From contig NZ_JADBEK010000001.1 of assembly GCF_014873145.1 (NCBI RefSeq), positions 2,294,001 to 2,358,000 on the forward strand: DNA of 64,000 nt. The letters are read 5' to 3'. The notes below the pieces were generated by a model. It searched no databases. It was not told the origin of the DNA and saw nothing but the letters and a program-made list of their open reading frames with translations. Positions 1-64,000 of this stretch are shown here, piece after piece; the first letter of the stretch is position 1; each line of letters starts with the position of its first letter. The position numbers and the translations under genes were made by a program. This DNA comes from Nonomuraea angiospora (lineage in GTDB: Bacteria; Actinomycetota; Actinomycetes; Streptosporangiales; Streptosporangiaceae).

Positions 1-74
1 GCACGTCACGGCCTCCTGAGAGCCATCCCCCTGAGCCGGTCCCGCACGTCACCGGCCTCCTGAGAGCCGTCCCC
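1..74. repeat. Imperfect direct repeat at the window edge
   Basis: A block of about 30 bases starting with GCACGTCAC and ending GAGAGCC-TCCCC occurs at 1-30 and again at 44-74, with one inserted base and one substitution. It lies upstream of the first carboxypeptidase gene. Its start may lie outside the window, so the full copy number is unknown. Confidence 0.6.
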
Positions 75-148
75 GCGCCGCCTGGGTCTTGCCGGTTTGG
101 GCAAGTCCGCTTTGAATGTGCCCCATACCGGTGATCCAGGAGGGGCCG

Positions 149-2179
149 ATGCGCGGTGCACGGGCGTCCGCAGTCGTTCTGTTGATCGTTCTCACGACGT
201 TCGTGGCCGCGGAGCCGTCCGTCCCGGCGGTCGCCGGGCCGAGCGACCCGGAGCCGGCCTCGCTGGTCACGCTCTCCGTGCCCGACCGCGCCGCGATGGA
301 GCGGCTGGTGGCCTCGGGAGCCGACCTCACCGAGCGGGTGCGCCCGCAGGCGGACGGCAGCGTCCAGGTGGACGCGGTGGCCACGGCCAGCCAGCTCGCC
401 GCCTACGCCGCGCTCGGCGCGACCCTGGCGCCGGGCACGCCGCCCCAGGCGAAGGCCAAGGTCACCACCGCCCAGGACCAGCTCGTCATCGAGCGGGCCG
501 TCTGGATGAAGTCCCGCGAGGGCTACTTCCTGTCGGTGGAGGCGTCCAGCAGCGCGGGCGAGGCGGCCACGCTCACCGTGACGTGGAAGGGCAAGGGCGG
601 CTCGACCGGGCAGGCGCCGATGGTCGCGTACGTGGACGCGGGCGCGTACCTGGGCCACCAGTTCAGCACCCCGGTGCCCGCCGGCGACCGGCCGCAGTGG
701 GTCACCGTGACCTCCGCCGGCGGCGGCACGGCCGAGGCCAAGGTGCGGGAGTGGCCCGACGGCGACCGGCCGGACCGCGCCGGTCCCGGCTACCAGAAGG
801 ACTTCGTCACCCAGTACATGCCGCCCGCGCAGCTCAACGAGCGGATCAAGGCGCTGCACCGGCGTTACCCCAAGCTCACCGAGCTGATCACGCTGCCGTA
901 CCCGACCAACGGCTACCGGCGGCACGCCCAGGCGCTGATCGGCACGCCGCCCGCCGCCGCCGTCGTGCTCACCTCGGACGCGTACGGCTCCGAGGGCGGC
1001 AACGACGTGGCCGTCGAGCTGGTGAACCCCGGCGCGGCCGGCCGCCCGCTGCAGGTCACCGTGAACGGCAAGCTCATCACGGTCAGCCTGGCCACCGACG
1101 CCTCCGGCGCCCCCGCCAGCACCGCCGCCCAGGTCACCGCCGCGATCAACGCCACCGCGAGCACAGGTGTCAAGGCCGCGACCTACCGCGCCGACGCGGG
1201 CGGCGGCGTCATGGCGCCCGCGCCGCTCACCCAGCTCAGCGACTTCCTCAACGCGCCCGCGAGCGTCTCCCGCGCGCCCGCCCGGGTGCTGGCCCTGCGG
1301 ATCGGCGCCCACCGCGACGGCAGCCGCACCGGCGTGCTGGCCTACGCCCAGGAGCACGCCCGCGAGTGGGTGGCGCCTCTCGTCGTGGTCGAGGCGGCCG
1401 AGCGGCTGCTGCGCAACCACGCCCGTGACCAGGCCACCCGCAGGTTACTGGAGCGCACCGACGTCTTCATCGTGCCGACCGTCAACCCGGACGGCGCCAA
1501 CTACAGCTTCTACGACTTCAACGGCCAGCGGAAGAACCTGACGAACCACTGCCCGCCGCAGCAGTCCGACCCGGCACTGCGCAACACCTGGGGCGTGGAC
1601 GTCAACCGCAACTACGCCGTCGGCTCGCTGTCCGACGGGTACTTCGGCGCCTCGGCCAACTGCCAGAGCGGCACGTACGCGGGCCCCGCCGAGCACTCCG
1701 AGCCCGAGAGCCGCAACGTCATGTGGCTGGCGGAGACGCACCGCAACATCAGGTTCGCCATGAACGTCCACAGCTACGGCGGCTACTTCATGTGGCCGCC
1801 CGGCGCGTACAAGCTCGACGGCCGCGTCGCCCTGCCCAGGCCCACGGACCGGCAGGAGGCGTACTTCATGCGCTCGGCCCGCACGATCGAGCAGGCCATC
1901 GCCGCCGAGCGCGGCACCGTCATCTGGCCGCAGCAGACCGGGCCCGTGACGGACGTGCTCTACTCCGCGGCCGGAAACTCCGCCGACGAGCTCTGGTACG
2001 ACCACGGCGTCTACGGGTGGGACTTCGAGGTGGGCGCCGACCTGTGGGACCCCGGGACGCGGACGTGGCAGGCCGTGGGCTTCCAGCCGCCGTTCACGGA
2101 GGGGCACGCGGAGGCGCTGGAGTTCGCGTCCGGGCTGATCTCGCTGGTGGGGATCGCCGCCGACTACCGGGAACCCTGA
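149..2179 (+). CDS. Secreted M14 zinc carboxypeptidase
   Basis: This is a 676-residue exported metallocarboxypeptidase that should remove C-terminal residues from peptides outside the cell. The start at 149 is preferred over an in-frame ATG at 116 because AGGAGG sits just upstream and an N-terminal signal peptide (RGARASAVVLLIVLTTFVAA) follows at once. The M14 zinc ligands are visible as HAREW (H403, E406) and the later His of NVHSYGG. The general-base Glu lies near the end in WDFEVGADLW. Between the N-terminal part and the catalytic core is an inserted stretch of about 80 residues (roughly 267-350) that looks like a beta-rich fibre-type module. A second, diverged M14 gene follows after 23 bases, so the two are probably co-transcribed. 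The family call is firm; the substrate is unknown. Confidence 0.92.
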   Translation: MRGARASAVVLLIVLTTFVAAEPSVPAVAGPSDPEPASLVTLSVPDRAAMERLVASGADLTERVRPQADGSVQVDAVATASQLAAYAALGATLAPGTPPQAKAKVTTAQDQLVIERAVWMKSREGYFLSVEASSSAGEAATLTVTWKGKGGSTGQAPMVAYVDAGAYLGHQFSTPVPAGDRPQWVTVTSAGGGTAEAKVREWPDGDRPDRAGPGYQKDFVTQYMPPAQLNERIKALHRRYPKLTELITLPYPTNGYRRHAQALIGTPPAAAVVLTSDAYGSEGGNDVAVELVNPGAAGRPLQVTVNGKLITVSLATDASGAPASTAAQVTAAINATASTGVKAATYRADAGGGVMAPAPLTQLSDFLNAPASVSRAPARVLALRIGAHRDGSRTGVLAYAQEHAREWVAPLVVVEAAERLLRNHARDQATRRLLERTDVFIVPTVNPDGANYSFYDFNGQRKNLTNHCPPQQSDPALRNTWGVDVNRNYAVGSLSDGYFGASANCQSGTYAGPAEHSEPESRNVMWLAETHRNIRFAMNVHSYGGYFMWPPGAYKLDGRVALPRPTDRQEAYFMRSARTIEQAIAAERGTVIWPQQTGPVTDVLYSAAGNSADELWYDHGVYGWDFEVGADLWDPGTRTWQAVGFQPPFTEGHAEALEFASGLISLVGIAADYREP

Positions 2180-2202
2180 TCCGCGCCCTCTGGAGGACTT
2201 CC

Positions 2203-4785
2203 TTGCGCCTGCCCCCTGCCCTGCTCCCCGCTCTGCTCCCGGCTCTGCTCACTGCGCTCCTCGTCATCCCGCTCGTCCCGCACGCGGTGTCGGCCGACCC
2301 GGTCGCGCCGCCGGCCCCCGCCGTGCGCGACTTCGGCAACGGCCCGGAGCGGAACGAGGTCGCCGCCGACGTGCCCGAGCGGGCCGAGGCGCGGACGGCC
2401 GCCCAGGCCGAGCAGCCCGGCACCCTGTCGCACGACCGGGGCTACCCCCGCCGCACCCGGCTGCCGGTGCCCCCCGAGAACCCGGCCGACGCCTCGATCA
2501 AGCTGGGCCTGGTGCCCCACCACGGCATCGCGCCCCGGCTGAACGACCTCCAGCAGCGCGGCGACCGGGTCAGCGCCCAGGTCGTCGGCCGCTCGTACGG
2601 GGGCCGCGACCTCTACCTGGTGACGGTCACCGCGCCGGAGAGCGCCGCCGAGACGCGCGAGCAGGAGCGCATCCGCGAGCGCATCGAGAACGACCCGGCC
2701 GCCGCCGCCCGCGACCGGAAGCTGGTCAGGACGTACAAGGCGCCGGTGTTCGTCAACGCCAACATCCACGGCAACGAGTGGGAGGGCACCGACGCCGCCC
2801 TGCGCGTCATCGAGGAGCTCGCCACCAGCAAGGATCCCGGGATCGCCGACCTGCTGGCGCGTACCCGCCTGTACTTCAACGTCACCGCCAACCCCGACGG
2901 CCGCGTCAGCGGCGTGCGCCAGAACGGCGCCGGGTTCGACCTGAACCGCGACTTCGTCACCGCCTCCCAGCCGGAGGTGCGGGCGATGCGCCAGATCATG
3001 ATCGACGCCCAGCCGGTCACCGTGATGGACCTGCACGGCTACGTCAACGGCACGCTCATCGAGCCGACCACGCCGCCGCACGGCGCCAACTACGAGTACG
3101 ACCTGTTCATCCAGAACGCCTACGCCAACGGCCTCGGCATGGAGGCCGCCGTGAACGGGCTGGGCTACACCGCCGAGAAGGACGGCGTGTACCCGGCGCA
3201 GATCCCGTTCCGCGACTCCGCGGAGGGCTGGGACGACTGGCCGCCGATCTTCACCCCGCAGTACGCGCCCTTCCACGGGGCGGTGGCGACGCACACCGTC
3301 GAGATCCCGCTGCGGGTCAACGGCTCCGACTACACCCAGCAGCCGGTCGAGGAGCTGCGCCGCCGCTCCGCGATCAACACCGACGTGGCCGCCGCCGCCA
3401 TCAGGGCCACCTACGCCTTCGTACGCGACCGGCACGACAAGCTGATCGCCGACCAGATCGAGGTGTTCCGGCGGGGCACGGCCGGGGAGCCGTCGAAGGC
3501 GGTGCCGCTCGGCATCGTGCCCGGGTTCGGGCCGGAGGACGTCTACACCACCACCTTCCCCCGGGCGTACGTCATCACCGGCCGGCGCTCGGAGGCGGCC
3601 GCCGCGCGCCTGGTGGACCACCTGATCGCGAACGACGTGCGGGTCGAGCGGGCCAGGCAGGCGTTCCGGGCGGACGGCAGGACGTATCCGGCCGGGTCGT
3701 ACGTGGTGGACATGCGCCAGCCGAAGCGCGGCCTGGCCAACGTCATGCTGGAGGCGGGCGCGGACATCTCGCCCAGGGTGGACGCCATGTACGACATCTC
3801 CGGCTGGAGCCACAGCCTGCTCTGGGGCGCCGGCGTGGACGCCGTCACGTCCCTGCGCGTGCGGGCCGACCCGGTCAAGGCCGCCGCGCCGACCGGATCC
3901 GTGCCCCGCACGCCCGGGGCGCTCGCGCTCAAGGTGGCCGACGCCAAGGACGTCCTCGCCCTGAACGACCTCCTGGCCCAGGGCACGGCGGTGACCTGGG
4001 CGGACGGCGCGGCCATCGTGCCCGCCACGGCGCGCCCGGCCGCCCGCGCGGTCGCGGACCGCTACGGCGTCGCCTTCACCCCGGCGGGCACCCCTGCGGG
4101 CACGCCGCTCTCGCGGGTCAGGATCGCCGCCGCCGCCTCGGCCGACGAGCTGTTCACGCTGCGCGAGCTGGGCTTCGCCGTCACCCCCGTCTCCACGGCG
4201 GCCCTCAACGCGGGCTACGACTGGAGCGGGACCGACGTGCTGTTCGTCTCCAGCGGGCTGAGCTACACCGCGCTCAACCCGGCGGCCAGGGCGGCGCTGG
4301 ACGCGTTCCTGACCACCGGCGGCGTGATCGCCCGTGGCGGCACCGGCGCGGCCTTCAACGCCGCCGCCGGGCTGCTCACCGCGACCGCCGTCGCGGGCCG
4401 CGGCGACGCCAACGGCGTCGTACGCGTGCGCTCCACGGGCGGCCCAGTGAGCGGGCAGGTGGGCGGCGGATCGCCGGACCACTCGTTCGTGTACTCGCCG
4501 CGCTGGTTCACCGGCCTCGGGCCGGAGGTCACGGTCGAGCAGTCGTACGCGGCCGAGGGCCCGCTGGTCTCCGGCCACTGGCGGCCCGACGCCGGCGGGA
4601 GCGGCGGCCAGGACGCCGCCAGGGGCCAGGCCGCCGTGGTCAGCGGCAGGGACGAGCGGGGCGCGGCCGTGGTGCTGTTCGGCACGGAGCCGATGTTCCG
4701 CAACCACCCCAAGGGGCTGTTCCCGCAGGTGGCCAGGGCCCTGTACTGGGCCTCCTCGGTCACCGGCGCGGCCGTCAAGGGGTAG
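2203..4785 (+). CDS. Secreted M14 family metallopeptidase, large form
   Basis: An 860-residue exported peptidase. The start is a TTG at 2203, with GGAGG seven bases upstream, and it opens directly into a signal peptide (repeated PALL). Longer in-frame starts lie inside the previous gene. The M14 metal site is HGNEWEG (H189, E192) with a downstream His in MDLHGYVNG (H278). A Glu in HTVEIPLR (E367) is the likely general base. The C-terminal 400 residues are not catalytic and include a stretch resembling a glutamine-amidotransferase-like or sugar-binding fold seen in large actinobacterial M14 proteins. It is tandem with the smaller M14 gene and converges on the oxidase gene, overlapping it by 11 bases. 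Both peptidases probably serve peptide scavenging. Confidence 0.9.
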   Translation: MRLPPALLPALLPALLTALLVIPLVPHAVSADPVAPPAPAVRDFGNGPERNEVAADVPERAEARTAAQAEQPGTLSHDRGYPRRTRLPVPPENPADASIKLGLVPHHGIAPRLNDLQQRGDRVSAQVVGRSYGGRDLYLVTVTAPESAAETREQERIRERIENDPAAAARDRKLVRTYKAPVFVNANIHGNEWEGTDAALRVIEELATSKDPGIADLLARTRLYFNVTANPDGRVSGVRQNGAGFDLNRDFVTASQPEVRAMRQIMIDAQPVTVMDLHGYVNGTLIEPTTPPHGANYEYDLFIQNAYANGLGMEAAVNGLGYTAEKDGVYPAQIPFRDSAEGWDDWPPIFTPQYAPFHGAVATHTVEIPLRVNGSDYTQQPVEELRRRSAINTDVAAAAIRATYAFVRDRHDKLIADQIEVFRRGTAGEPSKAVPLGIVPGFGPEDVYTTTFPRAYVITGRRSEAAAARLVDHLIANDVRVERARQAFRADGRTYPAGSYVVDMRQPKRGLANVMLEAGADISPRVDAMYDISGWSHSLLWGAGVDAVTSLRVRADPVKAAAPTGSVPRTPGALALKVADAKDVLALNDLLAQGTAVTWADGAAIVPATARPAARAVADRYGVAFTPAGTPAGTPLSRVRIAAAASADELFTLRELGFAVTPVSTAALNAGYDWSGTDVLFVSSGLSYTALNPAARAALDAFLTTGGVIARGGTGAAFNAAAGLLTATAVAGRGDANGVVRVRSTGGPVSGQVGGGSPDHSFVYSPRWFTGLGPEVTVEQSYAAEGPLVSGHWRPDAGGSGGQDAARGQAAVVSGRDERGAAVVLFGTEPMFRNHPKGLFPQVARALYWASSVTGAAVKG

Positions 4786-7585
4786 TGACCCGGTCCAGCA
4801 GCTCCAGGAGGTGGTGGTACGGCCTGCCGGTGGCGCGGGTCAGGCCGAGCTCGCACGTGCGGTTGACCGAGGCGTGGGCGGCGAAGTCCTCCCGCGCCAC
4901 GGCGGCGGCCTCCGCCCGGGTGGCGGAGGCGGTCAGCTCGGGGTGGAGCAGGCCGCGGTCGCCGGCGAAGGCGCAGCACTGCCAGCCGTCCGGCACGACG
5001 ACCCGTTCGGCGACCGTCTCGGCGACGCGGGTGATGGCGGCGTCGAGGCCGAGCCGGGTCGAGGAGCAGGTCGGGTGCAGGGCCAGCGAGGGCAGCCGGC
5101 GCGCCTCGGGCAGGCGCGGCAGGAGGTGCTCGGCCGTGAAGGCGACCGCGTCGAGCACCCGGACGGCGGGTGAGGCCGCGGCGGTGAGGCGCTCGAAGCC
5201 CTCGGTGCAGGAGGCGGCGTCGCTGACGACCGGGATGCGGCCGCCGTCCGTGGCCGTCGCCAGCGCGTCCCGGACCCGGCGGCGCATCACCTCGTAGCCG
5301 TCGGTGAGGCCCTTCGACGACCAGGGCGTGCCGCAGCACAGACTGCCGATCCCGTCGGGCACGCGCAGCCGCACGCCCGCCCGCTCGGCCAGGCTCAGCA
5401 GCGCGGCCATCGCGCCGGGGCCGCCCTCGGCCGGGGCGAACAGGGTGTTCAGGCAGGACGGGACGAACACGGCGTCGGCGTCCTCGGCCGGGGCCGGGCG
5501 GCGGGGCGTCCCGCCCCGGGGCAGGTCGCGGCTCCACTGCGGGACGGCGTCCTGGCCCGCCACGGCGCGGGCGGCCCTGCTGGCGCCCTCGGCGAGCGAG
5601 GCCGGGGCCGCGGCGGCGGCGTCGAGCGCCAGGTCCAGGGCGCGGGTCACGCCGTTCCAGTGCTTGGCGGCCGACTTCCAGCCCGCGCGGGCGGCGCGGC
5701 CGTGGCGCTCTTCGCGCAGGCGTTTGGTCAGGTCGCCGGTGTTGATGAGGACGGGGCAGGCGGTGGCGCACATGCCGTCCACGGCGCAGGTGTCCACGGC
5801 GTCGTAGCCGTACTCCTCCTCCAGCCGCTCCGCCAGCGCGTGGTCGCCCGCCTCCCGGGCGGCGGCCAGCTCCCGGCGCAGCACGATGCGCTGGCGGGGC
5901 GTGGTGGTCAGGTCGCGGCTGGGGCAGACGGGCTCGCAGTAGCCGCACTCCACGCACCGGTCGACCTCGGGCTCGACGGTGACGACGCTCTTGAGGTCGC
6001 GCAGGTGGGCGTGCGGGTCGTCGGTGAGGACGACGCCCGGGTTGAGCGTGCCCGCCGGGTCGCACAGGCGCTTGACCTCGCGCATCACCTCGAACAGCTC
6101 GTCGCCGTACTGGCGGCGGACGAACGGGGCCATGACGCGGCCGGTGCCGTGCTCGGCCTTGAGCGTGCCGCCCCGGTCGAGCACCGCGGCGACCATGTCC
6201 TCGGTGAAGTCGGCGTAGCGCTCCAGGTCGGTGTCGAAGCGCTCGTTGAGCATGAAGTGCAGGTTGCCGTCCTTGGCGTGGCCGAAGATGACGCTGCGCT
6301 CGTAGCTGTGCTTGGCGAACAGGCCGGCCAGGTCGTCGCACAGGTCGGCCAGGACGGGCACCGGGACGGCGACGTCCTCCAGGAGCGCGGTGGTGCCGCT
6401 GGGGCGGGCGCCGGCGACGGAGGCGTACAGGCCCTTGCGGATGTGCCAGAGCGCGGCCCGGCCGCCCGCGTCCCTGCTCAGCCGCGCCGGGGCGGCCAGG
6501 TCGAGCGTGGGGAACAGCCGCTCGGCCGTGCGCTCGTGCTCGGCGAGCGGTTCGGGGTCCGACTCCTGCCACTCGACCAGGAGCGCGGCGTGGTCCCGCA
6601 CGGTCAGCGTGCGCAGCACGTCGTCGGCCTTGGGGTCGCGCTGGGCCACCCGCAGGGACTCGGCGTCCAGCAGCTCGACGGCGGCGGGGCCGGCGGAGAC
6701 GAGCTGCGGCATCGCCGCCATCGCCCGACGCAGCGTGGGGAAGACGAGCAGGCCGGTCGCGGCCAGGCGGTGGGCCGGGACCGTGCGCAGGACGGCCTGC
6801 GCGACGAAGCCCAGGGTCCCCTCGCTGCCGATCGCGAGGTGGGCGAGGATCTGCGCGGGCGTGTCGTGGTCGAGGAAGCTGTTGAGGCCGTACCCCATGG
6901 TGTTCTTCAGGGCGAACTGGGCGGTGACCCGCCGCACCGACTCCGGGTTGCCGCGGACCCGGTCGCGCAGCCGTTCCAGGCCCTGCGCCAGCTCGGGCTC
7001 CAGGGCGCGCAGCCGCGCGTCGGCATCGGGGGCGGCGGTGTCGACGACGGTGCCGCTGGGCAGCACGAGGACCAGCGACTCCAGCGTCCGGTACGTGTTG
7101 GCGTGCGTGCCGCAGGTCATGCCGCTGGAGTTGTTGGCGACGACGCCGCCGATCGTGCAGGCCGACTCGCTGGCCGGGTCGGGGCCGAGCTTGCGGCCGT
7201 GGGCGGCCAGCCGGGCGTTGACCTGGCGCAGCACGGCGCCCGGCTGCACGCGGACCCGGGCGCCGCCGTCGAGCACCTCGATGCCGCGGAAGTGCCGCCG
7301 GGTGTCGACCAGCAGGTGCTCGCTCACGCCCTGCCCGCTCAGGCTGGTGCCGCCGGAGCGGAACGTCAGCGGCAGCCCGGCCCGCATGAGCGCCGCCACC
7401 TGCTCGGCACTCTCCGGCACCAGGACCGCCTGCGGGGTGAGCAGGTAGTGGGAGGCGTCATGGGCCATGCCGAGCCGGTCGGTGGCCCGCGTACGGGTGA
7501 TCCCGGGCACGGCGGCCTCGACCGCCGCCAGGACGGCGGGGTCCGGGGCGGTCAGCCGCTGCTTCTCGGAATGGGTGACGCTCAT
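4775..7585 (-). CDS. FAD-binding and (Fe-S)-binding oxidoreductase (GlcD/GlpC-type fusion)
   Basis: A 936-residue fusion of an FAD-linked 2-hydroxyacid dehydrogenase with an Fe-S electron-transfer module. The N-terminal PCMH-type FAD domain is seen at FRSGGTSLSGQ (about residue 85). A C-terminal FAD-oxidase cap domain follows. Two 4Fe-4S cysteine clusters come next: CVECGYCEPVCP (about 543) and CAVDGMCATACP (about 605). A CCG-type domain follows, with LCCGTPW and CCAFAGDRG. This layout fits membrane-associated D-lactate, glycolate or D-2-hydroxyglutarate dehydrogenases that pass electrons to the quinone pool. It follows the fumarylacetoacetase-like gene after 8 bases, so it is the last gene of an IclR-controlled operon. 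The substrate cannot be fixed from sequence. Confidence 0.9.
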   Translation of the reverse strand: MSVTHSEKQRLTAPDPAVLAAVEAAVPGITRTRATDRLGMAHDASHYLLTPQAVLVPESAEQVAALMRAGLPLTFRSGGTSLSGQGVSEHLLVDTRRHFRGIEVLDGGARVRVQPGAVLRQVNARLAAHGRKLGPDPASESACTIGGVVANNSSGMTCGTHANTYRTLESLVLVLPSGTVVDTAAPDADARLRALEPELAQGLERLRDRVRGNPESVRRVTAQFALKNTMGYGLNSFLDHDTPAQILAHLAIGSEGTLGFVAQAVLRTVPAHRLAATGLLVFPTLRRAMAAMPQLVSAGPAAVELLDAESLRVAQRDPKADDVLRTLTVRDHAALLVEWQESDPEPLAEHERTAERLFPTLDLAAPARLSRDAGGRAALWHIRKGLYASVAGARPSGTTALLEDVAVPVPVLADLCDDLAGLFAKHSYERSVIFGHAKDGNLHFMLNERFDTDLERYADFTEDMVAAVLDRGGTLKAEHGTGRVMAPFVRRQYGDELFEVMREVKRLCDPAGTLNPGVVLTDDPHAHLRDLKSVVTVEPEVDRCVECGYCEPVCPSRDLTTTPRQRIVLRRELAAAREAGDHALAERLEEEYGYDAVDTCAVDGMCATACPVLINTGDLTKRLREERHGRAARAGWKSAAKHWNGVTRALDLALDAAAAAPASLAEGASRAARAVAGQDAVPQWSRDLPRGGTPRRPAPAEDADAVFVPSCLNTLFAPAEGGPGAMAALLSLAERAGVRLRVPDGIGSLCCGTPWSSKGLTDGYEVMRRRVRDALATATDGGRIPVVSDAASCTEGFERLTAAASPAVRVLDAVAFTAEHLLPRLPEARRLPSLALHPTCSSTRLGLDAAITRVAETVAERVVVPDGWQCCAFAGDRGLLHPELTASATRAEAAAVAREDFAAHASVNRTCELGLTRATGRPYHHLLELLDRVTTP

Positions 7586-7593
7586 GCCTGTCC

Positions 7594-8442
7594 TTACCTC
7601 GGGCCCAGAACCTGCTGGCGCTGGCTGCCGAGCCTGTCGATGCCGAGCTCGATGACGTCGCCGGGCTGGAGCCAGATGGGCGGGTTGTGCCCCATGCCGA
7701 CGCCGGGCGGGGTGCCGGTGTTGATCAGGTCACCCGGCTCCAGCACCATGAACTGGCTCAGGTGGTGCACGATGAGATACGGGTCGAAGATCATGGTCTT
7801 GGTGGTGCCGGTCTGGCGGCGCACGCCGTTGACGTCGAGCCACATGCCCAGGTTCTTGACGTCGGGGATCTCGTCCGGGGTGACCAGCCAGGGGCCGGCC
7901 GGGTTGAAGGTCTCGGCGGACTTGCCCTTGGACCACTGGCCGCCGCGCTCCATCTGGAAGGCGCGCTCGCTGACGTCGTTGACCACGCAGTAGCCGGCGA
8001 TGGCGCCGGCCGCCTCCTCCACGGAGTCCAGGTAGGAGGTGCGCCGGCCGATGACGATGCCGAGCTCGACCTCCCAGTCTGTCTTCGTGGAGCCGCGCGG
8101 GATGCGCACCTCGTCGTACGGGCCGATCAGGGTGTTGGGCGACTTGGTGAACAGGATCGGCTCGGCCGGGACGGCCTGGCCGGTCTCGGCGGCGTGGTCG
8201 CTGTAGTTCAGGCCGATGCACAGGATCTGGTGCGGCCGGGCGATCGGCGCGCCGACGCGCTCACCGGCGAACTCGCGCGCGTCGCCCCGGGCGACCCGGT
8301 CCGCCAGCAGCGCGGCGCCGCCCGCTGCGAAGAAGCGCTCGTCGAAGTCGGGCGTGACGTCCGAGACGTCGATGTAGTGGGACTCGTCCACGCGGACGAC
8401 GGGCTTCTCGGCGCCGGGCGCGCCGATGCGCATCAGGTACAA
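7594..8442 (-). CDS. Fumarylacetoacetate hydrolase family protein
   Basis: A 282-residue FAH-superfamily enzyme. These metal-dependent enzymes hydrolyse or decarboxylate 2,4-diketo or acylpyruvate intermediates of sugar-acid and aromatic breakdown. Family signatures are GLNYSDHA, FTKSPNTLIGPYDEVRIP, the metal-binding DWEVELGIVIG and NTGTPPGVGMG. The start is the TTG at 8442: GGAG lies six bases upstream, whereas the ATG at 8433 is too far from it. The gene sits between an IclR regulator and a 2-hydroxyacid oxidase on one strand. This suggests a short catabolic route such as L-fucose, L-rhamnose or a related 2-keto-3-deoxy acid, but that assignment is inference. Confidence 0.92.
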   Translation of the reverse strand: MYLMRIGAPGAEKPVVRVDESHYIDVSDVTPDFDERFFAAGGAALLADRVARGDAREFAGERVGAPIARPHQILCIGLNYSDHAAETGQAVPAEPILFTKSPNTLIGPYDEVRIPRGSTKTDWEVELGIVIGRRTSYLDSVEEAAGAIAGYCVVNDVSERAFQMERGGQWSKGKSAETFNPAGPWLVTPDEIPDVKNLGMWLDVNGVRRQTGTTKTMIFDPYLIVHHLSQFMVLEPGDLINTGTPPGVGMGHNPPIWLQPGDVIELGIDRLGSQRQQVLGPR

Positions 8443-8467
8443 CGCATTCTCCGTGTTCGGATCGGGA

Positions 8468-8539
8468 GGGTACGGGCGAGGTTCACGAGGTCTCCCGCCC
8501 GGCGGGTACGGGCGAGGTTCACGACGTCTCCCGCCCGGC
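8468..8539. repeat. Two tandem 36-bp units at the 3' end of the IclR gene
   Basis: Units 8468-8503 and 8504-8539 are identical except at one position (GAGG against GACG). The second unit contains the last codons and stop of the IclR gene. The first is therefore a duplicated gene end placed between the IclR gene and the FAH start. Confidence 0.85.
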
Positions 8540-9289
8540 GACGATGCCGCGGATGGCCGGCAGGTCGTCGACGAGCGACTTCAGCGGCGTCCGGTAGGCC
8601 AGCCCGCTGACGCTGACGGCGCCGCTGGGCACGGTGGGCGAGGTCAGGTAGGCCAGGACCGCCACGCAGTTGACGCCCGGCTCGTTCTCCTGGTCGTCCA
8701 CGGCGTAGCCCAGCTCGCGGATGCGCACGAGCTCGGCGTGCAGCCGCTCCACCGTGCCGATCGAGCGCTCGGTCGGCAGCTCCAGTCGCCGCTCCCCCAC
8801 CCACTCGCGCACCGCGTCCTCGGTGCGCAGGGCGTCGGCGAGCAGCGCCTTGCCGACGGCGGTGCAGTGTGCCGGGTTGCGGCCCCCGACGACGGAGGTC
8901 AGGCGGACGGCCCCGTCGGACGGGTCGAGCTTGGACCGGTAGACGACCGAGGTCCCCTCCAGCACCGCGTAGTGCACGGTCTCGCCGTAGCGCTCGCACA
9001 GGGTTCGCAGGATCGGCGTGACCCGGACGTGGTCCGGCCGGGCCTCGTGGTGGGCGAAGGCCATCCGCAGGAACTCGTCGCCGAGCACGTACCGCCCGTG
9101 GCCGTGCTGGGCCGCGAATCCGGCGCGGCGCAGCGACGCGAGGGCGCGGTGCACCGTCGGCTTGGGGCTGGCCACCGCTCGGGCCATCTCCTCCAAGCCG
9201 ATACCGTCGGGGTGGCGAGCCAGCTCGGCCAGGACCGCGAGCACGCGGTCGGATCCGACGAGCTTCGACTCGGCAGCCATCTCGGACAT
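8519..9289 (-). CDS. IclR family transcriptional regulator
   Basis: A 256-residue IclR regulator with an N-terminal winged helix (LAELARHPDGIGLEEMARAVASP-type, with KPTVHRAL as the recognition helix). The C-terminal effector-binding domain carries the typical NPAHCTAVGKALLA stretch. It is the first gene of a run with the FAH-like enzyme and the FAD/Fe-S oxidase and most likely controls them in response to the substrate or an intermediate. Starts at 9289 and 9280 are both possible. A short inverted repeat lies directly upstream, suggesting self-control. The last codons and stop are part of a 36-bp tandem duplication. Confidence 0.92.
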   Translation of the reverse strand: MSEMAAESKLVGSDRVLAVLAELARHPDGIGLEEMARAVASPKPTVHRALASLRRAGFAAQHGHGRYVLGDEFLRMAFAHHEARPDHVRVTPILRTLCERYGETVHYAVLEGTSVVYRSKLDPSDGAVRLTSVVGGRNPAHCTAVGKALLADALRTEDAVREWVGERRLELPTERSIGTVERLHAELVRIRELGYAVDDQENEPGVNCVAVLAYLTSPTVPSGAVSVSGLAYRTPLKSLVDDLPAIRGIVAGRETS

Positions 9290-9294
9290 CTTCC

Positions 9295-9313
9295 GAACGT
9301 TAGACCATCGTTC
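9295..9313. promoter_or_regulatory. Inverted repeat upstream of the IclR gene
   Basis: GAACG at 9295-9299 and CGTTC at 9309-9313 form a dyad with a 9-base spacer, six bases upstream of the 9289 start. TTCCGAA also occurs twice here as a direct repeat. It is a plausible IclR autoregulatory site, by position and symmetry only. Confidence 0.4.
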
Positions 9314-9388
9314 CGAAAAATGAAAGTTGGCCCCCTGTCCGGGCCCTCACTTCAGCGGCGCCGGCTTGAACACGCCCAGGACTCCCGA

Positions 9389-9435
9389 CCTTCAGGGTGG
9401 CTGAAGCTTGCGCTAGGCTTCAGTCACCCTGAAGG
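9389..9435. promoter_or_regulatory. Paired palindromic operator upstream of a membrane-protein operon
   Basis: The motif CTTCAG-N5-CTGAAG occurs twice, at 9390-9406 and 9418-9434. The two copies together also form one larger inverted repeat with 19-base arms and a single mismatch. A GGAGG ribosome site and the start at 9451 follow. The 6-5-6 dyad and the doubled layout suggest cooperative binding of a dimeric repressor or a MerR-like activator. No regulator can be assigned. Confidence 0.6.
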
Positions 9436-9450
9436 TTTGGAGGTCGAGGA

Positions 9451-9912
9451 ATGCTGGAGCATGTCCTGCTGTCGGTGCACGTCCTGGCCGGCATCGTGTT
9501 CGTGGGAGGCTCGGCCGTGGCCACGAGCCTGTTCCCCCGCTACGCGCCGGTCGCGACCGGCGGGCCGGGCGAGCCGCCGGACCCGGGCGAGCGTAGCCGG
9601 GGTGTGGCGGTCGCCCTGCACCGCATCACCGGCGGCTACGCCGCCTTCGGGCTCGTCGTCCCCCTGGCCGGGATCATCCTGGCGAGCGTGCAGGGCCGGA
9701 TGGGCGAGATCTGGATCACCGTTTCCATGATCCTCACGGCCGTCGCCGGCGCCCTGCTGGCCACGCAGATCTACCCGCGCCAGCGCGCCGCGCTCAGCGA
9801 GCCCGGCGGCGAACGGCCGCTGCGGGCGCTGTCCATGCTGGCCGGCTTCTACAACCTGGCCTGGGCGATCGTCGTGGTCCTGATGATCGTACGGCCCGGC
9901 GCGGGAGACTGA
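9451..9912 (+). CDS. Small integral membrane protein, unknown function
   Basis: A 153-residue protein with about four hydrophobic helices: an N-terminal LLSVHVLAGIVFVGGSAVATSLF segment, one near AAFGLVVPLAGIIL, one near ISMILTAVAGALLA-type sequence, and one at the C-terminus ending in VVVLMIVRPGAGD. GGAGG lies seven bases before the ATG. I cannot place it in a named family, though the layout resembles small DUF2269-like membrane proteins. A second small membrane protein starts six bases after its stop, so the two form an operon behind the paired palindromic site at 9389-9435. Confidence 0.75.
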   Translation: MLEHVLLSVHVLAGIVFVGGSAVATSLFPRYAPVATGGPGEPPDPGERSRGVAVALHRITGGYAAFGLVVPLAGIILASVQGRMGEIWITVSMILTAVAGALLATQIYPRQRAALSEPGGERPLRALSMLAGFYNLAWAIVVVLMIVRPGAGD

Positions 9913-9918
9913 CCCGCC

Positions 9919-10161
9919 ATGCGCCTGCTGCGAATCGCGGCCGCCGTCGAGGCCGCCTCCCTCGTGGTCCTGCTCGGGAACCTGTTCACCGTGCACGCCA
10001 AGGTGATCACGACGTTCTGCGGCCCGCTGCACGGCACCGCCTACCTCGCCGTGATCGCGGCCGCCTGGACGGCCCGGCCGGCCGGCCGATGGCTCGCGTT
10101 CGTCCCTGGGGTCGGCGGGCTGCTCGTCCTGCGGGCCCCGCGCGCCCGCGCCGGAGGCTGA
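9919..10161 (+). CDS. Small membrane protein, DUF3817-like
   Basis: An 80-residue protein with two hydrophobic helices separated by a short loop containing GPLHGTAYLA. An N-terminal RLLRIAAAVEAASLVVLLG helix with a central Glu and an internal HG motif are typical of DUF3817-type proteins. It begins six bases after the preceding membrane-protein gene and shares its transcript. Its function is unknown, and the family placement is by eye. Confidence 0.65.
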   Translation: MRLLRIAAAVEAASLVVLLGNLFTVHAKVITTFCGPLHGTAYLAVIAAAWTARPAGRWLAFVPGVGGLLVLRAPRARAGG

Positions 10162-10196
10162 GCTCGGCCTTATCCGGCCCTCTCTATCGTTCCACC

Positions 10197-10913
10197 ATGA
10201 GGTCGGACAGAGCGAGGTTCCCGGTGGTGGGCCCGGTGGTGGGCCCGATGGTGGGCCCGGTGGTGGGCCCGGTGGCGCTCCTCGTTCTCGGCACGGTGAT
10301 GGGCTTCGCCGCCCGTATGCCCGCGTGGACCGCCGTCGACACCGCCGTGAGCGACTGGGTGCAGTCGGCCCGGGGGCCGTGGCCGACCGCGGTGGCGCAG
10401 GTCCTGAACGTGGGGTTCGGCACGGTCATGGGCCCGCTCCTCGCCCTCGCCCTCGTCGCGGGGGTGGCCCTCTCGGGCCGGCGGCGGGCCGCCGGGCGCG
10501 TGCTGGTGGTGATCGCCGCCGGGTGGGGCGTCAGCTGGGTGCTCAAGACCGTCGTCGCCCGTTCCCGGCCCCCGGTCTCCGACGCCCTGGTGTACGGCCT
10601 CGGCCCCGGCAGCTTCCCCAGCGGTCACGTGTGCCTGACCCTGTCGATCGTGATCGCCGTCGCGACCCTGGCCAGGCACACCCGCTTCCACCGGCCGGTG
10701 CTGGCTGCGGGCCTCGTGCTCGTGGCCGGTCAGATGCTGGCGCGGGTCTACCTGGGAGCGCATTACGCCACCGACACGCTGGGCTCGATCGTCGTGGCCC
10801 CCGCCGCGATCCATGTGGCGTTGAACGCGTACCGGCCGGGGCTGTTCAACGCGCCGTGGACGCGCTGGAGAGCCCACGATGGAAGCACTGGCGAGCGCCC
10901 GCCCGGCGCGTGA
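10197..10913 (+). CDS. PAP2 superfamily phosphatase
   Basis: A 238-residue membrane phosphatase of the PAP2 family, which dephosphorylates lipid phosphates such as phosphatidate or undecaprenyl pyrophosphate. All three signature motifs are present: KTVVARSRP, then FPSGH, then ARVYLGAHYATD with the catalytic His. Several transmembrane helices surround them. The ATG at 10197 is chosen over an upstream in-frame ATG that would overlap the previous gene. The N-terminus contains a VVGP repeat encoded by a 12-bp tandem array. The stop codon lies in a 26-bp repeat shared with the end of the converging MBL-like gene. Confidence 0.88.
   Translation: MRSDRARFPVVGPVVGPMVGPVVGPVALLVLGTVMGFAARMPAWTAVDTAVSDWVQSARGPWPTAVAQVLNVGFGTVMGPLLALALVAGVALSGRRRAAGRVLVVIAAGWGVSWVLKTVVARSRPPVSDALVYGLGPGSFPSGHVCLTLSIVIAVATLARHTRFHRPVLAAGLVLVAGQMLARVYLGAHYATDTLGSIVVAPAAIHVALNAYRPGLFNAPWTRWRAHDGSTGERPPGA
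10223..10270 (+). repeat. Four 12-bp tandem units inside the PAP2 gene
   Basis: GGTGGTGGGCCC is repeated four times (one unit has an A in place of a G), encoding VVGPVVGPMVGPVVGP near the start of the phosphatase. The unit length is a multiple of three, so copy-number change keeps the frame. Confidence 0.85.
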
Positions 10914-10968
10914 TCGGGCACTCGCCGCCCGGCGCGTGGTCAGTCACTCGCCGCCCGGCGCGTGGTCA
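10898..10968. repeat. Three 26-bp repeats at a convergent gene junction
   Basis: A unit built on CCGCCCGGCGCGTG starts near 10898, 10924 and 10950. The second and third copies are nearly identical. The first copy supplies the stop of the PAP2 gene and the third supplies the stop of the minus-strand MBL-like gene. Confidence 0.75.
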
Positions 10969-11646
10969 AGCGTCGAGCTCCCAGCGCTCGCCCGTCGGCA
11001 GGTCCACCACCCGCAGCTCGGGGCCCGCCAGCGCCACGGCGTCGGAGGCGGTGCCGCTGGTGCGGAACAGCCGCGACAGCGGGTCGTGCCCATGGGCGTC
11101 GTGTACGGGGACCAGGATCCCGGCGCCGAGCGCGGACGCCCCCGCGACGGCCTGCCGGGGCCCCATGACCAGGCGGGGCCCGAAGAGGGGGCGCAGCCCG
11201 TTCACGGGCAGCAGGGCCAGGTCGGCCCGGAACCGCTCCAGCGGCGCGACCTCCCCCATCTCCCCTCCGAAGAAGACGACCCGGCCGCCCGCCGTGGTGA
11301 AGACGTAGGCGTTGTCGGGCCAGACGAGGGTCCGCCCGGACGGCGCGACCGTCATGGACAGGCCGGGCGCGAGGTCGAGCTTCCGCCCCCACGACAGGCG
11401 CTCCGCCCGCCGGAATCCGAGGGCTCGGGCCCGGCGGGCCATGCCGCGCGTGGGCACGTACAGCGGTGTGGTGTCCTTGGCCGGGAGGTGGCGCAGCGCG
11501 CGCAGGTCCCAGTGGTTGGTGGCCAGGTTGGTGACCACGACGGCGGTGAGCGGAGGAAGGTCGGGAACGCGCAGGCCCAGCGGTTCGCCCCGGCGCAGCC
11601 ACCACCGTTCGGTCGGTTCGGCCTGGAGACGCATGTCCTGCGCCAT
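10966..11646 (-). pseudogene. 5'-truncated MBL-fold (metallo-beta-lactamase-like) protein
   Basis: This minus-strand frame resembles the latter two-thirds of an MBL-fold hydrolase: AVVVTNLATNHWDLRAL where HxHxDH is expected, a middle VVFFGGEMGE where GDTG is expected, and a late VPVHDAHGHD. Both key metal motifs are degenerate and the N-terminal beta-strands with the first glycine-rich turn are missing. Upstream of about 11615 the frame runs into the antisense of a MerR gene that is itself N-terminally truncated. The simplest reading is a deletion that removed the shared promoter region and both 5' ends of two divergent genes. An ATG at 11646 exists, but I see no convincing ribosome site. Confidence 0.6.
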
Positions 11647-11979
11647 TGGGAGAGCATGGGCCTGCTGGCGCCCGCGCGGCGCGCGGGCGGTCAGCGCGCC
11701 TACGGGCGGGGCGATCTCGAGCGGGTGGCGCTGATCCTCATGGGCAAGGAGGCCGGCTTCACGCTGGGCGAGTTGCGCGTGCTGCTGTCCGCCGCCGACC
11801 CGATGGACCACCGCGATCTGCTGCGCCAGCACGTTCAGGAGCTGGAACGGCGCATCTCGCGGGCGCTGGCCGCCAAGGAGCTCGTCGAGCATGCTCTGTC
11901 CTGCCCGCACAGCTTCGCCGAGTGCGAGCACGCCCGCGAGCAAATCGCCGGCCGCATCCCTGAGATCCTGGAGAAGTGA
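11614..11979 (+). pseudogene. N-terminally truncated MerR family regulator
   Basis: Translation from 11614 gives RFGLETHVLRHWESMGLL followed by a typical MerR wing and dimerisation helix (GGQRAYGRGDLERVALI, then a coiled coil to the stop at 11979). The first turn of the HTH, usually a Met plus ten or so residues, is absent. The frame runs upstream without a suitable start into the MBL-like gene on the other strand. The first in-frame ATG (11656) lies after the recognition helix. The protein therefore probably cannot bind DNA normally, unless translation begins at an unusual upstream codon. Confidence 0.6.
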
Positions 11980-11984
11980 CCATC

Positions 11985-12800
11985 ATGACCGGACTCCCCG
12001 AATCCGTCCTCGTGACCGGAGCCGCCGGGAACATCGGCCAGGTGCTGCGGCGCACGCTGCTGCCGAAGATCGCGCGGGTGCGCCTGTCCGACCTCCGCGA
12101 CGTCGGCCCGCTCGCCGCGCACGAGGAGTTCGTCCCCGCCGACCTCCTGGACCTCGACCAGGTGCGGGCGGCCGTGCGGGGCACCGAGGCGGTGATCCAC
12201 CTCGGGGGCGTCTCCGACGAGGCCGGATTCGACGCGATCAAGGGCCCCAACCTGGAGGGCGTCTACAACGTCTTCGAGGCGTGCCGCAGGGAGGGCGTCC
12301 GGCTCGTCGTCAACACCAGCTCCAACCGCATCACCGGCTTCCACCCGGCAGGCACGACCCTCGACGGCGAGGAGGCCGTGCGGCCCGACGGCCTGTACGG
12401 CGCGGCCAAGGCGTTCGGGGAGGCGCTGGCCAGCCTGTACGCCGACCGCTTCGGCCTCGACGTGATCTCCGTACGCGTCGGCTCCTTCGAGGAGCGCCCC
12501 ACCGAGCCGCGCCACCTGCACACCTGGCTGAGCCACGACGACGCGGCACGGCTCTACGGCGCCTGCCTGACCGCGCCGCCCGGCTCGGGACACGTGGTCG
12601 TCTACGGCGTCTCGCGCAACACGCGGTCGTGGTGGACCCAGAACGCCGCGGCGAGCGCCCTCGGCTACCGGCCGGCGGACGACGCGGAGGACTTCGCGGC
12701 CGAGCTGGGCGCTTTCACCGAGCCCCACCAGGGAGGCCGGTACACGCGCTACGAGTACGGCGGATGGGCCACCCGGCCCGGCGACACCCGCGAACCCTGA
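11985..12800 (+). CDS. NAD-dependent uronate dehydrogenase-like SDR protein
   Basis: A 271-residue extended short-chain dehydrogenase. It has the NAD-binding TGAAGNIG near the start, IHLGGVSDE, SSNRITGFH, the catalytic YGAAK and HTWLSHDDAARL. This set matches uronate dehydrogenases, which oxidise galacturonate or glucuronate to the aldarolactone. The ATG at 11985 is preferred over a GTG at 11976 because GGAGAAG lies eight bases before it. It follows the MerR remnant closely. Just downstream are remnants of an IclR gene and a sugar ABC permease, so it may be the surviving enzyme of a decayed sugar-acid locus. Confidence 0.85.
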   Translation: MTGLPESVLVTGAAGNIGQVLRRTLLPKIARVRLSDLRDVGPLAAHEEFVPADLLDLDQVRAAVRGTEAVIHLGGVSDEAGFDAIKGPNLEGVYNVFEACRREGVRLVVNTSSNRITGFHPAGTTLDGEEAVRPDGLYGAAKAFGEALASLYADRFGLDVISVRVGSFEERPTEPRHLHTWLSHDDAARLYGACLTAPPGSGHVVVYGVSRNTRSWWTQNAAASALGYRPADDAEDFAAELGAFTEPHQGGRYTRYEYGGWATRPGDTREP

Positions 12801-12814
12801 CCGAACACCTTGGA

Positions 12815-12937
12815 AACGAGCCGGGCGCGCGCTGCGTGGCGGTCCCCGTCTTCCTGGGCAGGACCGCGCCGGTCGCGGCGGTGAGCGTGACGGCGCTCAA
12901 GGACCGGATGCCGCCGGCCAGGCCGTGCCCGCCATGA
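12815..12937 (+). pseudogene. Remnant of an IclR family regulator (C-terminal part)
   Basis: In one frame this stretch reads NEPGARCVAVPVFLGRT followed by APVAAVSVTALKDRMPP, a close match to the IclR effector domain (pattern E-PG-xCVAxPV, then AA-SVT). Nothing upstream encodes the HTH or the rest of the domain: the frame opens within the end of the uronate dehydrogenase gene. It is a leftover of a deleted gene. Confidence 0.6.
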
Positions 12938-12966
12938 TGGCCGGCCAGTCGGGCCGGTGCCGGCCC

Positions 12967-13108
12967 TGGAAGCCGGCCTGGCCACCGGCAACACGACCCG
13001 GAAGAACACGCCGAAGCGCGAGCAGCCGTCGATCCGCGCGGCCTCCTCCAGCTCCTTGGGGAACGACTGGAAGAACGAGGTCATCAGGTAGATGCCCACG
13101 GCGGAGGC
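12967..13108 (-). pseudogene. Remnant of a carbohydrate ABC transporter permease
   Basis: The minus strand encodes AVGIYLMTSFFQSFPKELEE followed by AARIDGCSRFGVFFRVVLPVARP. This is the EAA loop of MalG-type sugar permeases, which docks on the ATPase. Only about 45 residues remain: the upstream helices are missing and the frame loses similarity right after the loop. It lies next to the IclR remnant on the opposite strand. Confidence 0.7.
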
Positions 13109-13177
13109 CGGCGACGGCACGACGGGGGTCAGCTCGCGATCATGTGACGCATTCGTGGAGCGCGCGGGGCCGTACTT

Positions 13178-13222
13178 CGGTGACCGCGACCCTGCGCCCC
13201 GGTAGCCGGGTCGCGGTCACCG
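13178..13222. terminator. Perfect 15-bp stem hairpin
   Basis: The arms CGGTGACCGCGACCC (13178-13192) and its exact complement (13208-13222) flank a 15-base loop. It lies 53 bases beyond the stop of the TetR gene and outside any reading frame. There is no T-tract, as is usual in high-GC actinobacteria. It probably ends the TetR transcript, but an operator role is possible. Confidence 0.5.
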
Positions 13223-13275
13223 CGAGGGGGGCCGTCAGGCGAGGCCCGGCCCCGGAGGGAAGCGGGTGACCGCCG

Positions 13276-13887
13276 TCAGCGCAGCCGGAGGGTGGCGGCG
13301 GCGTGCTGGACCCAGGCCGCGAGGAACCGCTCCGGGTCGAGACCGCCCGGGGTGTGGCCGATCATGGCCCGCAGCAGCGGATAGTAGGTCAGGGACGCCA
13401 GGAGCACGGCCCCGGCCGCCTCCGGATCGTCGACGTCGGCCCTGCCCAGCTCCTTCTGCGCGGCGATCCAGGCGGCGCCTTGGGCGTACACGCTGGCCAG
13501 CACCCCCTCCCACATGCGCTCGAACAGGTCGGGGAACCCGTCGTACTCGCGCAGCATGATGCGGATGAGATCGCGGTCGTCCTCCAGCGACTCCCAGACC
13601 ACCCGTGCCATGCGCTCCAGCGCCGCGCGCCCGTCCTCGTCCGCCGGCCGCTCGGCCGTGGCCGCGGCGGCGCGCCGGGCGACGGCCTCCATGTTCTGCC
13701 GGACGGCCTCCTCCAGCAGCGCCCGCTTCGACGGGAAGTGCTTGTAGAGCGCCCCCGAGCCGGTGGTCAGCCCGCATGCCGCCTGGATGTCGGCCACCGA
13801 GGTCTCGGCGTAGCCGCGGGTGGAGAACAGCCGCACCGCCTCGTCGATGAGCCGCTGCCGGGTGACCCCCGGGGTCGATCTCGCCAT
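13276..13887 (-). CDS. TetR family transcriptional regulator
   Basis: A 203-residue TetR regulator. Its HTH is seen at RQRLIDEAVRLFSTRGYAET followed by SVADIQAACGLTTGSGALYKHF, and a helical ligand-binding domain follows. The start at 13887 is chosen because the HTH begins right after it. A longer frame exists but would run into the divergent gene. Only 22 bases separate its start from that of the epimerase-like gene on the other strand. Those bases hold a perfect 14-bp palindrome, so it very likely represses both itself and that neighbour. Confidence 0.92.
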   Translation of the reverse strand: MARSTPGVTRQRLIDEAVRLFSTRGYAETSVADIQAACGLTTGSGALYKHFPSKRALLEEAVRQNMEAVARRAAAATAERPADEDGRAALERMARVVWESLEDDRDLIRIMLREYDGFPDLFERMWEGVLASVYAQGAAWIAAQKELGRADVDDPEAAGAVLLASLTYYPLLRAMIGHTPGGLDPERFLAAWVQHAAATLRLR

Positions 13888-13891
13888 AGTG

Positions 13892-13905
13892 AGAGAGTAC
13901 TCTCT
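13892..13905. promoter_or_regulatory. Palindromic TetR operator
   Basis: AGAGAGTACTCTCT is a perfect 14-bp palindrome filling most of the 22-base gap between the divergent TetR and epimerase-like starts. Neither gene has a clear ribosome site, so both mRNAs may be leaderless and the operator would then overlap both promoters. Confidence 0.65.
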
Positions 13906-13909
13906 TTCT

Positions 13910-14827
13910 ATGCGAGTGTTCATCACGGGCGGCACCGGCGCGATCGGCCGCCACACGGTCCCTGCCCTGCTCGCCGCGGGGCACACGGTGACCGCTCTGG
14001 CCCGCACGCCGGGGAAGGCGGCCGCCCTCAGCAGCCAGGGCGCCACCCCCGTCACGGTGTCGCTGTTCGACCGCGAGGCGCTGACCTCGGCCTTCGCCGG
14101 CCACGACGCGGTGGTCAACCTGGCCAGCGCGATCCCGCCGATGAGCAGGTTCATGAGCGCCAGCGCCCAGCGCCGGAACAACCGGGTACGGACCGAGGGC
14201 TCGGCCGCCGTCGTGGACGCCGCGCTGGCCGCCGGTGTCGGCCGGGTCGTCCAGGAGTCGGTCAGCATGGTCTACCGCGACCAGGGCGCGCGCTGGATCG
14301 ACGAGGACGCGCCCGTCGATCACTACCCGATGACCCGCGGCAACTTCGCCGCCGAGTCGGGCGCGCACCGCTTCGGCCGGGAGGGCGGCGGCGCGGGCGT
14401 GGTGCTGCGGTTCGGCTGGTTCTACGGGCCCGAGGCCGCGCACAGCGAGGAGATGTACGCCCAGGCCCGCCACCACGTCGGCATGGTGCTCGGCCGCCCA
14501 GACGGCTACGTCTCCTCCATCCATCTGACCGACGCCGCCGAAGCCGTCGTCGCCGCGCTCGGGGCGCCTGCGGGCACGTACAACGTCGTCGACGACGAGC
14601 CGTTGACCAAACGGGAGTACGCCCACACGCTCGCCCGCGCCGCCGCCACCCGCCTGTGGCTCAGCGTCCCCGGCCGCGCCGCCTATCTCTTCGGCCACCG
14701 CCTCACCTCGCTGACCCGCTCGCTCAGGGTGAGCAACGCCCGCTTCCGCGCGGCCACGGGCTGGGCCCCGCGCTACCCCAGCGCCCGCGAGGGCTGGCCG
14801 GCCACCGCCGCGGTCCTCACCGCCTGA
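13910..14827 (+). CDS. NAD(P)-dependent epimerase/reductase-like SDR protein
   Basis: A 305-residue atypical extended short-chain dehydrogenase. FITGGTGAIGRHTVPALLAAGH near the N-terminus is the NAD(P)-binding glycine motif, and DAVVNLASAIPP follows. The usual YxxxK is not clear: the matching region reads DHYPMTRGNFAAE, so catalytic activity may differ from classical epimerases. The C-terminal part (SIHLTDAAEAVVAAL, YNVVDDEPLTKREYA) is typical of NmrA/nucleoside-diphosphate-sugar epimerase-like proteins. It is divergent from its probable TetR repressor. The substrate is unknown; a role in detoxification is a common theme for this arrangement. Confidence 0.85.
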   Translation: MRVFITGGTGAIGRHTVPALLAAGHTVTALARTPGKAAALSSQGATPVTVSLFDREALTSAFAGHDAVVNLASAIPPMSRFMSASAQRRNNRVRTEGSAAVVDAALAAGVGRVVQESVSMVYRDQGARWIDEDAPVDHYPMTRGNFAAESGAHRFGREGGGAGVVLRFGWFYGPEAAHSEEMYAQARHHVGMVLGRPDGYVSSIHLTDAAEAVVAALGAPAGTYNVVDDEPLTKREYAHTLARAAATRLWLSVPGRAAYLFGHRLTSLTRSLRVSNARFRAATGWAPRYPSAREGWPATAAVLTA

Positions 14828-14867
14828 CGCGGCTGGATGCCCGCCGGCCGTCTGGGGCGGGGTGTCG

Positions 14868-15929
14868 TCAGCGGGCCGGGGTCCGGGGGCGGTTCCACCA
14901 GAGGGACAGGGACAGGGCGGCGGTGATGAGGACGGCGCCGCCGGCGGCGAAGGCGGCGGCCGTGTCGACCCGCCGGCGGACGACGGTGAAGCTGCCGGGG
15001 AGGGCGTCGAGGGCGCTCTGGAGCTGGTCGGCGTTCTCGGCGCGGTGGTAGGAGCCGCCGGTGGTCTGGGCGATCTGCTTGAGCGCGGGCTCGTCGATCA
15101 GGCGGACGTTCCGGCCGCGGTCGAATCCGCCGCGCCCGCCGAAGCCGCCGCCCCAGCCGCCGAAGCCGCTGCCGTCGAACTGGGAGTTGTCGCAGACCAT
15201 CGGGGCCGGGTTCGTGGTGCCGAAGCCGATGGTGAAGACGCGGACGCGGCGCAGGGCCGCCTCCTGGGCGGCGGTCCGCGGGTCGACGCCCTGGGTGTTG
15301 GCGCCGTCGGTGAGCACGACGATCGCGGCACCGGCGTACCCTCCCCCGCCGCCGTCGGCGGGGCTCGCCCCGGTGGGGGCGACCGACGGATCGACCTCCG
15401 CGATCGCGTCGATCGAGGTGAGCATGGCCTGCCCGATCGCGGTGCCGCGGGACACGGTGAGGCCGTCCAGCGCCTTGATCAGCGCGTCGGTGTCGTCGGT
15501 GGGCGGCACGAGCAGCCCCGCGGTGCCCGCGAAGGTGACCAGGCCGATGCGCGGCCCGCCGCGCTGCGACTCGATGAAGTCGGCGGCGGCCTTCCTCGCG
15601 GCGGTGATGCGGTTGGGGTCGACGTCCGTGGAGCACATGGAGCCGGAGGTGTCGAGCGCGAGCAGGATCGTCGCCGACGTCCGCGGCACCGGCACCGACG
15701 CCTGCGGCCTGGCGGCCCCGACCGCGAGCAGCGCGAGCCCGGCGACGAACAGCGCCGCGGGGATCTTCCGCGTCCAGCGCGTACGGCCGGGCAGGGCCGC
15801 GCGTACGAGCGCGATCGAGGTGACCCGCACGGCGGCACGCCTGCGGCGGCGCCCCGCCCACCAGCGGATGGCGAAGATCAGCGGGATGATCAGGACGGAC
15901 AGCAGCGCCCACGGCCATGAGAACGACAT
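14868..15929 (-). CDS. VWA domain membrane protein (BatA-like)
   Basis: A 353-residue protein with two N-terminal hydrophobic segments, a von Willebrand A domain and a C-terminal membrane helix. The metal-ion adhesion site is LALDTSGSM (DxSxS), with later TDDT and VVLTDGANT positions. An unusual glycine-rich insertion (FGGWGGGFGGRGGF) lies within the domain near residue 255. It is the last gene of a protease-MoxR-DUF58-VWA-VWA operon and directly abuts the preceding VWA gene. In better-studied bacteria such sets act with a MoxR AAA+ chaperone in envelope integrity or stress tolerance. Confidence 0.88.
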   Translation of the reverse strand: MSFSWPWALLSVLIIPLIFAIRWWAGRRRRRAAVRVTSIALVRAALPGRTRWTRKIPAALFVAGLALLAVGAARPQASVPVPRTSATILLALDTSGSMCSTDVDPNRITAARKAAADFIESQRGGPRIGLVTFAGTAGLLVPPTDDTDALIKALDGLTVSRGTAIGQAMLTSIDAIAEVDPSVAPTGASPADGGGGGYAGAAIVVLTDGANTQGVDPRTAAQEAALRRVRVFTIGFGTTNPAPMVCDNSQFDGSGFGGWGGGFGGRGGFDRGRNVRLIDEPALKQIAQTTGGSYHRAENADQLQSALDALPGSFTVVRRRVDTAAAFAAGGAVLITAALSLSLWWNRPRTPAR

Positions 15930-16910
15930 TCAGATCACCCGTCCGGACCGGAGCACGGTGAGCGCCGCTCCGGCGGTGAGCAGCGCGAGGGCGAGCCCGA
16001 TCAGGGCGCCGGCGAGGGGCAGCGGCTCGCCGGAGACGGTGAGCCGCAGATCGATCGTGTCGGCGATCCCGTCGAGCCGCGCGGCGTCGGAGGCGGGGTG
16101 GTAGCCGCCGCCGGTGGTCTGCGCGATCACGGTGAGGGTGTCCTCCTCCAGCGAGGTCTGCAGGTGGTAGCCGTCGACCTGCACCGTCGCCCCGGCCGTG
16201 GTGCCGACCCCGACGGTGTGGATGTGGACGCCCGCCTTCTGGGCCACGGCGGCGGCCTGCTCGATGTCCCCGCCCCTGTTCTGGCCGTCGGAGAACATCA
16301 CGATCGTCGCCGACGGCCAGTAGCCGATGTCGGGCACGGTGCCGTCGCGGCCGATGACCACCTGCTTGCCGGTGATCGCCGTCAGCGAGGCCGTGATGGC
16401 CGTCCCGAGCGAGGTGCTGCCGGTGACCTTCAGCCGGTCGATGGCCTTGAGCGCGATGGAGTGGTCGGCGTCGGGGCGGGCGGTGGTGAGCCCGTCCCGC
16501 GCGAACGCGACGACGCCGATGTCGACGCTGTCGGGCTGCGCCGCCACGAACGCGCGGGCCGCCCGCTGCGCGGCCGCCAGCCGGTTGGGCGCGACGTCGT
16601 CGGCGCCCATGCTGCTGGAGACGTCGATGGCGAGGATGACGGTGCCCGCGGTCCGCGGTACCGGCACCATGGCCGCGGGCCCGGCGGTGGCGATCGCGAG
16701 TACGGCGACGCCGGCGATCGTCAGGCCGCTGCCGAGGTACGCCCGCCGGCCACCCGGCACGGCGACGCCGGCGGCGGCCAGGGCGGCCGTCCGGCGGCGC
16801 GCGGAGACGACGACCGCCCAGGCGAGCGCCGCCGTGACGAGCAGTCCGACGACCAGCAGCAGCGGGGAGGACAGGGTCATGAGGGTGCTCCGCTCCACGG
16901 GCTCGGTCAT
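15930..16910 (-). CDS. VWA domain membrane protein (BatB-like)
   Basis: A 326-residue paralogue of the next gene: N-terminal helices, a VWA domain with the metal site LAIDVSSSM, VMFSDGQN and a C-terminal helix. Its start at 16910 overlaps the stop of the DUF58 gene in an ATGA arrangement, which indicates translational coupling. A second Met ten residues in is possible. Two VWA proteins in a row with MoxR and DUF58 are typical of Bat/aerotolerance-type operons. The domain assignment is firm; the cellular role is inferred from family context. Confidence 0.88.
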   Translation of the reverse strand: MTEPVERSTLMTLSSPLLLVVGLLVTAALAWAVVVSARRRTAALAAAGVAVPGGRRAYLGSGLTIAGVAVLAIATAGPAAMVPVPRTAGTVILAIDVSSSMGADDVAPNRLAAAQRAARAFVAAQPDSVDIGVVAFARDGLTTARPDADHSIALKAIDRLKVTGSTSLGTAITASLTAITGKQVVIGRDGTVPDIGYWPSATIVMFSDGQNRGGDIEQAAAVAQKAGVHIHTVGVGTTAGATVQVDGYHLQTSLEEDTLTVIAQTTGGGYHPASDAARLDGIADTIDLRLTVSGEPLPLAGALIGLALALLTAGAALTVLRSGRVI

Positions 16911-17794
16911 GACGACCGGTCCCGGGTCCGGGCGACGACCTCGACGAGCGCCTCGGCCAGGTCGCGGTCGGTGTCGACGCGGTGGACGGGCACCCCGGCC
17001 CGGCGCATGCCCGCCGCGAGCCGGGCGTCGCGGGCGTCGACGGCCTCGCGGAAGCGGACGCGCAGCAGCGGGTCGGCGGAGTCGACGACGAGCTGCTCGC
17101 CGGTCTCGGCGTCCTCGACCACGATCAGCCCGGCCTCGGGCAGCGCGTCGTCGGCCGTGTCCACGATCCGCAGGGCGACGACCTCGTGCCGCCGGGCCAG
17201 GCGCTGGAGCGAGCGTTCCCAGTCGCCGTCGCCGATGAAGTCCGACAGCACGACGACGAGGGCGCGGCGGCGCGCGAGCCGTCCCGCCGCGTCCAGCATC
17301 TCCGCCAGGTCGGTGGTGGCGCCGCCACGCGCGGCCCCGGCGGTCCGTTCCAGCTCGGCGCCGATCCGCAGCGCGTGCCGCCGGGAGGTGCCGGGCGGCA
17401 CGACGCGCAGCATCCCCGTGTCGAACAGCAGGGCGCCGACGCGGTTGCCGCCCCGGCCGAACAGCCGGGCCAGGACGAGCGCGAGCTCGGCGAGCACGTC
17501 GTGCTTACCGCGCCCCGGGCGGCCCGCCAGCATCGACGCCGACCGGTCGAGCACCAGCCACACCGTCAGCTCGCGGTCCTCGGTGAACACCCGCAGGTGC
17601 GGCTCGTCCAGCCGGGCGGTCACGTTCCAGTCGATGTGCCGGGCGTCGTCGCCGTCGCCGTAGGGGCGCAACCCGGTGAAGTCGATCCCGGAGCCGCGGT
17701 GCGCGGTGCGGTGGGCGCCCTGGAGGCGGCCGTCCAGCCTGCGGACGACCTTCCACTCCAGGCGGAGCAGGAGCTTTTCTGGGGTGGCGGCCAT
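16907..17794 (-). CDS. DUF58 domain-containing protein
   Basis: A 295-residue DUF58 protein. The hallmark stretch is GSGIDFTGLRPYGDGDDARHIDWNVTARLDEP, followed by VWLVLDRSASM, a VWA-like metal site. There is no membrane helix, so it is probably cytoplasmic or peripheral. It lies six bases downstream of the MoxR ATPase gene and overlaps the first VWA gene. DUF58 proteins almost always pair with MoxR ATPases, and here the pair probably assembles or remodels the VWA proteins. Confidence 0.92.
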   Translation of the reverse strand: MAATPEKLLLRLEWKVVRRLDGRLQGAHRTAHRGSGIDFTGLRPYGDGDDARHIDWNVTARLDEPHLRVFTEDRELTVWLVLDRSASMLAGRPGRGKHDVLAELALVLARLFGRGGNRVGALLFDTGMLRVVPPGTSRRHALRIGAELERTAGAARGGATTDLAEMLDAAGRLARRRALVVVLSDFIGDGDWERSLQRLARRHEVVALRIVDTADDALPEAGLIVVEDAETGEQLVVDSADPLLRVRFREAVDARDARLAAGMRRAGVPVHRVDTDRDLAEALVEVVARTRDRSS

Positions 17795-17800
17795 GGCGGC

Positions 17801-18790
17801 TCAGCGGTTCCGCAGGACGACGTCGGGCGCCCGGACGGCCCCGAGCACCCTGGCGATGATCGTGTCGGCGTCGACGTCGTCCGCGAGGGCCTCGTACGAC
17901 AGCACGAGCCGGTGGCGCAGCACGTCGAGCGCGAGCTCGGACAGATCGTGCGGCAGGACGTAGTCACGGCCGCGCAGGAACGCCAGCGCCCGGGCGCCCG
18001 TGACCAGCGCGATCGAGGCCCGCGGGCTCGCCCCGTAGGTGACGTACCGTTCCAGCTCGCCGAGCCCGGCCGTCGCGGGCGAGCGCGTCACGGCGACCAG
18101 CCGGACCGCGTAGTCGACGATCGCCGGATCGACGTACACCTGCCGGGCGCGGGCCCGCATCGCGACCAGGTCCTCGGCCGTCACCATCGCCTGCGGCGGC
18201 TCGGGCGGGCGCAGCGCGCGTTCGACGATCGCCTGCTCTTCGGGCTGCGTCGGGTAGTCGACGACCACCTTCATCATGAACCGGTCGACCTGCGCCTCGG
18301 GCAGCGGGTAGGTGCCCTCCGACTCGATCGGGTTCTCCGTCGCCATGACCAGGAACGGCTCGGGCACCCGGAACGTCTCACGCCCGATCGTCACCTGATG
18401 CTCCTGCATCACCTCCAGCAGGGCGCTCTGCACCTTGGCGGGGGCGCGGTTGATCTCGTCCGCCAGCAGCAGGTTCGCGAACACCGGGCCGAGCTCGGTC
18501 CTGAACTCCCCCGAGTGCTGGTGGTAGACCCGCGTACCCACGAGATCGGCCGGCACCAGGTCGGGGGTGAACTGGACGCGCTGGAAGCTCCCGGCGATCG
18601 CCGCGGCCAGCGACCTCACCGCGAGCGTCTTGGCCAGCCCCGGCACCCCCTCCACCAGCAGGTGCCCGTCGGCGATCAACGCGACGGCCATGCGTTCCAG
18701 CAGCACGTCCTGCCCGACGATCGTCCGCTTGACCTCGAACAGCACCTGTTCGAGCGGATGGGCCGACTCGGCGGACTTGGTCGAGGTCAT
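17801..18790 (-). CDS. MoxR family AAA+ ATPase
   Basis: A 329-residue MoxR-type ATPase. Walker A appears as EGVPGLAKT and Walker B as LLLADEINRAPAKVQSALLE. The sensor region is MATENPIESEGTYPLPEAQVDRFMMK and a C-terminal lid follows. The start at 18790 is supported by GAAGGA upstream; earlier in-frame Mets would lengthen a disordered N-terminus into the protease gene. MoxR ATPases act as chaperones for VWA proteins, which fits its place before DUF58 and two VWA genes. Confidence 0.93.
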   Translation of the reverse strand: MTSTKSAESAHPLEQVLFEVKRTIVGQDVLLERMAVALIADGHLLVEGVPGLAKTLAVRSLAAAIAGSFQRVQFTPDLVPADLVGTRVYHQHSGEFRTELGPVFANLLLADEINRAPAKVQSALLEVMQEHQVTIGRETFRVPEPFLVMATENPIESEGTYPLPEAQVDRFMMKVVVDYPTQPEEQAIVERALRPPEPPQAMVTAEDLVAMRARARQVYVDPAIVDYAVRLVAVTRSPATAGLGELERYVTYGASPRASIALVTGARALAFLRGRDYVLPHDLSELALDVLRHRLVLSYEALADDVDADTIIARVLGAVRAPDVVLRNR

Positions 18791-18821
18791 ACGCTGTTCC
18801 TTCTCGAGACGCATCGGTCGG

Positions 18822-19616
18822 TCAGATCCCAGGTCCGTCACCCGGCGGGCCGTCGCCTTCGTCACCGCCCAGGGCCACGCCGATGGGCACCGCGAAGGCG
18901 ATGCCCGCGAACGCGTCGTCGCCGCCCGGATCGGCGATCGAGACCACGATCCCGATGACCAGGCCGCGACCGTCCAGCAGCGGGCCACCGGAGCTGCCCG
19001 GGTTGACGGAGGCGTCGAACTGGATGAGCCCGCCCAGGTCGCGGCTGCCGTTCTCGGTGGTCCGGTTCAGGCCCGAGACGACGCCGGTGGAGACGCTGTA
19101 GGTGAGGCCGAGCGGGTTGCCGATCGCCACGACGGGCGCGCCCACGGCCACGGCGCCGCCGAGCGTCGCCGGGACGACGATCTCCGGCAGCTTCGCGGGC
19201 TTGAGGGCCGCGACGTCGCGCTCGGGGTTCGACGACGCGACCACGGCCTTCGCCTTGGTGCCGTCGGCGAAGGTCAGGTCGACGTCCTTCTTGCCCTTGA
19301 CGACGTGGTACGCGGTCAGGATCGTCCCGTCCTCGGCCGCGATCACCCCGGTCCCGAGCGACTTCCCGGCCTGGATGACCACCACCGACGGCCCGACCCT
19401 CTTGAAGACCTCGGCCGTCGTGAGCGTCGCGCTGGGCGTCGGAGTCGGGCTCGGCCGGGGCGCGGCCACCTCACCGTTCCCGCCGCCGCTCCCCAGCCAG
19501 TACGCCAGCACCGCCACGACGACGAGCACGCCGCCTCCGACGGCGAACCGCCGAGCCCTGCCGGCCCCGGCTCCCCGAGCCTCGGCCGCATCGGCCTCCT
19601 GAGGCGCGTGCTCCAT
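18822..19616 (-). CDS. Membrane-anchored trypsin-like serine protease (S1C)
   Basis: A 264-residue protein with a cytoplasmic N-terminus, one membrane helix (FAVGGGVLVVVAVLAYWLG), a Pro/Thr/Ser linker and a trypsin-like domain. The catalytic triad is His in TAYHVV, Asp in ERDVAAL and Ser in NPGSSGGPL. There is no PDZ domain, unlike classical HtrA/DegP. It is the first gene of the MoxR-DUF58-VWA operon, 31 bases ahead of moxR, so it probably acts on the envelope side of the same system. It could process the VWA proteins or sense misfolded proteins. Confidence 0.88.
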   Translation of the reverse strand: MEHAPQEADAAEARGAGAGRARRFAVGGGVLVVVAVLAYWLGSGGGNGEVAAPRPSPTPTPSATLTTAEVFKRVGPSVVVIQAGKSLGTGVIAAEDGTILTAYHVVKGKKDVDLTFADGTKAKAVVASSNPERDVAALKPAKLPEIVVPATLGGAVAVGAPVVAIGNPLGLTYSVSTGVVSGLNRTTENGSRDLGGLIQFDASVNPGSSGGPLLDGRGLVIGIVVSIADPGGDDAFAGIAFAVPIGVALGGDEGDGPPGDGPGI

Positions 19617-19708
19617 CGCCCCATAGTCATAAAAGTCAGCTCAAAGTGCTACAAAATCCACCTGAGAACTCCATGAGAACCGATGGAGCCCGCGGCCCAC
19701 CACGCCTG

Positions 19709-20875
19709 TCAGCCCAGCTTTTTCAGCCTGACGGCCTGCTTGAGGAAGACGATGCCGTCGATCCGGTCGAGCTGGGCCGGGTCCAGCGGGAAATAGGCGA
19801 AATCGTGGGAGACGCGCTGGACGGGCTTCGTGACGGCTTCGGCCAGGCGGCGGGCATCGACGAGAGCGTGCTCCCACGGGAGCGTGGACAGGATGCCCTC
19901 GACGGTGTCCGGGGGCGGGGTGCCGTCGCCGACCGTGCCGAACGCCGAGGCCAGGAAGGCGTACCGGTCGCCCAGGTGCGCCGCGGCGATCGCCCCCGCG
20001 CTCCACCACTCCAGCCGCTGGTCGCCGAACGGCATGAGGCTCTTGTTCCGCTGCAGGTGGAGGTTGGAGGAGAAGACCAGGGCCGGGCCGTGCTCGGCGA
20101 TGGCGCGCAGGTTGCCGGCCATCATCACGGCCCGCAGGGCCGACAGCCGGGTCCAGCGCAGCGGGGACGCGTCGGCCATCCAGTAGTGGTAGCGGAGCAG
20201 GCCGGTGGCGGTGCGGGCGTACAGTGCCGCCCGTTCCCTGTCCTCCGCGCTCAGCTGCGGCGCCTGCATGTCGAGCAGTGCCACCAGGTCGTCGGCGATC
20301 AGCCGCAGCCGCTGGGCCTCGGCGGACCGGCCGATCGACTGGGACGGGTCCATGGCGGCGGCCTCGTTCGACCACCGCTCGTCCGGACCCAGCAGCGTGT
20401 CGAGGGTTTCCCTGCTGCACAGGAGCGGGCCGTCGAGGAGGTCGTGGAGGGCGGTGAGCGCCTGGCGGGGACTCGCCGCCCAATACTCCAGAGGGCCGTC
20501 GAACCCGAAGAACCTGAGCTTCTCGTCGTGCTCCTCGTTGTAGGCCCGCATCCAGCGTACGAGCTCGCGGTTGGCCGGTACGGAGCCGAAGTCGTGGCTG
20601 AAGCCGCGTTCCATGACGTCGTCGAGCGTGCCCGCGCCCGTCATGACGTAGTCGTCCACCACGAGGCCCATGAGGCAGTCGCTCTCGATGGCGAACGACC
20701 GGTAGCCCTCGTGCTCGACCAGATGCCGGAAGATCTCGTTGCGCAGCTCGCCCAACTCCCCCACGAAGTGCCTGGCCTCGCCCAGGCCGAGCAGCAGGGG
20801 CCGGGCGGGAAGCGACCGCAGGAACGCCGAGATGCCCGCGCCGTCGACCGGCCGGGCCGTGTCCTTGATATCCAT
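19709..20875 (-). CDS. Erythromycin esterase family protein
   Basis: A 388-residue member of the erythromycin esterase (EreA-like) superfamily. The signature GLGEARHFVGE lies near the N-terminus and SFAIESDCLMG follows. Active-site His and Glu come from the first motif. Family members hydrolyse macrolide lactones, but most environmental homologues have unknown substrates, so antibiotic resistance should not be assumed. AAGGA lies directly against the ATG. It is transcribed alone between the protease operon and a serine hydrolase gene. Confidence 0.88.
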   Translation of the reverse strand: MDIKDTARPVDGAGISAFLRSLPARPLLLGLGEARHFVGELGELRNEIFRHLVEHEGYRSFAIESDCLMGLVVDDYVMTGAGTLDDVMERGFSHDFGSVPANRELVRWMRAYNEEHDEKLRFFGFDGPLEYWAASPRQALTALHDLLDGPLLCSRETLDTLLGPDERWSNEAAAMDPSQSIGRSAEAQRLRLIADDLVALLDMQAPQLSAEDRERAALYARTATGLLRYHYWMADASPLRWTRLSALRAVMMAGNLRAIAEHGPALVFSSNLHLQRNKSLMPFGDQRLEWWSAGAIAAAHLGDRYAFLASAFGTVGDGTPPPDTVEGILSTLPWEHALVDARRLAEAVTKPVQRVSHDFAYFPLDPAQLDRIDGIVFLKQAVRLKKLG

Positions 20876-21034
20876 TCCTTAAACGGTATCGTTGAACACT
20901 CGGTGTAAACTTTCGCCGCGGATCCCCCGCTTCAAGCGCGATGGACCTTCAATCGATGATGCATCCGTGAGGCGAGCGGGCCCGGCGCCGCCATGCCGCC
21001 TCACGCCGTGGGGAGAACGCCGGGCCGGTCCGGT

Positions 21035-22558
21035 CTACTGGGCCGATCCGGCCTGCCCGCCGCAGAACACCTCGTCGACGAGCCGCCGCGTCGCCTTCTG
21101 GAACGCCTCCGCCAGGGACATCGTGACGTCGTCCACGTAGTTCAGCGCGGCGGTCAGGGTCCTGCTGCCGTCGGGCGTGCTGTACATCAGCGCCCCGTGG
21201 CCCGCGATGCCGCCGTTGTGGGTGATGACGGTGCCGCCGCACGCCGTCTCCTGCACGAACACCCCCAGCCCGTAGCCGGCCTTCGGCTCCGGCGTGCACA
21301 TCTCGGCCAGCAGCTCGGCCGGCAGGAGCCTGCCGCCCACCAGCGCGGAGATGAACGTGTGCAGGTCCTGGGTGGTCGAGATCATGTCGCCGCCGGTGGA
21401 GATCCAGGAGGGGTTCTGGCGGGTGACGTCGACCGTCTCCTCCCGGCCGGCTTCCCCGTACCGGTAGTAGGCGTGGGCGTGCGGCTCGGGGAGCTCCGGC
21501 GAGGTGTCCGGCACCACGGTGCCCGACAGGCCGAGCGGCCCCAGGATCAGCCGCCGCATCTCCTCGGCCAGCGAACGGCCGGTGACCTTCTCGATCAGCA
21601 GCCTGGCCAGCACGTAGTTGGTGTTGGAGTAGCTCCAGTCCGTGCCCGGCTCGAACCGCGCCGGCTTGGACAGCGCCAGCCGTACCAGCTCCTCGGGCCG
21701 GTAGGTCCTGAACCGGTTGTCCACCCACTCCTGGCCCGACCAGACGATCCCCGGCCCGACCGTCCCGTCGTCGTAGTACTCGCCGGTGAAGTTGAACACC
21801 CCGCTGGTGTGCTGCAGCAGCATCCGCACCGTGATCCGCCGGTCCAGCCCGAACTCGGGCAGGTAGTCGTCCACCGGGTCGTCCAGCCCGATCTTGCCCT
21901 CGCCCACCAGCTGCAGCACCACGGTCGCGGTGAAGGTCTTGGTGTTGCTGCCGATCCGGATGTGCCCGTTCACCGGCGGCTCGGCGCTCTGGCCCAGCTT
22001 GCCCACGCCGGCGCTGCCGGCCCACTCGCCCCGCTCATCGTGCACGCGCAGCGACACCCCGGTGAAACCGGAATCGACGATCTCCTGGATGACCTTCTGC
22101 AGCTCCGGGCGATCCTGCCCGGCGGCGACCTTCGGCAGGGCCCCGCTGTTCGTGGCGGCGTCGAGGGCTCCGGTGATCTTGCGGACCATCTCCGCCACGG
22201 TGGGGCTGGGCAGGCCCTGGTGGGTGCGGGTGGCTGCTTCGACGGCGACGTTGACGGTGTTGCGGAAGTTGTCCGCCTCGGCCGGGTCCTGCTTGTTGAG
22301 CAGGCTCATGGCCGCCGTCAGGGCCGGCAGCACGTGGTCGGCGAGTTCGGCCACGGACTTGCCGTCCAGCTTGATGTCTCTGCTCTTCGCGGCGAGCACG
22401 TGGCCGACCGGGCCGGTCGCGGAGGCCAGGGCGATGGAGCCCTCGGTGGCGATCCTGTGGGGCGAGCCGGCGGCACCGGCGGCGGCCAGCAGCGAGACGG
22501 CACCGTACGCGGCGGTCCGCAGGGTGAGCTTGTCCTGGTCGGTGAGGGTGATGGACAT
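21035..22558 (-). CDS. Beta-lactamase-like serine hydrolase with extra N-terminal domain
   Basis: A 507-residue protein. Residues from about 155 onward form a class C beta-lactamase / D-alanyl-D-alanine carboxypeptidase-type hydrolase: SNTK (nucleophile S204, K207), WSYSNTNY (YxN) and THNGGIAGH. The first 150 residues are a separate alpha-helical domain (DKLTLRTAAYGAVSLLAAAG and onward) that resembles small stand-alone actinobacterial proteins, so the gene looks like a fusion. No signal peptide is evident, which is odd for this enzyme class. The ATG at 22558 is preferred over 22564 because GGAG lies nine bases before it rather than three. Confidence 0.85.
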   Translation of the reverse strand: MSITLTDQDKLTLRTAAYGAVSLLAAAGAAGSPHRIATEGSIALASATGPVGHVLAAKSRDIKLDGKSVAELADHVLPALTAAMSLLNKQDPAEADNFRNTVNVAVEAATRTHQGLPSPTVAEMVRKITGALDAATNSGALPKVAAGQDRPELQKVIQEIVDSGFTGVSLRVHDERGEWAGSAGVGKLGQSAEPPVNGHIRIGSNTKTFTATVVLQLVGEGKIGLDDPVDDYLPEFGLDRRITVRMLLQHTSGVFNFTGEYYDDGTVGPGIVWSGQEWVDNRFRTYRPEELVRLALSKPARFEPGTDWSYSNTNYVLARLLIEKVTGRSLAEEMRRLILGPLGLSGTVVPDTSPELPEPHAHAYYRYGEAGREETVDVTRQNPSWISTGGDMISTTQDLHTFISALVGGRLLPAELLAEMCTPEPKAGYGLGVFVQETACGGTVITHNGGIAGHGALMYSTPDGSRTLTAALNYVDDVTMSLAEAFQKATRRLVDEVFCGGQAGSAQ

Positions 22559-22845
22559 GGTCATGTGCTCCTTCGACAGATTCGGCTGAACGGGCGGGCG
22601 CTGCACCGTTCATGGCGTCCACCATCGCCGAGCGCGCTGATACCGGGCCGTCGCCGTTCTGACGCGGCCGCTGACACGACACGGCACGGTCGGGGGCGCA
22701 CCTGCCGGCTTCCTGGACCAGGGGCCTAGTCCCGCGGGCGGAAGGGGCGGGCCAGGGGCGGCCGAAATTCGGATCGTGGGTGGATGGCGGCGGCGACGCG
22801 TTCATGAACACTGGCCAGGCCCGTTCCCCGAAAGAAGGTCTGCCC

Positions 22846-23658
22846 ATGTTCGAACGGCTCTCCGATCGCGCCACGTCGATCGTCTTCGTCGTCCTCGTGC
22901 TCACGATCTCGCTGGGCACCGCCGGCATCGCCGGAGGGCTCGTCCTCGCCCTTTCGCCGCTGCTCGTCGTGCTGGCCATGCTGCTCGTCGTCACCCGAGA
23001 GGGGTACTCCAGAGCCGGGTGGCGCCGGCTCGGTACGGGGCGGCTCGGCCTGCGGACCTGGCCGCTCGCGCTCGCCACCACCGCCGGCGTCTGCCTGCTC
23101 GCCACCGCGGGTGCCGTCGCGCTCGGCTTCGGCCGCTTCTCCGCGCCGCGGGGCGACTGGCTTCAGTCGCTGATCGCCGTGTCCGTCACCGGGCCGATCC
23201 TGTCGTTCGCGGAAGAGATCGGCTGGCGGGGCTACCTGCAGCCACGGCTGGCGTTCCTGGGCGAGCGCTCGGCGATGCTCGTGGTCGGGCTGGTCTGGAT
23301 CGCCTGGCACCTGCCGTACATCCTGTTCACGCCGTACTACCACAGCGAAGGAGACCGGCCCCTGGTGCTCCTGCTGTTCGGTGGCTCGGTGATCGCGTTC
23401 TCGTTCCTCTTCGGGTATTTGCGCGTCATGTCCGGGAGCGTGTGGCCGGTCGTGCTGGCCCACTTCGCGCACAACGCCACCTTCGCCCTGCTGCTGGAGC
23501 ACGCGGTCTCGACCGAGTACCCCGTGGTGGTGCGCGAGTACCTGGCCGGTGACACCGGGCTGTTCGTGCTCGTCGGCACGGCGGCCTGCGCCCTCGCGAT
23601 CGGGATCAGCCGGTCTGCCGCGAGTCGCCGGTCAGCCCCTGCGTCCGCGCGAGGATGA
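22846..23658 (+). CDS. CPBP family intramembrane metalloprotease
   Basis: A 270-residue polytopic membrane protein of the CPBP/Abi (Rce1-like) family. Motif 1 is EEIGWRGYLQP (the EExxxR signature), followed by IAWHLPYI and then HFAHNATF, which supply the metal-binding His. The ATG at 22846 has GAAGG ahead of it; two earlier in-frame Mets lack a site. Members protect against bacteriocins or process membrane proteins. The gene converges on a LuxR-type response regulator and overlaps it by 53 bases at the 3' ends, so the two could interfere by antisense transcription. Confidence 0.88.
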   Translation: MFERLSDRATSIVFVVLVLTISLGTAGIAGGLVLALSPLLVVLAMLLVVTREGYSRAGWRRLGTGRLGLRTWPLALATTAGVCLLATAGAVALGFGRFSAPRGDWLQSLIAVSVTGPILSFAEEIGWRGYLQPRLAFLGERSAMLVVGLVWIAWHLPYILFTPYYHSEGDRPLVLLLFGGSVIAFSFLFGYLRVMSGSVWPVVLAHFAHNATFALLLEHAVSTEYPVVVREYLAGDTGLFVLVGTAACALAIGISRSAASRRSAPASARG

Positions 23659-24310
23659 CCGCCTGCACGCGGTCGCGTAGCTCGAGCTTGCGCAGCACCG
23701 AGCCGAGATGCGTCTTGACGGTCGACTCCGCCAGCTGAAGCCGCGCGGCGATCTCCGCGTTGGTGAGTCCCAGGCCGACCGAGGCGAGGATCTCGCGTTC
23801 GCGGGTGGTGAGCCGCTCCAGCCTGGACGCGGTGGCGGGCGGGTGCCCGGCGGGTGCGGTCGCGGGCGGTGCGAGGACGAACGAGTCGATCAGGCGGCGT
23901 ACGAGCCTCGGCGCGACAGGCGCCTCCCCGGCGGCGGCGGCCCGGATCGCCGCCAGCAGTTCCGCCGCGCCCGCGTCCTTGAGCAGGAACCCGGCCGCCC
24001 CGGCTCGGAGTGCGGCCAGGACGAGCTCGTCGTCGTCGAACGTGGTCAGCATGACGACGTGTGGCGGGTCGGGTGTGGCCAGCAGCCGCCGGGTGGTCTC
24101 CACGCCGTCGAGCCCCGGCATGCGGATGTCCATCAGGACGACGTCCGCGCGGTGCTCCGGCCGCCGCAGCGCGTCGAGGGCCGTCTGCCCGTCGGCGGCC
24201 GATCCGACGACCCGCAGATCCGGGGTGGCGTCGAGGATCATCTCGAACCCGGTGCGTACCAGCTCCTGGTCGTCCACCAGGAAGACGCGGACGAGGCGGT
24301 CGGCGCTCAT
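23606..24310 (-). CDS. NarL/LuxR family response regulator
   Basis: A 234-residue two-component response regulator. The receiver domain carries the phospho-acceptor Asp in VVLMDIRMPG and the conserved Lys in FLLKDAG. A Pro/Ala linker leads to a LuxR-type HTH (LTTREREILASVGLGLTNAE and following). It overlaps the sensor kinase gene by four bases, so the pair is translationally coupled. Its 3' end overlaps the converging CPBP gene by 53 bases. Confidence 0.95.
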   Translation of the reverse strand: MSADRLVRVFLVDDQELVRTGFEMILDATPDLRVVGSAADGQTALDALRRPEHRADVVLMDIRMPGLDGVETTRRLLATPDPPHVVMLTTFDDDELVLAALRAGAAGFLLKDAGAAELLAAIRAAAAGEAPVAPRLVRRLIDSFVLAPPATAPAGHPPATASRLERLTTREREILASVGLGLTNAEIAARLQLAESTVKTHLGSVLRKLELRDRVQAVILARTQGLTGDSRQTG

Positions 24311-25551
24311 CGCTCGCCGCTTGCTCTCGTGCCGCCCGGCGCGGAAGGCGGCAGAACGGCGACGGGAATCGCGGCGTCGACCACGAATCCGCCGCCGGGG
24401 CGTGGACCCGCCTCCAGGACTCCGCCGAGAGCGCGCAGGCGCTCCCGCATTCCGTCGAGGCCGTAGCCGGGTTCGGAACCGGTCGCGTCGGCGCGGCGGA
24501 CGCCGACACCGTCGTCCTCGACCCGTACCATGATCCCTCCCTGCGTCCTCGCGACCACCACGTGCGCTGCCGCGTACGGGCCGGCGTGCTTCAGCACGTT
24601 CGTCAGTGACTCCCGGGCCACACGGAGCACGGCAAACCGTATCGCGGTGGGAACGTCGTCGAACGCGGCCTGCTCGGCGTCGACCTCCACGGCGAGTCCC
24701 GCCGCCCGTACCGAGTCCACGAGCTGCCGCAGCTCGGCGAGTCCCAGCCCGGCACCGCGCGGCTCGTCCGGCCCGTCGGCCTCGCGCAGGACCTCGATGA
24801 CGCCGCGCACCTCGGTGAGGGCCGACCGCGCGGTACGCCCGATGGTGGCGAAGACCCTTCCCGCGTCCCCGCGGTCCCAGGGCTGGGCGTGCTCGGCGGC
24901 GTACTCCGCGCCGTCGGCCTGCACGATCACGACGGTGAGAGAGTGGGCCACGATGTCGTGGATCTCCCGTGCCGCGGCGACCCGTTGCCGCTGCGCGACG
25001 AACCGTTCGTGGTGCAACCGGCCCTCCTCGAGCTGGGCACCCGCCTCACGCAGTGCGCGCATGTTGGCCTGGCGGCCGCGGACGAGATTGCCGATGACCC
25101 AGACGAGCACAGCCAGAATCCCCAGGAACGCCGCGTTCTTCACCACGTTGACCGGGTATTCCGGCGGCGTGCTCCATCGGAAGCCGGCGAGCACGCTCCC
25201 GGCCAGCGCGGCGCCGAGGGCGAGCAGGCGGATCGGCAGAGAGCCGACGTGCGCGGCAACGGTATAGACGACGACCGCTTGCGCGATGTCGGCCGGCAAC
25301 GGGATCGGCACCACCAGGAGCTGGACCCCGAAGGCTGCGGCCGACCAGAGAAGGACCGCGGTCGGGAAGCGTCGCCGTACGACGAGCGGGAGGATGGCCG
25401 CCGTGGCGACGAGGAAGGCGGGCAGCCCGGCAAGAGCGCTCGTCAGGCCGAGAACCAGCCACATCAGACCGGTCAGGGTCAGGTCCAGCCGCCTGGGGTG
25501 CTCGCGTGACCACTGGTCGATGCGTGCGGCGAGGAAGGTCCGCTGTCTCAA
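24307..25551 (-). CDS. Sensor histidine kinase (HisKA_3 type)
   Basis: A 414-residue kinase. About four to five N-terminal membrane helices carry no obvious extracytoplasmic domain. A coiled segment precedes the phospho-acceptor His in REIHDIVAHSLTVV, a HisKA_3 dimerisation motif. The ATPase domain shows ESLTNVLKHAG, VEDDGVG and GYGLDGMRERLRALGG. It is partner to the response regulator it overlaps. The lack of a sensor domain suggests a membrane-perturbation type of signal, by analogy with other small actinobacterial kinases. Confidence 0.94.
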   Translation of the reverse strand: MRQRTFLAARIDQWSREHPRRLDLTLTGLMWLVLGLTSALAGLPAFLVATAAILPLVVRRRFPTAVLLWSAAAFGVQLLVVPIPLPADIAQAVVVYTVAAHVGSLPIRLLALGAALAGSVLAGFRWSTPPEYPVNVVKNAAFLGILAVLVWVIGNLVRGRQANMRALREAGAQLEEGRLHHERFVAQRQRVAAAREIHDIVAHSLTVVIVQADGAEYAAEHAQPWDRGDAGRVFATIGRTARSALTEVRGVIEVLREADGPDEPRGAGLGLAELRQLVDSVRAAGLAVEVDAEQAAFDDVPTAIRFAVLRVARESLTNVLKHAGPYAAAHVVVARTQGGIMVRVEDDGVGVRRADATGSEPGYGLDGMRERLRALGGVLEAGPRPGGGFVVDAAIPVAVLPPSAPGGTRASGER

Positions 25552-25726
25552 AGGGCTCCCGATCCTCCGTGACCGTTCGGCCGAAGCCGCCGTCGGCGCG
25601 CGGGCACCTGGTGTGCTCCGGCACGAGGGTCACACACCATAACGCAAGGGGTGCCGGTGGACGCGGTTGCCGGTCTACGGGGGTTCGGCCGCAGGAGCGG
25701 CACGTGGTGTTCCTCGCCGCAGGAAC

Positions 25727-25754
25727 GGCGACCGCCCGCGTGGAGGCGGTCGCC
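25727..25754 (-). terminator. Hairpin terminator after a secreted-protein gene
   Basis: GGCGACCGCC (25727-25736) and GGCGGTCGCC (25745-25754) form a perfect 10-bp stem with an 8-base loop. It starts nine bases beyond the stop of the minus-strand gene at 25764 and probably ends that transcript. It also separates it from the two-component operon. Confidence 0.6.
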
Positions 25755-25763
25755 TGAGCGCCC

Positions 25764-26432
25764 TTAGGGGTAGTACGCGGCCAGCTTGGCCTTGATCTTG
25801 GCCACCGTGGCGTCGAAGGGCATGAGCTGCGGGTCGCCGTGCCGGTAGTCGAGGAGCTGGACGGCGTACACGGCGCGGCCCTGGCGGACCACGGCGACCC
25901 AGAAGTGGTGCGTCAGGGTCGAGTACGGGTTGACGGCGGCGGTGACCCGCAGGACCTCCACGCCGTCCGCCTCGCCCGCGCTGGTGACGTCGAACACCGC
26001 GGAGCCGGTCTCGGCCGGCGGATTGCGGTCGACGCAGGTGGCCAGGTCGGCCCGCCATTGCCGCTCGAAGGCGGCCGCGGCGTCAGCGCTCGGGAAGACC
26101 CAGACGTCGTTGTAGGAGTGGAACCACGTCGGCGTGGAGAACCTCGCGCTGACGCCCGCGCTCGCGCCGGTGGCGCGCCCGTACTCCCAGCAGGTCGGGC
26201 CGGTGACGCCGGGCTCGAAGTACGGGTTGATCCATGGGTCCCCGTACGACTCGCTGACCGGCGGCTGATCCGCCTTGGTGAGCAGCACTCCGCGGTCGAC
26301 TCCGGCCTGGGCGGCGCCGGCCTGGGCGGTCGAGGCCGGTGCGGCGGAGGCGGTCGCGGGGAGGGCGGTGAGGAGCATGGCGCAGACGACGGTGGCGCCG
26401 CTCAGAGCAGACCGAACTGCGGATAAGTGCAT
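25764..26432 (-). CDS. Secreted protein resembling PknH-type sensor domains
   Basis: A 222-residue exported protein. The N-terminus is a signal peptide (SALSGATVVCAMLLTALPATASA). The mature part has a lone Cys in TCWEYG, a second in DLATCVDRN and an alpha/beta pattern ending FDATVAKIKAKLAAYYP. That pattern resembles the extracellular sensor-like domain of mycobacterial PknH and LpqQ-type proteins, but I see no decisive motif. It is transcribed alone, away from the sulfotransferase gene, and followed by a hairpin. Confidence 0.7.
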   Translation of the reverse strand: MHLSAVRSALSGATVVCAMLLTALPATASAAPASTAQAGAAQAGVDRGVLLTKADQPPVSESYGDPWINPYFEPGVTGPTCWEYGRATGASAGVSARFSTPTWFHSYNDVWVFPSADAAAAFERQWRADLATCVDRNPPAETGSAVFDVTSAGEADGVEVLRVTAAVNPYSTLTHHFWVAVVRQGRAVYAVQLLDYRHGDPQLMPFDATVAKIKAKLAAYYP

Positions 26433-26568
26433 GGGATGTCCTCTCTCCGAAGCTTGACTGCATTGATCATCTGATGTCAGGCACGAGAGTCATGCAGATT
26501 CGGCAATCGTGATCAAAGCGCAACAAAGATCCATCACACACGGGGGCCGGCAGAAAAATGTACAACTG

Positions 26569-26597
26569 TTGAGTTTTTTCGCCCGTCCTCCTAGCCT
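26569..26597 (+). promoter_or_regulatory. Putative promoter of the sulfotransferase gene
   Basis: TTGAGT (26569-26574) and TAGCCT (26592-26597) are spaced by 17 bases inside an unusually AT-rich patch of the divergent region. The start at 26636, with AGGGGAA ahead of it, would lie about 30 bases beyond the transcript start. Confidence 0.4.
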
Positions 26598-26635
26598 GAG
26601 GGCGACCGCCATCGCGGACGACAGGGGAACTCGTC

Positions 26636-27358
26636 ATGATCAAAGTCATCGGCGCGGGCCTTCCACGCACCGGCACCACGTCAATGAAGGCCGCGCTGGA
26701 GCGGCTGGGCTTCGCCCCCTGCTACCACATGGTCGAGGTGATGACCCATCCCGGCCACGTCGATCACTGGCTGGAGGCTGCCGCCGGAAAAGTCCGGACT
26801 CGCGAGGACTGGGACCGGGTCTTCGAGGACGGCTACCAGGCGGAGGTGGACTGGCCCGCCAGCTTCTACTGGCGGGAGCTGGCCGACGCCTATCCCGAGG
26901 CGAAGGTCATACTCACCGTACGAGACCCGCACAAGTGGTACCCGAGCATCCGGATGCTGCTCTCCGGCGAGAACCGGCCGGACCCTTCGGACGAGATGCC
27001 CGAGGAGGTCCGCCGGCTCTTCTCGACCATGCAGCGGATGCGGCCGGCTCTGAACCAGATGGGGCAGGCCCTTTTCGGCCCCGGCTGGGCTTTCGGGGAC
27101 GACCTGTCCGACGAGGAGCTGGTCGTCGCGGCCTTCGACCGGCACGTGGAGACGGTGAAGCAGAGCATACCCGCGGAGCGGCTGCTGGTGTTCGACGTGC
27201 GGGAGGGGTGGGAGCCGCTGTGCGCCTTCCTCGGCGTGGACGTCCCGGCCGGCGAGCCGTTCCCGCATCTGAACGACGCCGAGTCGATGCGGCAGGCGTT
27301 CGAGCGGATGAAGGCCGGCGACATGTCGGGCTTCCCGCTCGGCCGGCCCGGTAGCTGA
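26636..27358 (+). CDS. Sulfotransferase family protein
   Basis: A 240-residue sulfotransferase-fold protein. The N-terminal VIGAGLPRTGTTSMKAALERLG is the 5'-phosphosulfate-binding loop for PAPS. The region LTVRDPHKWYPSI fits the 3'-phosphate-binding motif. Such small bacterial members transfer sulfate to unknown acceptors, sometimes secondary metabolites. It is separated from the upstream secreted-protein gene by an AT-rich divergent promoter region and followed by a TetR gene 48 bases later on the same strand. Confidence 0.85.
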   Translation: MIKVIGAGLPRTGTTSMKAALERLGFAPCYHMVEVMTHPGHVDHWLEAAAGKVRTREDWDRVFEDGYQAEVDWPASFYWRELADAYPEAKVILTVRDPHKWYPSIRMLLSGENRPDPSDEMPEEVRRLFSTMQRMRPALNQMGQALFGPGWAFGDDLSDEELVVAAFDRHVETVKQSIPAERLLVFDVREGWEPLCAFLGVDVPAGEPFPHLNDAESMRQAFERMKAGDMSGFPLGRPGS

Positions 27359-27406
27359 CAGGCCGTAGTGGATAGCATCGGCCTGCGCGGGATGAGGTGA
27401 CCAGCA

Positions 27407-28018
27407 GTGACCGATGCCATCGAGCAGGCCGGCGGCGGCGAGCGAAAGGGCGAGCGCACCCGCCGCCGCATCCTGGAGGCAGGGCGGCGGGTGTTCGGCG
27501 AGGTGGGCTACGACCGCGCCACCATCCGGGCCATCGCCGCCGAGGCGCGGGTGGACAAGTCCTCGGTGATCCAGTATTTCGGCACCAAAGAGCAGCTCTT
27601 CCGCGAGGCTCTCGACCTCCGCATCAACGTGGACGCGCTCACGGTGGACGGCGACCCGGCGGCCTCGGCGGAGAACTACCTGCGCGCCATGCTCGAACGC
27701 TGGGCCGCCGCCCCCGACAGCCCCATGGCCGTGCTCCTGCGTACCAGCCTGACCAGCGACGAGGCCGCCGACCTGCTGCGCAGGCACATCACCGCCGAGG
27801 CCATCGACCGCATCGCCTTCCACTTGGAGGGGCCGGACCCGCGGCTGCGGGCGGCGCTGGCCGGGGCCGTCATGTTCGGCATCACCTTCCACCGCCACCT
27901 GCTGCGCACTCCCGATCTGGCCGGCGCCCCGCTGGACGACGTCCTGCGCCTGGCCGTCCCGCTCATCCACGAGCTGCTCACATCGCCGCCGACCGCGACC
28001 GCCGCGCAAGAACCCTGA
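27407..28018 (+). CDS. TetR family transcriptional regulator
   Basis: A 203-residue TetR regulator that begins with a GTG at 27407. The HTH is RRRILEAGRRVFGEVGYDRA followed by TIRAIAAEARVDKSSVIQYF, and a C-terminal helical domain of the TetR_C type follows (MLERWAAAPDSPMAVLLR onward). It sits downstream of the sulfotransferase gene on the same strand and may regulate it. No clear operator was found. Confidence 0.9.
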   Translation: MTDAIEQAGGGERKGERTRRRILEAGRRVFGEVGYDRATIRAIAAEARVDKSSVIQYFGTKEQLFREALDLRINVDALTVDGDPAASAENYLRAMLERWAAAPDSPMAVLLRTSLTSDEAADLLRRHITAEAIDRIAFHLEGPDPRLRAALAGAVMFGITFHRHLLRTPDLAGAPLDDVLRLAVPLIHELLTSPPTATAAQEP

Positions 28019-28192
28019 CGGCCCGCTCGCGGTGTCCTCGCACACCGAGCGCCCCCACCGCCTGGACCCCTGGCGCCACCTCGTCGGCCCTCCCTCCGCC
28101 ATCCCCCGAACGCACACCGCTCCGTGTCACTCGCTGAGGCTCGGAGGCACTTCCCACGCGAGTGCGATTTCGGCAGTGCGCTCCCTGGGTAA

Positions 28193-28705
28193 GTGCCGAT
28201 GATGAGCTCAGAATGCTGGCTCACCCCAAGCGCTCAGCCCCGGCTCTCCTCCATCCACGGCACCGGTCTGTTCGCCATCGAGCAGATCCGCCAGGACGAG
28301 GTCGTGATGCGGCTCGGCGGGCGCGTCATCGGGGATGAGACCCTGGCCCGCCTCACACCGCCCTACAGCAGCCTCACCGTCGCCGAAGGCGTCCACCTGC
28401 TTCTCGATCCCGCTCACCCGGTGCGCTACGGCAACCACTCCTGCGACCCCACTCTCTGGCACCGTGACGCGACCACGGTGATCGCCCGACGGGACATCGA
28501 ACCGGGCGAGGAGCTCACCATCGACTACGCCACGCACACCGGCGTCGCCGCGTGGTCGATGGCCTGCCGTTGTGGCACGCCTTTGTGCCGCCGCGTCGTC
28601 ACCGGCGACGACTGGCGGCTGTCACGGCTGCGGGCCGCCTATGGCACCCATTGGAGCCCGCCCCTGCTCGGACGCATCGAGGCCGCCGTCCTTGACTCCT
28701 CATGA
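28193..28705 (+). CDS. SET domain-containing protein
   Basis: A 170-residue SET-domain protein, a putative protein-lysine methyltransferase. It shows SSIHGTGLFAIEQI near the N-terminus, then NHSCDPTLWH, then GEELTIDYAT. It ends with a post-SET cysteine cluster CRCGTPLCRR that could bind zinc. These are the classic SET motifs for S-adenosylmethionine and substrate lysine binding. Several start codons are possible at 28193-28205. Bacterial SET proteins are often acquired from eukaryotes or intracellular bacteria; the target here is unknown. Confidence 0.9.
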   Translation: MPMMSSECWLTPSAQPRLSSIHGTGLFAIEQIRQDEVVMRLGGRVIGDETLARLTPPYSSLTVAEGVHLLLDPAHPVRYGNHSCDPTLWHRDATTVIARRDIEPGEELTIDYATHTGVAAWSMACRCGTPLCRRVVTGDDWRLSRLRAAYGTHWSPPLLGRIEAAVLDSS

Positions 28706-28732
28706 CCGATCGTCACTCAGTACAGTGTCGGG

Positions 28733-29149
28733 GTGTCAGGTGAGCAGACGAGTGCGCGGGTGGACAGCTGGATCTGGTCGGTGCGGCTGACCAGGACCCG
28801 TTCGGTCGCGGCCGACGCCTGCCGGGGCGGTCACGTCCGGGTCAACGGGGTGCGGGTCAAGCCCGCGCACGTCGTCCGGGTCGGTGACGAGGTCCGGCTG
28901 CGGCACGAGGGGCGCGAACGCATCGTGGTCGTCTCCCGGATCATCACCAAGCGCGTCGGCGCCGCCGTGGCCGCCGAGTGCTACGTCGACAAGAGCCCGC
29001 CGCCTCCTCCGCGCGAGGAGACCGTCACGGTGGCCGCCCGGGCTCGTGGCGCGGGACGTCCCACCAAACGCGAGCGCCGCAGCATCGACAAGCTGCTCGG
29101 ACGCCCGGCGGCGGAGGGGCGGGACCGCAGGGACGGCCACGCCGATTGA
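28733..29149 (+). CDS. S4 domain RNA-binding protein (Hsp15/RqcP-like)
   Basis: A 138-residue protein with an N-terminal S4 domain (RVDSWIWSVRLTRTRSVAAD followed by ACRGGHVRVNG and VGDEVRL) and a basic C-terminal tail (RGAGRPTKRERRSIDKL). This matches heat-shock protein 15 / RqcP-type factors, which bind stalled 50S subunits carrying nascent-chain tRNA. It starts with GTG at 28733, 27 bases after the SET gene. Confidence 0.9.
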   Translation: MSGEQTSARVDSWIWSVRLTRTRSVAADACRGGHVRVNGVRVKPAHVVRVGDEVRLRHEGRERIVVVSRIITKRVGAAVAAECYVDKSPPPPPREETVTVAARARGAGRPTKRERRSIDKLLGRPAAEGRDRRDGHAD

Positions 29150-29220
29150 CGCGGCCGTCCGCATAGAGCCGGATGGCAAGGCGGTCGGGCTCCGTGGCGG
29201 CCGGCGCCAGAGCACCTCGA

Positions 29221-30483
29221 TCAGGTCGTGGGGGTCGTCTCGGGGGCGAGGCCGGTGTCGTCGAGAGCCGGGGCCGGTGCCAGGCGCGCGCTGATCGTCA
29301 TCACGGCGAGGCCGGCCAGGACGATGGCGGCGCCGACGTACAGCGGGGCGGTGTAGCCGAGGCCGGCGCTGATCGCCAGGCCGCCGAGCCAGGCGCCCAG
29401 CGCGTTGCCGACGTTGGAGGCGGAGACGTTGGCGCTGGCGGCGAGCGGGACCCCGTTCGCGTAGTCGGTGACCCGCGTGATCATGCCGGGCACGCCGGCG
29501 AACCCGAAGAGGCCCAGCAGGAACACCAGGACCACCGACGCGACGGGACTGCCGGCCAGCAGGCCGAACGCGATGAGCGTGGCGGTGAGGCCGGCCAGCG
29601 AGACGACCAGCGTGCGGTCCCGGTCGCCGTCCGCGGCCCGCCCGCCGGCCAGGTTCCCGATCACCAGGCCGCTGCCGTACACGACGAGCAGCCAGGCGAC
29701 GTCGGCGCCGGAGAAGCCGGTGACCCGGGTGAAGGTGTAGGCGATGTAGCTGAACGCGCCGAACATCCCGCCGTAACCGAGCGCGGTGGCCGCCAGCGTC
29801 AGCCAGACCTGCGCGGAGCGGAACGCGCGGAGCTGGACGCGCAGCCCGTTCGGGCCGGAAGCCGCCGAGGGACGCGTACGGTCCACCGCGCCGGCCCAGC
29901 CCGGCACCATCGCCGCGATGGCGACCAGGGCGATCACGCCGATCGCGGTGATCGCCCAGAACGTGACGCGCCAGCCCCAGCGCTCGCCGACCAGGGCGCC
30001 GAACGGGACGCCCAGGACGTTCGCCAGCGTCAACCCGGCGAACATCACCGCCACCGCCCTCGACGCCCGCTCCGGCGCGACCATGCGCCGGGCGACGAGC
30101 GAGCCGATGCCGAAGAACGAGCCGTGACACAGGGCGGCGACGACGCGTCCGAGCAGCATCACCGGATAGCCGGACGCGACGGCGGAGAGGAGGTTGCCGG
30201 CGACGAACAGCGCGACCAGCCCGATGAGGACCGGCTTGCGGGGCAGCCCGCCGGTGGCGGCGGTCACCACGATCGCGCCGACCGCGACGCTCAGCGCGTA
30301 CCCGGAGATCAACCATCCCGCCGCGGCCTCGGACACGGCCAGGCTCCGGCTCACCTGCGGAAGCAGGCCCGCGATCACGAACTCGGTCAGGCCGATCCCG
30401 AAGCTGCCGAGGGTCAGCGCGATGAGCCCGGCGGGCATTCGCGGGCTGCCGTTTGCCTGAATTGTCACCCGAACATCATCCAC
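29221..30483 (-). CDS. MFS transporter, drug-efflux/AraJ type
   Basis: A 420-residue, 12-helix major facilitator of the DHA1 kind. N-terminal GSFGIGLTEFVIAGLLPQVSRSL and the loop GRVVAALCHGSFFGIGSLVA are typical of AraJ/CmlA-like exporters of sugars or drugs. The start is a GTG at 30483; a second GTG a few codons in is possible. It is transcribed alone and converges on the S4 gene with a 71-base gap. Confidence 0.9.
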   Translation of the reverse strand: MDDVRVTIQANGSPRMPAGLIALTLGSFGIGLTEFVIAGLLPQVSRSLAVSEAAAGWLISGYALSVAVGAIVVTAATGGLPRKPVLIGLVALFVAGNLLSAVASGYPVMLLGRVVAALCHGSFFGIGSLVARRMVAPERASRAVAVMFAGLTLANVLGVPFGALVGERWGWRVTFWAITAIGVIALVAIAAMVPGWAGAVDRTRPSAASGPNGLRVQLRAFRSAQVWLTLAATALGYGGMFGAFSYIAYTFTRVTGFSGADVAWLLVVYGSGLVIGNLAGGRAADGDRDRTLVVSLAGLTATLIAFGLLAGSPVASVVLVFLLGLFGFAGVPGMITRVTDYANGVPLAASANVSASNVGNALGAWLGGLAISAGLGYTAPLYVGAAIVLAGLAVMTISARLAPAPALDDTGLAPETTPTT

Positions 30484-30720
30484 CGGGGGCTGGGCGCGGT
30501 CCCCGGCGGCCGAGCCTGGGCGTCAGGAGATGTTCCCTCATCGTTGATCCCGCCTTCAGGCTGCCCTTTCCGAACACGCCGCCGCAGGGTCCAGGATCGG
30601 TGCCGCGACGAGGAGCCGGCGCTCATCGGCCGGGACACGGGTCTTCAGGTCGCGCGCCGCTTCCCCGGAGCACCGGCGACACCCGCGGCCGGTGGTGGCC
30701 GCGTCCTGAAGGAGTGATCC

Positions 30721-31935
30721 ATGCTTGGCAAGTCCCTGTCAGTGCCGACTGCGGACCCCGTCGCGGCCCCCGTCGTGGCCGCTGTCGTGGGCGCCGTCCT
30801 GGCCGCGGCCACGTTGACGGGCGCCGCCCCGGCCTCGGCCGCGGCCTCCGCCTGTGCTGACGCCCCCGTTCCCGCGCGCGTCACGACGAGCGCCGTGTTC
30901 AACGACCCCGCGGGCGGGGACCCGGCCGCCCTCGTGCGTACGCTCTGCGGCCTCGTCCGGCAGGCCCCCGCCGGGGCCCGTATCCAGGTCGCCCACTTCG
31001 TCATGTCGGGCGCCGCGGGCACCGAGTTCGCCGACGAGCTGATCAAGGCGCACCAGCGGGACGTGGACGTGCAGGTCATCCTGGACGGGGACACGCGCGG
31101 CGCGGCCGTGGCCGCCAAGCTCGCCGCCGCGCTGGGCACCGACACGGCGGCCGGTTCGTGGACGCACGTCTGCAGCGGGCCGCTGTCCGGTGGCACGGCC
31201 GCGTGCATCGGCAACAAGGGGCAGCACAACAAGTTCTACCTGTTCTCCCGCACCGGCGACGCCTCCGACGTGGTGGTCCAGTCGTCGGCCAACCTGACCG
31301 ACCTCAACTCCTCCACGTACTGGAACAACGCGGTCGTCCTGCCCGGGAACCGGCGCCTGTACGACGCCTACGCCCGCTACTTCGGCGACCTGGCCGCCGA
31401 GCGCAAGAACCTCGACTACTACCGCGTCGTCCAGACCGGCGGCCCCGGCGGGTCGGTGCGGGCCGCCTTCTTCCCCAAGGCGGACGGCGACCCCATCGTC
31501 GACGAGCTCGGCAAGGTGACCTGCCAGGGCGGCACCACGATCCGGGTCGGCATGTCCGAGTGGGACACCTTCCGGATCGCCATCCCGGCCAAGCTCCGCG
31601 ACCTGGCCGCCCGCGGCTGCACCGTCCGGATCGTGTACGGCATCATGAGCGACGAGGTCAAGCGGCTCCTGCTGGCCGAGCCGCGCGTCGAGCTGCGCAC
31701 CCTGGGCGACGGCGGCGCGCTGCCCGGCCGCGTGCACTCCAAGTACCTGCTGATCGAGGGCTCGTACGGCGGCGACCGCGACGCCCACTGGGTGATCACG
31801 GGCAGCCACAACTACATCGAGACGTCGCTGCGCCGCAACGACGAGACGCTGCTGAGGCTCAACGACAAGTCGATCTACCGGCAGTACGTCGCCAACTTCG
31901 AGCGCATGCGCGCCGTCGCGCCCCTGGCGGGTTGA
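30721..31935 (+). CDS. Secreted phospholipase D-like protein
   Basis: A 404-residue exported protein with a signal peptide ending TGAAPASA. Two HKD phosphodiesterase motifs are present: QHNKFYLFSRTGD and VHSKYLLIEGSYGGD, each followed by a conserved Asn-containing loop (SSANLTDLN; GSHNYIETS). Two such half-sites form one active site in phospholipase D enzymes. Substrates may be phospholipids or nucleic acid. GGAG lies before the ATG. An array of short repeats follows its stop. Confidence 0.92.
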   Translation: MLGKSLSVPTADPVAAPVVAAVVGAVLAAATLTGAAPASAAASACADAPVPARVTTSAVFNDPAGGDPAALVRTLCGLVRQAPAGARIQVAHFVMSGAAGTEFADELIKAHQRDVDVQVILDGDTRGAAVAAKLAAALGTDTAAGSWTHVCSGPLSGGTAACIGNKGQHNKFYLFSRTGDASDVVVQSSANLTDLNSSTYWNNAVVLPGNRRLYDAYARYFGDLAAERKNLDYYRVVQTGGPGGSVRAAFFPKADGDPIVDELGKVTCQGGTTIRVGMSEWDTFRIAIPAKLRDLAARGCTVRIVYGIMSDEVKRLLLAEPRVELRTLGDGGALPGRVHSKYLLIEGSYGGDRDAHWVITGSHNYIETSLRRNDETLLRLNDKSIYRQYVANFERMRAVAPLAG

Positions 31936-31946
31936 TCCTGGTCGCC

Positions 31947-32112
31947 GGCCGGCGGTCCTGTGGCCGGCGACAGGCGGTCCTGCGGCCGGCGGTCCTGCGG
32001 TCGGCGGCAGGCGGTCCTGTGGCCGGCGGCAGGCGGTCCTGTGGCCGGCGGTCCCGCGCTCGGCGGCAGGCGGTCCTGTGGCCGGCGGTCCCGCGGTCGG
32101 CGGCCGGCGCTC
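31947..32112. repeat. Array of short GC-rich repeats between convergent genes
   Basis: Variants of GGCGGTCCTGTGGCCGGC alternate with GGTCCCGCGGTCGGCGGC for about 165 bases between the phospholipase D stop and the stop of the minus-strand phosphotransferase gene. Units vary between roughly 15 and 24 bases and are imperfect. Like those at 8.5 and 10.9 kb, the array sits at a gene's 3' end. No coding function is seen. Confidence 0.75.
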
Positions 32113-32120
32113 CTCGATCG

Positions 32121-33020
32121 TCAGCCGGCGCTCTTGTGGTCGGCCAGGACCTCGTCGATGACCCGCCGCTGTACGGCGGCCTGCTCCTCGTCGGTGCCGA
32201 TCTTCTCGGCCAGCACGATCAGCGCCTTCCACAGTGCCCAGCCCCGGGCCCGCGCCCACATGGCGCGATCCTGGCCGGCGACCTGCCGGAAGGCCTCCCG
32301 GCTGTCGCCCGAGAGCATCGTCCAGGCGATCACCAGATCACAGGCGGGATCGCCGACGCCCGAGGTCCCGAAGTCGATGACGGCGGCCAGCTTCCCCTCC
32401 CTGACCAGCAGGTTGCCGGCGGCGAAGTCGCCGTGGAACCACACCGGCGGCCCGGACCAGGTCGCCTCCAGGGCGGCGTCCCAGACGGCCGACGCCAGGC
32501 CGGTGTCGAGCTGACCGTCCAGCGCGGCGAGGGCGCGACGGGTCTGCTCGTCGTAGTGCGCCGGCGGCGCGCCCCTGTAGAAGCTGTGCGCACCGGCCCG
32601 AGGCCCGCCCGCGGCGTCCACGCGCCGCAGCGCGAGGAGGAATTCGGCCAAAGACTCCGCGAACCCGCACGGGTCGTCCACGCGGTCGAGGGTGGCGGTC
32701 TGGCCGTCCAGCCACCTGCGGATCGACCAGTCGAACGGGTATCCCGCGCCCGGCACGCCCTTGGCCAGCGGCACGGGAACCGCGACCGGCAAGGACGGCG
32801 CGAGGACCGGCAGCCACCGATGTTCCTTGTCCACCGCCGGCGCGTAGCCGGCAGCGGTCGGAAGGCGCACCGTCATCTCCTCGCCGAGCCGATAGGTGCG
32901 GTTGTCCCATCCGTCGACCTCGACCGGCGTCACGGGCAGCTCGCTCCACTGCGGGAACTGGTCCTCGAGCAGCCGCTTGACCAGTGAGGCGTCGATTCCG
33001 GCACGTCCGTCGGGGGGCAT
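32121..33020 (-). CDS. Aminoglycoside phosphotransferase family protein
   Basis: A protein of about 299 residues with an APH/choline-kinase fold. VWFHGDFAAGNLLVREGKLA contains the catalytic loop HGDxxxxN, followed by VIDFGTSGVGDPACDL with the Mg-binding DFG-like Asp. VDGWDNRTYRLGEEMTVRLP is the N-terminal nucleotide-binding lobe. Close relatives are often annotated as aminoglycoside resistance enzymes but mostly act on unknown small molecules. The ATG at 33020 is chosen; a GTG four codons upstream is equally possible. Confidence 0.88.
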   Translation of the reverse strand: MPPDGRAGIDASLVKRLLEDQFPQWSELPVTPVEVDGWDNRTYRLGEEMTVRLPTAAGYAPAVDKEHRWLPVLAPSLPVAVPVPLAKGVPGAGYPFDWSIRRWLDGQTATLDRVDDPCGFAESLAEFLLALRRVDAAGGPRAGAHSFYRGAPPAHYDEQTRRALAALDGQLDTGLASAVWDAALEATWSGPPVWFHGDFAAGNLLVREGKLAAVIDFGTSGVGDPACDLVIAWTMLSGDSREAFRQVAGQDRAMWARARGWALWKALIVLAEKIGTDEEQAAVQRRVIDEVLADHKSAG

Positions 33021-33075
33021 GATGTCGACCACCCCGAGAGTGTGGCGGCCTCGACCGCCGCCGGGCAAAGGGTTT

Positions 33076-33519
33076 TCAGGCCGGCCTCTCGTCCTCCTCG
33101 AAGCAGAGCTCGCCGCCGAGCTGGGCGCCCAGCTCCAACTGGTCGTAGTAGATGCGGTGGCTGACGATGAGATCGTCCTCCACGGTCGAGACGCTGCACG
33201 CGCGCACGAGGATGGGGCGGCCGGTCGCCGGGGCCACGCCCCCTCCGGGCATCAGGTAGGCGCCCTTGTGCGTGCCGCTCAGGGTGTACTCCGCCACCAG
33301 GGTGTCACCCAGGATCGTGAGCGACTGGATGGTGCACCTCGAGTCCGGGAACGCCTCGATGAACGCGCCGTAGTAGGAGGCGATCTCGTCCCTGTCCTGG
33401 CCCACGCCGTCCGGCGCGACGAGGACCGCACCGCGGCTGAAGGTGTCCGCGAGATCGTCCACGTCGTGGCGGTTGAAGGCTCTGCGCAGCCGGTCCAGCG
33501 GGCGTCGGGGATCAGACAT
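33076..33519 (-). CDS. SnoaL/NTF2-like protein
   Basis: A 147-residue protein with the SnoaL (nuclear transport factor 2) fold. It begins DRLRRAFNRHDVDDLADTFS, where an N-terminal helix with NRHD is typical, and continues SYYGAFIEAFPDSRCTIQSL. The pocket is lined by later strands. Members include polyketide cyclases and small isomerases, but no active-site residues identify a reaction. It is transcribed divergently from a membrane-protein gene across a 222-base AT-rich gap. Confidence 0.85.
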   Translation of the reverse strand: MSDPRRPLDRLRRAFNRHDVDDLADTFSRGAVLVAPDGVGQDRDEIASYYGAFIEAFPDSRCTIQSLTILGDTLVAEYTLSGTHKGAYLMPGGGVAPATGRPILVRACSVSTVEDDLIVSHRIYYDQLELGAQLGGELCFEEDERPA

Positions 33520-33741
33520 CGACTCATTTTAATGGCCAGAAGGGCAATTATTGGGCCAACCCTCAGTACAGAAATATCGGGAAAAATCCGTTTTTCTGGA
33601 GACATATACGTCTGTCACGGTTCGCCGAGCCGTCCTGTCAGAGAGGGTGACCACCCTGGTGCCGGCATCGCCCCGGCGACTACCATCTCGGCCAGTTCGG
33701 AAAACGAGGAGTGCCTGCCCGGTGAAAGTCGAGACCGCCTG

Positions 33742-34233
33742 ATGCAGGCCGTCCTCCACGCGGCGGGGATCTCCGCCGGGTGCGCCCTCGCCCTCGCCCC
33801 GGCCCTGCTGCCCTCCGCGCATCCCACCAGGAGGTGGCCGCACGTCGTCATGGCGCTCGGCATGGCGGCCGGGCACCTGGGCGGCTGGTTCCTGCCCGCC
33901 GCGGTGCTCGCGCTGCTGACCGCCGGCTGGCTGTGCGGCTCCCCCTCCCGCCGCGCCGAGACCGGCCATCACATCCAGGACTTCGTGGTCATGTCCATCC
34001 TCCTGGTGCTGACGGCGTCCGGCTCGCCCCCTCTCGCCGGCGCCGCGTCCGGGCACCCGCACGGAGGCGGTGCGCCGGCCGCGGTGGCCCTGGCCATCGG
34101 GCTGGCCTGGACCTGCGCCCGGCTCGTCCGCGTCCTGCCCGCACGCGGCGCGGACCGAAGAATGTTCGGTCAGGACGTCTGCTCGGCCGGAATGGCGGCC
34201 AGCATGGCCTTCATGGCCGCGCTGGCCCTCTGA
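33742..34233 (+). CDS. Hypothetical membrane protein
   Basis: A 163-residue protein with four to five hydrophobic helices. A His/Gly-rich loop (SGHPHGGGAP) lies between the third and fourth helices, and other His occur near helix ends (MAAGHLGGWFLP; GHHIQDF), which might bind metal. I do not recognise the family. The ATG at 33742 overlaps a short upstream frame by one base (TGATG). It lies upstream of a cupin gene on the same strand. Confidence 0.65.
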   Translation: MQAVLHAAGISAGCALALAPALLPSAHPTRRWPHVVMALGMAAGHLGGWFLPAAVLALLTAGWLCGSPSRRAETGHHIQDFVVMSILLVLTASGSPPLAGAASGHPHGGGAPAAVALAIGLAWTCARLVRVLPARGADRRMFGQDVCSAGMAASMAFMAALAL

Positions 34234-34327
34234 CGGGTCAGCGCGCTGTCACACATCGGGGCGCTGCCTTGTCTGAGCTGGTACACGGCCGGACCGAGCC
34301 GGCCACCGTCCCGTGAAGGGAACCCCG

Positions 34328-34768
34328 ATGAGCATCGATCAGGCTCACGCCCACCAGCTGGAGAGCCCCGACAAGAGCGGGCCGCTACCGAAGATCGAGA
34401 TCGTCGCCACCGTGCCGGGGGCGCCGCCCGCGCCGGAGGGCGCCGAGGCCATGACGATCCTGGTCACGCTGCCGCCGGACAGCCCGGGCGCGCCGCCGCA
34501 CCGCCACTCCGGCCCCGCGTACGGGTACGTGGTCAAGGGCGCCATCAACTTCGAGCTCGAAGGCGAGCCCGTGCGGGTCGTCCGGGCCGGTGAGGCGTTC
34601 TGGGAGCCCGGTGGGGACGTGATCCACTACCAGGACGGCAACCACCTGGCCGACGAGGAGTCGGCGTTCGTGGTGACGATGTTCTGCGCGCCCGGGCAGC
34701 CGATGCTGATCCCGGTCAGCCCGCAGGAGCTGGAGGCCCGGCGAGACCGTCGCGCGCCGCGAGCATGA
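34328..34768 (+). CDS. Cupin domain-containing protein
   Basis: A 146-residue single-domain cupin. The two conserved motifs are visible: PGAPPHRHSGPAYGYVVKG (metal His pair and Glu-equivalent) and WEPGGDVIHYQDGN, with the later His. Start at 34328 has AAGGGA six bases before it; a GTG at 34313 is less likely. The function could be enzymatic or sensory; nothing nearby fixes it. A hairpin terminator follows at 34811. Confidence 0.88.
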   Translation: MSIDQAHAHQLESPDKSGPLPKIEIVATVPGAPPAPEGAEAMTILVTLPPDSPGAPPHRHSGPAYGYVVKGAINFELEGEPVRVVRAGEAFWEPGGDVIHYQDGNHLADEESAFVVTMFCAPGQPMLIPVSPQELEARRDRRAPRA

Positions 34769-34810
34769 CCGAGGCGGCCCTGTTCACGACCGCGCACTGA
34801 AGACAAAGAA

Positions 34811-34836
34811 GGCGGGAATCGGGGGCGTTTCCCGCC
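34811..34836 (+). terminator. Hairpin terminator after the cupin gene
   Basis: GGCGGGAA (34811-34818) and TTCCCGCC (34829-34836) form an 8-bp stem with a 10-base loop, extended by partial GAAG/CTTC pairing outside. It lies 43 bases past the cupin stop and insulates the methyltransferase promoter. Confidence 0.55.
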
Positions 34837-34870
34837 TCTTCAGAGAAAGACGTGCGCTTGGGCGGGTTTT

Positions 34871-34908
34871 CACCGTTTATATAGCTGTGATTGTCACTGT
34901 TTATATAG
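34871..34908 (+). promoter_or_regulatory. Direct-repeat promoter element of the methyltransferase gene
   Basis: CACCGTTTATATAG (34871-34884) and CACTGTTTATATAG (34895-34908) are near-identical 14-mers 24 bases apart. Between them lies the inverted repeat GTGA-TTG-TCAC. The block is far more AT-rich than its surroundings. The spacing of about two helical turns suggests a regulator binding on one face, with TATATAG possibly doubling as a -10 box. Confidence 0.5.
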
Positions 34909-34937
34909 ATTTGCGCTCGCAAACAACGGGGGAAACC

Positions 34938-36002
34938 ATGGAGAAGACGCTTGACCAGGATCGGGTGAAGGAGTTCCTGGAACGCGTGATGATCGACAAC
35001 GGTGCCGCCCTCGCGGGCCTCTGCACGTCGATCGGCACCCGGCTCGGGCTCTACCAGGCGATGGCCGGTGCCGGGCCGCTGACCTCCGAGGCGCTCGCCG
35101 CCCGTACCGGCCTCGACGAGCGGTACGTACGGGAGTGGCTGGCCTCCCAGGTGGCCGGCCAGTACGTGCGCCACGAGCCCGGCACGGACACCTATGTGTT
35201 CCCCGACGAGCACGCCGCCGTGCTCGCGGACCCGGCCTCTCCCGCGTACTCGGCCGGGGCGTTCGCCATGCTCCAGCCGCTCTACGCCACCGAGGACGCG
35301 CTGGTGGACGCCTACCGGACCGGCGGCGGCGTGGGCTGGGAGGAGCACGGGCCCGCCTTGTACGAGGGGGTGGCCGCGTTCTTCCTCCCCGGCTACGCGG
35401 CGTCCCTGGTGCAGGAGTGGTTGCCGGCCATGGACGGCGTGGTGGAGGGGCTGGAGCGGGGCATGTCCGTCGCCGACGTCGGCTGCGGCTTCGGCCACAG
35501 CACGTTGCTCATGGCGCACGCGTACCCCCGCTCCCGCTTCCACGGCTTCGACTTCCACGGCCCGTCCGTCGAGAGGGCGCGGCGGGCGGCGGCGGAGCAG
35601 GGGCTGGCCGACCGGGTGAGCTTCGAGGTCGCGGGCGCGGGCGACTTCCCCGGCGGCGACTACGGCCTGATCACCTTCTTCGACTGCCTGCACGACCTCG
35701 GTGACCCCGGCGCCGCGTTCCGGCGCGCCGCGCGGACGCTGGCCGCCGGCGGCGCCTGCCTGATCGTCGAGCCGAACGCCGCCGCGGCGCCCCAGGACAA
35801 CATCAACCCGCTCGGCCGGGCGTTCACGGCGACGTCCGCGACGTTGTGCCTGCCCGGGGCGCTGGCCCAGAAGGGGCCGTACGCGCTGGGGAACCACGCC
35901 GGCGAGGACGCCCTGCGGCGCATCGCGCACGAGGCCGGCCTGCGCACCTGGAAGCTGGCCGCGCAGAGCCCCGCCAACCTCGTCTACGACGCCCGCCGCT
36001 GA
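34938..36002 (+). CDS. Class I SAM-dependent methyltransferase (Rv2258c-like)
   Basis: A 354-residue enzyme. An N-terminal winged-helix region (DRVKEFLERVMIDNGAALAG with LTSEALAARTGLDERYVREW) precedes a Rossmann methyltransferase domain whose SAM motif is VADVGCGFGHSTLLMA and whose acidic loop is FHGFDFHG. This layout matches the Rv2258c-type family. The ATG at 34938 has GGGGGAAA upstream. The substrate is unknown. Its promoter carries unusual direct repeats, suggesting tight regulation. The 3' end lies 13 bases from the converging oxygenase gene. Confidence 0.9.
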   Translation: MEKTLDQDRVKEFLERVMIDNGAALAGLCTSIGTRLGLYQAMAGAGPLTSEALAARTGLDERYVREWLASQVAGQYVRHEPGTDTYVFPDEHAAVLADPASPAYSAGAFAMLQPLYATEDALVDAYRTGGGVGWEEHGPALYEGVAAFFLPGYAASLVQEWLPAMDGVVEGLERGMSVADVGCGFGHSTLLMAHAYPRSRFHGFDFHGPSVERARRAAAEQGLADRVSFEVAGAGDFPGGDYGLITFFDCLHDLGDPGAAFRRAARTLAAGGACLIVEPNAAAAPQDNINPLGRAFTATSATLCLPGALAQKGPYALGNHAGEDALRRIAHEAGLRTWKLAAQSPANLVYDARR

Positions 36003-36015
36003 TCCCCCGAGCGCG

Positions 36016-37899
36016 TCAGCCGTCCTCGTCGTCCCAGTCGTCCTCTTCGTCGTCCCACAGGTCGCTGGGCGGCAGCGGGTGCTCGTCGTCGACGAGCGAG
36101 TCGTCCACGTAGCGCCGCCAGGCGCGGCTCTCGCCCGGGTCGGCCCAGTCGTCCTCGGTGATCCTCGGGACGGGGATGGTGGCCCGCTGGTGGTCGACCA
36201 TCCACGAGTTGCGGAAGAAGTCGAACCTGAGGTGCCGGCAGCCGGCGGACTCGGTGTAGATGATGGGCGGGACGAGGAACTGCGCCACGCCGACCTTGGC
36301 CGCGACGACCACGTAGTCCTCGGGGATGGATTCGTCGTTCCAGCAGGCGGCGAAGTTCACCGGCTGGAGCGCGCCCTTGCCGAGCACGTGGATGAGGTTG
36401 TCCTGGATGACGAACCGGTCCGGGTCGAGGGCCACGTCCTCGCCGAGCATGAGGATCGGCGCGGGCAGGATGTGCGCCTTGGCGAAGGACTGCGCGTCGG
36501 TGTAGAGATCGATGATCTCGTCGTGGCGCGTGGGGTCGTAGCGTCCGGAGGAGTGGAACGGGCAGCAGATCCGGAGGTTCGGCTCCTCCGGCTCGGGAAA
36601 GAATCCGGACTTGTCCACCCGCGTCATGACGGACCCGCCGCGCCTGGCACTCAGGAACTCGGGGATCCAGCCGGCGTCGTCGGACTCGATCACCTCCGTC
36701 TCGCACAGCGCCCGGAACGCGGTGTCGCCGAGCTTGCAGTTGAAGTAGTCGAGCAGGGTGAGCGCGGCGCACTCCGCCGGCGACAGCTCCTCGCTCTTGG
36801 CGAACCAGAAGTCGTAGCCGTTGGTCACGAAGTGCACCCCGCGGAACTCCTTGTGCACGAAGGTCTCGCGGGTGGGGCCCTCCCCCAGGCCGTTCCAGTG
36901 GGCGGCCGCCACCTGGTTGTAGTACGCGTCGGCGTGCCGGGCCAGCTCCGGCGCGAACACGCTCTCACCGGTGAGATAGCACGCCTTGCTGAACAGCTCG
37001 CCGATCTCCGGCGCCTCGGTGACCTCGTCGGCGGCGAAGATCAGCTCGGTACGCAGGAACACCTTGCGGCCGTCGCGGTAGGGGGCGCCCTCGTGCTCGT
37101 ACCGCTGGTCGAAGATCACGCACGTGAACTCGCCGATCTCGCCGAGCGCGGCGCCGCCGACCAGGTCGAGCGCCGGCGACCCCGTGCCGCCGGTCAGGTA
37201 GAGCAGCACCGTGTACCGGGAGATGTGCCGCCGCGCCGCGTCGAAGTACGGCGTGTCCCGGTGCCGGTGGAAGTTCGCGTCGCCGGGCTCGAACCGGTTG
37301 CACCTGAACACCGGGTTCACGTGCGAGAACCCCTCCGCCGTCGCCGGCGGCAACGCGTCGGCCACCGCCGCGCTCAACGCCTCGGCCAGCAGCGCCGAGT
37401 GGAAGATGAACCGTTCACCGCCCCGGGACCCGGCGTTCAACGGCGGCACGTACAGCTTCAGCTCGTCCAGCCGCTCCAGGCGGGTCCGGGCCTCGGCCGG
37501 CAACCGCAGCGAGAACGAGAACACCCCCTCCGCGAGCTCCGCCCGCTCGGCCAGCTCCGCCTCCAGCGGCACGCCCTCGAACAGGCGGTCCAGCGGGACG
37601 ATGTTCTCGAACGTGCGGAACGACAACTCGTGCGGATCCACGAACACCGCCGCCAGGTACGGCGCGTCCGCGCTCGGCCGGGCGAACAGGTCCCGCACCC
37701 GCTCGTCGATCCGCTCGGCGTCGATGAACCGCACCGCCTTGAACCGCGCCGACGGATGCCAGGAAAGGTCCAGCCCGTCCACCGTCGCGGCCGGCTCGGC
37801 GTCGGTCGCGTCCACCTCCGCCCGGTATCGGGCGGCCTCCTCGGCGGGCGCGTCGCCGGCCGACAGGACGAAGAAGCGATCCCGGAGTTCGATGCTCAC
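36016..37899 (-). CDS. Large 2-oxoglutarate/Fe(II)-dependent oxygenase (prolyl-hydroxylase-like)
   Basis: A 627-residue protein. Residues of about 190-290 match the double-stranded beta-helix of Fe(II)/2-oxoglutarate oxygenases of the prolyl-4-hydroxylase type. The HxD facial triad is H213-R-D215 in FHRHRDTPYF, the distal His is H269 in RYEHEGAPY, and R278 nine residues later is placed to bind 2-oxoglutarate. The C-terminal half is not a known oxygenase extension. It has cysteines (RICCPFHSS) and ends in an acidic tail with WDD repeats (LWDDEEDDWDDEDG). The GTG start at 37899 has GGAGG five bases ahead and overlaps the stop of the LRR gene (GTGA), so the two are translationally coupled. Activity and substrate are unknown; a protein substrate is plausible. 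Confidence 0.75.
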   Translation of the reverse strand: MSIELRDRFFVLSAGDAPAEEAARYRAEVDATDAEPAATVDGLDLSWHPSARFKAVRFIDAERIDERVRDLFARPSADAPYLAAVFVDPHELSFRTFENIVPLDRLFEGVPLEAELAERAELAEGVFSFSLRLPAEARTRLERLDELKLYVPPLNAGSRGGERFIFHSALLAEALSAAVADALPPATAEGFSHVNPVFRCNRFEPGDANFHRHRDTPYFDAARRHISRYTVLLYLTGGTGSPALDLVGGAALGEIGEFTCVIFDQRYEHEGAPYRDGRKVFLRTELIFAADEVTEAPEIGELFSKACYLTGESVFAPELARHADAYYNQVAAAHWNGLGEGPTRETFVHKEFRGVHFVTNGYDFWFAKSEELSPAECAALTLLDYFNCKLGDTAFRALCETEVIESDDAGWIPEFLSARRGGSVMTRVDKSGFFPEPEEPNLRICCPFHSSGRYDPTRHDEIIDLYTDAQSFAKAHILPAPILMLGEDVALDPDRFVIQDNLIHVLGKGALQPVNFAACWNDESIPEDYVVVAAKVGVAQFLVPPIIYTESAGCRHLRFDFFRNSWMVDHQRATIPVPRITEDDWADPGESRAWRRYVDDSLVDDEHPLPPSDLWDDEEDDWDDEDG

Positions 37900-38831
37900 A
37901 TGGACCTCCACATGCTGCGCAGTCCGGACGGAAGGTTCGCGGCGTGCGCCAGTTCGCGCACGCCGTCCCGGCCCACATCGGAGCCGTACAGCCACAGCCG
38001 CGCGAGGGACCCGGCGAACGGGGCCGCGATCAGGGCCTGCGCGCCGGCCTCGCCGAGGTCGTTGTAGCGCAGGTCGAGCTCGGTCAGCTCCGGGAACCGG
38101 TGCAGGGAGCGCACGCCGTCGGCGCTCAGCTTGTTGCGCTGCAGGTGCAGGCGGCGCAGTCCGCTCAGGTGCGGGGACGCCGCGAGGGCCGCCAGACCGG
38201 CGTCGCCGATCCGGCAGTACCGCAGTTCCAGTGCCCGCAACCGGTCCGTGCGGAGCGAGGCGGCGAGGAGTTCGGCGCCGTGCGGGCCGAGGTCCAGGTA
38301 GGAGAGGTCGAGCCCGGCGAGCCGGCCGAGATCCAGCCCGTTGAGCGCCTCCATGTCCGGGCGCCCGGACCGACCCCCACCTTCCTCATCGTCGTCCTCG
38401 TCGTCCTCGTCGTCGTCCTCGTCCCAGTCGTCATCCTCGTCGTCCCAGTCCTCGTCCTCGTCGGACTCCGCGTCCGACCAGATCCGCAGCTTGGTGACGA
38501 ACCGGCCGCGCAGCACCTGCTCCACGACCTCGCGGACGTCGTCCGACCACGGGACGGCGACCTCCGTGGCGAAGCCGTACCGGCGGGCCAGCACCCGCAC
38601 CGTCGCCGGCAACCCGTCGTCCCACCCGCCCTCGTGCTCCGCGACGAGGTCGGCGATCTCCCGCTCAATGGCCGGGCGGTCGGCGGGACGGGTCCGCGCC
38701 AGGCGCTGTTCGAGGCGGATCAGCGTGCCTCTGGCGTCGCCCTGCTCCAGCAGCCGGTCACTGTAGGCGTCCCACGAGGCGAGGTCATCGGGCTGAGCCC
38801 GTAACGCGTCTTCGACGGCGGTCGCTTGCAT
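37896..38831 (-). CDS. Leucine-rich repeat protein with TIGR02996 domain
   Basis: A 311-residue protein in three parts. The N-terminal 45 residues (ALRAQPDDLASWDAYSDRLL followed by EQGDARGTLIRLE) match the TIGR02996 domain found on LRR proteins of complex bacteria. Next is a very acidic linker (about 122-151, Asp/Glu with WDD motifs). Then come about five leucine-rich repeats of the RI-like type (for example LRALELRYCRIGDAGLAALA). No signal peptide is present, so it is cytoplasmic. The start at 38831 lies directly at the predicted transcript start, so the mRNA is likely leaderless. It is coupled to the oxygenase gene and may recruit its substrate. Confidence 0.85.
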   Translation of the reverse strand: MQATAVEDALRAQPDDLASWDAYSDRLLEQGDARGTLIRLEQRLARTRPADRPAIEREIADLVAEHEGGWDDGLPATVRVLARRYGFATEVAVPWSDDVREVVEQVLRGRFVTKLRIWSDAESDEDEDWDDEDDDWDEDDDEDDEDDDEEGGGRSGRPDMEALNGLDLGRLAGLDLSYLDLGPHGAELLAASLRTDRLRALELRYCRIGDAGLAALAASPHLSGLRRLHLQRNKLSADGVRSLHRFPELTELDLRYNDLGEAGAQALIAAPFAGSLARLWLYGSDVGRDGVRELAHAANLPSGLRSMWRSM

Positions 38832-38866
38832 TCGTACGAATGTACGGAGATCGACAGATGTGTCAA
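38829..38866 (-). promoter_or_regulatory. Leaderless promoter with palindrome over the -10 and start codon
   Basis: On the minus strand TTGACA (complement of 38861-38866) and TACATT (complement of 38839-38844) are spaced by 16 bases. This puts the transcript start within a base or so of the LRR ATG at 38831. CATTCGTACGAATG (38829-38842) is a perfect 14-bp palindrome that covers both the -10 box and the start codon, so a bound repressor would block initiation. Confidence 0.6.
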
Positions 38867-39024
38867 GGCGCCGCGCATCATCTGTAAACGGACCCCGGAT
38901 GACCGCGCGGGCAGGTATCGTGCTGCGCCGAGTACATGATCGTCTACGTGTCCCAGGCGGCACGGTGTCGTCGCGGCGCTCTCGGGCGGAGCCAGGGGGC
39001 CCGCCTCACTTGGAGGTCTCCACC

Positions 39025-40278
39025 GTGAATTCACCGGGTCCTGAGCAGGGCCGGGACGACGACGATGCCGCCGCCGAGAGGCGGGCGTGGGAGTCCGCCG
39101 CCCGTGCCTGCTACCGGGAGATCGGGGTCCCGTTCCCGGAACGGGTCGTGTGGGTGTCCTCACCGCTCGTCGGCGCGTTCGCCGCACCGATCGCGGCCTG
39201 CCTGAGCACCGGCCACCGCAACAACCGCGTCCTGGAGTCCGTCTACCGCGCGGTGGACGGCACCGCCGGCGAGAGCGTCGGCCACGCCGTGCGCGCCGCG
39301 GTCCGGGTCGCGGCCGACGGGGCGGCGAGCGATCCGGTGTACGGCGCGGCCGCCACCGCCCTGCACGCCGAGATCGCCGCGACGATGGGCTCCGCGCTGG
39401 CCTCGGCGGTACGGGACCTGCCCGCCCGCGAGGAGGGCCGCAATGCGCTGGCCGGCGTGTTGAACCTGGTCGCCGCCGCGTCGGAGACGGCCGTGGGGGC
39501 GGCGGTGGACGCGGCGGTGGGCGGCCCGCGGCAGGACACGATCCGCGGCGAGGTACGCCGGCTGTGGCGGGCCCACCTGGCCTTCCAGCGTTCCGGCACC
39601 TGGCTGCCCCTGGTCGGCCACTTCAGACAGGCCCCGCCCCCAGGACACGACCCGGCCTCAGGGCGCGACGAGGATCGGCCGCCGCAGGGCGCCGTGGAGC
39701 AGGAGGCGGCGCGGTCCGCGCCCGCCGGCTGGTGGTGGTGGCCCTTCCTCGACTTCGTCATGCTCTGCCCGCGCCCGACCGAGCTGCACCTGGAGCAGGT
39801 CGGCGAGGGCGCCGGGGCCGCGCAACGGCCGCACCGCGCCGACGGTCCCGCGGCCGGCTGGTCCGACGGGTTCGGGGTCTACTTCTGGCACGGCACCCAG
39901 GTCACCCGGGCCGTCATCGACGACACCCTCACCGCCGACGAGATCCTCCGCGAGACCAACGCCGAGATCCGCCGCTGCGCCATCGAACGCCGCGGCTGGG
40001 ACCGCTTCATCACCGAGGCCGGCCTGGCCCAGATCGGGCCCGCCGTACCCGATCCCGGCAATCCCGGGCAGACCCTCACCCTGCACGACGTGCCCGATGA
40101 CATCTACACCACGCACGTGCGGGTCCTGCTGTGCACCAACGGCACCGTCGAGCGGGACGGCACCCGCCGCCGCTTCGGCCTCACCGTCCCCGCGGACTGC
40201 ACCGACCCCATCCAGGCCGCCGCCTGGACCTACGGCCTCACCCCGGCGCAGTACGCCGGCGCGCAACGACGATCCTGA
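39025..40278 (+). CDS. DUF6745-like protein
   Basis: A 417-residue protein that starts with GTG at 39025, with GGAGG eight bases upstream; longer in-frame starts lack a site. The N-terminal half is Ala-rich and helical. The C-terminal part (RGWDRFITEAGLAQIG, then TTHVRVLLCTNGTVERDG and GLTVPADCTDPIQAAAWTYG) resembles the C-terminal conserved region of DUF6745 proteins. It has an unusual run of four Trp (AGWWWWPFLDF). The gene is divergent from the LRR/oxygenase pair across a 193-base promoter region and is followed by a small partner gene. Function unknown. Confidence 0.75.
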   Translation: MNSPGPEQGRDDDDAAAERRAWESAARACYREIGVPFPERVVWVSSPLVGAFAAPIAACLSTGHRNNRVLESVYRAVDGTAGESVGHAVRAAVRVAADGAASDPVYGAAATALHAEIAATMGSALASAVRDLPAREEGRNALAGVLNLVAAASETAVGAAVDAAVGGPRQDTIRGEVRRLWRAHLAFQRSGTWLPLVGHFRQAPPPGHDPASGRDEDRPPQGAVEQEAARSAPAGWWWWPFLDFVMLCPRPTELHLEQVGEGAGAAQRPHRADGPAAGWSDGFGVYFWHGTQVTRAVIDDTLTADEILRETNAEIRRCAIERRGWDRFITEAGLAQIGPAVPDPGNPGQTLTLHDVPDDIYTTHVRVLLCTNGTVERDGTRRRFGLTVPADCTDPIQAAAWTYGLTPAQYAGAQRRS

Positions 40279-40310
40279 CCCCGCCCACCGGCAAAGGAGC
40301 CCGAGAGAAG

Positions 40311-40715
40311 ATGCCCACCATCGAGCAGGCCATCGCCACCTTCGGCGTCACCGTCGACGAGCACCTCGACCGGCAGGCCGAGATCCCCATCCTGTCCGGC
40401 CTGCAGTTCCAGGGCGATGTCGCCGTCGTACCGGTCAACCGGGACCCGGCCCGCACCCCCGTCCCCGAGACCGGCGTCCCGATCGTCCGCGGCCAGGGCG
40501 GGGCCAACACCCACCTCCTGCTCGCCACCGGCAAGGCGTTCTTCACGCCGGAGCGCTTCGGCGGCGGAATGGTGCTCGGCGTCCTGACCGTGACCGAGGA
40601 CGCGACCGCCTATCTCGCGCACCCCGAACACGCCTTCACCGGCATCGCACCGGGCACCTACGAGCTGCGGCGCCAGCGCGAGCAGGCCGACGACACCCGG
40701 CTCGTCGCCGACTGA
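40311..40715 (+). CDS. Small hypothetical protein paired with the DUF6745-like gene
   Basis: A 134-residue soluble protein. Features include LQFQGDVAVVPVNRDPA, a run of beta-strands (THLLLATGKAFFTPERF) and a C-terminal block PGTYELRRQREQADDTRLVAD. I recall small proteins of this shape (QGDV near the start, PGTY-RQRE near the end) beside DUF6745 genes, but cannot name a family. It starts 32 bases after the previous stop with AAGGAG ahead of it. A strong hairpin follows. Confidence 0.75.
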   Translation: MPTIEQAIATFGVTVDEHLDRQAEIPILSGLQFQGDVAVVPVNRDPARTPVPETGVPIVRGQGGANTHLLLATGKAFFTPERFGGGMVLGVLTVTEDATAYLAHPEHAFTGIAPGTYELRRQREQADDTRLVAD

Positions 40716-40784
40716 AGCCGCGGTCACCGCCACAGCGCCCACCGATCCCTCCGGCCGCTTGACGACGTCCATCGCCCCCCGAGG

Positions 40785-40809
40785 TGGGCGGATGCCGGGC
40801 ATCCGCCCA
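40785..40809. terminator. Bidirectional hairpin terminator
   Basis: TGGGCGGATGC (40785-40795) and its exact complement (40799-40809) form an 11-bp stem with a 3-base loop. It lies between the small DUF6745-partner gene and the minus-strand secreted-peptide gene and could end both transcripts. Confidence 0.65.
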
Positions 40810-40820
40810 TCTGCCCGCTC

Positions 40821-40940
40821 TCAGGGCGCCGGCGCGGCCAGCAGCCCGTACTCGATGGCTGTCGCGGCGTTGGCGGTGCCGGCGAGCAGCGCCGGCGCCG
40901 AGAAGGCCAGGACGAGCAGGAGGGAGATTCGTCGAGCCAT
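40821..40940 (-). CDS. Very small secreted peptide
   Basis: A 39-residue gene. The translation is a short basic start (MARRIS), a hydrophobic core (LLLVLAFSAPALLAG), a signal-peptidase-like TANA end and a short remainder ATAIEYGLLAAPAP. GGAGG lies five bases before the ATG, a strong ribosome site for so short a frame. The terminal block resembles the conserved TAIEYGLIAA start of Flp-type pilins, although the usual longer hydrophobic helix is missing. It lies downstream of the choice-of-anchor I gene on the same strand. It may be real, or a remnant. Confidence 0.5.
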   Translation of the reverse strand: MARRISLLLVLAFSAPALLAGTANAATAIEYGLLAAPAP

Positions 40941-41069
40941 GAGGGCCTCCGGTCAGGTTTCCGCCGCGCATTCGACGACCGGACCGGCGCGGATCGCGGC
41001 CAGCTGCACCTGTGACGAGGACGTTACCTCGCGGACCTCGGGCGGCGCGTCGGGAGCCGGTCGGGGCGC

Positions 41070-42644
41070 CTACCGGATCTCGTAGATGGCGGTGGTCCCG
41101 CTCACCTCGTTGCCCACGATCAGCAGCGGCCGGCGGGTCGGGCTGTCCGCCGCGGACACGAAGAGCACACCTTCCGGGCCGACGTCGCCGGCGGTCCCGT
41201 CCTCGACGGATCCGGCGAAGTCGCGGGTGTTGAGATAGTCGGCGAGGACCGGGCGCCGGGGGTCGGTCACGTCGTAGGCCACCACCCCGCTGACCCGCTC
41301 GAGCCCGGCGAACGCGTACGTCCTCCCCCGCACCTGACCCACCGCGACGCCCTCGGGCTCCGGCCCCTTGTTGTCGCTGCGGCTGTCGAAGGAGTCGTTC
41401 TCCTCGTTGTCGGCGTTGAACTCCTTGGGCAGCTCCCGGGCGATCAGCTGCTCGAGCTCGTCCCCCGAGTCCCAGACCAGCGCGCCCGTGGCGGAGCGCA
41501 CGGAGATCGAGCGGGCGCCGAAGGCGTACAGCTCCCGGTAGGCGCCCGAGGCGTCCTTCGGCGAGTCCGCGGCCACGGTCAGGCGGCCCAGCTCCGCGTC
41601 CTTCTTCAGCTCGGCGGCGTTCGGGAACGTCTCCGCCGACAGCGTCAGGTCCTTCACGCGCACCTCGTCCATGTGGCAGTCCCAGTCGCGCCCGTCGCCC
41701 TCGTTGGCGGTGACGAGGTACGTCTGCCCCTTCGAGCGGAAGTGCGCGACCGCGTCGGGCATGTACATCCCCTTGACGCCGGCCCGGGGCCGGATGTCGA
41801 TCTTCCCGTCCTTGTCGGAGGCGTCCAGGCCGACCTTGCCGAAGTCCTTCAGGCCGAGAGGCACGATCCGCCGCACCTTGGCGCGGGCGAGGTCGACGAT
41901 CGCCACCGCGTTGTTCTCCTGCAACGTCACCCATGCCGTGTCACCGGCCACCGTGATGTACTCCGGCTCCAGGTCCTGCGCCACCGTCGCGCCCGGACCT
42001 GGGATGCGCACGCCCGCGGCCCGGAGCGCCTCGGCCTGGTCGTTGAACGCCCGGAAGTCGGCCGTCCGTACGGTGCCGCGCTTCACGTCGATGACGCTCA
42101 CCGACCCCTCAGGGTCGTCGGCGGCGCCCGCGCAGTACGATTCCGGCTCGCCCTCGTTGGCGACGACCAGCCGGCGGCCGTCCTCGCCGAAGGTCACCAT
42201 GTCGGGAAGCGCCCCCACGGCGAACTCCTTGAGCTTCTTGCCGGAACCGGCCTGGAACAGCGTCACCTTCCCCTGGCCGGTCTTCTTCGCCGCCTGCTGC
42301 GCGACGGCCACCAGACCTCCGCTCACGGCGACGCTGTTGGCTCCGGGAGCGGCCAGGGAGGTGACCCGCTCCGGGTTGCGCGGGTCGCGGAGGTCGAGGA
42401 CGTCCACCGTTCCCGCCTGCGCGTTCACCACGAAGGCGCGCTTGGTGGCGGGATCGTAGGAGGTGATCTCGGAGGCCCCGGCACCGACCGACCCGGTCGA
42501 GAACCGGCCGAGGAACGCCAGGCTGACGCCCTTGATCCCGTTGTCCCGGGAAGTCGTCGCCTGGGCGGGAACGGCGAGCAGGGCGAGTGAGAGAGCGGCG
42601 CCGGCGGCGGCCGCGGCCGTCCGGAAGGCATGTGAGCGGTGCAT
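41070..42644 (-). CDS. Secreted choice-of-anchor I beta-propeller protein
   Basis: A 524-residue exported protein with a signal peptide (ALSLALLAVPAQA) and repeated propeller-type blades (VNAQAGTVDVLDLRDPRNPE; VVANEGEPESYCAGAADDPE; ENNAVAIVDLARAKV). This is the choice-of-anchor I / esterase-like propeller family. It includes the conserved MPDAVAHF, VTANEGDGRDW and GPEPEGVAVG segments. Members are cell-surface or secreted and often linked to phosphate-regulated enzymes, but their activity is unproven. It is transcribed alone. Confidence 0.88.
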   Translation of the reverse strand: MHRSHAFRTAAAAAGAALSLALLAVPAQATTSRDNGIKGVSLAFLGRFSTGSVGAGASEITSYDPATKRAFVVNAQAGTVDVLDLRDPRNPERVTSLAAPGANSVAVSGGLVAVAQQAAKKTGQGKVTLFQAGSGKKLKEFAVGALPDMVTFGEDGRRLVVANEGEPESYCAGAADDPEGSVSVIDVKRGTVRTADFRAFNDQAEALRAAGVRIPGPGATVAQDLEPEYITVAGDTAWVTLQENNAVAIVDLARAKVRRIVPLGLKDFGKVGLDASDKDGKIDIRPRAGVKGMYMPDAVAHFRSKGQTYLVTANEGDGRDWDCHMDEVRVKDLTLSAETFPNAAELKKDAELGRLTVAADSPKDASGAYRELYAFGARSISVRSATGALVWDSGDELEQLIARELPKEFNADNEENDSFDSRSDNKGPEPEGVAVGQVRGRTYAFAGLERVSGVVAYDVTDPRRPVLADYLNTRDFAGSVEDGTAGDVGPEGVLFVSAADSPTRRPLLIVGNEVSGTTAIYEIR

Positions 42645-42763
42645 GCGCCGATCGTGGCGACAGCCGATGACTATTTGAGCGCCGGAGGATGTCCATGTGG
42701 TGAATTGCACCTGGGAAGAGCCTCGTCCACGCAGCTCAGGCCACATGAGGACGGAGAGGAGAG

Positions 42764-45700
42764 CTACCTGGCGTCCTCCAGCAGCGGCGCGAGCTTCTTC
42801 TCGCAGGGTGCGTGTCCGATCTCCCGGCACAGCCGCAGGACCTCGCCGGCCCTGCGCGCCGCCGCCTCGCGGTCGCCGCGTCGCCGTTCCAGCTTGGCCA
42901 GCTCCGTCAGCGCGGCCAGCTCCGGCAGCCGGTACGCGCTCTCGGACGCCACGGCGTGTCCCCGCAGCGCGTGGCGGACGGCGCCCTCCTGGTCGCCCAG
43001 GGCGTCGAGCAGCCGGGCGCGGGCGAGCAGCGCGTAGGCCAGATGCCAGTTCAGGCCGCCCGCGCCGATGAGGTCGCCGGCCAGGTCCAGGCTGTCCGCG
43101 GCCTCCGCCGTCAGTCCGAGGCGGACCCCGGCGTCGGCCAGGGCGACCAGCGCCGCCGCCTCCACCAGCCGGTCCCCCTGGCCCCGGCACACGCCGAGCG
43201 CCGCCAGCGCCTCGTCCCGCGACTGCGCCCACCGGCCGTTCTCCCAGTGCAGCCGGCTGATCCAGATCTGCGTCGTGGCCGCGCCGTGGCCGCCTATCGA
43301 GGTGATCAGGGCGAGCGACTGCCGCAGGCAGGTCTCCGCCTCGCCGTACCGGCCCTGGTCGAGGAGCACGGCGCCCAGCTGCCGCAGGTCGGCCCCCTCG
43401 GCGTAGGGCAGATCGTGGCGCCGGCTCAGCGCGAGTGCCTGCCTGCAGTATTCCTCGGCCAGCTCCAGCCGGCCCAAGTGGTGGTGCTGGTAGCCGAGCG
43501 CGTTGAGTGCCCGCACCTGGCCGGGCACCGAGCCGAGCTCGCCGAAGAGCTGCGCGGCGCGTACGTTGTCGGCCATCGCCTCGACGAGGTCGCCCGTCCA
43601 CGCCCGCGCGAAGCTCAGCCCCATCCTGGCCGCCGCCTCGCCCTCCCGCTCGCCGCTCTCGCAGGCGATGCGGACGGCCTGCTCCAGGTGCCCGACGGCC
43701 TCCTCGCGGCGGCCGACGCGGAAGAGGCCGTCGCCCATGCCGGTGTGCAGCATGGCGGTCACGGCCGGCACGTCGTGCGCGGAGGCGGCCTCCAGCAGGG
43801 GCGGCGCGATCTCCATCCACTCGCCGATGCGTCCGGTGCGGGCGCAGATGGCGCGGACCATGTCGGCCAGGCGCCAGACGGCCGGGCCGGGCTCCCGCTC
43901 GATCGCGCATCTCAGCGCGGCCAGCAGGTTGATGACGTCGGCCGCCTCGGGGGACGGCAGCTCGCGGGCGTCCGGGCCCGGCTGCGGGCCGGAGAGCAGG
44001 GACTCGCCGGGCGCGCACCGGGCGGCGACGGCCGCGCCCAGCTCCAGGTAGTGGCCGAACAGGCGCTGCCAGGCCGGCTCACGCTCGGAGTCGCGCCCGG
44101 CTTCCGCCACCGCGTACAGGCGGACCAGGTCGTGGAAGCGGTAGCGGTCGGTGATGTGGTGTTCGAGCAGGTGGGCCGCGGCCAGGGCCCTGAGCGAGGC
44201 GCGTGCCGCGTCCCGCGGGAGGCCGGTGACCGCCGCCGCGGCCGCCACGGTGACATCGGGGCCGGGCACGAGCCCGAGCAGGCGGAAGACCCGCTGATCG
44301 GCGGGGGCGAGCAGGCGATAGGAGGCGGAGAAGGCGACCGTGACGGCGTTGTCCTTGGCGCCGTCCACGGTGAGCCCCGCCAGCGGGTTGCCGGCGGCCA
44401 GCTCCGCCGCGACCGCCGCGGTGCCGTCCTCGGGGCGGGCGGCGGCGTTCGCGGCGGCGATGCGCAGCGCGAGCGGCAGCCCGCCGCACGCGCGCACCAG
44501 CTCGCCGCGCGCGTGCGACTCGGCCGGGCCGCCCGCCGGCCCGAGCACGCCGTCCAGCAGCGCCCGGCCGTCCGCCTCGGACAGCGGGCCGAGCGAGTGC
44601 TGCCTGGCGCCCGCGAACGCCACCAGCTCGCCCAGGCGGTGCCGGCTGGTCACGAGCGCCACGCCGTTCGGGGGCAGGAGCTGCTCGATCTGGGCCGCCG
44701 CGCGGGCGTTGTCCAGGACCAGCAGGTACGAGTGCCCCGCCAGCAGCGAGCGATAGAGGCCGAGCTGGGTCTCGAACCCGCCCCCCACCCGTTCGGGATC
44801 GACGCCGAGCGAGACCAGCAGCCGGGTCAGCGCCGCCGTCGGGGTCAGCGGCTCGCGGTGCGGGTCATAGCCGCGAAGGTCGAGGTAGAGCTGCCCGTCG
44901 GGGAAGCGGTCCTTGGCCCGGTGCGCCCAGTGCAGCGCGAGGGCCGTCTTGCCCATCCCGGCCGTGCCGCTCAGCACGCACACGCCGTCGCCGCCGGCCA
45001 GGCACTCGTCCAGCCAGGCCAGCTCCGCGTCGCGGGCGGCGAACGCGGGCACGTCCCTGGGCAGCTCGGCCGGCCGTGCGACGAAGGGCTCCGGTCGCGG
45101 CGGAAGGGGCGCCGGGTGCGCGCCCTCCCCGGGTGAGCCCGGTTCGTCGTCCCGCAGGAGCCGCTGGTGCAGCTCGCGCAGGGGGCGGCCGGGCTCGATG
45201 CCGAGTTCGTCGACCAGCCGCCGTCTCGACTCCCGGTACACCGCCAGCGCCTCGCCGCGGCGCTCGCACCGGTGCAGGGCCAGCATGAGCTGGCCCAGCA
45301 GCCGCTCGCGCAGCGGGTGCTCGGCCACCGCCGTGTGCAGCTCGCCGACGATCTCGGCGTGCCGCCCGGCCGCGAGTTCGGAGTCGTACAGCTCCTCCAG
45401 GGCGCAGATCCGCCTGTCCTCGAGGCCGGGGCGTTCCTGGCGGATCAGCTGGGCGCTGGTCCCCGCCAGCGCGGGGCCGCGCCACAGCCCCGCCGCGGCG
45501 CGCAGCCGTAACACGGCGTCGGTGTGACGCCCCTGCTCCGCGTCGGCGCGCGCGGCGGCTCTGTGCCCCTCGAACAGCTGCAGGTCGAGCTCGTCCGCGC
45601 CGGTGTGGATGCGGTAGCCCGCGCCGACGCGGCTGATGCGCTCCTTGCCGACCAGCGCTCGTAACTCGTGGATGTAGACCTGCAGGCGCGAGACGGCCGT

Positions 45701-45880
45701 ACGCGGCGACCGCTCGCCCCAGATCAGATCGACGAGCCGGTCGTCCGACACCGTGCGGTTCGCGTGGAGCAGCAGGGCGGCCAGCACGGTCCGCTGTTTC
45801 GGTGAGCCCAGCGCGATCGGCCCCTCAGGCCCGTCGACCGATACCGGCCCGAGCAGCGCGAACCGCACCTCCGATTCCAT
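42764..45880 (-). CDS. AfsR/SARP family regulator with NB-ARC and TPR
   Basis: A 1038-residue regulator. Residues 1-95 form an OmpR-type winged helix (SPKQRTVLAALLLHANRTVS). Residues of about 100-245 are the bacterial transcriptional activation domain. A P-loop NB-ARC ATPase follows with GTAGMGKTALALHWAH (about 308) and LLVLDNARAAAQ. The remainder is TPR-like helices. It is a classical SARP layout, usually an activator of secondary metabolism or development. The small secreted protein gene at 45968 is its nearest same-strand upstream neighbour; no biosynthetic cluster is next to it. Confidence 0.95.
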   Translation of the reverse strand: MESEVRFALLGPVSVDGPEGPIALGSPKQRTVLAALLLHANRTVSDDRLVDLIWGERSPRTAVSRLQVYIHELRALVGKERISRVGAGYRIHTGADELDLQLFEGHRAAARADAEQGRHTDAVLRLRAAAGLWRGPALAGTSAQLIRQERPGLEDRRICALEELYDSELAAGRHAEIVGELHTAVAEHPLRERLLGQLMLALHRCERRGEALAVYRESRRRLVDELGIEPGRPLRELHQRLLRDDEPGSPGEGAHPAPLPPRPEPFVARPAELPRDVPAFAARDAELAWLDECLAGGDGVCVLSGTAGMGKTALALHWAHRAKDRFPDGQLYLDLRGYDPHREPLTPTAALTRLLVSLGVDPERVGGGFETQLGLYRSLLAGHSYLLVLDNARAAAQIEQLLPPNGVALVTSRHRLGELVAFAGARQHSLGPLSEADGRALLDGVLGPAGGPAESHARGELVRACGGLPLALRIAAANAAARPEDGTAAVAAELAAGNPLAGLTVDGAKDNAVTVAFSASYRLLAPADQRVFRLLGLVPGPDVTVAAAAAVTGLPRDAARASLRALAAAHLLEHHITDRYRFHDLVRLYAVAEAGRDSEREPAWQRLFGHYLELGAAVAARCAPGESLLSGPQPGPDARELPSPEAADVINLLAALRCAIEREPGPAVWRLADMVRAICARTGRIGEWMEIAPPLLEAASAHDVPAVTAMLHTGMGDGLFRVGRREEAVGHLEQAVRIACESGEREGEAAARMGLSFARAWTGDLVEAMADNVRAAQLFGELGSVPGQVRALNALGYQHHHLGRLELAEEYCRQALALSRRHDLPYAEGADLRQLGAVLLDQGRYGEAETCLRQSLALITSIGGHGAATTQIWISRLHWENGRWAQSRDEALAALGVCRGQGDRLVEAAALVALADAGVRLGLTAEAADSLDLAGDLIGAGGLNWHLAYALLARARLLDALGDQEGAVRHALRGHAVASESAYRLPELAALTELAKLERRRGDREAAARRAGEVLRLCREIGHAPCEKKLAPLLEDAR

Positions 45881-45967
45881 GAGCCCCCTTCACGTCCCGA
45901 CTCCCCCGCTGTGATGCTAGCGAGAGATGATCGTGCGGAAGGGGGATACGGGAACCCGGGCGACGGG

Positions 45968-46195
45968 TTACTTCAACACCCAGAGAGCCCAGAACGGGCT
46001 GTCCCAGTCGCAGTCCCAGTATTCGTGGTCCCCGGAGTACTTCCAGCCCGCCGCCTCGCACTGCGCCAAGGTGCGGTGGACGCTCTTGATGTAACCGACC
46101 TTGACCTCGGCGCTCGCGGGCACGCCGGCGCCGGCTGTCACGGCCATCGCCAGGGCGGCCGCCGGGACCAGCACTCGCATGATCTTGTTCCGCAT
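45968..46195 (-). CDS. Small secreted protein, unknown
   Basis: A 75-residue protein: signal peptide (KIMRVLVPAAALAMAVTAGAGVPASA) then a mature chain of about 46 residues rich in aromatic and acidic residues (HEYWDCDWDSPFWALWVLK), with two Cys 16 residues apart that could form a disulfide. The start at 46195 gives the signal peptide directly; the longer frame does not. It is upstream of the SARP regulator on the same strand. The fold is not recognised. Confidence 0.75.
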   Translation of the reverse strand: MRNKIMRVLVPAAALAMAVTAGAGVPASAEVKVGYIKSVHRTLAQCEAAGWKYSGDHEYWDCDWDSPFWALWVLK

Positions 46196-46261
46196 GGAGA
46201 ACCTGCCTTCGCTCGATGACCCCAAGAGCGTCGCAGCCAAGACTTCCGTAACGCTTCTCTT

Positions 46262-48187
46262 TCACTCCCGAATCCATACGGTCATGTCGGAGAGGCCGCG
46301 GTTGGCCCAGGAGAAGTACGGCACGGCGGTCATCGTGACGCCGCGCCGGGCCGGAGGGCGGTCGCCGTACAGCGAGCCGTCGGTCCCGGCGTCCACGGTG
46401 GCGTCGGTGGTGGCGTCGGCGCTCAGGGTGACGACGCCGGTCCGCTCGTCCGGGACCGCGTGGACGGGGACGTCGCGGGCGAGGACGAGGCTGTGCACGG
46501 CGCAGTCGTGGTCGACGCCCTCCAGGCAGAACACGATCGGACCGCGTTCGAGGGCGACCTTGCCGGCGGTGGCGGCGACGGCGGGATGCGCCCAGGTCCG
46601 GCGGATCTCCATGCCGAGGTCGATCTCGACCACGTCGCCGGTCCGCCAGCGGCGGGACAGGGTGCAGTAGCCGTCGCGGAGGCCGGGCCGGTCAACGGGT
46701 TCGCCGTTGACGGTGACGGTGGGCCGCCGGCTCCAGCCGGGGATGCGGACGGCGAGCGCGAAGTCCACCCCGTCGCCGGCGTGGGTGACGGTGATGGCCA
46801 GGCGGCCTTCCCGGGGGTAGGCGGTGTCCTGGCGGAGGGTGACCTCGCCGCCGGCGAAGGTGAAGCGAGCGGTGCCGGCCACGTACAGGTTGACGACGGC
46901 TTCGCCGGGTCCCTGGGCGTAGACGTAGCGGCCGAGCTCGCTGAGCAGCCGGGCGAGGTTGGGCGGGCAGCAGGCGCAGTCGAACCACTCCTGCCGGGTG
47001 ACGGTGCCGTGGCTGGCGAGGGGGTTGCCGTAGAAGTAGCGGGTGCCGTCGGCGGAGGCGCCGCTGAGGACGCCGTTGTACAGGGCGCGTTCGAGGACGT
47101 CGACGTAGTGGCCGTGGCCGGTGAGGTCGCTCATCCGCCGCGCCCACTGGACGAGGCCGATCGCGGCGCAGGTCTCGGCGTAGCCGTGGGCGTCGGGCAG
47201 GTCGTACGCGGGTCCGAAGCCTTCGATGCGGGGGTCGGAGCCGAGCCCGCCGGTGATGTACAGCTTCTTGTCCGTGACGTCGGCCCACAGCCGGCGCACG
47301 GCCTGGAGCAGCCGGTCGTCGCCGTACTCGCCGGCCAGGTCGGTCATCGCGCTGTACATGTACATGGCGCGGACCGAGTGGCCGACGGCCTCGGCCTGGT
47401 CGGCGGCGGGCTGGTGGCTCTGGTTGTACTCGCGGAAGCGCCGCAGGTCATCGGGCTTGCGGGGGAGCCTGGTGCCGAAGTAGCCGGGCGTGCCGCGGCG
47501 CCGCAGCTCGGCCTCGAACGAGTAGGGCTGCTCCCCGCGCCAGTCGATGAAGCGCCGGCCGAGGTCGAGGTAGCGGCGCTCGCCGGTCACGCGGTAGAGC
47601 TTGACCAGCGCGAGCTCGATCTCCTGGTGCCCGCAGTAGCCACCGGCGCGGGGGCCGTCGGCGCCGAAGACGGTGTCGATCAGGTCGGCGTAGCGGCGCA
47701 CGACGTCGAGCAGCCGGGTCTTGCCGGTCGCCTCGAAGTGGGCGACCCCGGCTTCGATGAGATGGCCGGCGCAGTAGAGCTCGTGGGCGTCGCGCAGGTC
47801 GGTGAACCGCTCCCCCGGCTTGACAACGGTGAAGTACACGTTGAGGTAGCCGTCGTCCTGCTGCGCGCCGGCCAGCAGCTCGATCGCCTCGTCCACGGCC
47901 CGGTCGAGCTCGGGGTCGTCGGTGGTGGCCAGGCAGTAGCTGGCGGCCTCGATCCACTTGGCGACGTCGCTCTCCCAGAAGATGTGCGGCTCGTCCGGGT
48001 CACCCGGCCGCCAGGACAGGCTCAGGGCGTCGAACTGCTGTCCGGGCCGGCGCAGCTGGCCCTCCTGGTGCCGCAGCGTACGCGTACGGATCAGCTCGCG
48101 GCGCGGCGCCCAGAACTCGTCGTCGATGGTGACCGCGGTCAGCGGCAACGGCTCGCGGCGCACGGCGGCGGCAGAGGTCATGGTCAT
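46262..48187 (-). CDS. GH127 family beta-L-arabinofuranosidase-like hydrolase
   Basis: A 641-residue glycoside hydrolase of family GH127, which removes terminal beta-L-arabinofuranose or related sugars using a zinc-bound catalytic Cys. The Cys cluster is EWFDCACCPPNLARLLSELG near residue 402. Further hallmarks are DEFWAPRRELIRTRTL, HIFWESDVAKWIEAASY and GHQEIELALVKLYRVTGERR. No signal peptide is present, so it acts on imported oligosaccharides. It is the last gene of the transporter operon. The sugar cannot be fixed. Confidence 0.92.
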   Translation of the reverse strand: MTMTSAAAVRREPLPLTAVTIDDEFWAPRRELIRTRTLRHQEGQLRRPGQQFDALSLSWRPGDPDEPHIFWESDVAKWIEAASYCLATTDDPELDRAVDEAIELLAGAQQDDGYLNVYFTVVKPGERFTDLRDAHELYCAGHLIEAGVAHFEATGKTRLLDVVRRYADLIDTVFGADGPRAGGYCGHQEIELALVKLYRVTGERRYLDLGRRFIDWRGEQPYSFEAELRRRGTPGYFGTRLPRKPDDLRRFREYNQSHQPAADQAEAVGHSVRAMYMYSAMTDLAGEYGDDRLLQAVRRLWADVTDKKLYITGGLGSDPRIEGFGPAYDLPDAHGYAETCAAIGLVQWARRMSDLTGHGHYVDVLERALYNGVLSGASADGTRYFYGNPLASHGTVTRQEWFDCACCPPNLARLLSELGRYVYAQGPGEAVVNLYVAGTARFTFAGGEVTLRQDTAYPREGRLAITVTHAGDGVDFALAVRIPGWSRRPTVTVNGEPVDRPGLRDGYCTLSRRWRTGDVVEIDLGMEIRRTWAHPAVAATAGKVALERGPIVFCLEGVDHDCAVHSLVLARDVPVHAVPDERTGVVTLSADATTDATVDAGTDGSLYGDRPPARRGVTMTAVPYFSWANRGLSDMTVWIRE

Positions 48188-48218
48188 GAGATTCCCAACG
48201 TGAAAGGACCGAAGACCG

Positions 48219-48827
48219 TCACGGGCCCGGAGCCCTGGGCAGGACCCCGGTGCCCCAGACGTAGGCGAAGGAGGCGAAGGCCGGCACGGCGACGCCGAAG
48301 ACCGGGACCAGCCCCGGGACGAGGTAGTACGCGCACAGGATCACGCCGGCCGCGACCAGCGTGACGAGCGCCTGCACCGGGCGGGCGAGGACGAGGATCG
48401 CGCTGCGGCGGACGAGCGCGCCCGGCCCTTCGTCGAAGTGGGCGGCGAGGATCCAGATGTTCGCGGTCATGGCCGACACGAACAGCGTGACCAGCCAGAG
48501 CACCGCGCCGAGCAGCGGCTCGACGACGCCGAGGTCGGCGCTCTCCAGCAGCCGCCGGTCCACCAGGAGCACCGCCCAGGCCGCCGCGAAGACGTAGCCC
48601 ACCACGTTGGCGGTGCGGAACTCCTGCCGCCAGAGCCGCCGGAACTCGCGGGGCGCCCCTGAACCCAGGAACTCGCCGCGGATGACGCCGTACACCGCGG
48701 CGGTCGCGGGGAAGACGCCGAGCACGATGCCGCCGGCCAGGCTCCCCACGACCCACAGCAGGTGCAGCTTGAGCAGCAGCAGGCCCACCTCGCCCGCCCT
48801 CGTGTGCCAGGTGAGGACGCGTCTCAT
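48219..48827 (-). CDS. YesL-like membrane protein (DUF624)
   Basis: A 202-residue protein with five or six membrane helices and the DUF624/YesL layout (LLLLKLHLLWVVGSLAGGIVLG near the start and an Ala/Thr-rich helix ending AYVWGTGVLPRA). YesL proteins sit beside sugar ABC transporters for plant cell-wall fragments and are suspected transport accessories. Its start overlaps the stop of the preceding permease by one base (TGATG). Confidence 0.85.
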   Translation of the reverse strand: MRRVLTWHTRAGEVGLLLLKLHLLWVVGSLAGGIVLGVFPATAAVYGVIRGEFLGSGAPREFRRLWRQEFRTANVVGYVFAAAWAVLLVDRRLLESADLGVVEPLLGAVLWLVTLFVSAMTANIWILAAHFDEGPGALVRRSAILVLARPVQALVTLVAAGVILCAYYLVPGLVPVFGVAVPAFASFAYVWGTGVLPRAPGP

Positions 48828-49729
48828 CAGCCCTTCACCGACCCGATGAGGACGCCCTTCTCGAAGTAGCGCTGCAGGAACGGGTAGAGCACCAGGACCG
48901 GGAGGCTGGAGACGACGATCACGCCGTACTTGATCTGGTCGGCGTACTGCTGGTCGTAGGAGGTGCCGCTGCCGCCGGAGGCCCCGACGCCGCCGGCGAA
49001 CGCCTGGTTGGACAGGAGGATGTCACGCAGCACGATCTGCAGCGGTTGCAGCGCGTTGTCGCGGACGAACACCATGCCGGTGAAGAAGTCGTTCCAGTGC
49101 TGCACCAGGTAGTACAGGCCGATGACCGAGACGATCGCCTTGGACAGCGGCAGCGCGACCCTGGCGAAATACTGCAGGTAGGACACGCCGTCGATCATCG
49201 CCGCCTCGAACAGCTCCTTCGGCAGCGAGTGCTCGAAGAAGGCGCGGGCGATGATGAGGTTGTAGACGTTCACCGCCGACGGCAGGACGAACACGAGCCA
49301 GTTGTCCAGCAGGCCGAGATCGCGGTAGAGCAGGTACGTCGGGATCAGGCCGCCGTTGAAGAACATCGTGAACACGAAGAACAGCATGAGGATCCGCCGC
49401 GGGCGGAACTCCGGCCGCGACAGCGCGTACGCCGCGGGGATGGTCACGACGAGGTTCAGCGCGGTCCCGGCCACGCTGTAGAGCAGCGTGTTGCGGTAGC
49501 CCGTCCAGATCCGTTCGTCGTTGAGGATCTCCCGGTACCCGAAGAGGTTCACGCCCTTCGGCCACAGCCACACCTCGCCGGTGGAGATCAGCGACGGGTT
49601 GCTCACGGACGCGATCACCACGAAGTAGACCGGGTAGACCACCGCGAACAGGACCGCCACGCAGATCGCGCCGAGCGCCAGCGCGAAGACGATGTCGCCC
49701 GGCGTCTTCTTCAGGGGGGTCGCGCTCAC
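48827..49729 (-). CDS. Carbohydrate ABC transporter permease (LplC/YtcP-like)
   Basis: A 300-residue permease with six helices and the EAA loop FEAAMIDGVSYLQYFARVALPLSKA, which contacts the ATPase. This matches the LplC/YtcP class for complex oligosaccharides. GTG at 49729 overlaps the stop of the first permease by four bases, with GGAG seven bases ahead. No ATPase gene is in the operon, so a shared MsiK-type ATPase is likely used, as is common in actinomycetes (inference). Confidence 0.92.
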   Translation of the reverse strand: MSATPLKKTPGDIVFALALGAICVAVLFAVVYPVYFVVIASVSNPSLISTGEVWLWPKGVNLFGYREILNDERIWTGYRNTLLYSVAGTALNLVVTIPAAYALSRPEFRPRRILMLFFVFTMFFNGGLIPTYLLYRDLGLLDNWLVFVLPSAVNVYNLIIARAFFEHSLPKELFEAAMIDGVSYLQYFARVALPLSKAIVSVIGLYYLVQHWNDFFTGMVFVRDNALQPLQIVLRDILLSNQAFAGGVGASGGSGTSYDQQYADQIKYGVIVVSSLPVLVLYPFLQRYFEKGVLIGSVKG

Positions 49730-50691
49730 CACAGGCTCCAGTTCGACACGCGACGGGCGATCGCGTTGGCGGCGATCAGGAACGCGAAGTTGATGACCGT
49801 GTTGAACAGGCCGATCGCGGTGGCGTAGCTGAACTGCGTGCTGAAGATGCCGATCTTGTAGACGTACGTCGCGATGACCTCGGACACGGGCAGGTTCAGG
49901 TTGTTCTGCATCAACCAGACCTTCTCGAAGCCGGTGTTCAGCACGCCGCCCATGGTGAGGATGAGCAGGATCACCATGGTCGGCACGATGCTCGGGACGT
50001 CGACGTGCCGGATGAGCTGCAGCCGGTTCGCGCCGTCCACCTTGGCCGCCTCGTACAGCTGCGGGTCGACCCGCGAGAGCGCGGCGAGGTAGATGATGCT
50101 GTTCCACCCGCAGTGCTGCCACACGTCGGAGATCACGTACACCGGCACGAAGGCCGCCGTGTCGCCGAGGAAGTTCACCCCGTCGAGGCCGAAGGGGGCC
50201 AGGGCGCGGGTGAGCAGTCCGGTGGACGGGTTGAGGAACGCCTGAAGCATGCCGACGACGACCACGATCGAGATGAAGTGCGGCAGGTACGTCGCCGTCT
50301 GCATGACCCGCTTGCGCCGGCCGCCGGCGATCTGGTTGATCATCAGCGCCAGCAGGATCGGGGCCACGAACCCCACCACGAGCGTGGTGAACGCGATGAC
50401 GAACGTGTTCTTCAGCAGCGGCCAGAACAGCGGGCTGTCGAAGAACTGCCGGAAGTACTTCAGGCCGGCCCAGTCCCCGCCGGTCAGCCCGGCGGCGAAG
50501 TCGAACTCCCGGAAGGCCAGCTGGATCCCGTACATCGGGACGTACATGAACACGGCGACGAACCCGACGGCCGGCAGGACCATGAGCCACAGCTGCCAGT
50601 ACCGCCTGACGTGCCGGCCGGCGCCCGGCCTGCGGGCGCCGGTCACCGGCTTGCGAGCCGGCTTGCGAGCCGCGACGAGAGACTCCGCCAT
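49726..50691 (-). CDS. Carbohydrate ABC transporter permease (LplB-like)
   Basis: A 321-residue permease with six helices, an N-terminal basic stretch (RKPARKPVTGARR) and the EAA loop YEAAKVDGANRLQLIRHVDVPSI. It matches the LplB-type partner of the downstream permease. The start at 50691 overlaps the stop of the binding-protein gene by one base, showing tight coupling. Confidence 0.92.
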   Translation of the reverse strand: MAESLVAARKPARKPVTGARRPGAGRHVRRYWQLWLMVLPAVGFVAVFMYVPMYGIQLAFREFDFAAGLTGGDWAGLKYFRQFFDSPLFWPLLKNTFVIAFTTLVVGFVAPILLALMINQIAGGRRKRVMQTATYLPHFISIVVVVGMLQAFLNPSTGLLTRALAPFGLDGVNFLGDTAAFVPVYVISDVWQHCGWNSIIYLAALSRVDPQLYEAAKVDGANRLQLIRHVDVPSIVPTMVILLILTMGGVLNTGFEKVWLMQNNLNLPVSEVIATYVYKIGIFSTQFSYATAIGLFNTVINFAFLIAANAIARRVSNWSLW

Positions 50692-52289
50692 CAGCGCGTC
50701 TTCGCGTACTCGTCGTAGTAGCGCTGGTAGGTGTCGATGTTCTTCTGCAGGCCGGCGTTCTGGACCTGCTGGACGTACTGGCCCCACTGGTCCTCGACGC
50801 CGCCCTTGGTGATCCACTCGGCGAACTTCGTCATCGCGGTGTTGAGCATCGTGGTGTCGTTCAACCCGAGCTGGTTGGTGTCGTCGGGCTTCATCTGGAT
50901 GAACTGGAACGGGTAGACGTCCTTGTTGACGTCCATGTTCGCCAGCGCCTTCTTCAGCGGCTCGGTCTGCTCGACGGCCTCGTCCAGGTCGGCCGGCAGC
51001 TTCACCTCGATGTCGTCGCGGATCCAGACCGGGCCGGCGTCGGCGATGGTGACCGTCCACTTCCAGGTCGACGGGTCGACCTTGGCGTCGGCCGGTGGGA
51101 GCACCTCGTACTCCTTGTCGCTGACCTTCTTGACATACCGGCCGAGGTCGCCCCACAGCACCTGCAGCGACATCTCCTTGTCATAGAAGGCGTTGACGAC
51201 CTTGAGCGCGGCCTGCTTGTTGCTCGTCCTGGCGGACATGAGGATCTGGTTCGACGGGAAGTTCTCGCTGTAGGAGTCGTAGGTCCAGGTCACCGGGGTG
51301 GTCTGGCCGGCTTCGGCGAGCAACGGCGCCATCGCGACGTACTGATCGGCCAGCTCGGCGCCGAACCGGTCGCTGGCCGTCCAGCCCCAGCTGAAGCCGA
51401 CCTTGGCCACCTTGCCGGAGCCGCGGCCGACCGCCTGGTAGGCCGAGTAGTCCTGCGTCATGACGTTCTTGCTGATCAGGCCGGCGGCGTAGCACCGGTG
51501 GAGGAACTGGATGACCCGCTTGTAGCGCTCGTCGACGAGGAAGTTGCCGACCTTGCCGTCCTCGAGGAAGTAGCCCTGGCCGCCGCCGCCCGCGATCGGC
51601 AGGCCGACGCTGCCGAGCAGCACGCTGGGCTGGAAGTAGCCGAAGCCGCCCGTGCCGACCGGTGACCAGTCCATCGGGATCTCGTCGTTCTTGTCACCGT
51701 TGCCGTTCGCGTCCTCCTCCTTGAACGCGACGAGCACGGTGTAGAGCTCGTCCCAGGTGGTCGGGACCTTCAGGCCGAGCCGGTCAAGCCACTGCTTGTT
51801 GATGTACTGGTGGGTGACGGTCGTCGGCCAGAACCGCTTGTAGCCCGGGACCGCGTAGACCTCGCCGGTGGTCAGCGTGGCCATCGACTTCAGCTCCGGT
51901 TTCGCCGCGAACAACGCCTTCACGTTCGGCAGCGCGTCCAGGTCGTCGGCCAGGTTCTCGAAGAGCGTCCGGTACGTGCCCAGGTCGGCGTTCGTGATCG
52001 CGTTCGTGCCGACGATCAGGTCCGGCACGTCGCCGGCGGCCAGCATGGTGGACTTCTTCTGGTCCCAGTCGGCCGAGATCTCCTGCCACTGGATCTTGAC
52101 GCCCGCGATCTTCTCCAGCTGTTTGGGCCACTCCATCGTGCTGATCGGCTTGGTCAGCGGATGCTTGTTGACCAGGATCCGCAGCGTGTTCGGATCGCCT
52201 GCGGAGTTCCTGCTGGAGCAGCCCGCGAGTGCGGTGAGGCCGGCCGCGACGACGAAGGCCCGGCGGGACAGAACCGGTGGGGTGGTCAT
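50691..52289 (-). CDS. Extracellular sugar-binding lipoprotein of an ABC transporter
   Basis: A 532-residue solute-binding protein. The N-terminus has twin Arg (SRRAFVVAAGLTALAGCSS), with the lipobox Cys at residue 24, so it is a lipoprotein, possibly exported by Tat. Large size and the LplA/YtcQ-like core fit binding of plant cell-wall oligosaccharides. GGAGG precedes the ATG. It is the first gene of the operon behind a promoter with two palindromes. Confidence 0.92.
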   Translation of the reverse strand: MTTPPVLSRRAFVVAAGLTALAGCSSRNSAGDPNTLRILVNKHPLTKPISTMEWPKQLEKIAGVKIQWQEISADWDQKKSTMLAAGDVPDLIVGTNAITNADLGTYRTLFENLADDLDALPNVKALFAAKPELKSMATLTTGEVYAVPGYKRFWPTTVTHQYINKQWLDRLGLKVPTTWDELYTVLVAFKEEDANGNGDKNDEIPMDWSPVGTGGFGYFQPSVLLGSVGLPIAGGGGQGYFLEDGKVGNFLVDERYKRVIQFLHRCYAAGLISKNVMTQDYSAYQAVGRGSGKVAKVGFSWGWTASDRFGAELADQYVAMAPLLAEAGQTTPVTWTYDSYSENFPSNQILMSARTSNKQAALKVVNAFYDKEMSLQVLWGDLGRYVKKVSDKEYEVLPPADAKVDPSTWKWTVTIADAGPVWIRDDIEVKLPADLDEAVEQTEPLKKALANMDVNKDVYPFQFIQMKPDDTNQLGLNDTTMLNTAMTKFAEWITKGGVEDQWGQYVQQVQNAGLQKNIDTYQRYYDEYAKTR

Positions 52290-52320
52290 GCGGTCCTCCT
52301 GAGGGGGGACGGAGGGTGTG

Positions 52321-52383
52321 ACCGAGATCTCGGTGAATGTTTCAGCGATGTTAGGGGCCGTCATTCAGCGTTGTCAATGACAA
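52321..52383 (-). promoter_or_regulatory. Operon promoter with two different palindromes
   Basis: On the minus strand TTGACA (complement of 52372-52377) and TAACAT (complement of 52348-52353) are spaced by 18 bases. TTGTCA-A-TGACAA (52371-52383) is symmetric and covers the -35. ACCGAGATCTCGGT (52321-52334) is a perfect 14-bp palindrome just past the expected transcript start. Each could be the site for one of the two LacI-type repressors encoded next door. Confidence 0.6.
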
Positions 52384-52428
52384 GACAATCAAGGGAAGAG
52401 GTGACCGGGTCGAGAGGTGCGGAGCGGG

Positions 52429-53493
52429 TCAGACCTGCGCGGACGAGTCGCGGATCAGCAGGTGAACACCGGTGTGCACCTGCCGGGCGGGGCCGTCGTA
52501 GCCGTCGAGGCGCTCGATGAGCAGGCGGACGGCGGCGGCCACCATCTCGCCCTGGTCGGGGCTCACCGACGACAACGACGGGATGGTGAACTCCCCCTCG
52601 TCGGTGTCGTCGAAGCCGGTGACCGCGACGTCCTCGGGGACGCGGATGGCGTGCGCGCGCAGCGCTTTCAGCACGCCCACGGCGATCGTGTCGTTGACGC
52701 AGACCGCGCCGTCGAACCCGGGGCCGTCGAACCCGGGGCCTTCGAACTGGGGGCCGTCGAACCTGGGGCCGGAGCGCCGCAGCAACCCCACCATCGCCTC
52801 GTAGCCCGAGGCCCTGCGGTCCCAGTCGGAGCTGTAGGCTACGAGCGAGGGATCATGCTCGATGCCGTGCTCCTCCAGAGCGGCGGCGAACCCGGAGTAG
52901 CGGTCCCCGGTCGGGACCGCGCCCGCCGGACCGTTCCACACGAACGCGAGCCGCCGCCGCCCGGTGGCCAGCAGATGCCGGGTGATCGCCAGGAACCCCG
53001 CGTACTCCCCCATCATCACACCGTCGAGCGCCTTGATCGGCGCGCCGCCGAGCGCCACCGCCGGGCGCCGCGGCGCCGCGCCGGCGAGCAGCTCGTCCGA
53101 CAGGTGGTGCGGGCAGATGATGACGCCGTCGGCGTCGGCGGTCGTCACGCCGAGCACGGCGTCGCGCTCGCGGTCACCGCCGTTGGCGATCCGCAGCGTG
53201 CTGGTGAACCCGCACTCGGCCAGGGCGAGGATGAGCCGCTCGGCGTTCTCCGCGAAGTACGGCTGGTAGAGGTTCGGCACGACGACGGCGATCCGGCCGG
53301 TCCGGCCGGAGGCGAGCCCGCGCCCGGCCTGGCTCGTGGCGTGTCCCGCCTCGTAGCCGACCTCCTCGACCGCGGCCTGGACCTTGGCGCGGGTGGCGGC
53401 CGAGACGTGCGGGCGGCCGAGCAGGACGTTGGACACGGTCTTCGCCGAGACCCCGGCCCGCACGGCGACGTCCGCCAGCGTCGGGCGCTTCAT
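52429..53493 (-). CDS. LacI family regulator (first)
   Basis: A 354-residue LacI-type repressor: HTH at TLADVAVRAGVSAKTVSNVLLG, hinge region, then a periplasmic-binding-like sensor domain (DGVIICPHHLSDEL; AVCVNDTIAVGVLKAL; TGFDDTDEGEFTIPSLSSV). A repeat of the type DGP-F-GP encoded by four 15-bp units (52711-52770) is inserted before the CVND strand. Its start overlaps the stop of the second lacI gene by four bases. It likely controls the transporter/GH127 operon 139 bases downstream. Confidence 0.93.
   Translation of the reverse strand: MKRPTLADVAVRAGVSAKTVSNVLLGRPHVSAATRAKVQAAVEEVGYEAGHATSQAGRGLASGRTGRIAVVVPNLYQPYFAENAERLILALAECGFTSTLRIANGGDRERDAVLGVTTADADGVIICPHHLSDELLAGAAPRRPAVALGGAPIKALDGVMMGEYAGFLAITRHLLATGRRRLAFVWNGPAGAVPTGDRYSGFAAALEEHGIEHDPSLVAYSSDWDRRASGYEAMVGLLRRSGPRFDGPQFEGPGFDGPGFDGAVCVNDTIAVGVLKALRAHAIRVPEDVAVTGFDDTDEGEFTIPSLSSVSPDQGEMVAAAVRLLIERLDGYDGPARQVHTGVHLLIRDSSAQV
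52711..52770. repeat. Four 15-bp tandem units inside the first lacI gene
   Basis: GTCGAACCCGGGGCC-type units at 52711, 52726, 52741 and 52756, with a few substitutions, encode a five-residue repeat in the effector domain. The frame is kept whatever the copy number. Confidence 0.85.
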
Positions 53494-54530
53494 CGCGGAT
53501 CCCGGCCGAGCGTGGACTCACGCCGGATCAGCTCGACGGGCGAGACGACCGCGCGCGGCTGCCGCGGCGCCGTGCCGGCGAGGCGATCGGCGAGCAGCTC
53601 CAGCGCGCTGCGCGCCAGCCGGGCCGGCCCCGGGTCGATCGTGGTGAGCGACGGCGTCGAGAACCGCCCGTCCTCCAGGTTGCCGTAGCCGGCGACCGCC
53701 ACGCGTCCCGGGACGTCCACCCCGTGCTTGACGAGCGCCGCGAGAGCCCCGAGCGCCACCTCGTCGTTGACGCACAGCAGCACGTCGACGTCCGGGTGCC
53801 GCTCCAGCACCTGTACGGCGGCCCGCGCGCCCGCGCGCCGGTCGGCCACCTCGCCGAGCTCCGCGCACGGCACGGGCACCGGGCCGGATCCGCCGAGACG
53901 GGCGCGCAGCTCGTCCTGACGCGCGCCGAGCAGCGCCGGGCGGGACCTGCCCATGACGGCGAGGTGACGGGCCAACAGGGCCGCCGCCTCCGCGACGTCC
54001 TCCTCGACGCGGTCCACCCCGGCCCGGTCCGTTTCTGTCCGGTCCGTTTCTGTCCGGTCCGTTTCTGTCCGGTCCGTTTCTGCCCGGTCCACCCAGGCCG
54101 TGTCCCCTCGCACGACGACCACCGGGCGCTCGCCCAGCCCGTCGGCGACCGGCGCCGCCGGGCCGATCAGCACCACGCCGTCGAACGTCCTCCCCCGGGC
54201 GGCGAGCACCGCCGCCAGCCGGGCCGGATCGCCGTGGGTCGGCTCGACCGCGGCGAGCATCCCCCAGCGATCGGCCTCGGTGACCAGGGCTTCGACGAGA
54301 CCCGCGAGATAGGGGCGGCGCAGCTCGGTGACGGCGATGCCGACCACCCCGACCTGCCCGGTCCTGAGCGCCCTGGCGGCCCGGTTGGGGACCCAGCCGA
54401 GCTCGTCGATCGCCGCGTGCACCCGCCGTACCTTCTCCGGACGGATGTGCGGCTCGCCGTTCACCACACGTGACACGGTCTTGATCGAGACGCCCGCCCG
54501 ATCGGCCACCTCCCGCATCGTCACGCGCAT
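53490..54530 (-). CDS. LacI family regulator (second)
   Basis: A 346-residue LacI-type repressor: HTH at MREVADRAGVSIKTVSRVVN, then GEPHIRPEKVRRVHAAIDEL and the effector domain (GVVLIGPAAPVADGLG; VDVLLCVNDEVALGALAAL; GYGNLEDGRFSTPSLTTID). A TETDR repeat (four 15-bp units, 54026-54085) interrupts the domain before the LARHLAVMGR helix. Start at 54530; a Met four residues in also fits. It is coupled to the first lacI by a four-base overlap. Confidence 0.93.
   Translation of the reverse strand: MRVTMREVADRAGVSIKTVSRVVNGEPHIRPEKVRRVHAAIDELGWVPNRAARALRTGQVGVVGIAVTELRRPYLAGLVEALVTEADRWGMLAAVEPTHGDPARLAAVLAARGRTFDGVVLIGPAAPVADGLGERPVVVVRGDTAWVDRAETDRTETDRTETDRTETDRAGVDRVEEDVAEAAALLARHLAVMGRSRPALLGARQDELRARLGGSGPVPVPCAELGEVADRRAGARAAVQVLERHPDVDVLLCVNDEVALGALAALVKHGVDVPGRVAVAGYGNLEDGRFSTPSLTTIDPGPARLARSALELLADRLAGTAPRQPRAVVSPVELIRRESTLGRDPR
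54026..54085. repeat. Four 15-bp tandem units inside the second lacI gene
   Basis: GGTCCGTTTCTGTCC is repeated at 54026, 54041 and 54056, with a one-base variant at 54071. It encodes TETDR/AETDR on the minus strand. The array length equals that in the neighbouring lacI gene (60 bases), though the units are unrelated. Confidence 0.9.
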
Positions 54531-54577
54531 GCGAACAGCGTAGGTCACGCCCGGACTTCTCAGCATTCGGATTGTGA

Positions 54578-55747
54578 TCAGCAGGACAGCGGCGCCGAGC
54601 CGAGCGCCACGTCGTCGTACCAGAGGGTGTCCTGGTCGCTGCCGTAGCTCTCCCAGCCCAGCCGGAGCGTGGCCGGGCGCGGCGCGGTGGCGCGGCGCAG
54701 CCACTGGGAGTCGATGTCCTGCGTCGGGGTGCCGTCCACGCGCAGGCCCGCGACCTCCTGGTTGTCCAGGTACGTACGCATCGACTGCTTGGTGGTGTCG
54801 ATCTCGTAGCGCAGGCAGACCCAGCGGTTGACGGGAAGCGCGGTGCTGAGCGCGACGCCCGCCGGGCTCTGCTCGGGCAGGGTGGCGTCGTCGGACTCGC
54901 GGTTCCACTGCAGGGCGCCGTTCTGGCCGCCGATGCGCAGGTCGCGGTTGCCGTCGCCGGCGTCGGCCATGGTGATCATGCTGACGTGCGTGGCGGGCAG
55001 GGCGGTCGTGTGCCGGACCCACATCCTGCCGTAGACCACCGGGCCGACGTGGGAGACGTCGCGGGTGGTGCCGACGAAGAGGTGGTTGCAGTAGCCGCCG
55101 CCCCCGTTGACCCGCAGGGACTTGCCGCCGCTGTGCGCGATCGCGGTGTCGATCACGGCCGTGCCGGTGCCGGCGCAGTTGGGGGTGACGACCTGCCAGT
55201 CCCCTGACGGGCTGCCCACCTGGTCCTCGAACCCGGAGCAGACCGTCGCCCCCGAGCACCCGGGTGGCACCGTGGGTGTGACCGTCGGGGTGACCGTGGG
55301 CGTGACGGTGGGGGTCTGGCTCGGGGTGGTGGTGCCGTTGCAGGCGACGTCGTTGAGCGTGAAGTCGGCAGGCGCGGGGTTGGCCGCCGACCAGGTGGCC
55401 TGCAGGCCGAACTCGGCGCTGCCGCCCGTGGCCAGCGTGCCGTTCCACGCCACGTTGGCCGCCGTGACGACCCGGCCGTTCTGCTCGACCTGCGCGTTCC
55501 ACGCGCTCGTCACCCGCTGGTCCCCCGCGTACGTCCACCGCAGCCGCCACCCGCTGAGCGCCGTCCCCAGGTTCGTGACCTTCACCTGCGCGGTGAAGCC
55601 GCCCTGCCAGGAGTTCACGGTGTAGTCCACTTTGCACCCGGTGTCCGCGGAAGCGGGGACGGTCACGGCGGCGATGCCGCCGATCGCCACCGCGACGCAG
55701 GCGACGACTGCCCAGAGCCGGGCAGACAGCGTGAGGGAACCGGACAT
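54578..55747 (-). CDS. Secreted CBM2 plus Cip1-like protein
   Basis: A 389-residue exported protein. Signal peptide (about 1-34), then a family 2 carbohydrate-binding module (about 35-135, with WQGGFTAQVKVTNLG, GWRLRWTY and VAWNGTL), a TVTP-rich linker, and a C-terminal beta-sandwich (SGFEDQVGSPSGDWQV, GYCNHLFVG, SMITMADAGDGNRDLRIGG, WLRR and LWYDDVALG). The C-terminal part resembles Cip1-type proteins of cellulolytic fungi and actinomycetes, of debated lyase activity. A CelR/CebR-type box lies 27 bases upstream of the start. Confidence 0.85.
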   Translation of the reverse strand: MSGSLTLSARLWAVVACVAVAIGGIAAVTVPASADTGCKVDYTVNSWQGGFTAQVKVTNLGTALSGWRLRWTYAGDQRVTSAWNAQVEQNGRVVTAANVAWNGTLATGGSAEFGLQATWSAANPAPADFTLNDVACNGTTTPSQTPTVTPTVTPTVTPTVPPGCSGATVCSGFEDQVGSPSGDWQVVTPNCAGTGTAVIDTAIAHSGGKSLRVNGGGGYCNHLFVGTTRDVSHVGPVVYGRMWVRHTTALPATHVSMITMADAGDGNRDLRIGGQNGALQWNRESDDATLPEQSPAGVALSTALPVNRWVCLRYEIDTTKQSMRTYLDNQEVAGLRVDGTPTQDIDSQWLRRATAPRPATLRLGWESYGSDQDTLWYDDVALGSAPLSC

Positions 55748-55773
55748 GACATCGCTCGCCTTCGGGGTCCGTA

Positions 55774-55787
55774 TGGGAGCGCTCCCA
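55774..55787. promoter_or_regulatory. CelR/CebR-type operator
   Basis: TGGGAGCGCTCCCA is a perfect 14-bp palindrome, identical to the published CelR (Thermobifida) / CebR (Streptomyces) box that controls cellulose and cello-oligosaccharide genes. It lies directly upstream of the CBM2/Cip1-like gene. A second dyad CGTCTC-TTGA-GAGACG follows at 55791-55806. Confidence 0.85.
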
Positions 55788-55906
55788 AACCGTCTCTTGA
55801 GAGACGATGTTTCGCGGGATCAGGCCGAAGTGTCAACCCCGCACCTGCTCCCTACGCCCCTGACCAGGGAGCTCACCACTGAATCTTTCATCCCGGCCGT
55901 ACGGGA

Positions 55907-56785
55907 TCAGCCCGCGGCGAGGGCGGCCAGGATGGAGTCGGCGATGACCCGATGTCCGGCGGCGTTGGGGTGGTCGCCGTCGGCGGCCAGCAGCGGGGTG
56001 TCGTCGCGGGAGCCGTCCCCCTTGAACGGGCCGTAGACGTCGACGTAACGCGCGCCCCTCGCCGCGGCCGCACCGGCGAGGGTCCGGTTCACCACGCGCG
56101 TGAGGGCGTCGCTGTTCGACACGTACGCCGTCCCCTTGGCCCGGGCGCTGTCGCCGTCCAGGAACACGTTCCAGTAGCCGGTCACGACGATCCGGCTGCG
56201 CGGGCGGGTCTGCAGCGCCCGAACCTTGCCGAGGATGCCGTCCACGTTGGCCCGCAGCCGCGCGAGGTCATCCTTGTAGCAGGCCAGGCCGGCGCGGGGA
56301 CCGCAGTCGTCGTCCTCGAGCGAGTCGCTGTCGAAGTCGTTGGCGCCGATGGTGATGATCACCAGGTCGGCTTTCACGATGGCGTCCGTCACCGGCCCGC
56401 CGTCCATCTGGTCCAGCAACCCCTGCGAGGTGAGCCCCCCGGTGGCCAGGTTGTCGACGGCGACGCCGACGCCCTGCCTGCTCGCCAGGGTCTTCCTGAT
56501 CAGCGAGACGAAGGTGTCGCAGTCGCACGCGGCGCCCGCCGGCACCGAGTCGCCCAGCCCCACGACGGAGGTCACCGCCGCCGGCCCGGTGGTCGGGGCG
56601 GCGACGGCAGCCGTGTCACCGGCCCGCGCGTCCCTCGTCACTTTCGCGACCGGGACGGTCTCGAGCGCGACGCTCCAGGCCACGGCGAGGAGCGCGACCA
56701 CCGCCACCCCTCTGAACCGCCGCGCCATGCCGGTGTCGTGGCGGCCCGCTCCGTGACGCCCGCGCCTGCCGCCTTCCCACCGCAC
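55907..56785 (-). CDS. SGNH/GDSL-type secreted or anchored hydrolase
   Basis: A 292-residue SGNH hydrolase with a Ser-His catalytic pair and Gly/Asn oxyanion residues: GLGDSVPAGAACDCDTF (block I Ser), ITIGANDFDSDSL (Asn) and ADGDHPNAAGHRVIADS (Asp-His). A basic N-terminus leads to one hydrophobic segment (GVAVVALLAVAWSVALE) that anchors or exports it. The GTG at 56785 is preferred because a G-rich ribosome site precedes it; an ATG at 56728 is possible. Likely a lipase/esterase or carbohydrate esterase. Confidence 0.88.
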   Translation of the reverse strand: MRWEGGRRGRHGAGRHDTGMARRFRGVAVVALLAVAWSVALETVPVAKVTRDARAGDTAAVAAPTTGPAAVTSVVGLGDSVPAGAACDCDTFVSLIRKTLASRQGVGVAVDNLATGGLTSQGLLDQMDGGPVTDAIVKADLVIITIGANDFDSDSLEDDDCGPRAGLACYKDDLARLRANVDGILGKVRALQTRPRSRIVVTGYWNVFLDGDSARAKGTAYVSNSDALTRVVNRTLAGAAAARGARYVDVYGPFKGDGSRDDTPLLAADGDHPNAAGHRVIADSILAALAAG

Positions 56786-56925
56786 GCAATCCCCCCTGCC
56801 TTGCTCTCTCCGCTCCGCGTCACCGTAGTGGCCGTCGGCGGCGGCGCGAGGGAGATGCACCAGCTTACGCTGGACACTCCACGCAAATCCCCGTAACCAC
56901 GACAGGAATCCGCCTCTGGGGGCGG

Positions 56926-57996
56926 TCAGTCGCCCGCCACCGGCCGCCAGAGCACGGCGTGCTGCTGACCGTCGGGATAGATCGCGTTCCCGGCGATCTC
57001 CCCGTGGACATTGACGGCGTTGCCGGCCGTCGCCGTGCCACCCGCGGGGTCGGGAAGCAGGGCCGGTGCCTGCGAAGGGCCGGTCCACACCACCGCGCGG
57101 GCGGTGCCGGAAGCGCAGGTGTGCGTCCCGACGATCACGCCCCCGTCATTGATGGCCTTCGGGCGGGCCACACCGCCACCGTCCTCGAGGCGCCGCATGC
57201 CCGTCTCGGAGTCCCATACGAAACCGGCCTGGAGCACGCCGCCGGCGTCGAGCGCCAACTGGCCGACGACCTGGCCCTGGTTGTTGAGGCCGCTCGCCTC
57301 GCTCCAGATGCCGCCCAGAGTGCCCAGCTCGGTGACGGCGCCGTTCTCCCACAGGAAGGCGCGCTGGGTCTGCCGGCTCGCCGGCAGGCCCACTCTTTCG
57401 GTACGGCGGTGGGTGCCGGCGATCTGGCCGGCCGTGTTGATGGCCGTGGCCTCGCTGCCGGCGACGAGGTCGAGATCGGTCTTGACGCCGTTCCGGATCA
57501 CGAAGGCGTGCCTGAGTCTGCTGTAGGCGTCGGACGACACGGTGCGGTAGTCGCCGACGATGACGCCCTGGTCGACGTCCCCGGGAAATGCGGCGTACCC
57601 CCCGAACAAACCCAGGTCCTGCATCGTCCCCTGGTACCAGAGAAAGGCATGGCTTTTCTCCGACTCCGTGTAGCTGTTACCGACGACATGACCTTCCTCG
57701 TCGATCCCGGAGGCGTAGCCTCTGGGGCCGCCCAGGGTGCCCACGTCGATGATCTCGCCGTCGTCCCAGACGATCGCCCGGGTCTCGCCGGTCGCGCTCC
57801 TGCTGAAACCGGCGACCTGCCCCAGGTCGTTGATGTCGAGCGCGCCACCGGTCACCCCGAGGTCGACGGCCTGCCACCGATCGGTCGTCGTCAGGCACTC
57901 GTCCGCCGTGGCCGGACCGGCGCCCAGCACCTGCCCGGTCGATGTCATCAGGAGGGCACTCGCCAGGATCGCGAGGCTCTTGCTCGTGGATCGCAT
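56926..57996 (-). CDS. Secreted HAF-repeat protein
   Basis: A 356-residue exported protein with a signal peptide (SLAILASALLMTSTGQVLGAGPATA) and about seven extracellular HAF-type repeats (ALDINDLGQVAGFS, ASGIDEEGHVVGNS, ATAINTAGQIAGTH, ASGLNNQGQVVGQL, PKAINDGGVIVGTH), probably a beta-propeller. Function unknown. The start at 57996 follows GGTGAT; another Met lies two codons upstream. It has a plausible AT-rich promoter. Confidence 0.85.
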   Translation of the reverse strand: MRSTSKSLAILASALLMTSTGQVLGAGPATADECLTTTDRWQAVDLGVTGGALDINDLGQVAGFSRSATGETRAIVWDDGEIIDVGTLGGPRGYASGIDEEGHVVGNSYTESEKSHAFLWYQGTMQDLGLFGGYAAFPGDVDQGVIVGDYRTVSSDAYSRLRHAFVIRNGVKTDLDLVAGSEATAINTAGQIAGTHRRTERVGLPASRQTQRAFLWENGAVTELGTLGGIWSEASGLNNQGQVVGQLALDAGGVLQAGFVWDSETGMRRLEDGGGVARPKAINDGGVIVGTHTCASGTARAVVWTGPSQAPALLPDPAGGTATAGNAVNVHGEIAGNAIYPDGQQHAVLWRPVAGD

Positions 57997-58489
57997 GATC
58001 ATCACCCGTTCGTCGCGCAGCCGAAAAATCAAAACGATCACCAAGATAAACGCGTCATCAATTTTCACCAAGGGGTGACGGATGAGAAAAAGGCGCCCGG
58101 CGAATAAATGTTTCTTCGTTGCTCGCGAACGGAAAGGGGAACGTCACAATCCGCTGCTCAATGTGAATGCGGAATCCCCGGCAGGATTATTACCGCGACG
58201 CGGACGCCGTCAGGCCGTCGGCGGGCGCGTAGCCGTTCGGCGTCATCGCCGCCCCCGGTCGGGGATGTCCGTTCCGGTGTCCAGTGCGTCGCCGGCTAGG
58301 ACCCGACAGCCGTCGGCTTGGGACGTTCCCCGAGAAGCCGACCGGCCGTCTCCTCATGCGCGCCGACGGTAACGCCATGGACGTCACGGATGCGAACGCG
58401 GCGACGCGTACGTCCCGCCAGACGCTCAGTGGCCGATCTGGACTGTGGCTGGCGTCTTCGCGCCCCCGGCACGCGGCGGGGTTCGTCCT
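57997..58489. other. 493-base gap without a gene
   Basis: The first 80-odd bases are AT-rich and hold a possible promoter of the HAF-repeat gene on the minus strand: TTGGTG (complement of 58066-58071) and TATCTT (complement of 58043-58048) spaced by 17 bases, with a leader of about 40 bases. A second AT-rich patch spans 58080-58190. From 58200 to 58489 I find only short GC-rich frames with no recognisable product. Confidence 0.4.
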
Positions 58490-61057
58490 TCACCCCATCG
58501 CCTTCAGGACGTCACGCACCCGGCGCAGGTCCCGCATGCGGGCCTCGTACGTCGCCCCGACCACCACGAGCAGCACCCCGCCCACGGCGATCGGCACCCA
58601 GCGCGGCACCGCGAGGAGCATCTCCGACACGTACGGGGCCAGTTCCCGCACCACGACCCCGGCGAGCACGAGGCCTCCGACCATCGTGGGCGCCTGCAGC
58701 CGAGACCGGGCTCCGGCGAACAGCACCGCCAGCGCCAGCACGCCGAGCGCCAGCGACCGCCGCCATTCCGTGTCCGAGTAGACGACCACCAGGCTGGGCA
58801 GCATCGTGAAGGACAGGCCCGTGCCATAGGCCGCCCAGGACGAGACCGGTGCGCGGCGCCGCCGCAACCAGCCGGATCCCAGCAGGACCAGCGAGCACGG
58901 CACCGTGTACGCCTCGACGACGGTGACCTCGTCCGCCCCCAGCCGTAGCCAGGAGGCCAGCAACAGCAGGGTGGTGCCGGCGTACCTGAGGCCGCTCGCG
59001 CCGCCTGCCCACAGCGACCTGAGCAGCACCAGCACTCCGGCCACGGCGAAGCCCGCGCTCGCCGCCACCAGGACGCGCAGCCCCAGCGAGAACCCCACCG
59101 CCACCGCCTCCAGCCCGAGGAACAGCGCGGCGAAGCCCAATCCCCAGATCCGCAACTCCTTCACCCTGGCCACCAGCGCCATGGCGGCGGCCGCCGCCGC
59201 CAGGATCGGCAGCGCGGTCAGCGTCGCCGGCTCGCTGCCGAACGCGTACGCCGCCGCCCGTACCGAGGCCGGACCGGCGACGAGCGCGCACGCCACCGCC
59301 CACCAGGGCGCCCGGCCCAGCGTGGCGGCCAGCGCGAGCGCGACGGCGAGCACCACCTGCACCGCCAGCGCGGCCGGGTACGGCATCGCAAAGGCTTGGG
59401 GGACGACCGCGACCATGAGCACCCCGGCCACCAGCGCCCCGACCACCAGCACCCTCGACACGAGCGCCCCAACCGCCGGCCCCCGGGACCCCAGCGCCCC
59501 GGACACCGGCGCGGGGGACACCGGCGCAGGAGACACCGGTGCCCCGGACGACGCCGCTCCCTTCGTCGGCTCGGGGGACATTGGCGCCTTGGACGACACC
59601 GTTCCCTTCATCGGCGCGGGAGACACCGGCCCCCCGGACGACACCGCTCCCTTCCTCGGCGTCAGCCGCCCACCGGTGCCGCGCACGGCCACCGCCAGGA
59701 GGCTGGCACCGGCCGCCAACGCCCCCAGCACCACCACGTCCGCCGGCCTCGCCATCTCGAACGGCGGCCACTGCCGCCCGTGCCAGGTGCCCGTCCAGAG
59801 CACGTCCAGCCAGGCGAGCGGCGCCACCAGCGTGGCCACGAGCCGAGGCAGCACCACCAGCGTGGCCAGCAGCGCCACCACCCCACCGGTGGCCATGCCC
59901 GCCGACCGTACCCGCCGCCAGGGCAGCCGGCCGGCGGCGAGCACCACCGCGACTGCGGGAACGAGATACGCCAGAGGACGCCAGTCCGTCCCCGGACCCT
60001 CGTCCAGCACCGGCTGCGCCAGCGCGGCCGGCACGGCGATCAGCGTGAGCGCGGTTCCGACGGTGACCACGGCCGCCCAGGTCTCCCCCTGAGCCTTGCC
60101 CGGCCTGGCCAGCAACCACGTCACGAACCCGCCGAGCAGCGCCAGCGCGACCAGCGGCGCCGACCTGACCAGGGCCTGACCGACGGAAGGGGAACCCAGC
60201 GCGTCCACCGCGCCGACCAGCAGCGCGAGCGTCGCGACCCCGCTGCCTGCCACGGCGGCCGTCACCCGCACCGCTCCCCGGCCGTAGCAGACAACAGGGA
60301 CGTCCAAGGCCGCCGTGGCCACCAGCATGGCCACCAGCCAGGTCTCCGGCAGGTCGCCGGTCAGCAGCGGCAGCACCGGCTGCGCCAGCACCACGGCGAC
60401 CGGAGCGGGCCCGCGAAGCCGGGTGCCCCGGGCATAGGCCACCAGGATGAGCGCGGTGAGCCCGAACACCCCCGCCGTGTAGTGCAGCCCGTCGAGCGCG
60501 TCGAGCCCGAGGAAGCCCACGCGCCTGGCCGCGTACCCGTCGAGCAGCAGCAGCACGACCGCGAGCCCGGCCACGGTCTCGGCCGTGGCGGTGAGCCTGC
60601 GCCGGATCAGCAAGACCGGCGCCAGCATGACCAGCGCGGTGAACGCGGCCAGCACGGCCGCGCGCCCGGCCATGCTCATCTGCCCCCAGCTCACCACGGT
60701 GAACACCACCGCCGCCACCGTCAGCAGCAGCCCACCGAGGATGAGCAGGACATTCTTCGCAGCCCCCGGAGAGACCTCCCGCCCCGGAGCCCCAGCCCCC
60801 ACGCCTCCAGGCCCGGCCGCCGCCCCCGCGCTTGCGGCCCCCTGACCCGCCGCGTCGGCGCGCAGGATGCCGAGCAGTTCCCTACGGCGGGCCTGCAACC
60901 TGGCCTGCTGATCCCTCAGCCCGGCGAGAGCCCGGTCCACCTGCCAGAGCTCGCGCGCGGCGGGCCCCTGCAGCGGCAGCCCACACCCCGGACACCTGGA
61001 TGCCGGCCCCGGGGCCCCGGTTCCGGACAACGCCGCACCACAGTCCGGACATTTCAT
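58490..61057 (-). CDS. Large SCO7613-like membrane protein with zinc ribbon
   Basis: An 855-residue protein. It starts with a double zinc-ribbon motif (MKCPDCGAALSG, RCPGCGLPLQ) and a short helical region (WQVDRALAGLRDQQARLQAR). More than twenty hydrophobic helices follow. A soluble insertion of Pro/Ser repeats (PVSPAPVSPAPVSGALGS) lies near the middle. This layout matches SCO7613-type membrane proteins of actinomycetes, whose role is unknown. The start at 61057 is supported by GGAAG upstream and by the ribbon at once following. It is near a CHAT protein and its small partner on the same strand. Confidence 0.85.
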   Translation of the reverse strand: MKCPDCGAALSGTGAPGPASRCPGCGLPLQGPAARELWQVDRALAGLRDQQARLQARRRELLGILRADAAGQGAASAGAAAGPGGVGAGAPGREVSPGAAKNVLLILGGLLLTVAAVVFTVVSWGQMSMAGRAAVLAAFTALVMLAPVLLIRRRLTATAETVAGLAVVLLLLDGYAARRVGFLGLDALDGLHYTAGVFGLTALILVAYARGTRLRGPAPVAVVLAQPVLPLLTGDLPETWLVAMLVATAALDVPVVCYGRGAVRVTAAVAGSGVATLALLVGAVDALGSPSVGQALVRSAPLVALALLGGFVTWLLARPGKAQGETWAAVVTVGTALTLIAVPAALAQPVLDEGPGTDWRPLAYLVPAVAVVLAAGRLPWRRVRSAGMATGGVVALLATLVVLPRLVATLVAPLAWLDVLWTGTWHGRQWPPFEMARPADVVVLGALAAGASLLAVAVRGTGGRLTPRKGAVSSGGPVSPAPMKGTVSSKAPMSPEPTKGAASSGAPVSPAPVSPAPVSGALGSRGPAVGALVSRVLVVGALVAGVLMVAVVPQAFAMPYPAALAVQVVLAVALALAATLGRAPWWAVACALVAGPASVRAAAYAFGSEPATLTALPILAAAAAAMALVARVKELRIWGLGFAALFLGLEAVAVGFSLGLRVLVAASAGFAVAGVLVLLRSLWAGGASGLRYAGTTLLLLASWLRLGADEVTVVEAYTVPCSLVLLGSGWLRRRRAPVSSWAAYGTGLSFTMLPSLVVVYSDTEWRRSLALGVLALAVLFAGARSRLQAPTMVGGLVLAGVVVRELAPYVSEMLLAVPRWVPIAVGGVLLVVVGATYEARMRDLRRVRDVLKAMG

Positions 61058-61189
61058 ACTTCCACGCACCGATACTCCGTCTGAGCCTGTCGAGATGACC
61101 CATCTTTCACCCACGCCCTTGCGAACCACTGTCCGGAACCACGAACGACGACCGGCCGACGCAAGGGAGCGACATCCAGCCGGAGGCGG

Positions 61190-61711
61190 TCAGATCGGCC
61201 CCGGTCCCTGGCCACCGCTGCCGCGGAGGATGTCGGCCATCAGCCTGGCGAGCGTCCGCAGCAGGGAGTCCGAGCTGGCTCGCTTGAGCAGCTCGAACTC
61301 CACCTTGGTCCCGTCGGCGTCTCGCTGGATCTTGATCGACACCTTGGTCTGCAGGAACGCGATCATGGCGGCGAGCACCACGACGACCACCGCGGCCGCC
61401 TCCACCGACAGCTGGTCGTCGGCGGGTGGATCCTGGGTCAGCGCCCGCGCGACCGGTCCGGCGTCCTCGTCCCGCTGCGCGGCGGCCAGCAGCCGCCGTC
61501 CGGCTCCGATCGCCTCCGCGGCGCTCCGGGGCAGGGGCAGCGCGTCCTGGGCCGTCCGCGCGTCACCGTCCGCGTAGCCGTCGAGGAGGGCCCGGAGCAC
61601 CAGCCGTGCCTCGTCCTCGCTGGTCACCTCCAGAGCGGCAGCGGGCCCCTGCAGGTCCTCGGCCAGCTCCTGCAGGATGAGAATGACCGTACGGTCCGCG
61701 AGCTCTGTCAC
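61190..61711 (-). CDS. Small protein resembling effector-associated components
   Basis: A 173-residue protein. The N-terminal two-thirds is helical and acidic. A single hydrophobic helix (EAAAVVVVVLAAMIAFLQ) is followed by a strand-rich end (KVSIKIQRDADGTKVEFELL). This helix-then-beta ending resembles effector-associated constant components (EACC) found beside CHAT, trypsin and Caspase-like effectors in actinobacterial conflict systems. I cannot confirm the family. It starts four bases after the stop of the CHAT gene, so the two are translated together. Confidence 0.7.
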   Translation of the reverse strand: MTELADRTVILILQELAEDLQGPAAALEVTSEDEARLVLRALLDGYADGDARTAQDALPLPRSAAEAIGAGRRLLAAAQRDEDAGPVARALTQDPPADDQLSVEAAAVVVVVLAAMIAFLQTKVSIKIQRDADGTKVEFELLKRASSDSLLRTLARLMADILRGSGGQGPGPI

Positions 61712-61715
61712 GAGA

Positions 61716-64000
61716 TCATCTCCAGTCGCCGATCAGGGCGAGCGCCCCCCAGTGGTAGGGATGGGCTTCCCAGGGGTCGAGCGGGCGTTCGATCATCTCA
61801 CGCTGCGTGTGCCAGAAGCCACGCCACAGCGGCTCGTCCGGCCGCTGCGCCAGCCTGCGGTAGAACGACTCCAGGAAGCGTCCCGAGCTGGTCCTGTCGA
61901 CGTTCCACAGGGCCGCGATGACGGCTCCCGCTCCGGCGTAGAGCAGCGACTGCGCGAGGTTGGCCGCTTGCTCGGTCGGGTCGTAGCGGCCGGTGGAGCA
62001 GGCGCGCAGGGTGATGAGCCCCATGTCGATCCCGGCTCCGGCGAGGTCGCCCACCGTCAGCAGGTGACGGAGCCGCTGGGGCATGGAGAGTGCGGCAGGC
62101 TCGCGGCTGGGCCGCTCCCCGCCGTCGGCGAGCAGCAGCCCGGAGTCCAGAGGGTTGACGGCGTCGAAGTGGCCGTGGCAGGTCAGATGAGCCATGCGCC
62201 GGGTGCGAAGCGCGTCGAGGACGGCCTGCCGGACGGCGTTCGTGCCGCTCAGCTCCTCGACCGCCCAGCCGGCCGCGCGCAGCAGGTCGCCGTCGCGCTC
62301 CAGCGCCGCCGGGTCGGGGTCCTCCCGCGCGGCCACGCCCGCGCAGAAGATCGACTGCGGCCGGGGCGCCGCCGTACGCCTGGCGACGAGGTAGCCGAGC
62401 GCGCTCGCCGTCGGCACGTACGTCACCGCGTGCCGCTGCCCCAGGCAGGTGCCGTCAGAGAGAGGCAGGGCATGCAGCGGCAGGCCGTGGAGCGGGCCGT
62501 CGGGCGAGAGGCAGAGATGCTCGCTGCCGGCGACCTCGGGAAGGAAACCCAGCAGCTCGCCCGCCGTCTCGGCGAGGAAGCCCAGGTCACGCTTCCACGG
62601 GCGCCGCGCGGGCAGCGGAGCGAGCGGCGGGAAGTCGTGCGGCGCGCCGTTGAAGGCGCGGTCGAGCGCGGCGGCGGCACGGGCGAGCGTCCCCGCGCCG
62701 ACCGGGACGCGGGTCACGGCCAGCCGTCCCGTACGCGGCGTGTACACGAAGGCGACGGTCACGGCCGAGCCCGCGTGGAAGGAGACCAGCGCGGTGTCGA
62801 GGTCGCCGGCCAGTTGCTCGCGCAGGCGCGCCAGCGTGATCGGTTCTGCCCGGCGGAGCAGCGCGTAGCCGGGGGCATGCCGTTCCATCTGGGCCCAGAC
62901 CTCGGACAGCAGATCGTCGACGCGACCTTGCCGGCCACGCTTGGTCCATTCATCGACGGGCTGACCCTGGCCGCGTGGCCGGGCGGCCAGGGCGCGCCGC
63001 TCTTCCAGCAGGGCGGCCTCCCGCTCGGCCAGCTCGACCGGAACCCCGGCCGGGACAGGCAGCGGCATTCCGGCCAGCCCGCGCAGAATCCGGCGGGACT
63101 TGATCGCCTCGTGCAGGTCGAAGGCGAGCTCGTGAGCGTCGCGCGAGTCGGGCAGCCGCCCGGGCGGCAGGTCGTCGCAGAGCAGCGCCACCAGCGCGCC
63201 GTCGAGTTCGTCGGAGTCGTCCCACGACGCCGGCCCGTCCTGCGGCCCCGGCGCCTCCGTGGGAGCCGCCGGTTCCGGGGCGCGGGCCGTCCACAGCAGG
63301 TCGAAGGCCTCCTGCCGGGCCGGCGGCGAGCCGTCGGCGTCGACGAGGACGCCCGCGAGGAGCAGGATCATGTGGACCCGCTCCACCGCGCTGTCCGCCG
63401 GGCGGGCGAGCTGTTCCTTGATCGCCGCGACGGCGCCGGCCACGTCGCCGTCCGCCACGAGCAGGTCGGCCCTGGCGCGCACGGCGAACCGTGCCAGCAT
63501 CGCGTCCTTGCCCGCCTCCGCCAGTTCCATCGCCTCGCCGACCAGTTCGGCGAAGCGGTCACGGTGGTGCTCCAGGACGGCAGGGCGCGTGAGGATCTGG
63601 ATCAGGGCGTCACGGCGGTTGCCCGCCTCCCGCGCGATCTCCAGCCCGCGCAGGAAGCGATCGGCCGCCGTGGCGGAGTCCTCGGCGACGTGCCCGAGGC
63701 CGAACCAGGCCAGCGCCAGGCTGAAGCTCGGCTCCTCCTCGCCCAGCAGTTCCACGACGCGGCGGTAGCACCACTCGGCCTCCGCGCCGTTGCCGGCGTC
63801 GTACAGGGCCATGGCCAGGTTGTTGAGCGCGGACGGCTCGGCGCCAGGATGCTCGCGCGTCCAGTCCAGCACCCGGCGGTTCTCCTGGACTGCCAGGCGC
63901 ACCCTCCCCGCCTTCAAGTGCGAGCCGGCCATGAACGACCAGGCGCGATGGTACAGCTGGTCGTCGTTGGCCGCCTCGGCGAGCCGGCGCGCGTTCGCGT
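61716..64000 (-). CDS. CHAT domain peptidase with TPR region (partial)
   Basis: A partial gene: the minus-strand frame is open to the window edge, so the true start lies beyond 64000. The N-terminal part seen is TPR-like (LNNLAMALYDAGNGAEAEWCYRRV; LALAWFGLGHVAEDSA). The C-terminal 300 residues form a CHAT (caspase-like) domain with the catalytic His in HLTCHGHFD and Cys in ITLRACSTGRYDPTEQA, then AVIAALWNVD. CHAT proteases act in bacterial conflict and cell death, cleaving a partner protein. It is coupled to a small effector-associated-like protein. Confidence 0.9.
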   Translation of the reverse strand, partial: ANARRLAEAANDDQLYHRAWSFMAGSHLKAGRVRLAVQENRRVLDWTREHPGAEPSALNNLAMALYDAGNGAEAEWCYRRVVELLGEEEPSFSLALAWFGLGHVAEDSATAADRFLRGLEIAREAGNRRDALIQILTRPAVLEHHRDRFAELVGEAMELAEAGKDAMLARFAVRARADLLVADGDVAGAVAAIKEQLARPADSAVERVHMILLLAGVLVDADGSPPARQEAFDLLWTARAPEPAAPTEAPGPQDGPASWDDSDELDGALVALLCDDLPPGRLPDSRDAHELAFDLHEAIKSRRILRGLAGMPLPVPAGVPVELAEREAALLEERRALAARPRGQGQPVDEWTKRGRQGRVDDLLSEVWAQMERHAPGYALLRRAEPITLARLREQLAGDLDTALVSFHAGSAVTVAFVYTPRTGRLAVTRVPVGAGTLARAAAALDRAFNGAPHDFPPLAPLPARRPWKRDLGFLAETAGELLGFLPEVAGSEHLCLSPDGPLHGLPLHALPLSDGTCLGQRHAVTYVPTASALGYLVARRTAAPRPQSIFCAGVAAREDPDPAALERDGDLLRAAGWAVEELSGTNAVRQAVLDALRTRRMAHLTCHGHFDAVNPLDSGLLLADGGERPSREPAALSMPQRLRHLLTVGDLAGAGIDMGLITLRACSTGRYDPTEQAANLAQSLLYAGAGAVIAALWNVDRTSSGRFLESFYRRLAQRPDEPLWRGFWHTQREMIERPLDPWEAHPYHWGALALIGDWR

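Follow-up and report, generated by a model that had tools for sequence, protein, structure and literature searches.

The hydroxylation of proteins by 2-oxoglutarate (2OG) oxygenases is a classic theme of eukaryotic oxygen sensing, and few bacterial examples are known. Bacterial prolyl 4-hydroxylases have chains of around 200 residues and are not known to have a leucine-rich repeat (LRR) partner. Those of Bacillus anthracis and Pseudomonas putida are both among the fold matches to the oxygenase reported here and share its 2OG core, but our protein is extended at its N-terminus and carries some 300 additional C-terminal residues. OGFOD1, Tpa1 and Ofd1 (PMC4396695, PMC5690285) are ribosomal prolyl hydroxylases with a helical-repeat partner, Nro1/Ett1. 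Our system resembles these in the predicted fold of the catalytic core (Z 10.8), in size, in its acidic regions and in its dedicated repeat-protein partner; it differs in lacking a sequence match to them, in having an LRR partner instead of a helical-repeat one, and in being a bacterial two-gene operon that is apparently mobile and has promoters of the DNA-damage type.

This operon lies in the window (the whole 64,000-nucleotide stretch of DNA analysed) beside a second, divergent gene pair. The features of the locus are as follows:

36016..37899, minus strand: oxygenase gene, 2OG-Fe(II) oxygenase-like, 627 aa, acidic C-terminal tail, GTG start
37063..37263, minus strand: oxygenase catalytic motif, H213-x-D215, H269 and R278/K279
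37896..38831, minus strand: LRR gene, 311 aa, ATG start
38832..39024, no strand: divergent intergenic region of 193 bases
38833..38846, minus strand: CGTAC-N4-GTACG, a LexA/SOS-like palindrome that overlaps the -10 element
38839..38866, minus strand: predicted LRR–oxygenase promoter, TTGACA - 16 bases - TACATT, ending 7 bases upstream of the LRR ATG
39025..40278, plus strand: DUF6745 gene, 417 aa, GTG start with GGAGG upstream
40311..40715, plus strand: small gene, the partner of DUF6745, 134 aa
36008..40996, no strand: block of about 4.99 kb, present here and missing in the close relative G216, as delimited by alignment with G216

The arrangement given in the original prediction was borne out, with four genes, a 4-base overlap between the TGA of the LRR gene and the GTG of the oxygenase gene, and a 193-base divergent region; its gene coordinates also stand, the block absent from G216 being slightly bigger. 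The corresponding G216 locus (L144) aligns with the window at 91.5–93.7% over most of 26002–36007, plus 40997–41710 and 42766–47504, carries 28 different bases at the cassette junction and also diverges from the window across 41711–42765. What it is missing is the four-gene cassette together with about 280 bases past the small gene. A survey of 54 genomes of the Nonomuraea group found 11 full copies of the cassette and two fragment sets. These comparisons indicate a discrete unit, present or absent between close relatives. The adjacency of all four genes, on which the original prediction leaned, is not confined to this genome, since both modules occur together in one clade comprising 12 genomes of three genera.

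The class of the oxygenase was approached through alignment A1 (47 sequences picked from the listed homologues and loci, the window's own included), in which H213, D215, H269, R278 and K279 are all invariant. The protein thus has the HxD...H iron triad of the 2OG-Fe(II) superfamily, and the four residues named in the original prediction are retained in 47/47 sequences. In 2OG oxygenases, a basic residue some 9–10 positions past the distal histidine binds 2OG, a place occupied here by R278 and K279. The predicted structure contains a double-stranded beta-helix core at residues 108–295 or thereabouts, as the original prediction of a 2OG oxygenase demanded. Foldseek alone gave weak matches to this model (best E 0.01). 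The top-Z match of the catalytic core was to the OGFOD1/Tpa1/Ofd1 hydroxylases, and the closest folds are mostly protein hydroxylases, so that the model has a 2OG core that is predicted to lie nearest to prolyl and lysyl hydroxylases; the C-terminal part, the place to look for the second, non-catalytic jelly-roll domain of OGFOD1/Tpa1/Ofd1, is barely covered by fold matches. A Pfam search with the window's oxygenase returned no family at E up to 1, and hence none at a curated cut-off; PF13640 was found in 4 of the 47 family members (best E 9.5e-4), and a stored annotation, PF26703.1, is carried by 119 of the 120 oxygenase homologues among the matches listed. PDB sequence searches with either oxygenase profile gave zero matches at E up to 10, OGFOD1, Tpa1 and Ofd1 included.

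The oxygenase is closely tied to the LRR protein, as had been claimed: an LRR gene adjoins it in 39 of the 40 loci fetched from actinomycetes and myxobacteria, and the two occur in the identical six genomes out of 200 genomes of the family. There is therefore strong support for one functional pair. The LRR protein consists of a TIGR02996-like N-terminal part, an acidic linker and C-terminal leucine-rich repeats; the label "TIGR02996-LRR protein" needs qualifying, as TIGR02996 scores 26 bits against a cut-off of 29.05. The LRR protein may pick a protein substrate for the oxygenase. A sister clade has, downstream of the pair, an AAA_5 gene (11/40 loci) and a DUF2201 gene (10/40), which recalls the MoxR–vWA ternary conflict systems. 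At the window, however, the AAA_5 and DUF2201 genes are absent, and the MoxR-type ATPase and vWA/DUF2201 gene that such a system requires are lacking at the cassette loci: AAA and DUF2201 gave zero matches in the nine fetched cassette loci, and the AAA protein gave none in the window's own genome.

The second pair begins with a protein assigned to DUF6745 by Pfam PF20530 (108.5 bits against a curated cut-off of 27), so that its earlier description as DUF6745-like was correct. The small protein matches phrog_27831 (E 1.5e-15), and the elements QGD, H68, H104-x-E106-H107, RQRE and AD are invariant in 21/21 aligned members. Outside the cassette, 20/20 DUF6745–small loci have no LRR–oxygenase pair within about 6 kb on each side (for L085, one side reaches no further than about 3 kb), these 20 having been hand-picked and read out of a list of 49 places scoring below 130 bits, with two cassette places deliberately omitted and 27 others outside the count. 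Conversely, 31 of the 40 LRR–oxygenase loci have no DUF6745 pair nearby. These counts point to DUF6745–small as an independent pair and to the cassette as two modules rather than one. The original interpretation is only partly supported, and its proposal that the DUF6745 pair is the target or control of the oxygenase finds no support as a general rule. We propose that the LRR–oxygenase pair is horizontally mobile, with optional partner pairs. The cassette also offers a defined genetic setting for studying DUF6745 and the family of the small protein, both of them orphans.

The control over the LRR–oxygenase operon could be based on DNA damage. The TTGACA-type promoter scores at least 9/12 in 11 of 12 cassettes, as against 5% of shuffles, and its position suggests a leaderless mRNA. 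The LexA (SOS) box has a consensus of the type CGAAC-N4-GTTCG, against which the window's palindrome scores 8/10; this genome's own lexA has CGAAC-N4-GTACG upstream. Boxes of at least 8/10 occur in 10/12 cassettes (3.2% of shuffled sequences) and boxes of 9/10 in 4/12 (0.23%). The other actinobacterial damage regulator, PafBC, acts at RecA-NDp promoters with the consensus TTGTCRGTG-N8-TANNNT. Outside the cassette clade, such a motif, at 11/12 or better, lies upstream of the LRR gene in 12 of 29 loci (31 non-cassette loci minus L041 and L046), a 250-base stretch having been scanned in seven of the 29, among them L025, one of the 12, because the LRR start is undefined there. The motif was found in 0/2900 shuffles and in 2 of 467 control upstreams of 120 bases; the genes behind these controls were called crudely, by GC3, so that their starts are often wrong. 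The window's promoter reaches at best 8/12 and so lacks the PafBC-type motif. PafBC-type motifs outside the cassette clade and LexA-like boxes within it lie at the start of the LRR gene, and the LRR–oxygenase core is predicted to be turned on by DNA damage. Neither the cassette nature of the locus, nor the AAA/DUF2201 alternative, nor promoters of this type featured in the original prediction. The pair goes unmentioned as a member of either regulon in the available portions of PMC8223512, PMC6789036, PMC5087735 and PMC2897130.

The explanation that we prefer, tentatively and at somewhat less than an even chance, is a mobile, two-protein, DNA-damage-inducible protein-hydroxylation module with an LRR adaptor, joined here to DUF6745–small. 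In the cassette clade, including the window, DNA damage would relieve LexA-type repression, and in other actinomycete clades it would activate PafBC. The LRR protein would then be made from a leaderless mRNA, with translation of the oxygenase coupled to it. As a dedicated adaptor, the LRR protein would deliver a protein target, and the oxygenase, with Fe(II), O2 and 2-oxoglutarate, would hydroxylate a prolyl (or lysyl) residue of it. In the cassette clade, the pair is joined to the independent DUF6745–small module in the four-gene cassette, and the DUF6745 pair would serve as a second effector or modulator. Such a pair under both actinobacterial damage-promoter types would give the bacterial damage response a new modification and, with two genes in one inducible operon, would be a simple test system. 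A wider and rather unlikely version is a new stress/immunity module in which a damage-switched, mobile protein hydroxylase has its target chosen by the LRR protein, while swappable partner pairs, either DUF6745–small or AAA/DUF2201, sense the modification or enforce it; if true, the DNA-damage response would come to include the hydroxylation, dependent on O2 and 2-oxoglutarate, of a protein of the host or of a phage.

Another possibility, which we hold to be somewhat unlikely, is that each pair is a mobile module in its own right, and that a single event brought them side by side, after which they have merely been co-inherited. This would fit the 31/40 and 20/20 loci at which each pair is found alone, and one origin of the association suffices for the tree. 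However, the association has held across the 12 genomes despite flanks that are mostly unrelated among the 10 loci compared, and no complete copy in the cassette clade has a single pair alone; as for the remnants, L170 retains pieces of both pairs and L171 an oxygenase piece only. It is unlikely, too, that the cassette serves in defence against phages or in some other conflict, a system in which the LRR protein would be the sensor, the oxygenase the effector and DUF6745–small a second effector or guard. Its patchy presence in the Nonomuraea group and absence from G216, the DUF6745–small pair found in a prophage, the oxygenase found in four plasmid records, the sister clade's AAA and DUF2201 genes and damage promoters compatible with phage attack would all be consistent with this. 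Against it, PADLOC gave zero matches below E 0.05 for the four proteins, their Pfam matches include neither a nuclease nor any other domain known for killing, and a word search of the text of PMC7159879, on MoxR–vWA systems, found no DUF2201, with LRR and dioxygenase in its reference list only.

Two further explanations concern the substrate. That the oxygenase is a damage-induced, AlkB-like DNA/RNA repair dioxygenase with the LRR protein as accessory is very unlikely: AlkB has an arginine 17 positions past the distal histidine, and the oxygenase has at this position, 286, a leucine that is invariant in 47/47 sequences. A small molecule or amino acid as substrate, in specialised metabolism, is highly improbable. 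Many actinomycete 2OG oxygenases do act on such substrates, and AviO1, EvdMO1, KanJ, SnoN and PolD are among the fold matches, but the LRR partner is strict, the promoters are of the DNA-damage type, and crude clustering of neighbours revealed no recognisable recurring set of biosynthetic genes beside the pair.

The STM4011–STM4015 cluster (radical SAM, hydrolase, ATP-grasp, LRR) likewise has an LRR protein; the window's LRR protein, by comparison, scores 26.9 bits against the STM4015 cut-off of 275, and an oxygenase match is absent from that cluster. In the window's own genome, a small–DUF6745 pair faces this cluster.

The four genes of the cassette are real, and their placement in the window, as given in the original prediction, is borne out; the start of the oxygenase gene overlaps the stop of the LRR gene by four bases, and the host genome is a single contig of 13.1 Mb.

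Genes of the cassette (window positions)
36016-37899, minus strand, oxygenase, 627 aa
37896-38831, minus strand, LRR protein, 311 aa
39025-40278, plus strand, DUF6745 protein, 417 aa
40311-40715, plus strand, small protein, 134 aa

A comparison was made of 40 oxygenase-encoding loci, all from actinomycetes but for five from Nannocystis, Archangium and another myxobacterial MAG. An LRR protein is encoded directly upstream of the oxygenase in 39 of them (in one, L041, as a 30-residue piece only), the exception being L046. Among the 31 loci whose LRR start is defined, 28 share exactly four bases between the end of the LRR gene and the beginning of the oxygenase gene. Among 200 family genomes, the oxygenase was found in six, and the full-length LRR protein was found in the same six with scores of at least 432 bits; the best LRR match after these has 57.9 bits and is confined to the repeat part. 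The DUF6745-small pair adjoins the oxygenase in only 9 of the 40 loci; an AAA_5 ATPase gene follows the oxygenase in opposite orientation in 11, accompanied in 10 of these by a DUF2201 gene, likewise in opposite orientation (the other, L032, stops at a contig end); and about half of the loci have neither pair. Since each companion pair stands beside only some of the loci, the constant unit is the LRR-oxygenase pair, and the companions vary. The oxygenases of the AAA_5/DUF2201 loci cluster in the tree, with two members of the cluster lacking the pair.

Close relatives of the AAA gene were also read in six places without the oxygenase (L107-L112), where the AAA/DUF2201 genes lie, in several loci, near large proteins of about 550-930 aa; the three that were scanned matched no Pfam family (E up to 0.01). 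LRR-oxygenase pairs are present on Streptomyces plasmids (L023 and L173, one of them adjoined by an IS5 transposase), and the oxygenase is found on two Embleya plasmid records. A homologue of 796 aa, P0088, has an additional C-terminal domain with no Pfam match (E up to 0.01).

In the oxygenase tree, the 10 four-gene loci then known, including that of the window, form one side of a branch with 100/100 support, and the addition of G141 and G221 brought to 12 the genomes with the same four-gene order. In a genus set of 54 genomes, 13 had an oxygenase match, 11 full-length and 2 as fragments only; the four genes are complete in 10 of the 11, the remaining copy (G220) being an LRR-oxygenase pair alone, 69% identical and from a different oxygenase clade. 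In one remnant (L170, about 7219-7546), oxygenase pieces abut part of the small gene, an arrangement suggestive of a complete cassette that has decayed; another (L171, 7269-7385) has an oxygenase piece only. Pairwise gene distances in the 12 cassettes correlate (r 0.80-0.92; Mantel p 0.0005, the floor with 2000 permutations), as would be equally expected from plain co-descent.

The flanks of 10 cassette loci have no gene common to all, with a few single-gene matches between some pairs. The close relative G216 aligns with the window at 91.5-93.7% up to 36007 and again from 40997; 28 other bases replace the block between, due either to insertion here or to deletion in G216. G216 also has different DNA just past the cassette (11680-14779 of its locus L144 versus window 41711-42765), so the neighbourhood looks like a variable spot. 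Neither a mobility gene nor a convincing terminal repeat was found. Past the small gene, the block contains a 39-aa ORF (40821-40940, minus strand) preceded by GGAGG; by eye, its start resembles a signal peptide and its end, ATAIEYGLLAA, a Flp pilin, and it had no match in 12 further loci (E 1e-3) or in the 40 named loci (E 1).

The strongest functional clue of the analysis is provided by DNA-damage promoter motifs before the LRR gene. In the cassette clade, conservation in the intergenic alignment is sharply raised around the start of the LRR gene, where a predicted promoter, TTGACA-16-TANATT, ends seven bases before the ATG (at least 9/12 in 11 of 12 cassettes; shuffled, 5%). It is overlapped by a palindrome, CGTAC-N4-GT(A/T)CG, of which the form CGWAC-N4-GTWCG, chosen once the data had been inspected, has perfect matches in 9 of 12 (shuffled, 0.0003). 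The canonical SOS box scores at least 8/10 in 10 of 12 (shuffled, 3.2%), and no such LexA-like box was found in L035 among the 12 scanned. The upstream region of the window genome's lexA carries CGAACTCCCGTACG and CGAACAATTGTTTG. A second LexA-family match (209.7 bits) lies about 35 kb before the window (L186, G000:C1:2258931-2259539).

Outside the cassette clade, the equivalent position often carries TTGTCRGTG-N8-TANNNT, which we take to be the RecA-NDp consensus bound by PafBC. Among 29 loci, 16 score at least 10/12, 12 at least 11 and 6 all 12, and a score of 11 was reached by none of 2900 dinucleotide shuffles. In a control set of 467 upstream regions of other genes in these loci, four reach 10, and the two that reach 11 also reach 12 (Fisher p 6e-19 for at least 10, 1e-14 for at least 11 and 6e-7 for 12, values that overstate the surprise because the loci are related). 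Fifteen loci combine a score of at least 10 with a defined start; in 14 of them, all but L039, 6-8 bases separate the end of the site from the start codon. As a positive control, recA of the window genome has a RecA-NDp site scoring 11/12 together with a perfect SOS box. With a LexA-like box in the cassette clade and a RecA-NDp motif often found in others, the LRR-oxygenase operon thus appears to use both of the DNA-damage controls of actinobacteria. A RecA-NDp site and an SOS box together are also reported for mycobacterial recA (PMC8223512), and in another study UV induction of a Streptomyces gene was predicted from a RecA-NDp promoter (PMC5087735).

The motifs and the overlapping genes are observed directly; we infer that DNA damage most likely induces a leaderless LRR-oxygenase transcript, that the LRR protein most likely acts as an adaptor recruiting a protein target, and that the oxygenase most likely hydroxylates this target. 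In the cassette clade, the DUF6745-small pair would add a second function. Among the open-licence papers listed for LRR, oxygenases, prolyl hydroxylases, PafBC and RecA-NDp, no title or abstract opening describes the LRR-oxygenase pair; in open-licence literature, no mention of DUF6745, TIGR02996 or PF26703 was found, and STM4012, STM4013 and STM4015 are mentioned once in each of two papers.

DUF6745 matches occur in 58 of 120 family genomes and are of two kinds, one at 312 bits or more and the other, that of the window, below 130 bits (49 listed places). In a sample of 20 of these 49, with two cassette places left out, the small gene follows DUF6745 in all 20, and no LRR-oxygenase pair was seen within the roughly 6 kb read on each side. 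DUF6745 gave no convincing PDB fold match; the small protein has an H...HxEH set, invariant in 21 of 21, which could bind metal. The genome has a second small-DUF6745 pair (L049 5595-13140; G000:C1 about 9484594-9492139), which faces an STM4011-STM4012-STM4013-STM4014-STM4015 cluster with two STM4015 LRR genes and whose small protein is 35% identical to that of the window over 104 columns. Another pair, with the small gene first, is found in a Mycobacterium prophage. A prophage DUF6745 protein (L172 6383-7828; PF20530, 101.3 bits) has a long run of QLGDQLWDQL-type repeats ahead of its DUF6745 domain.
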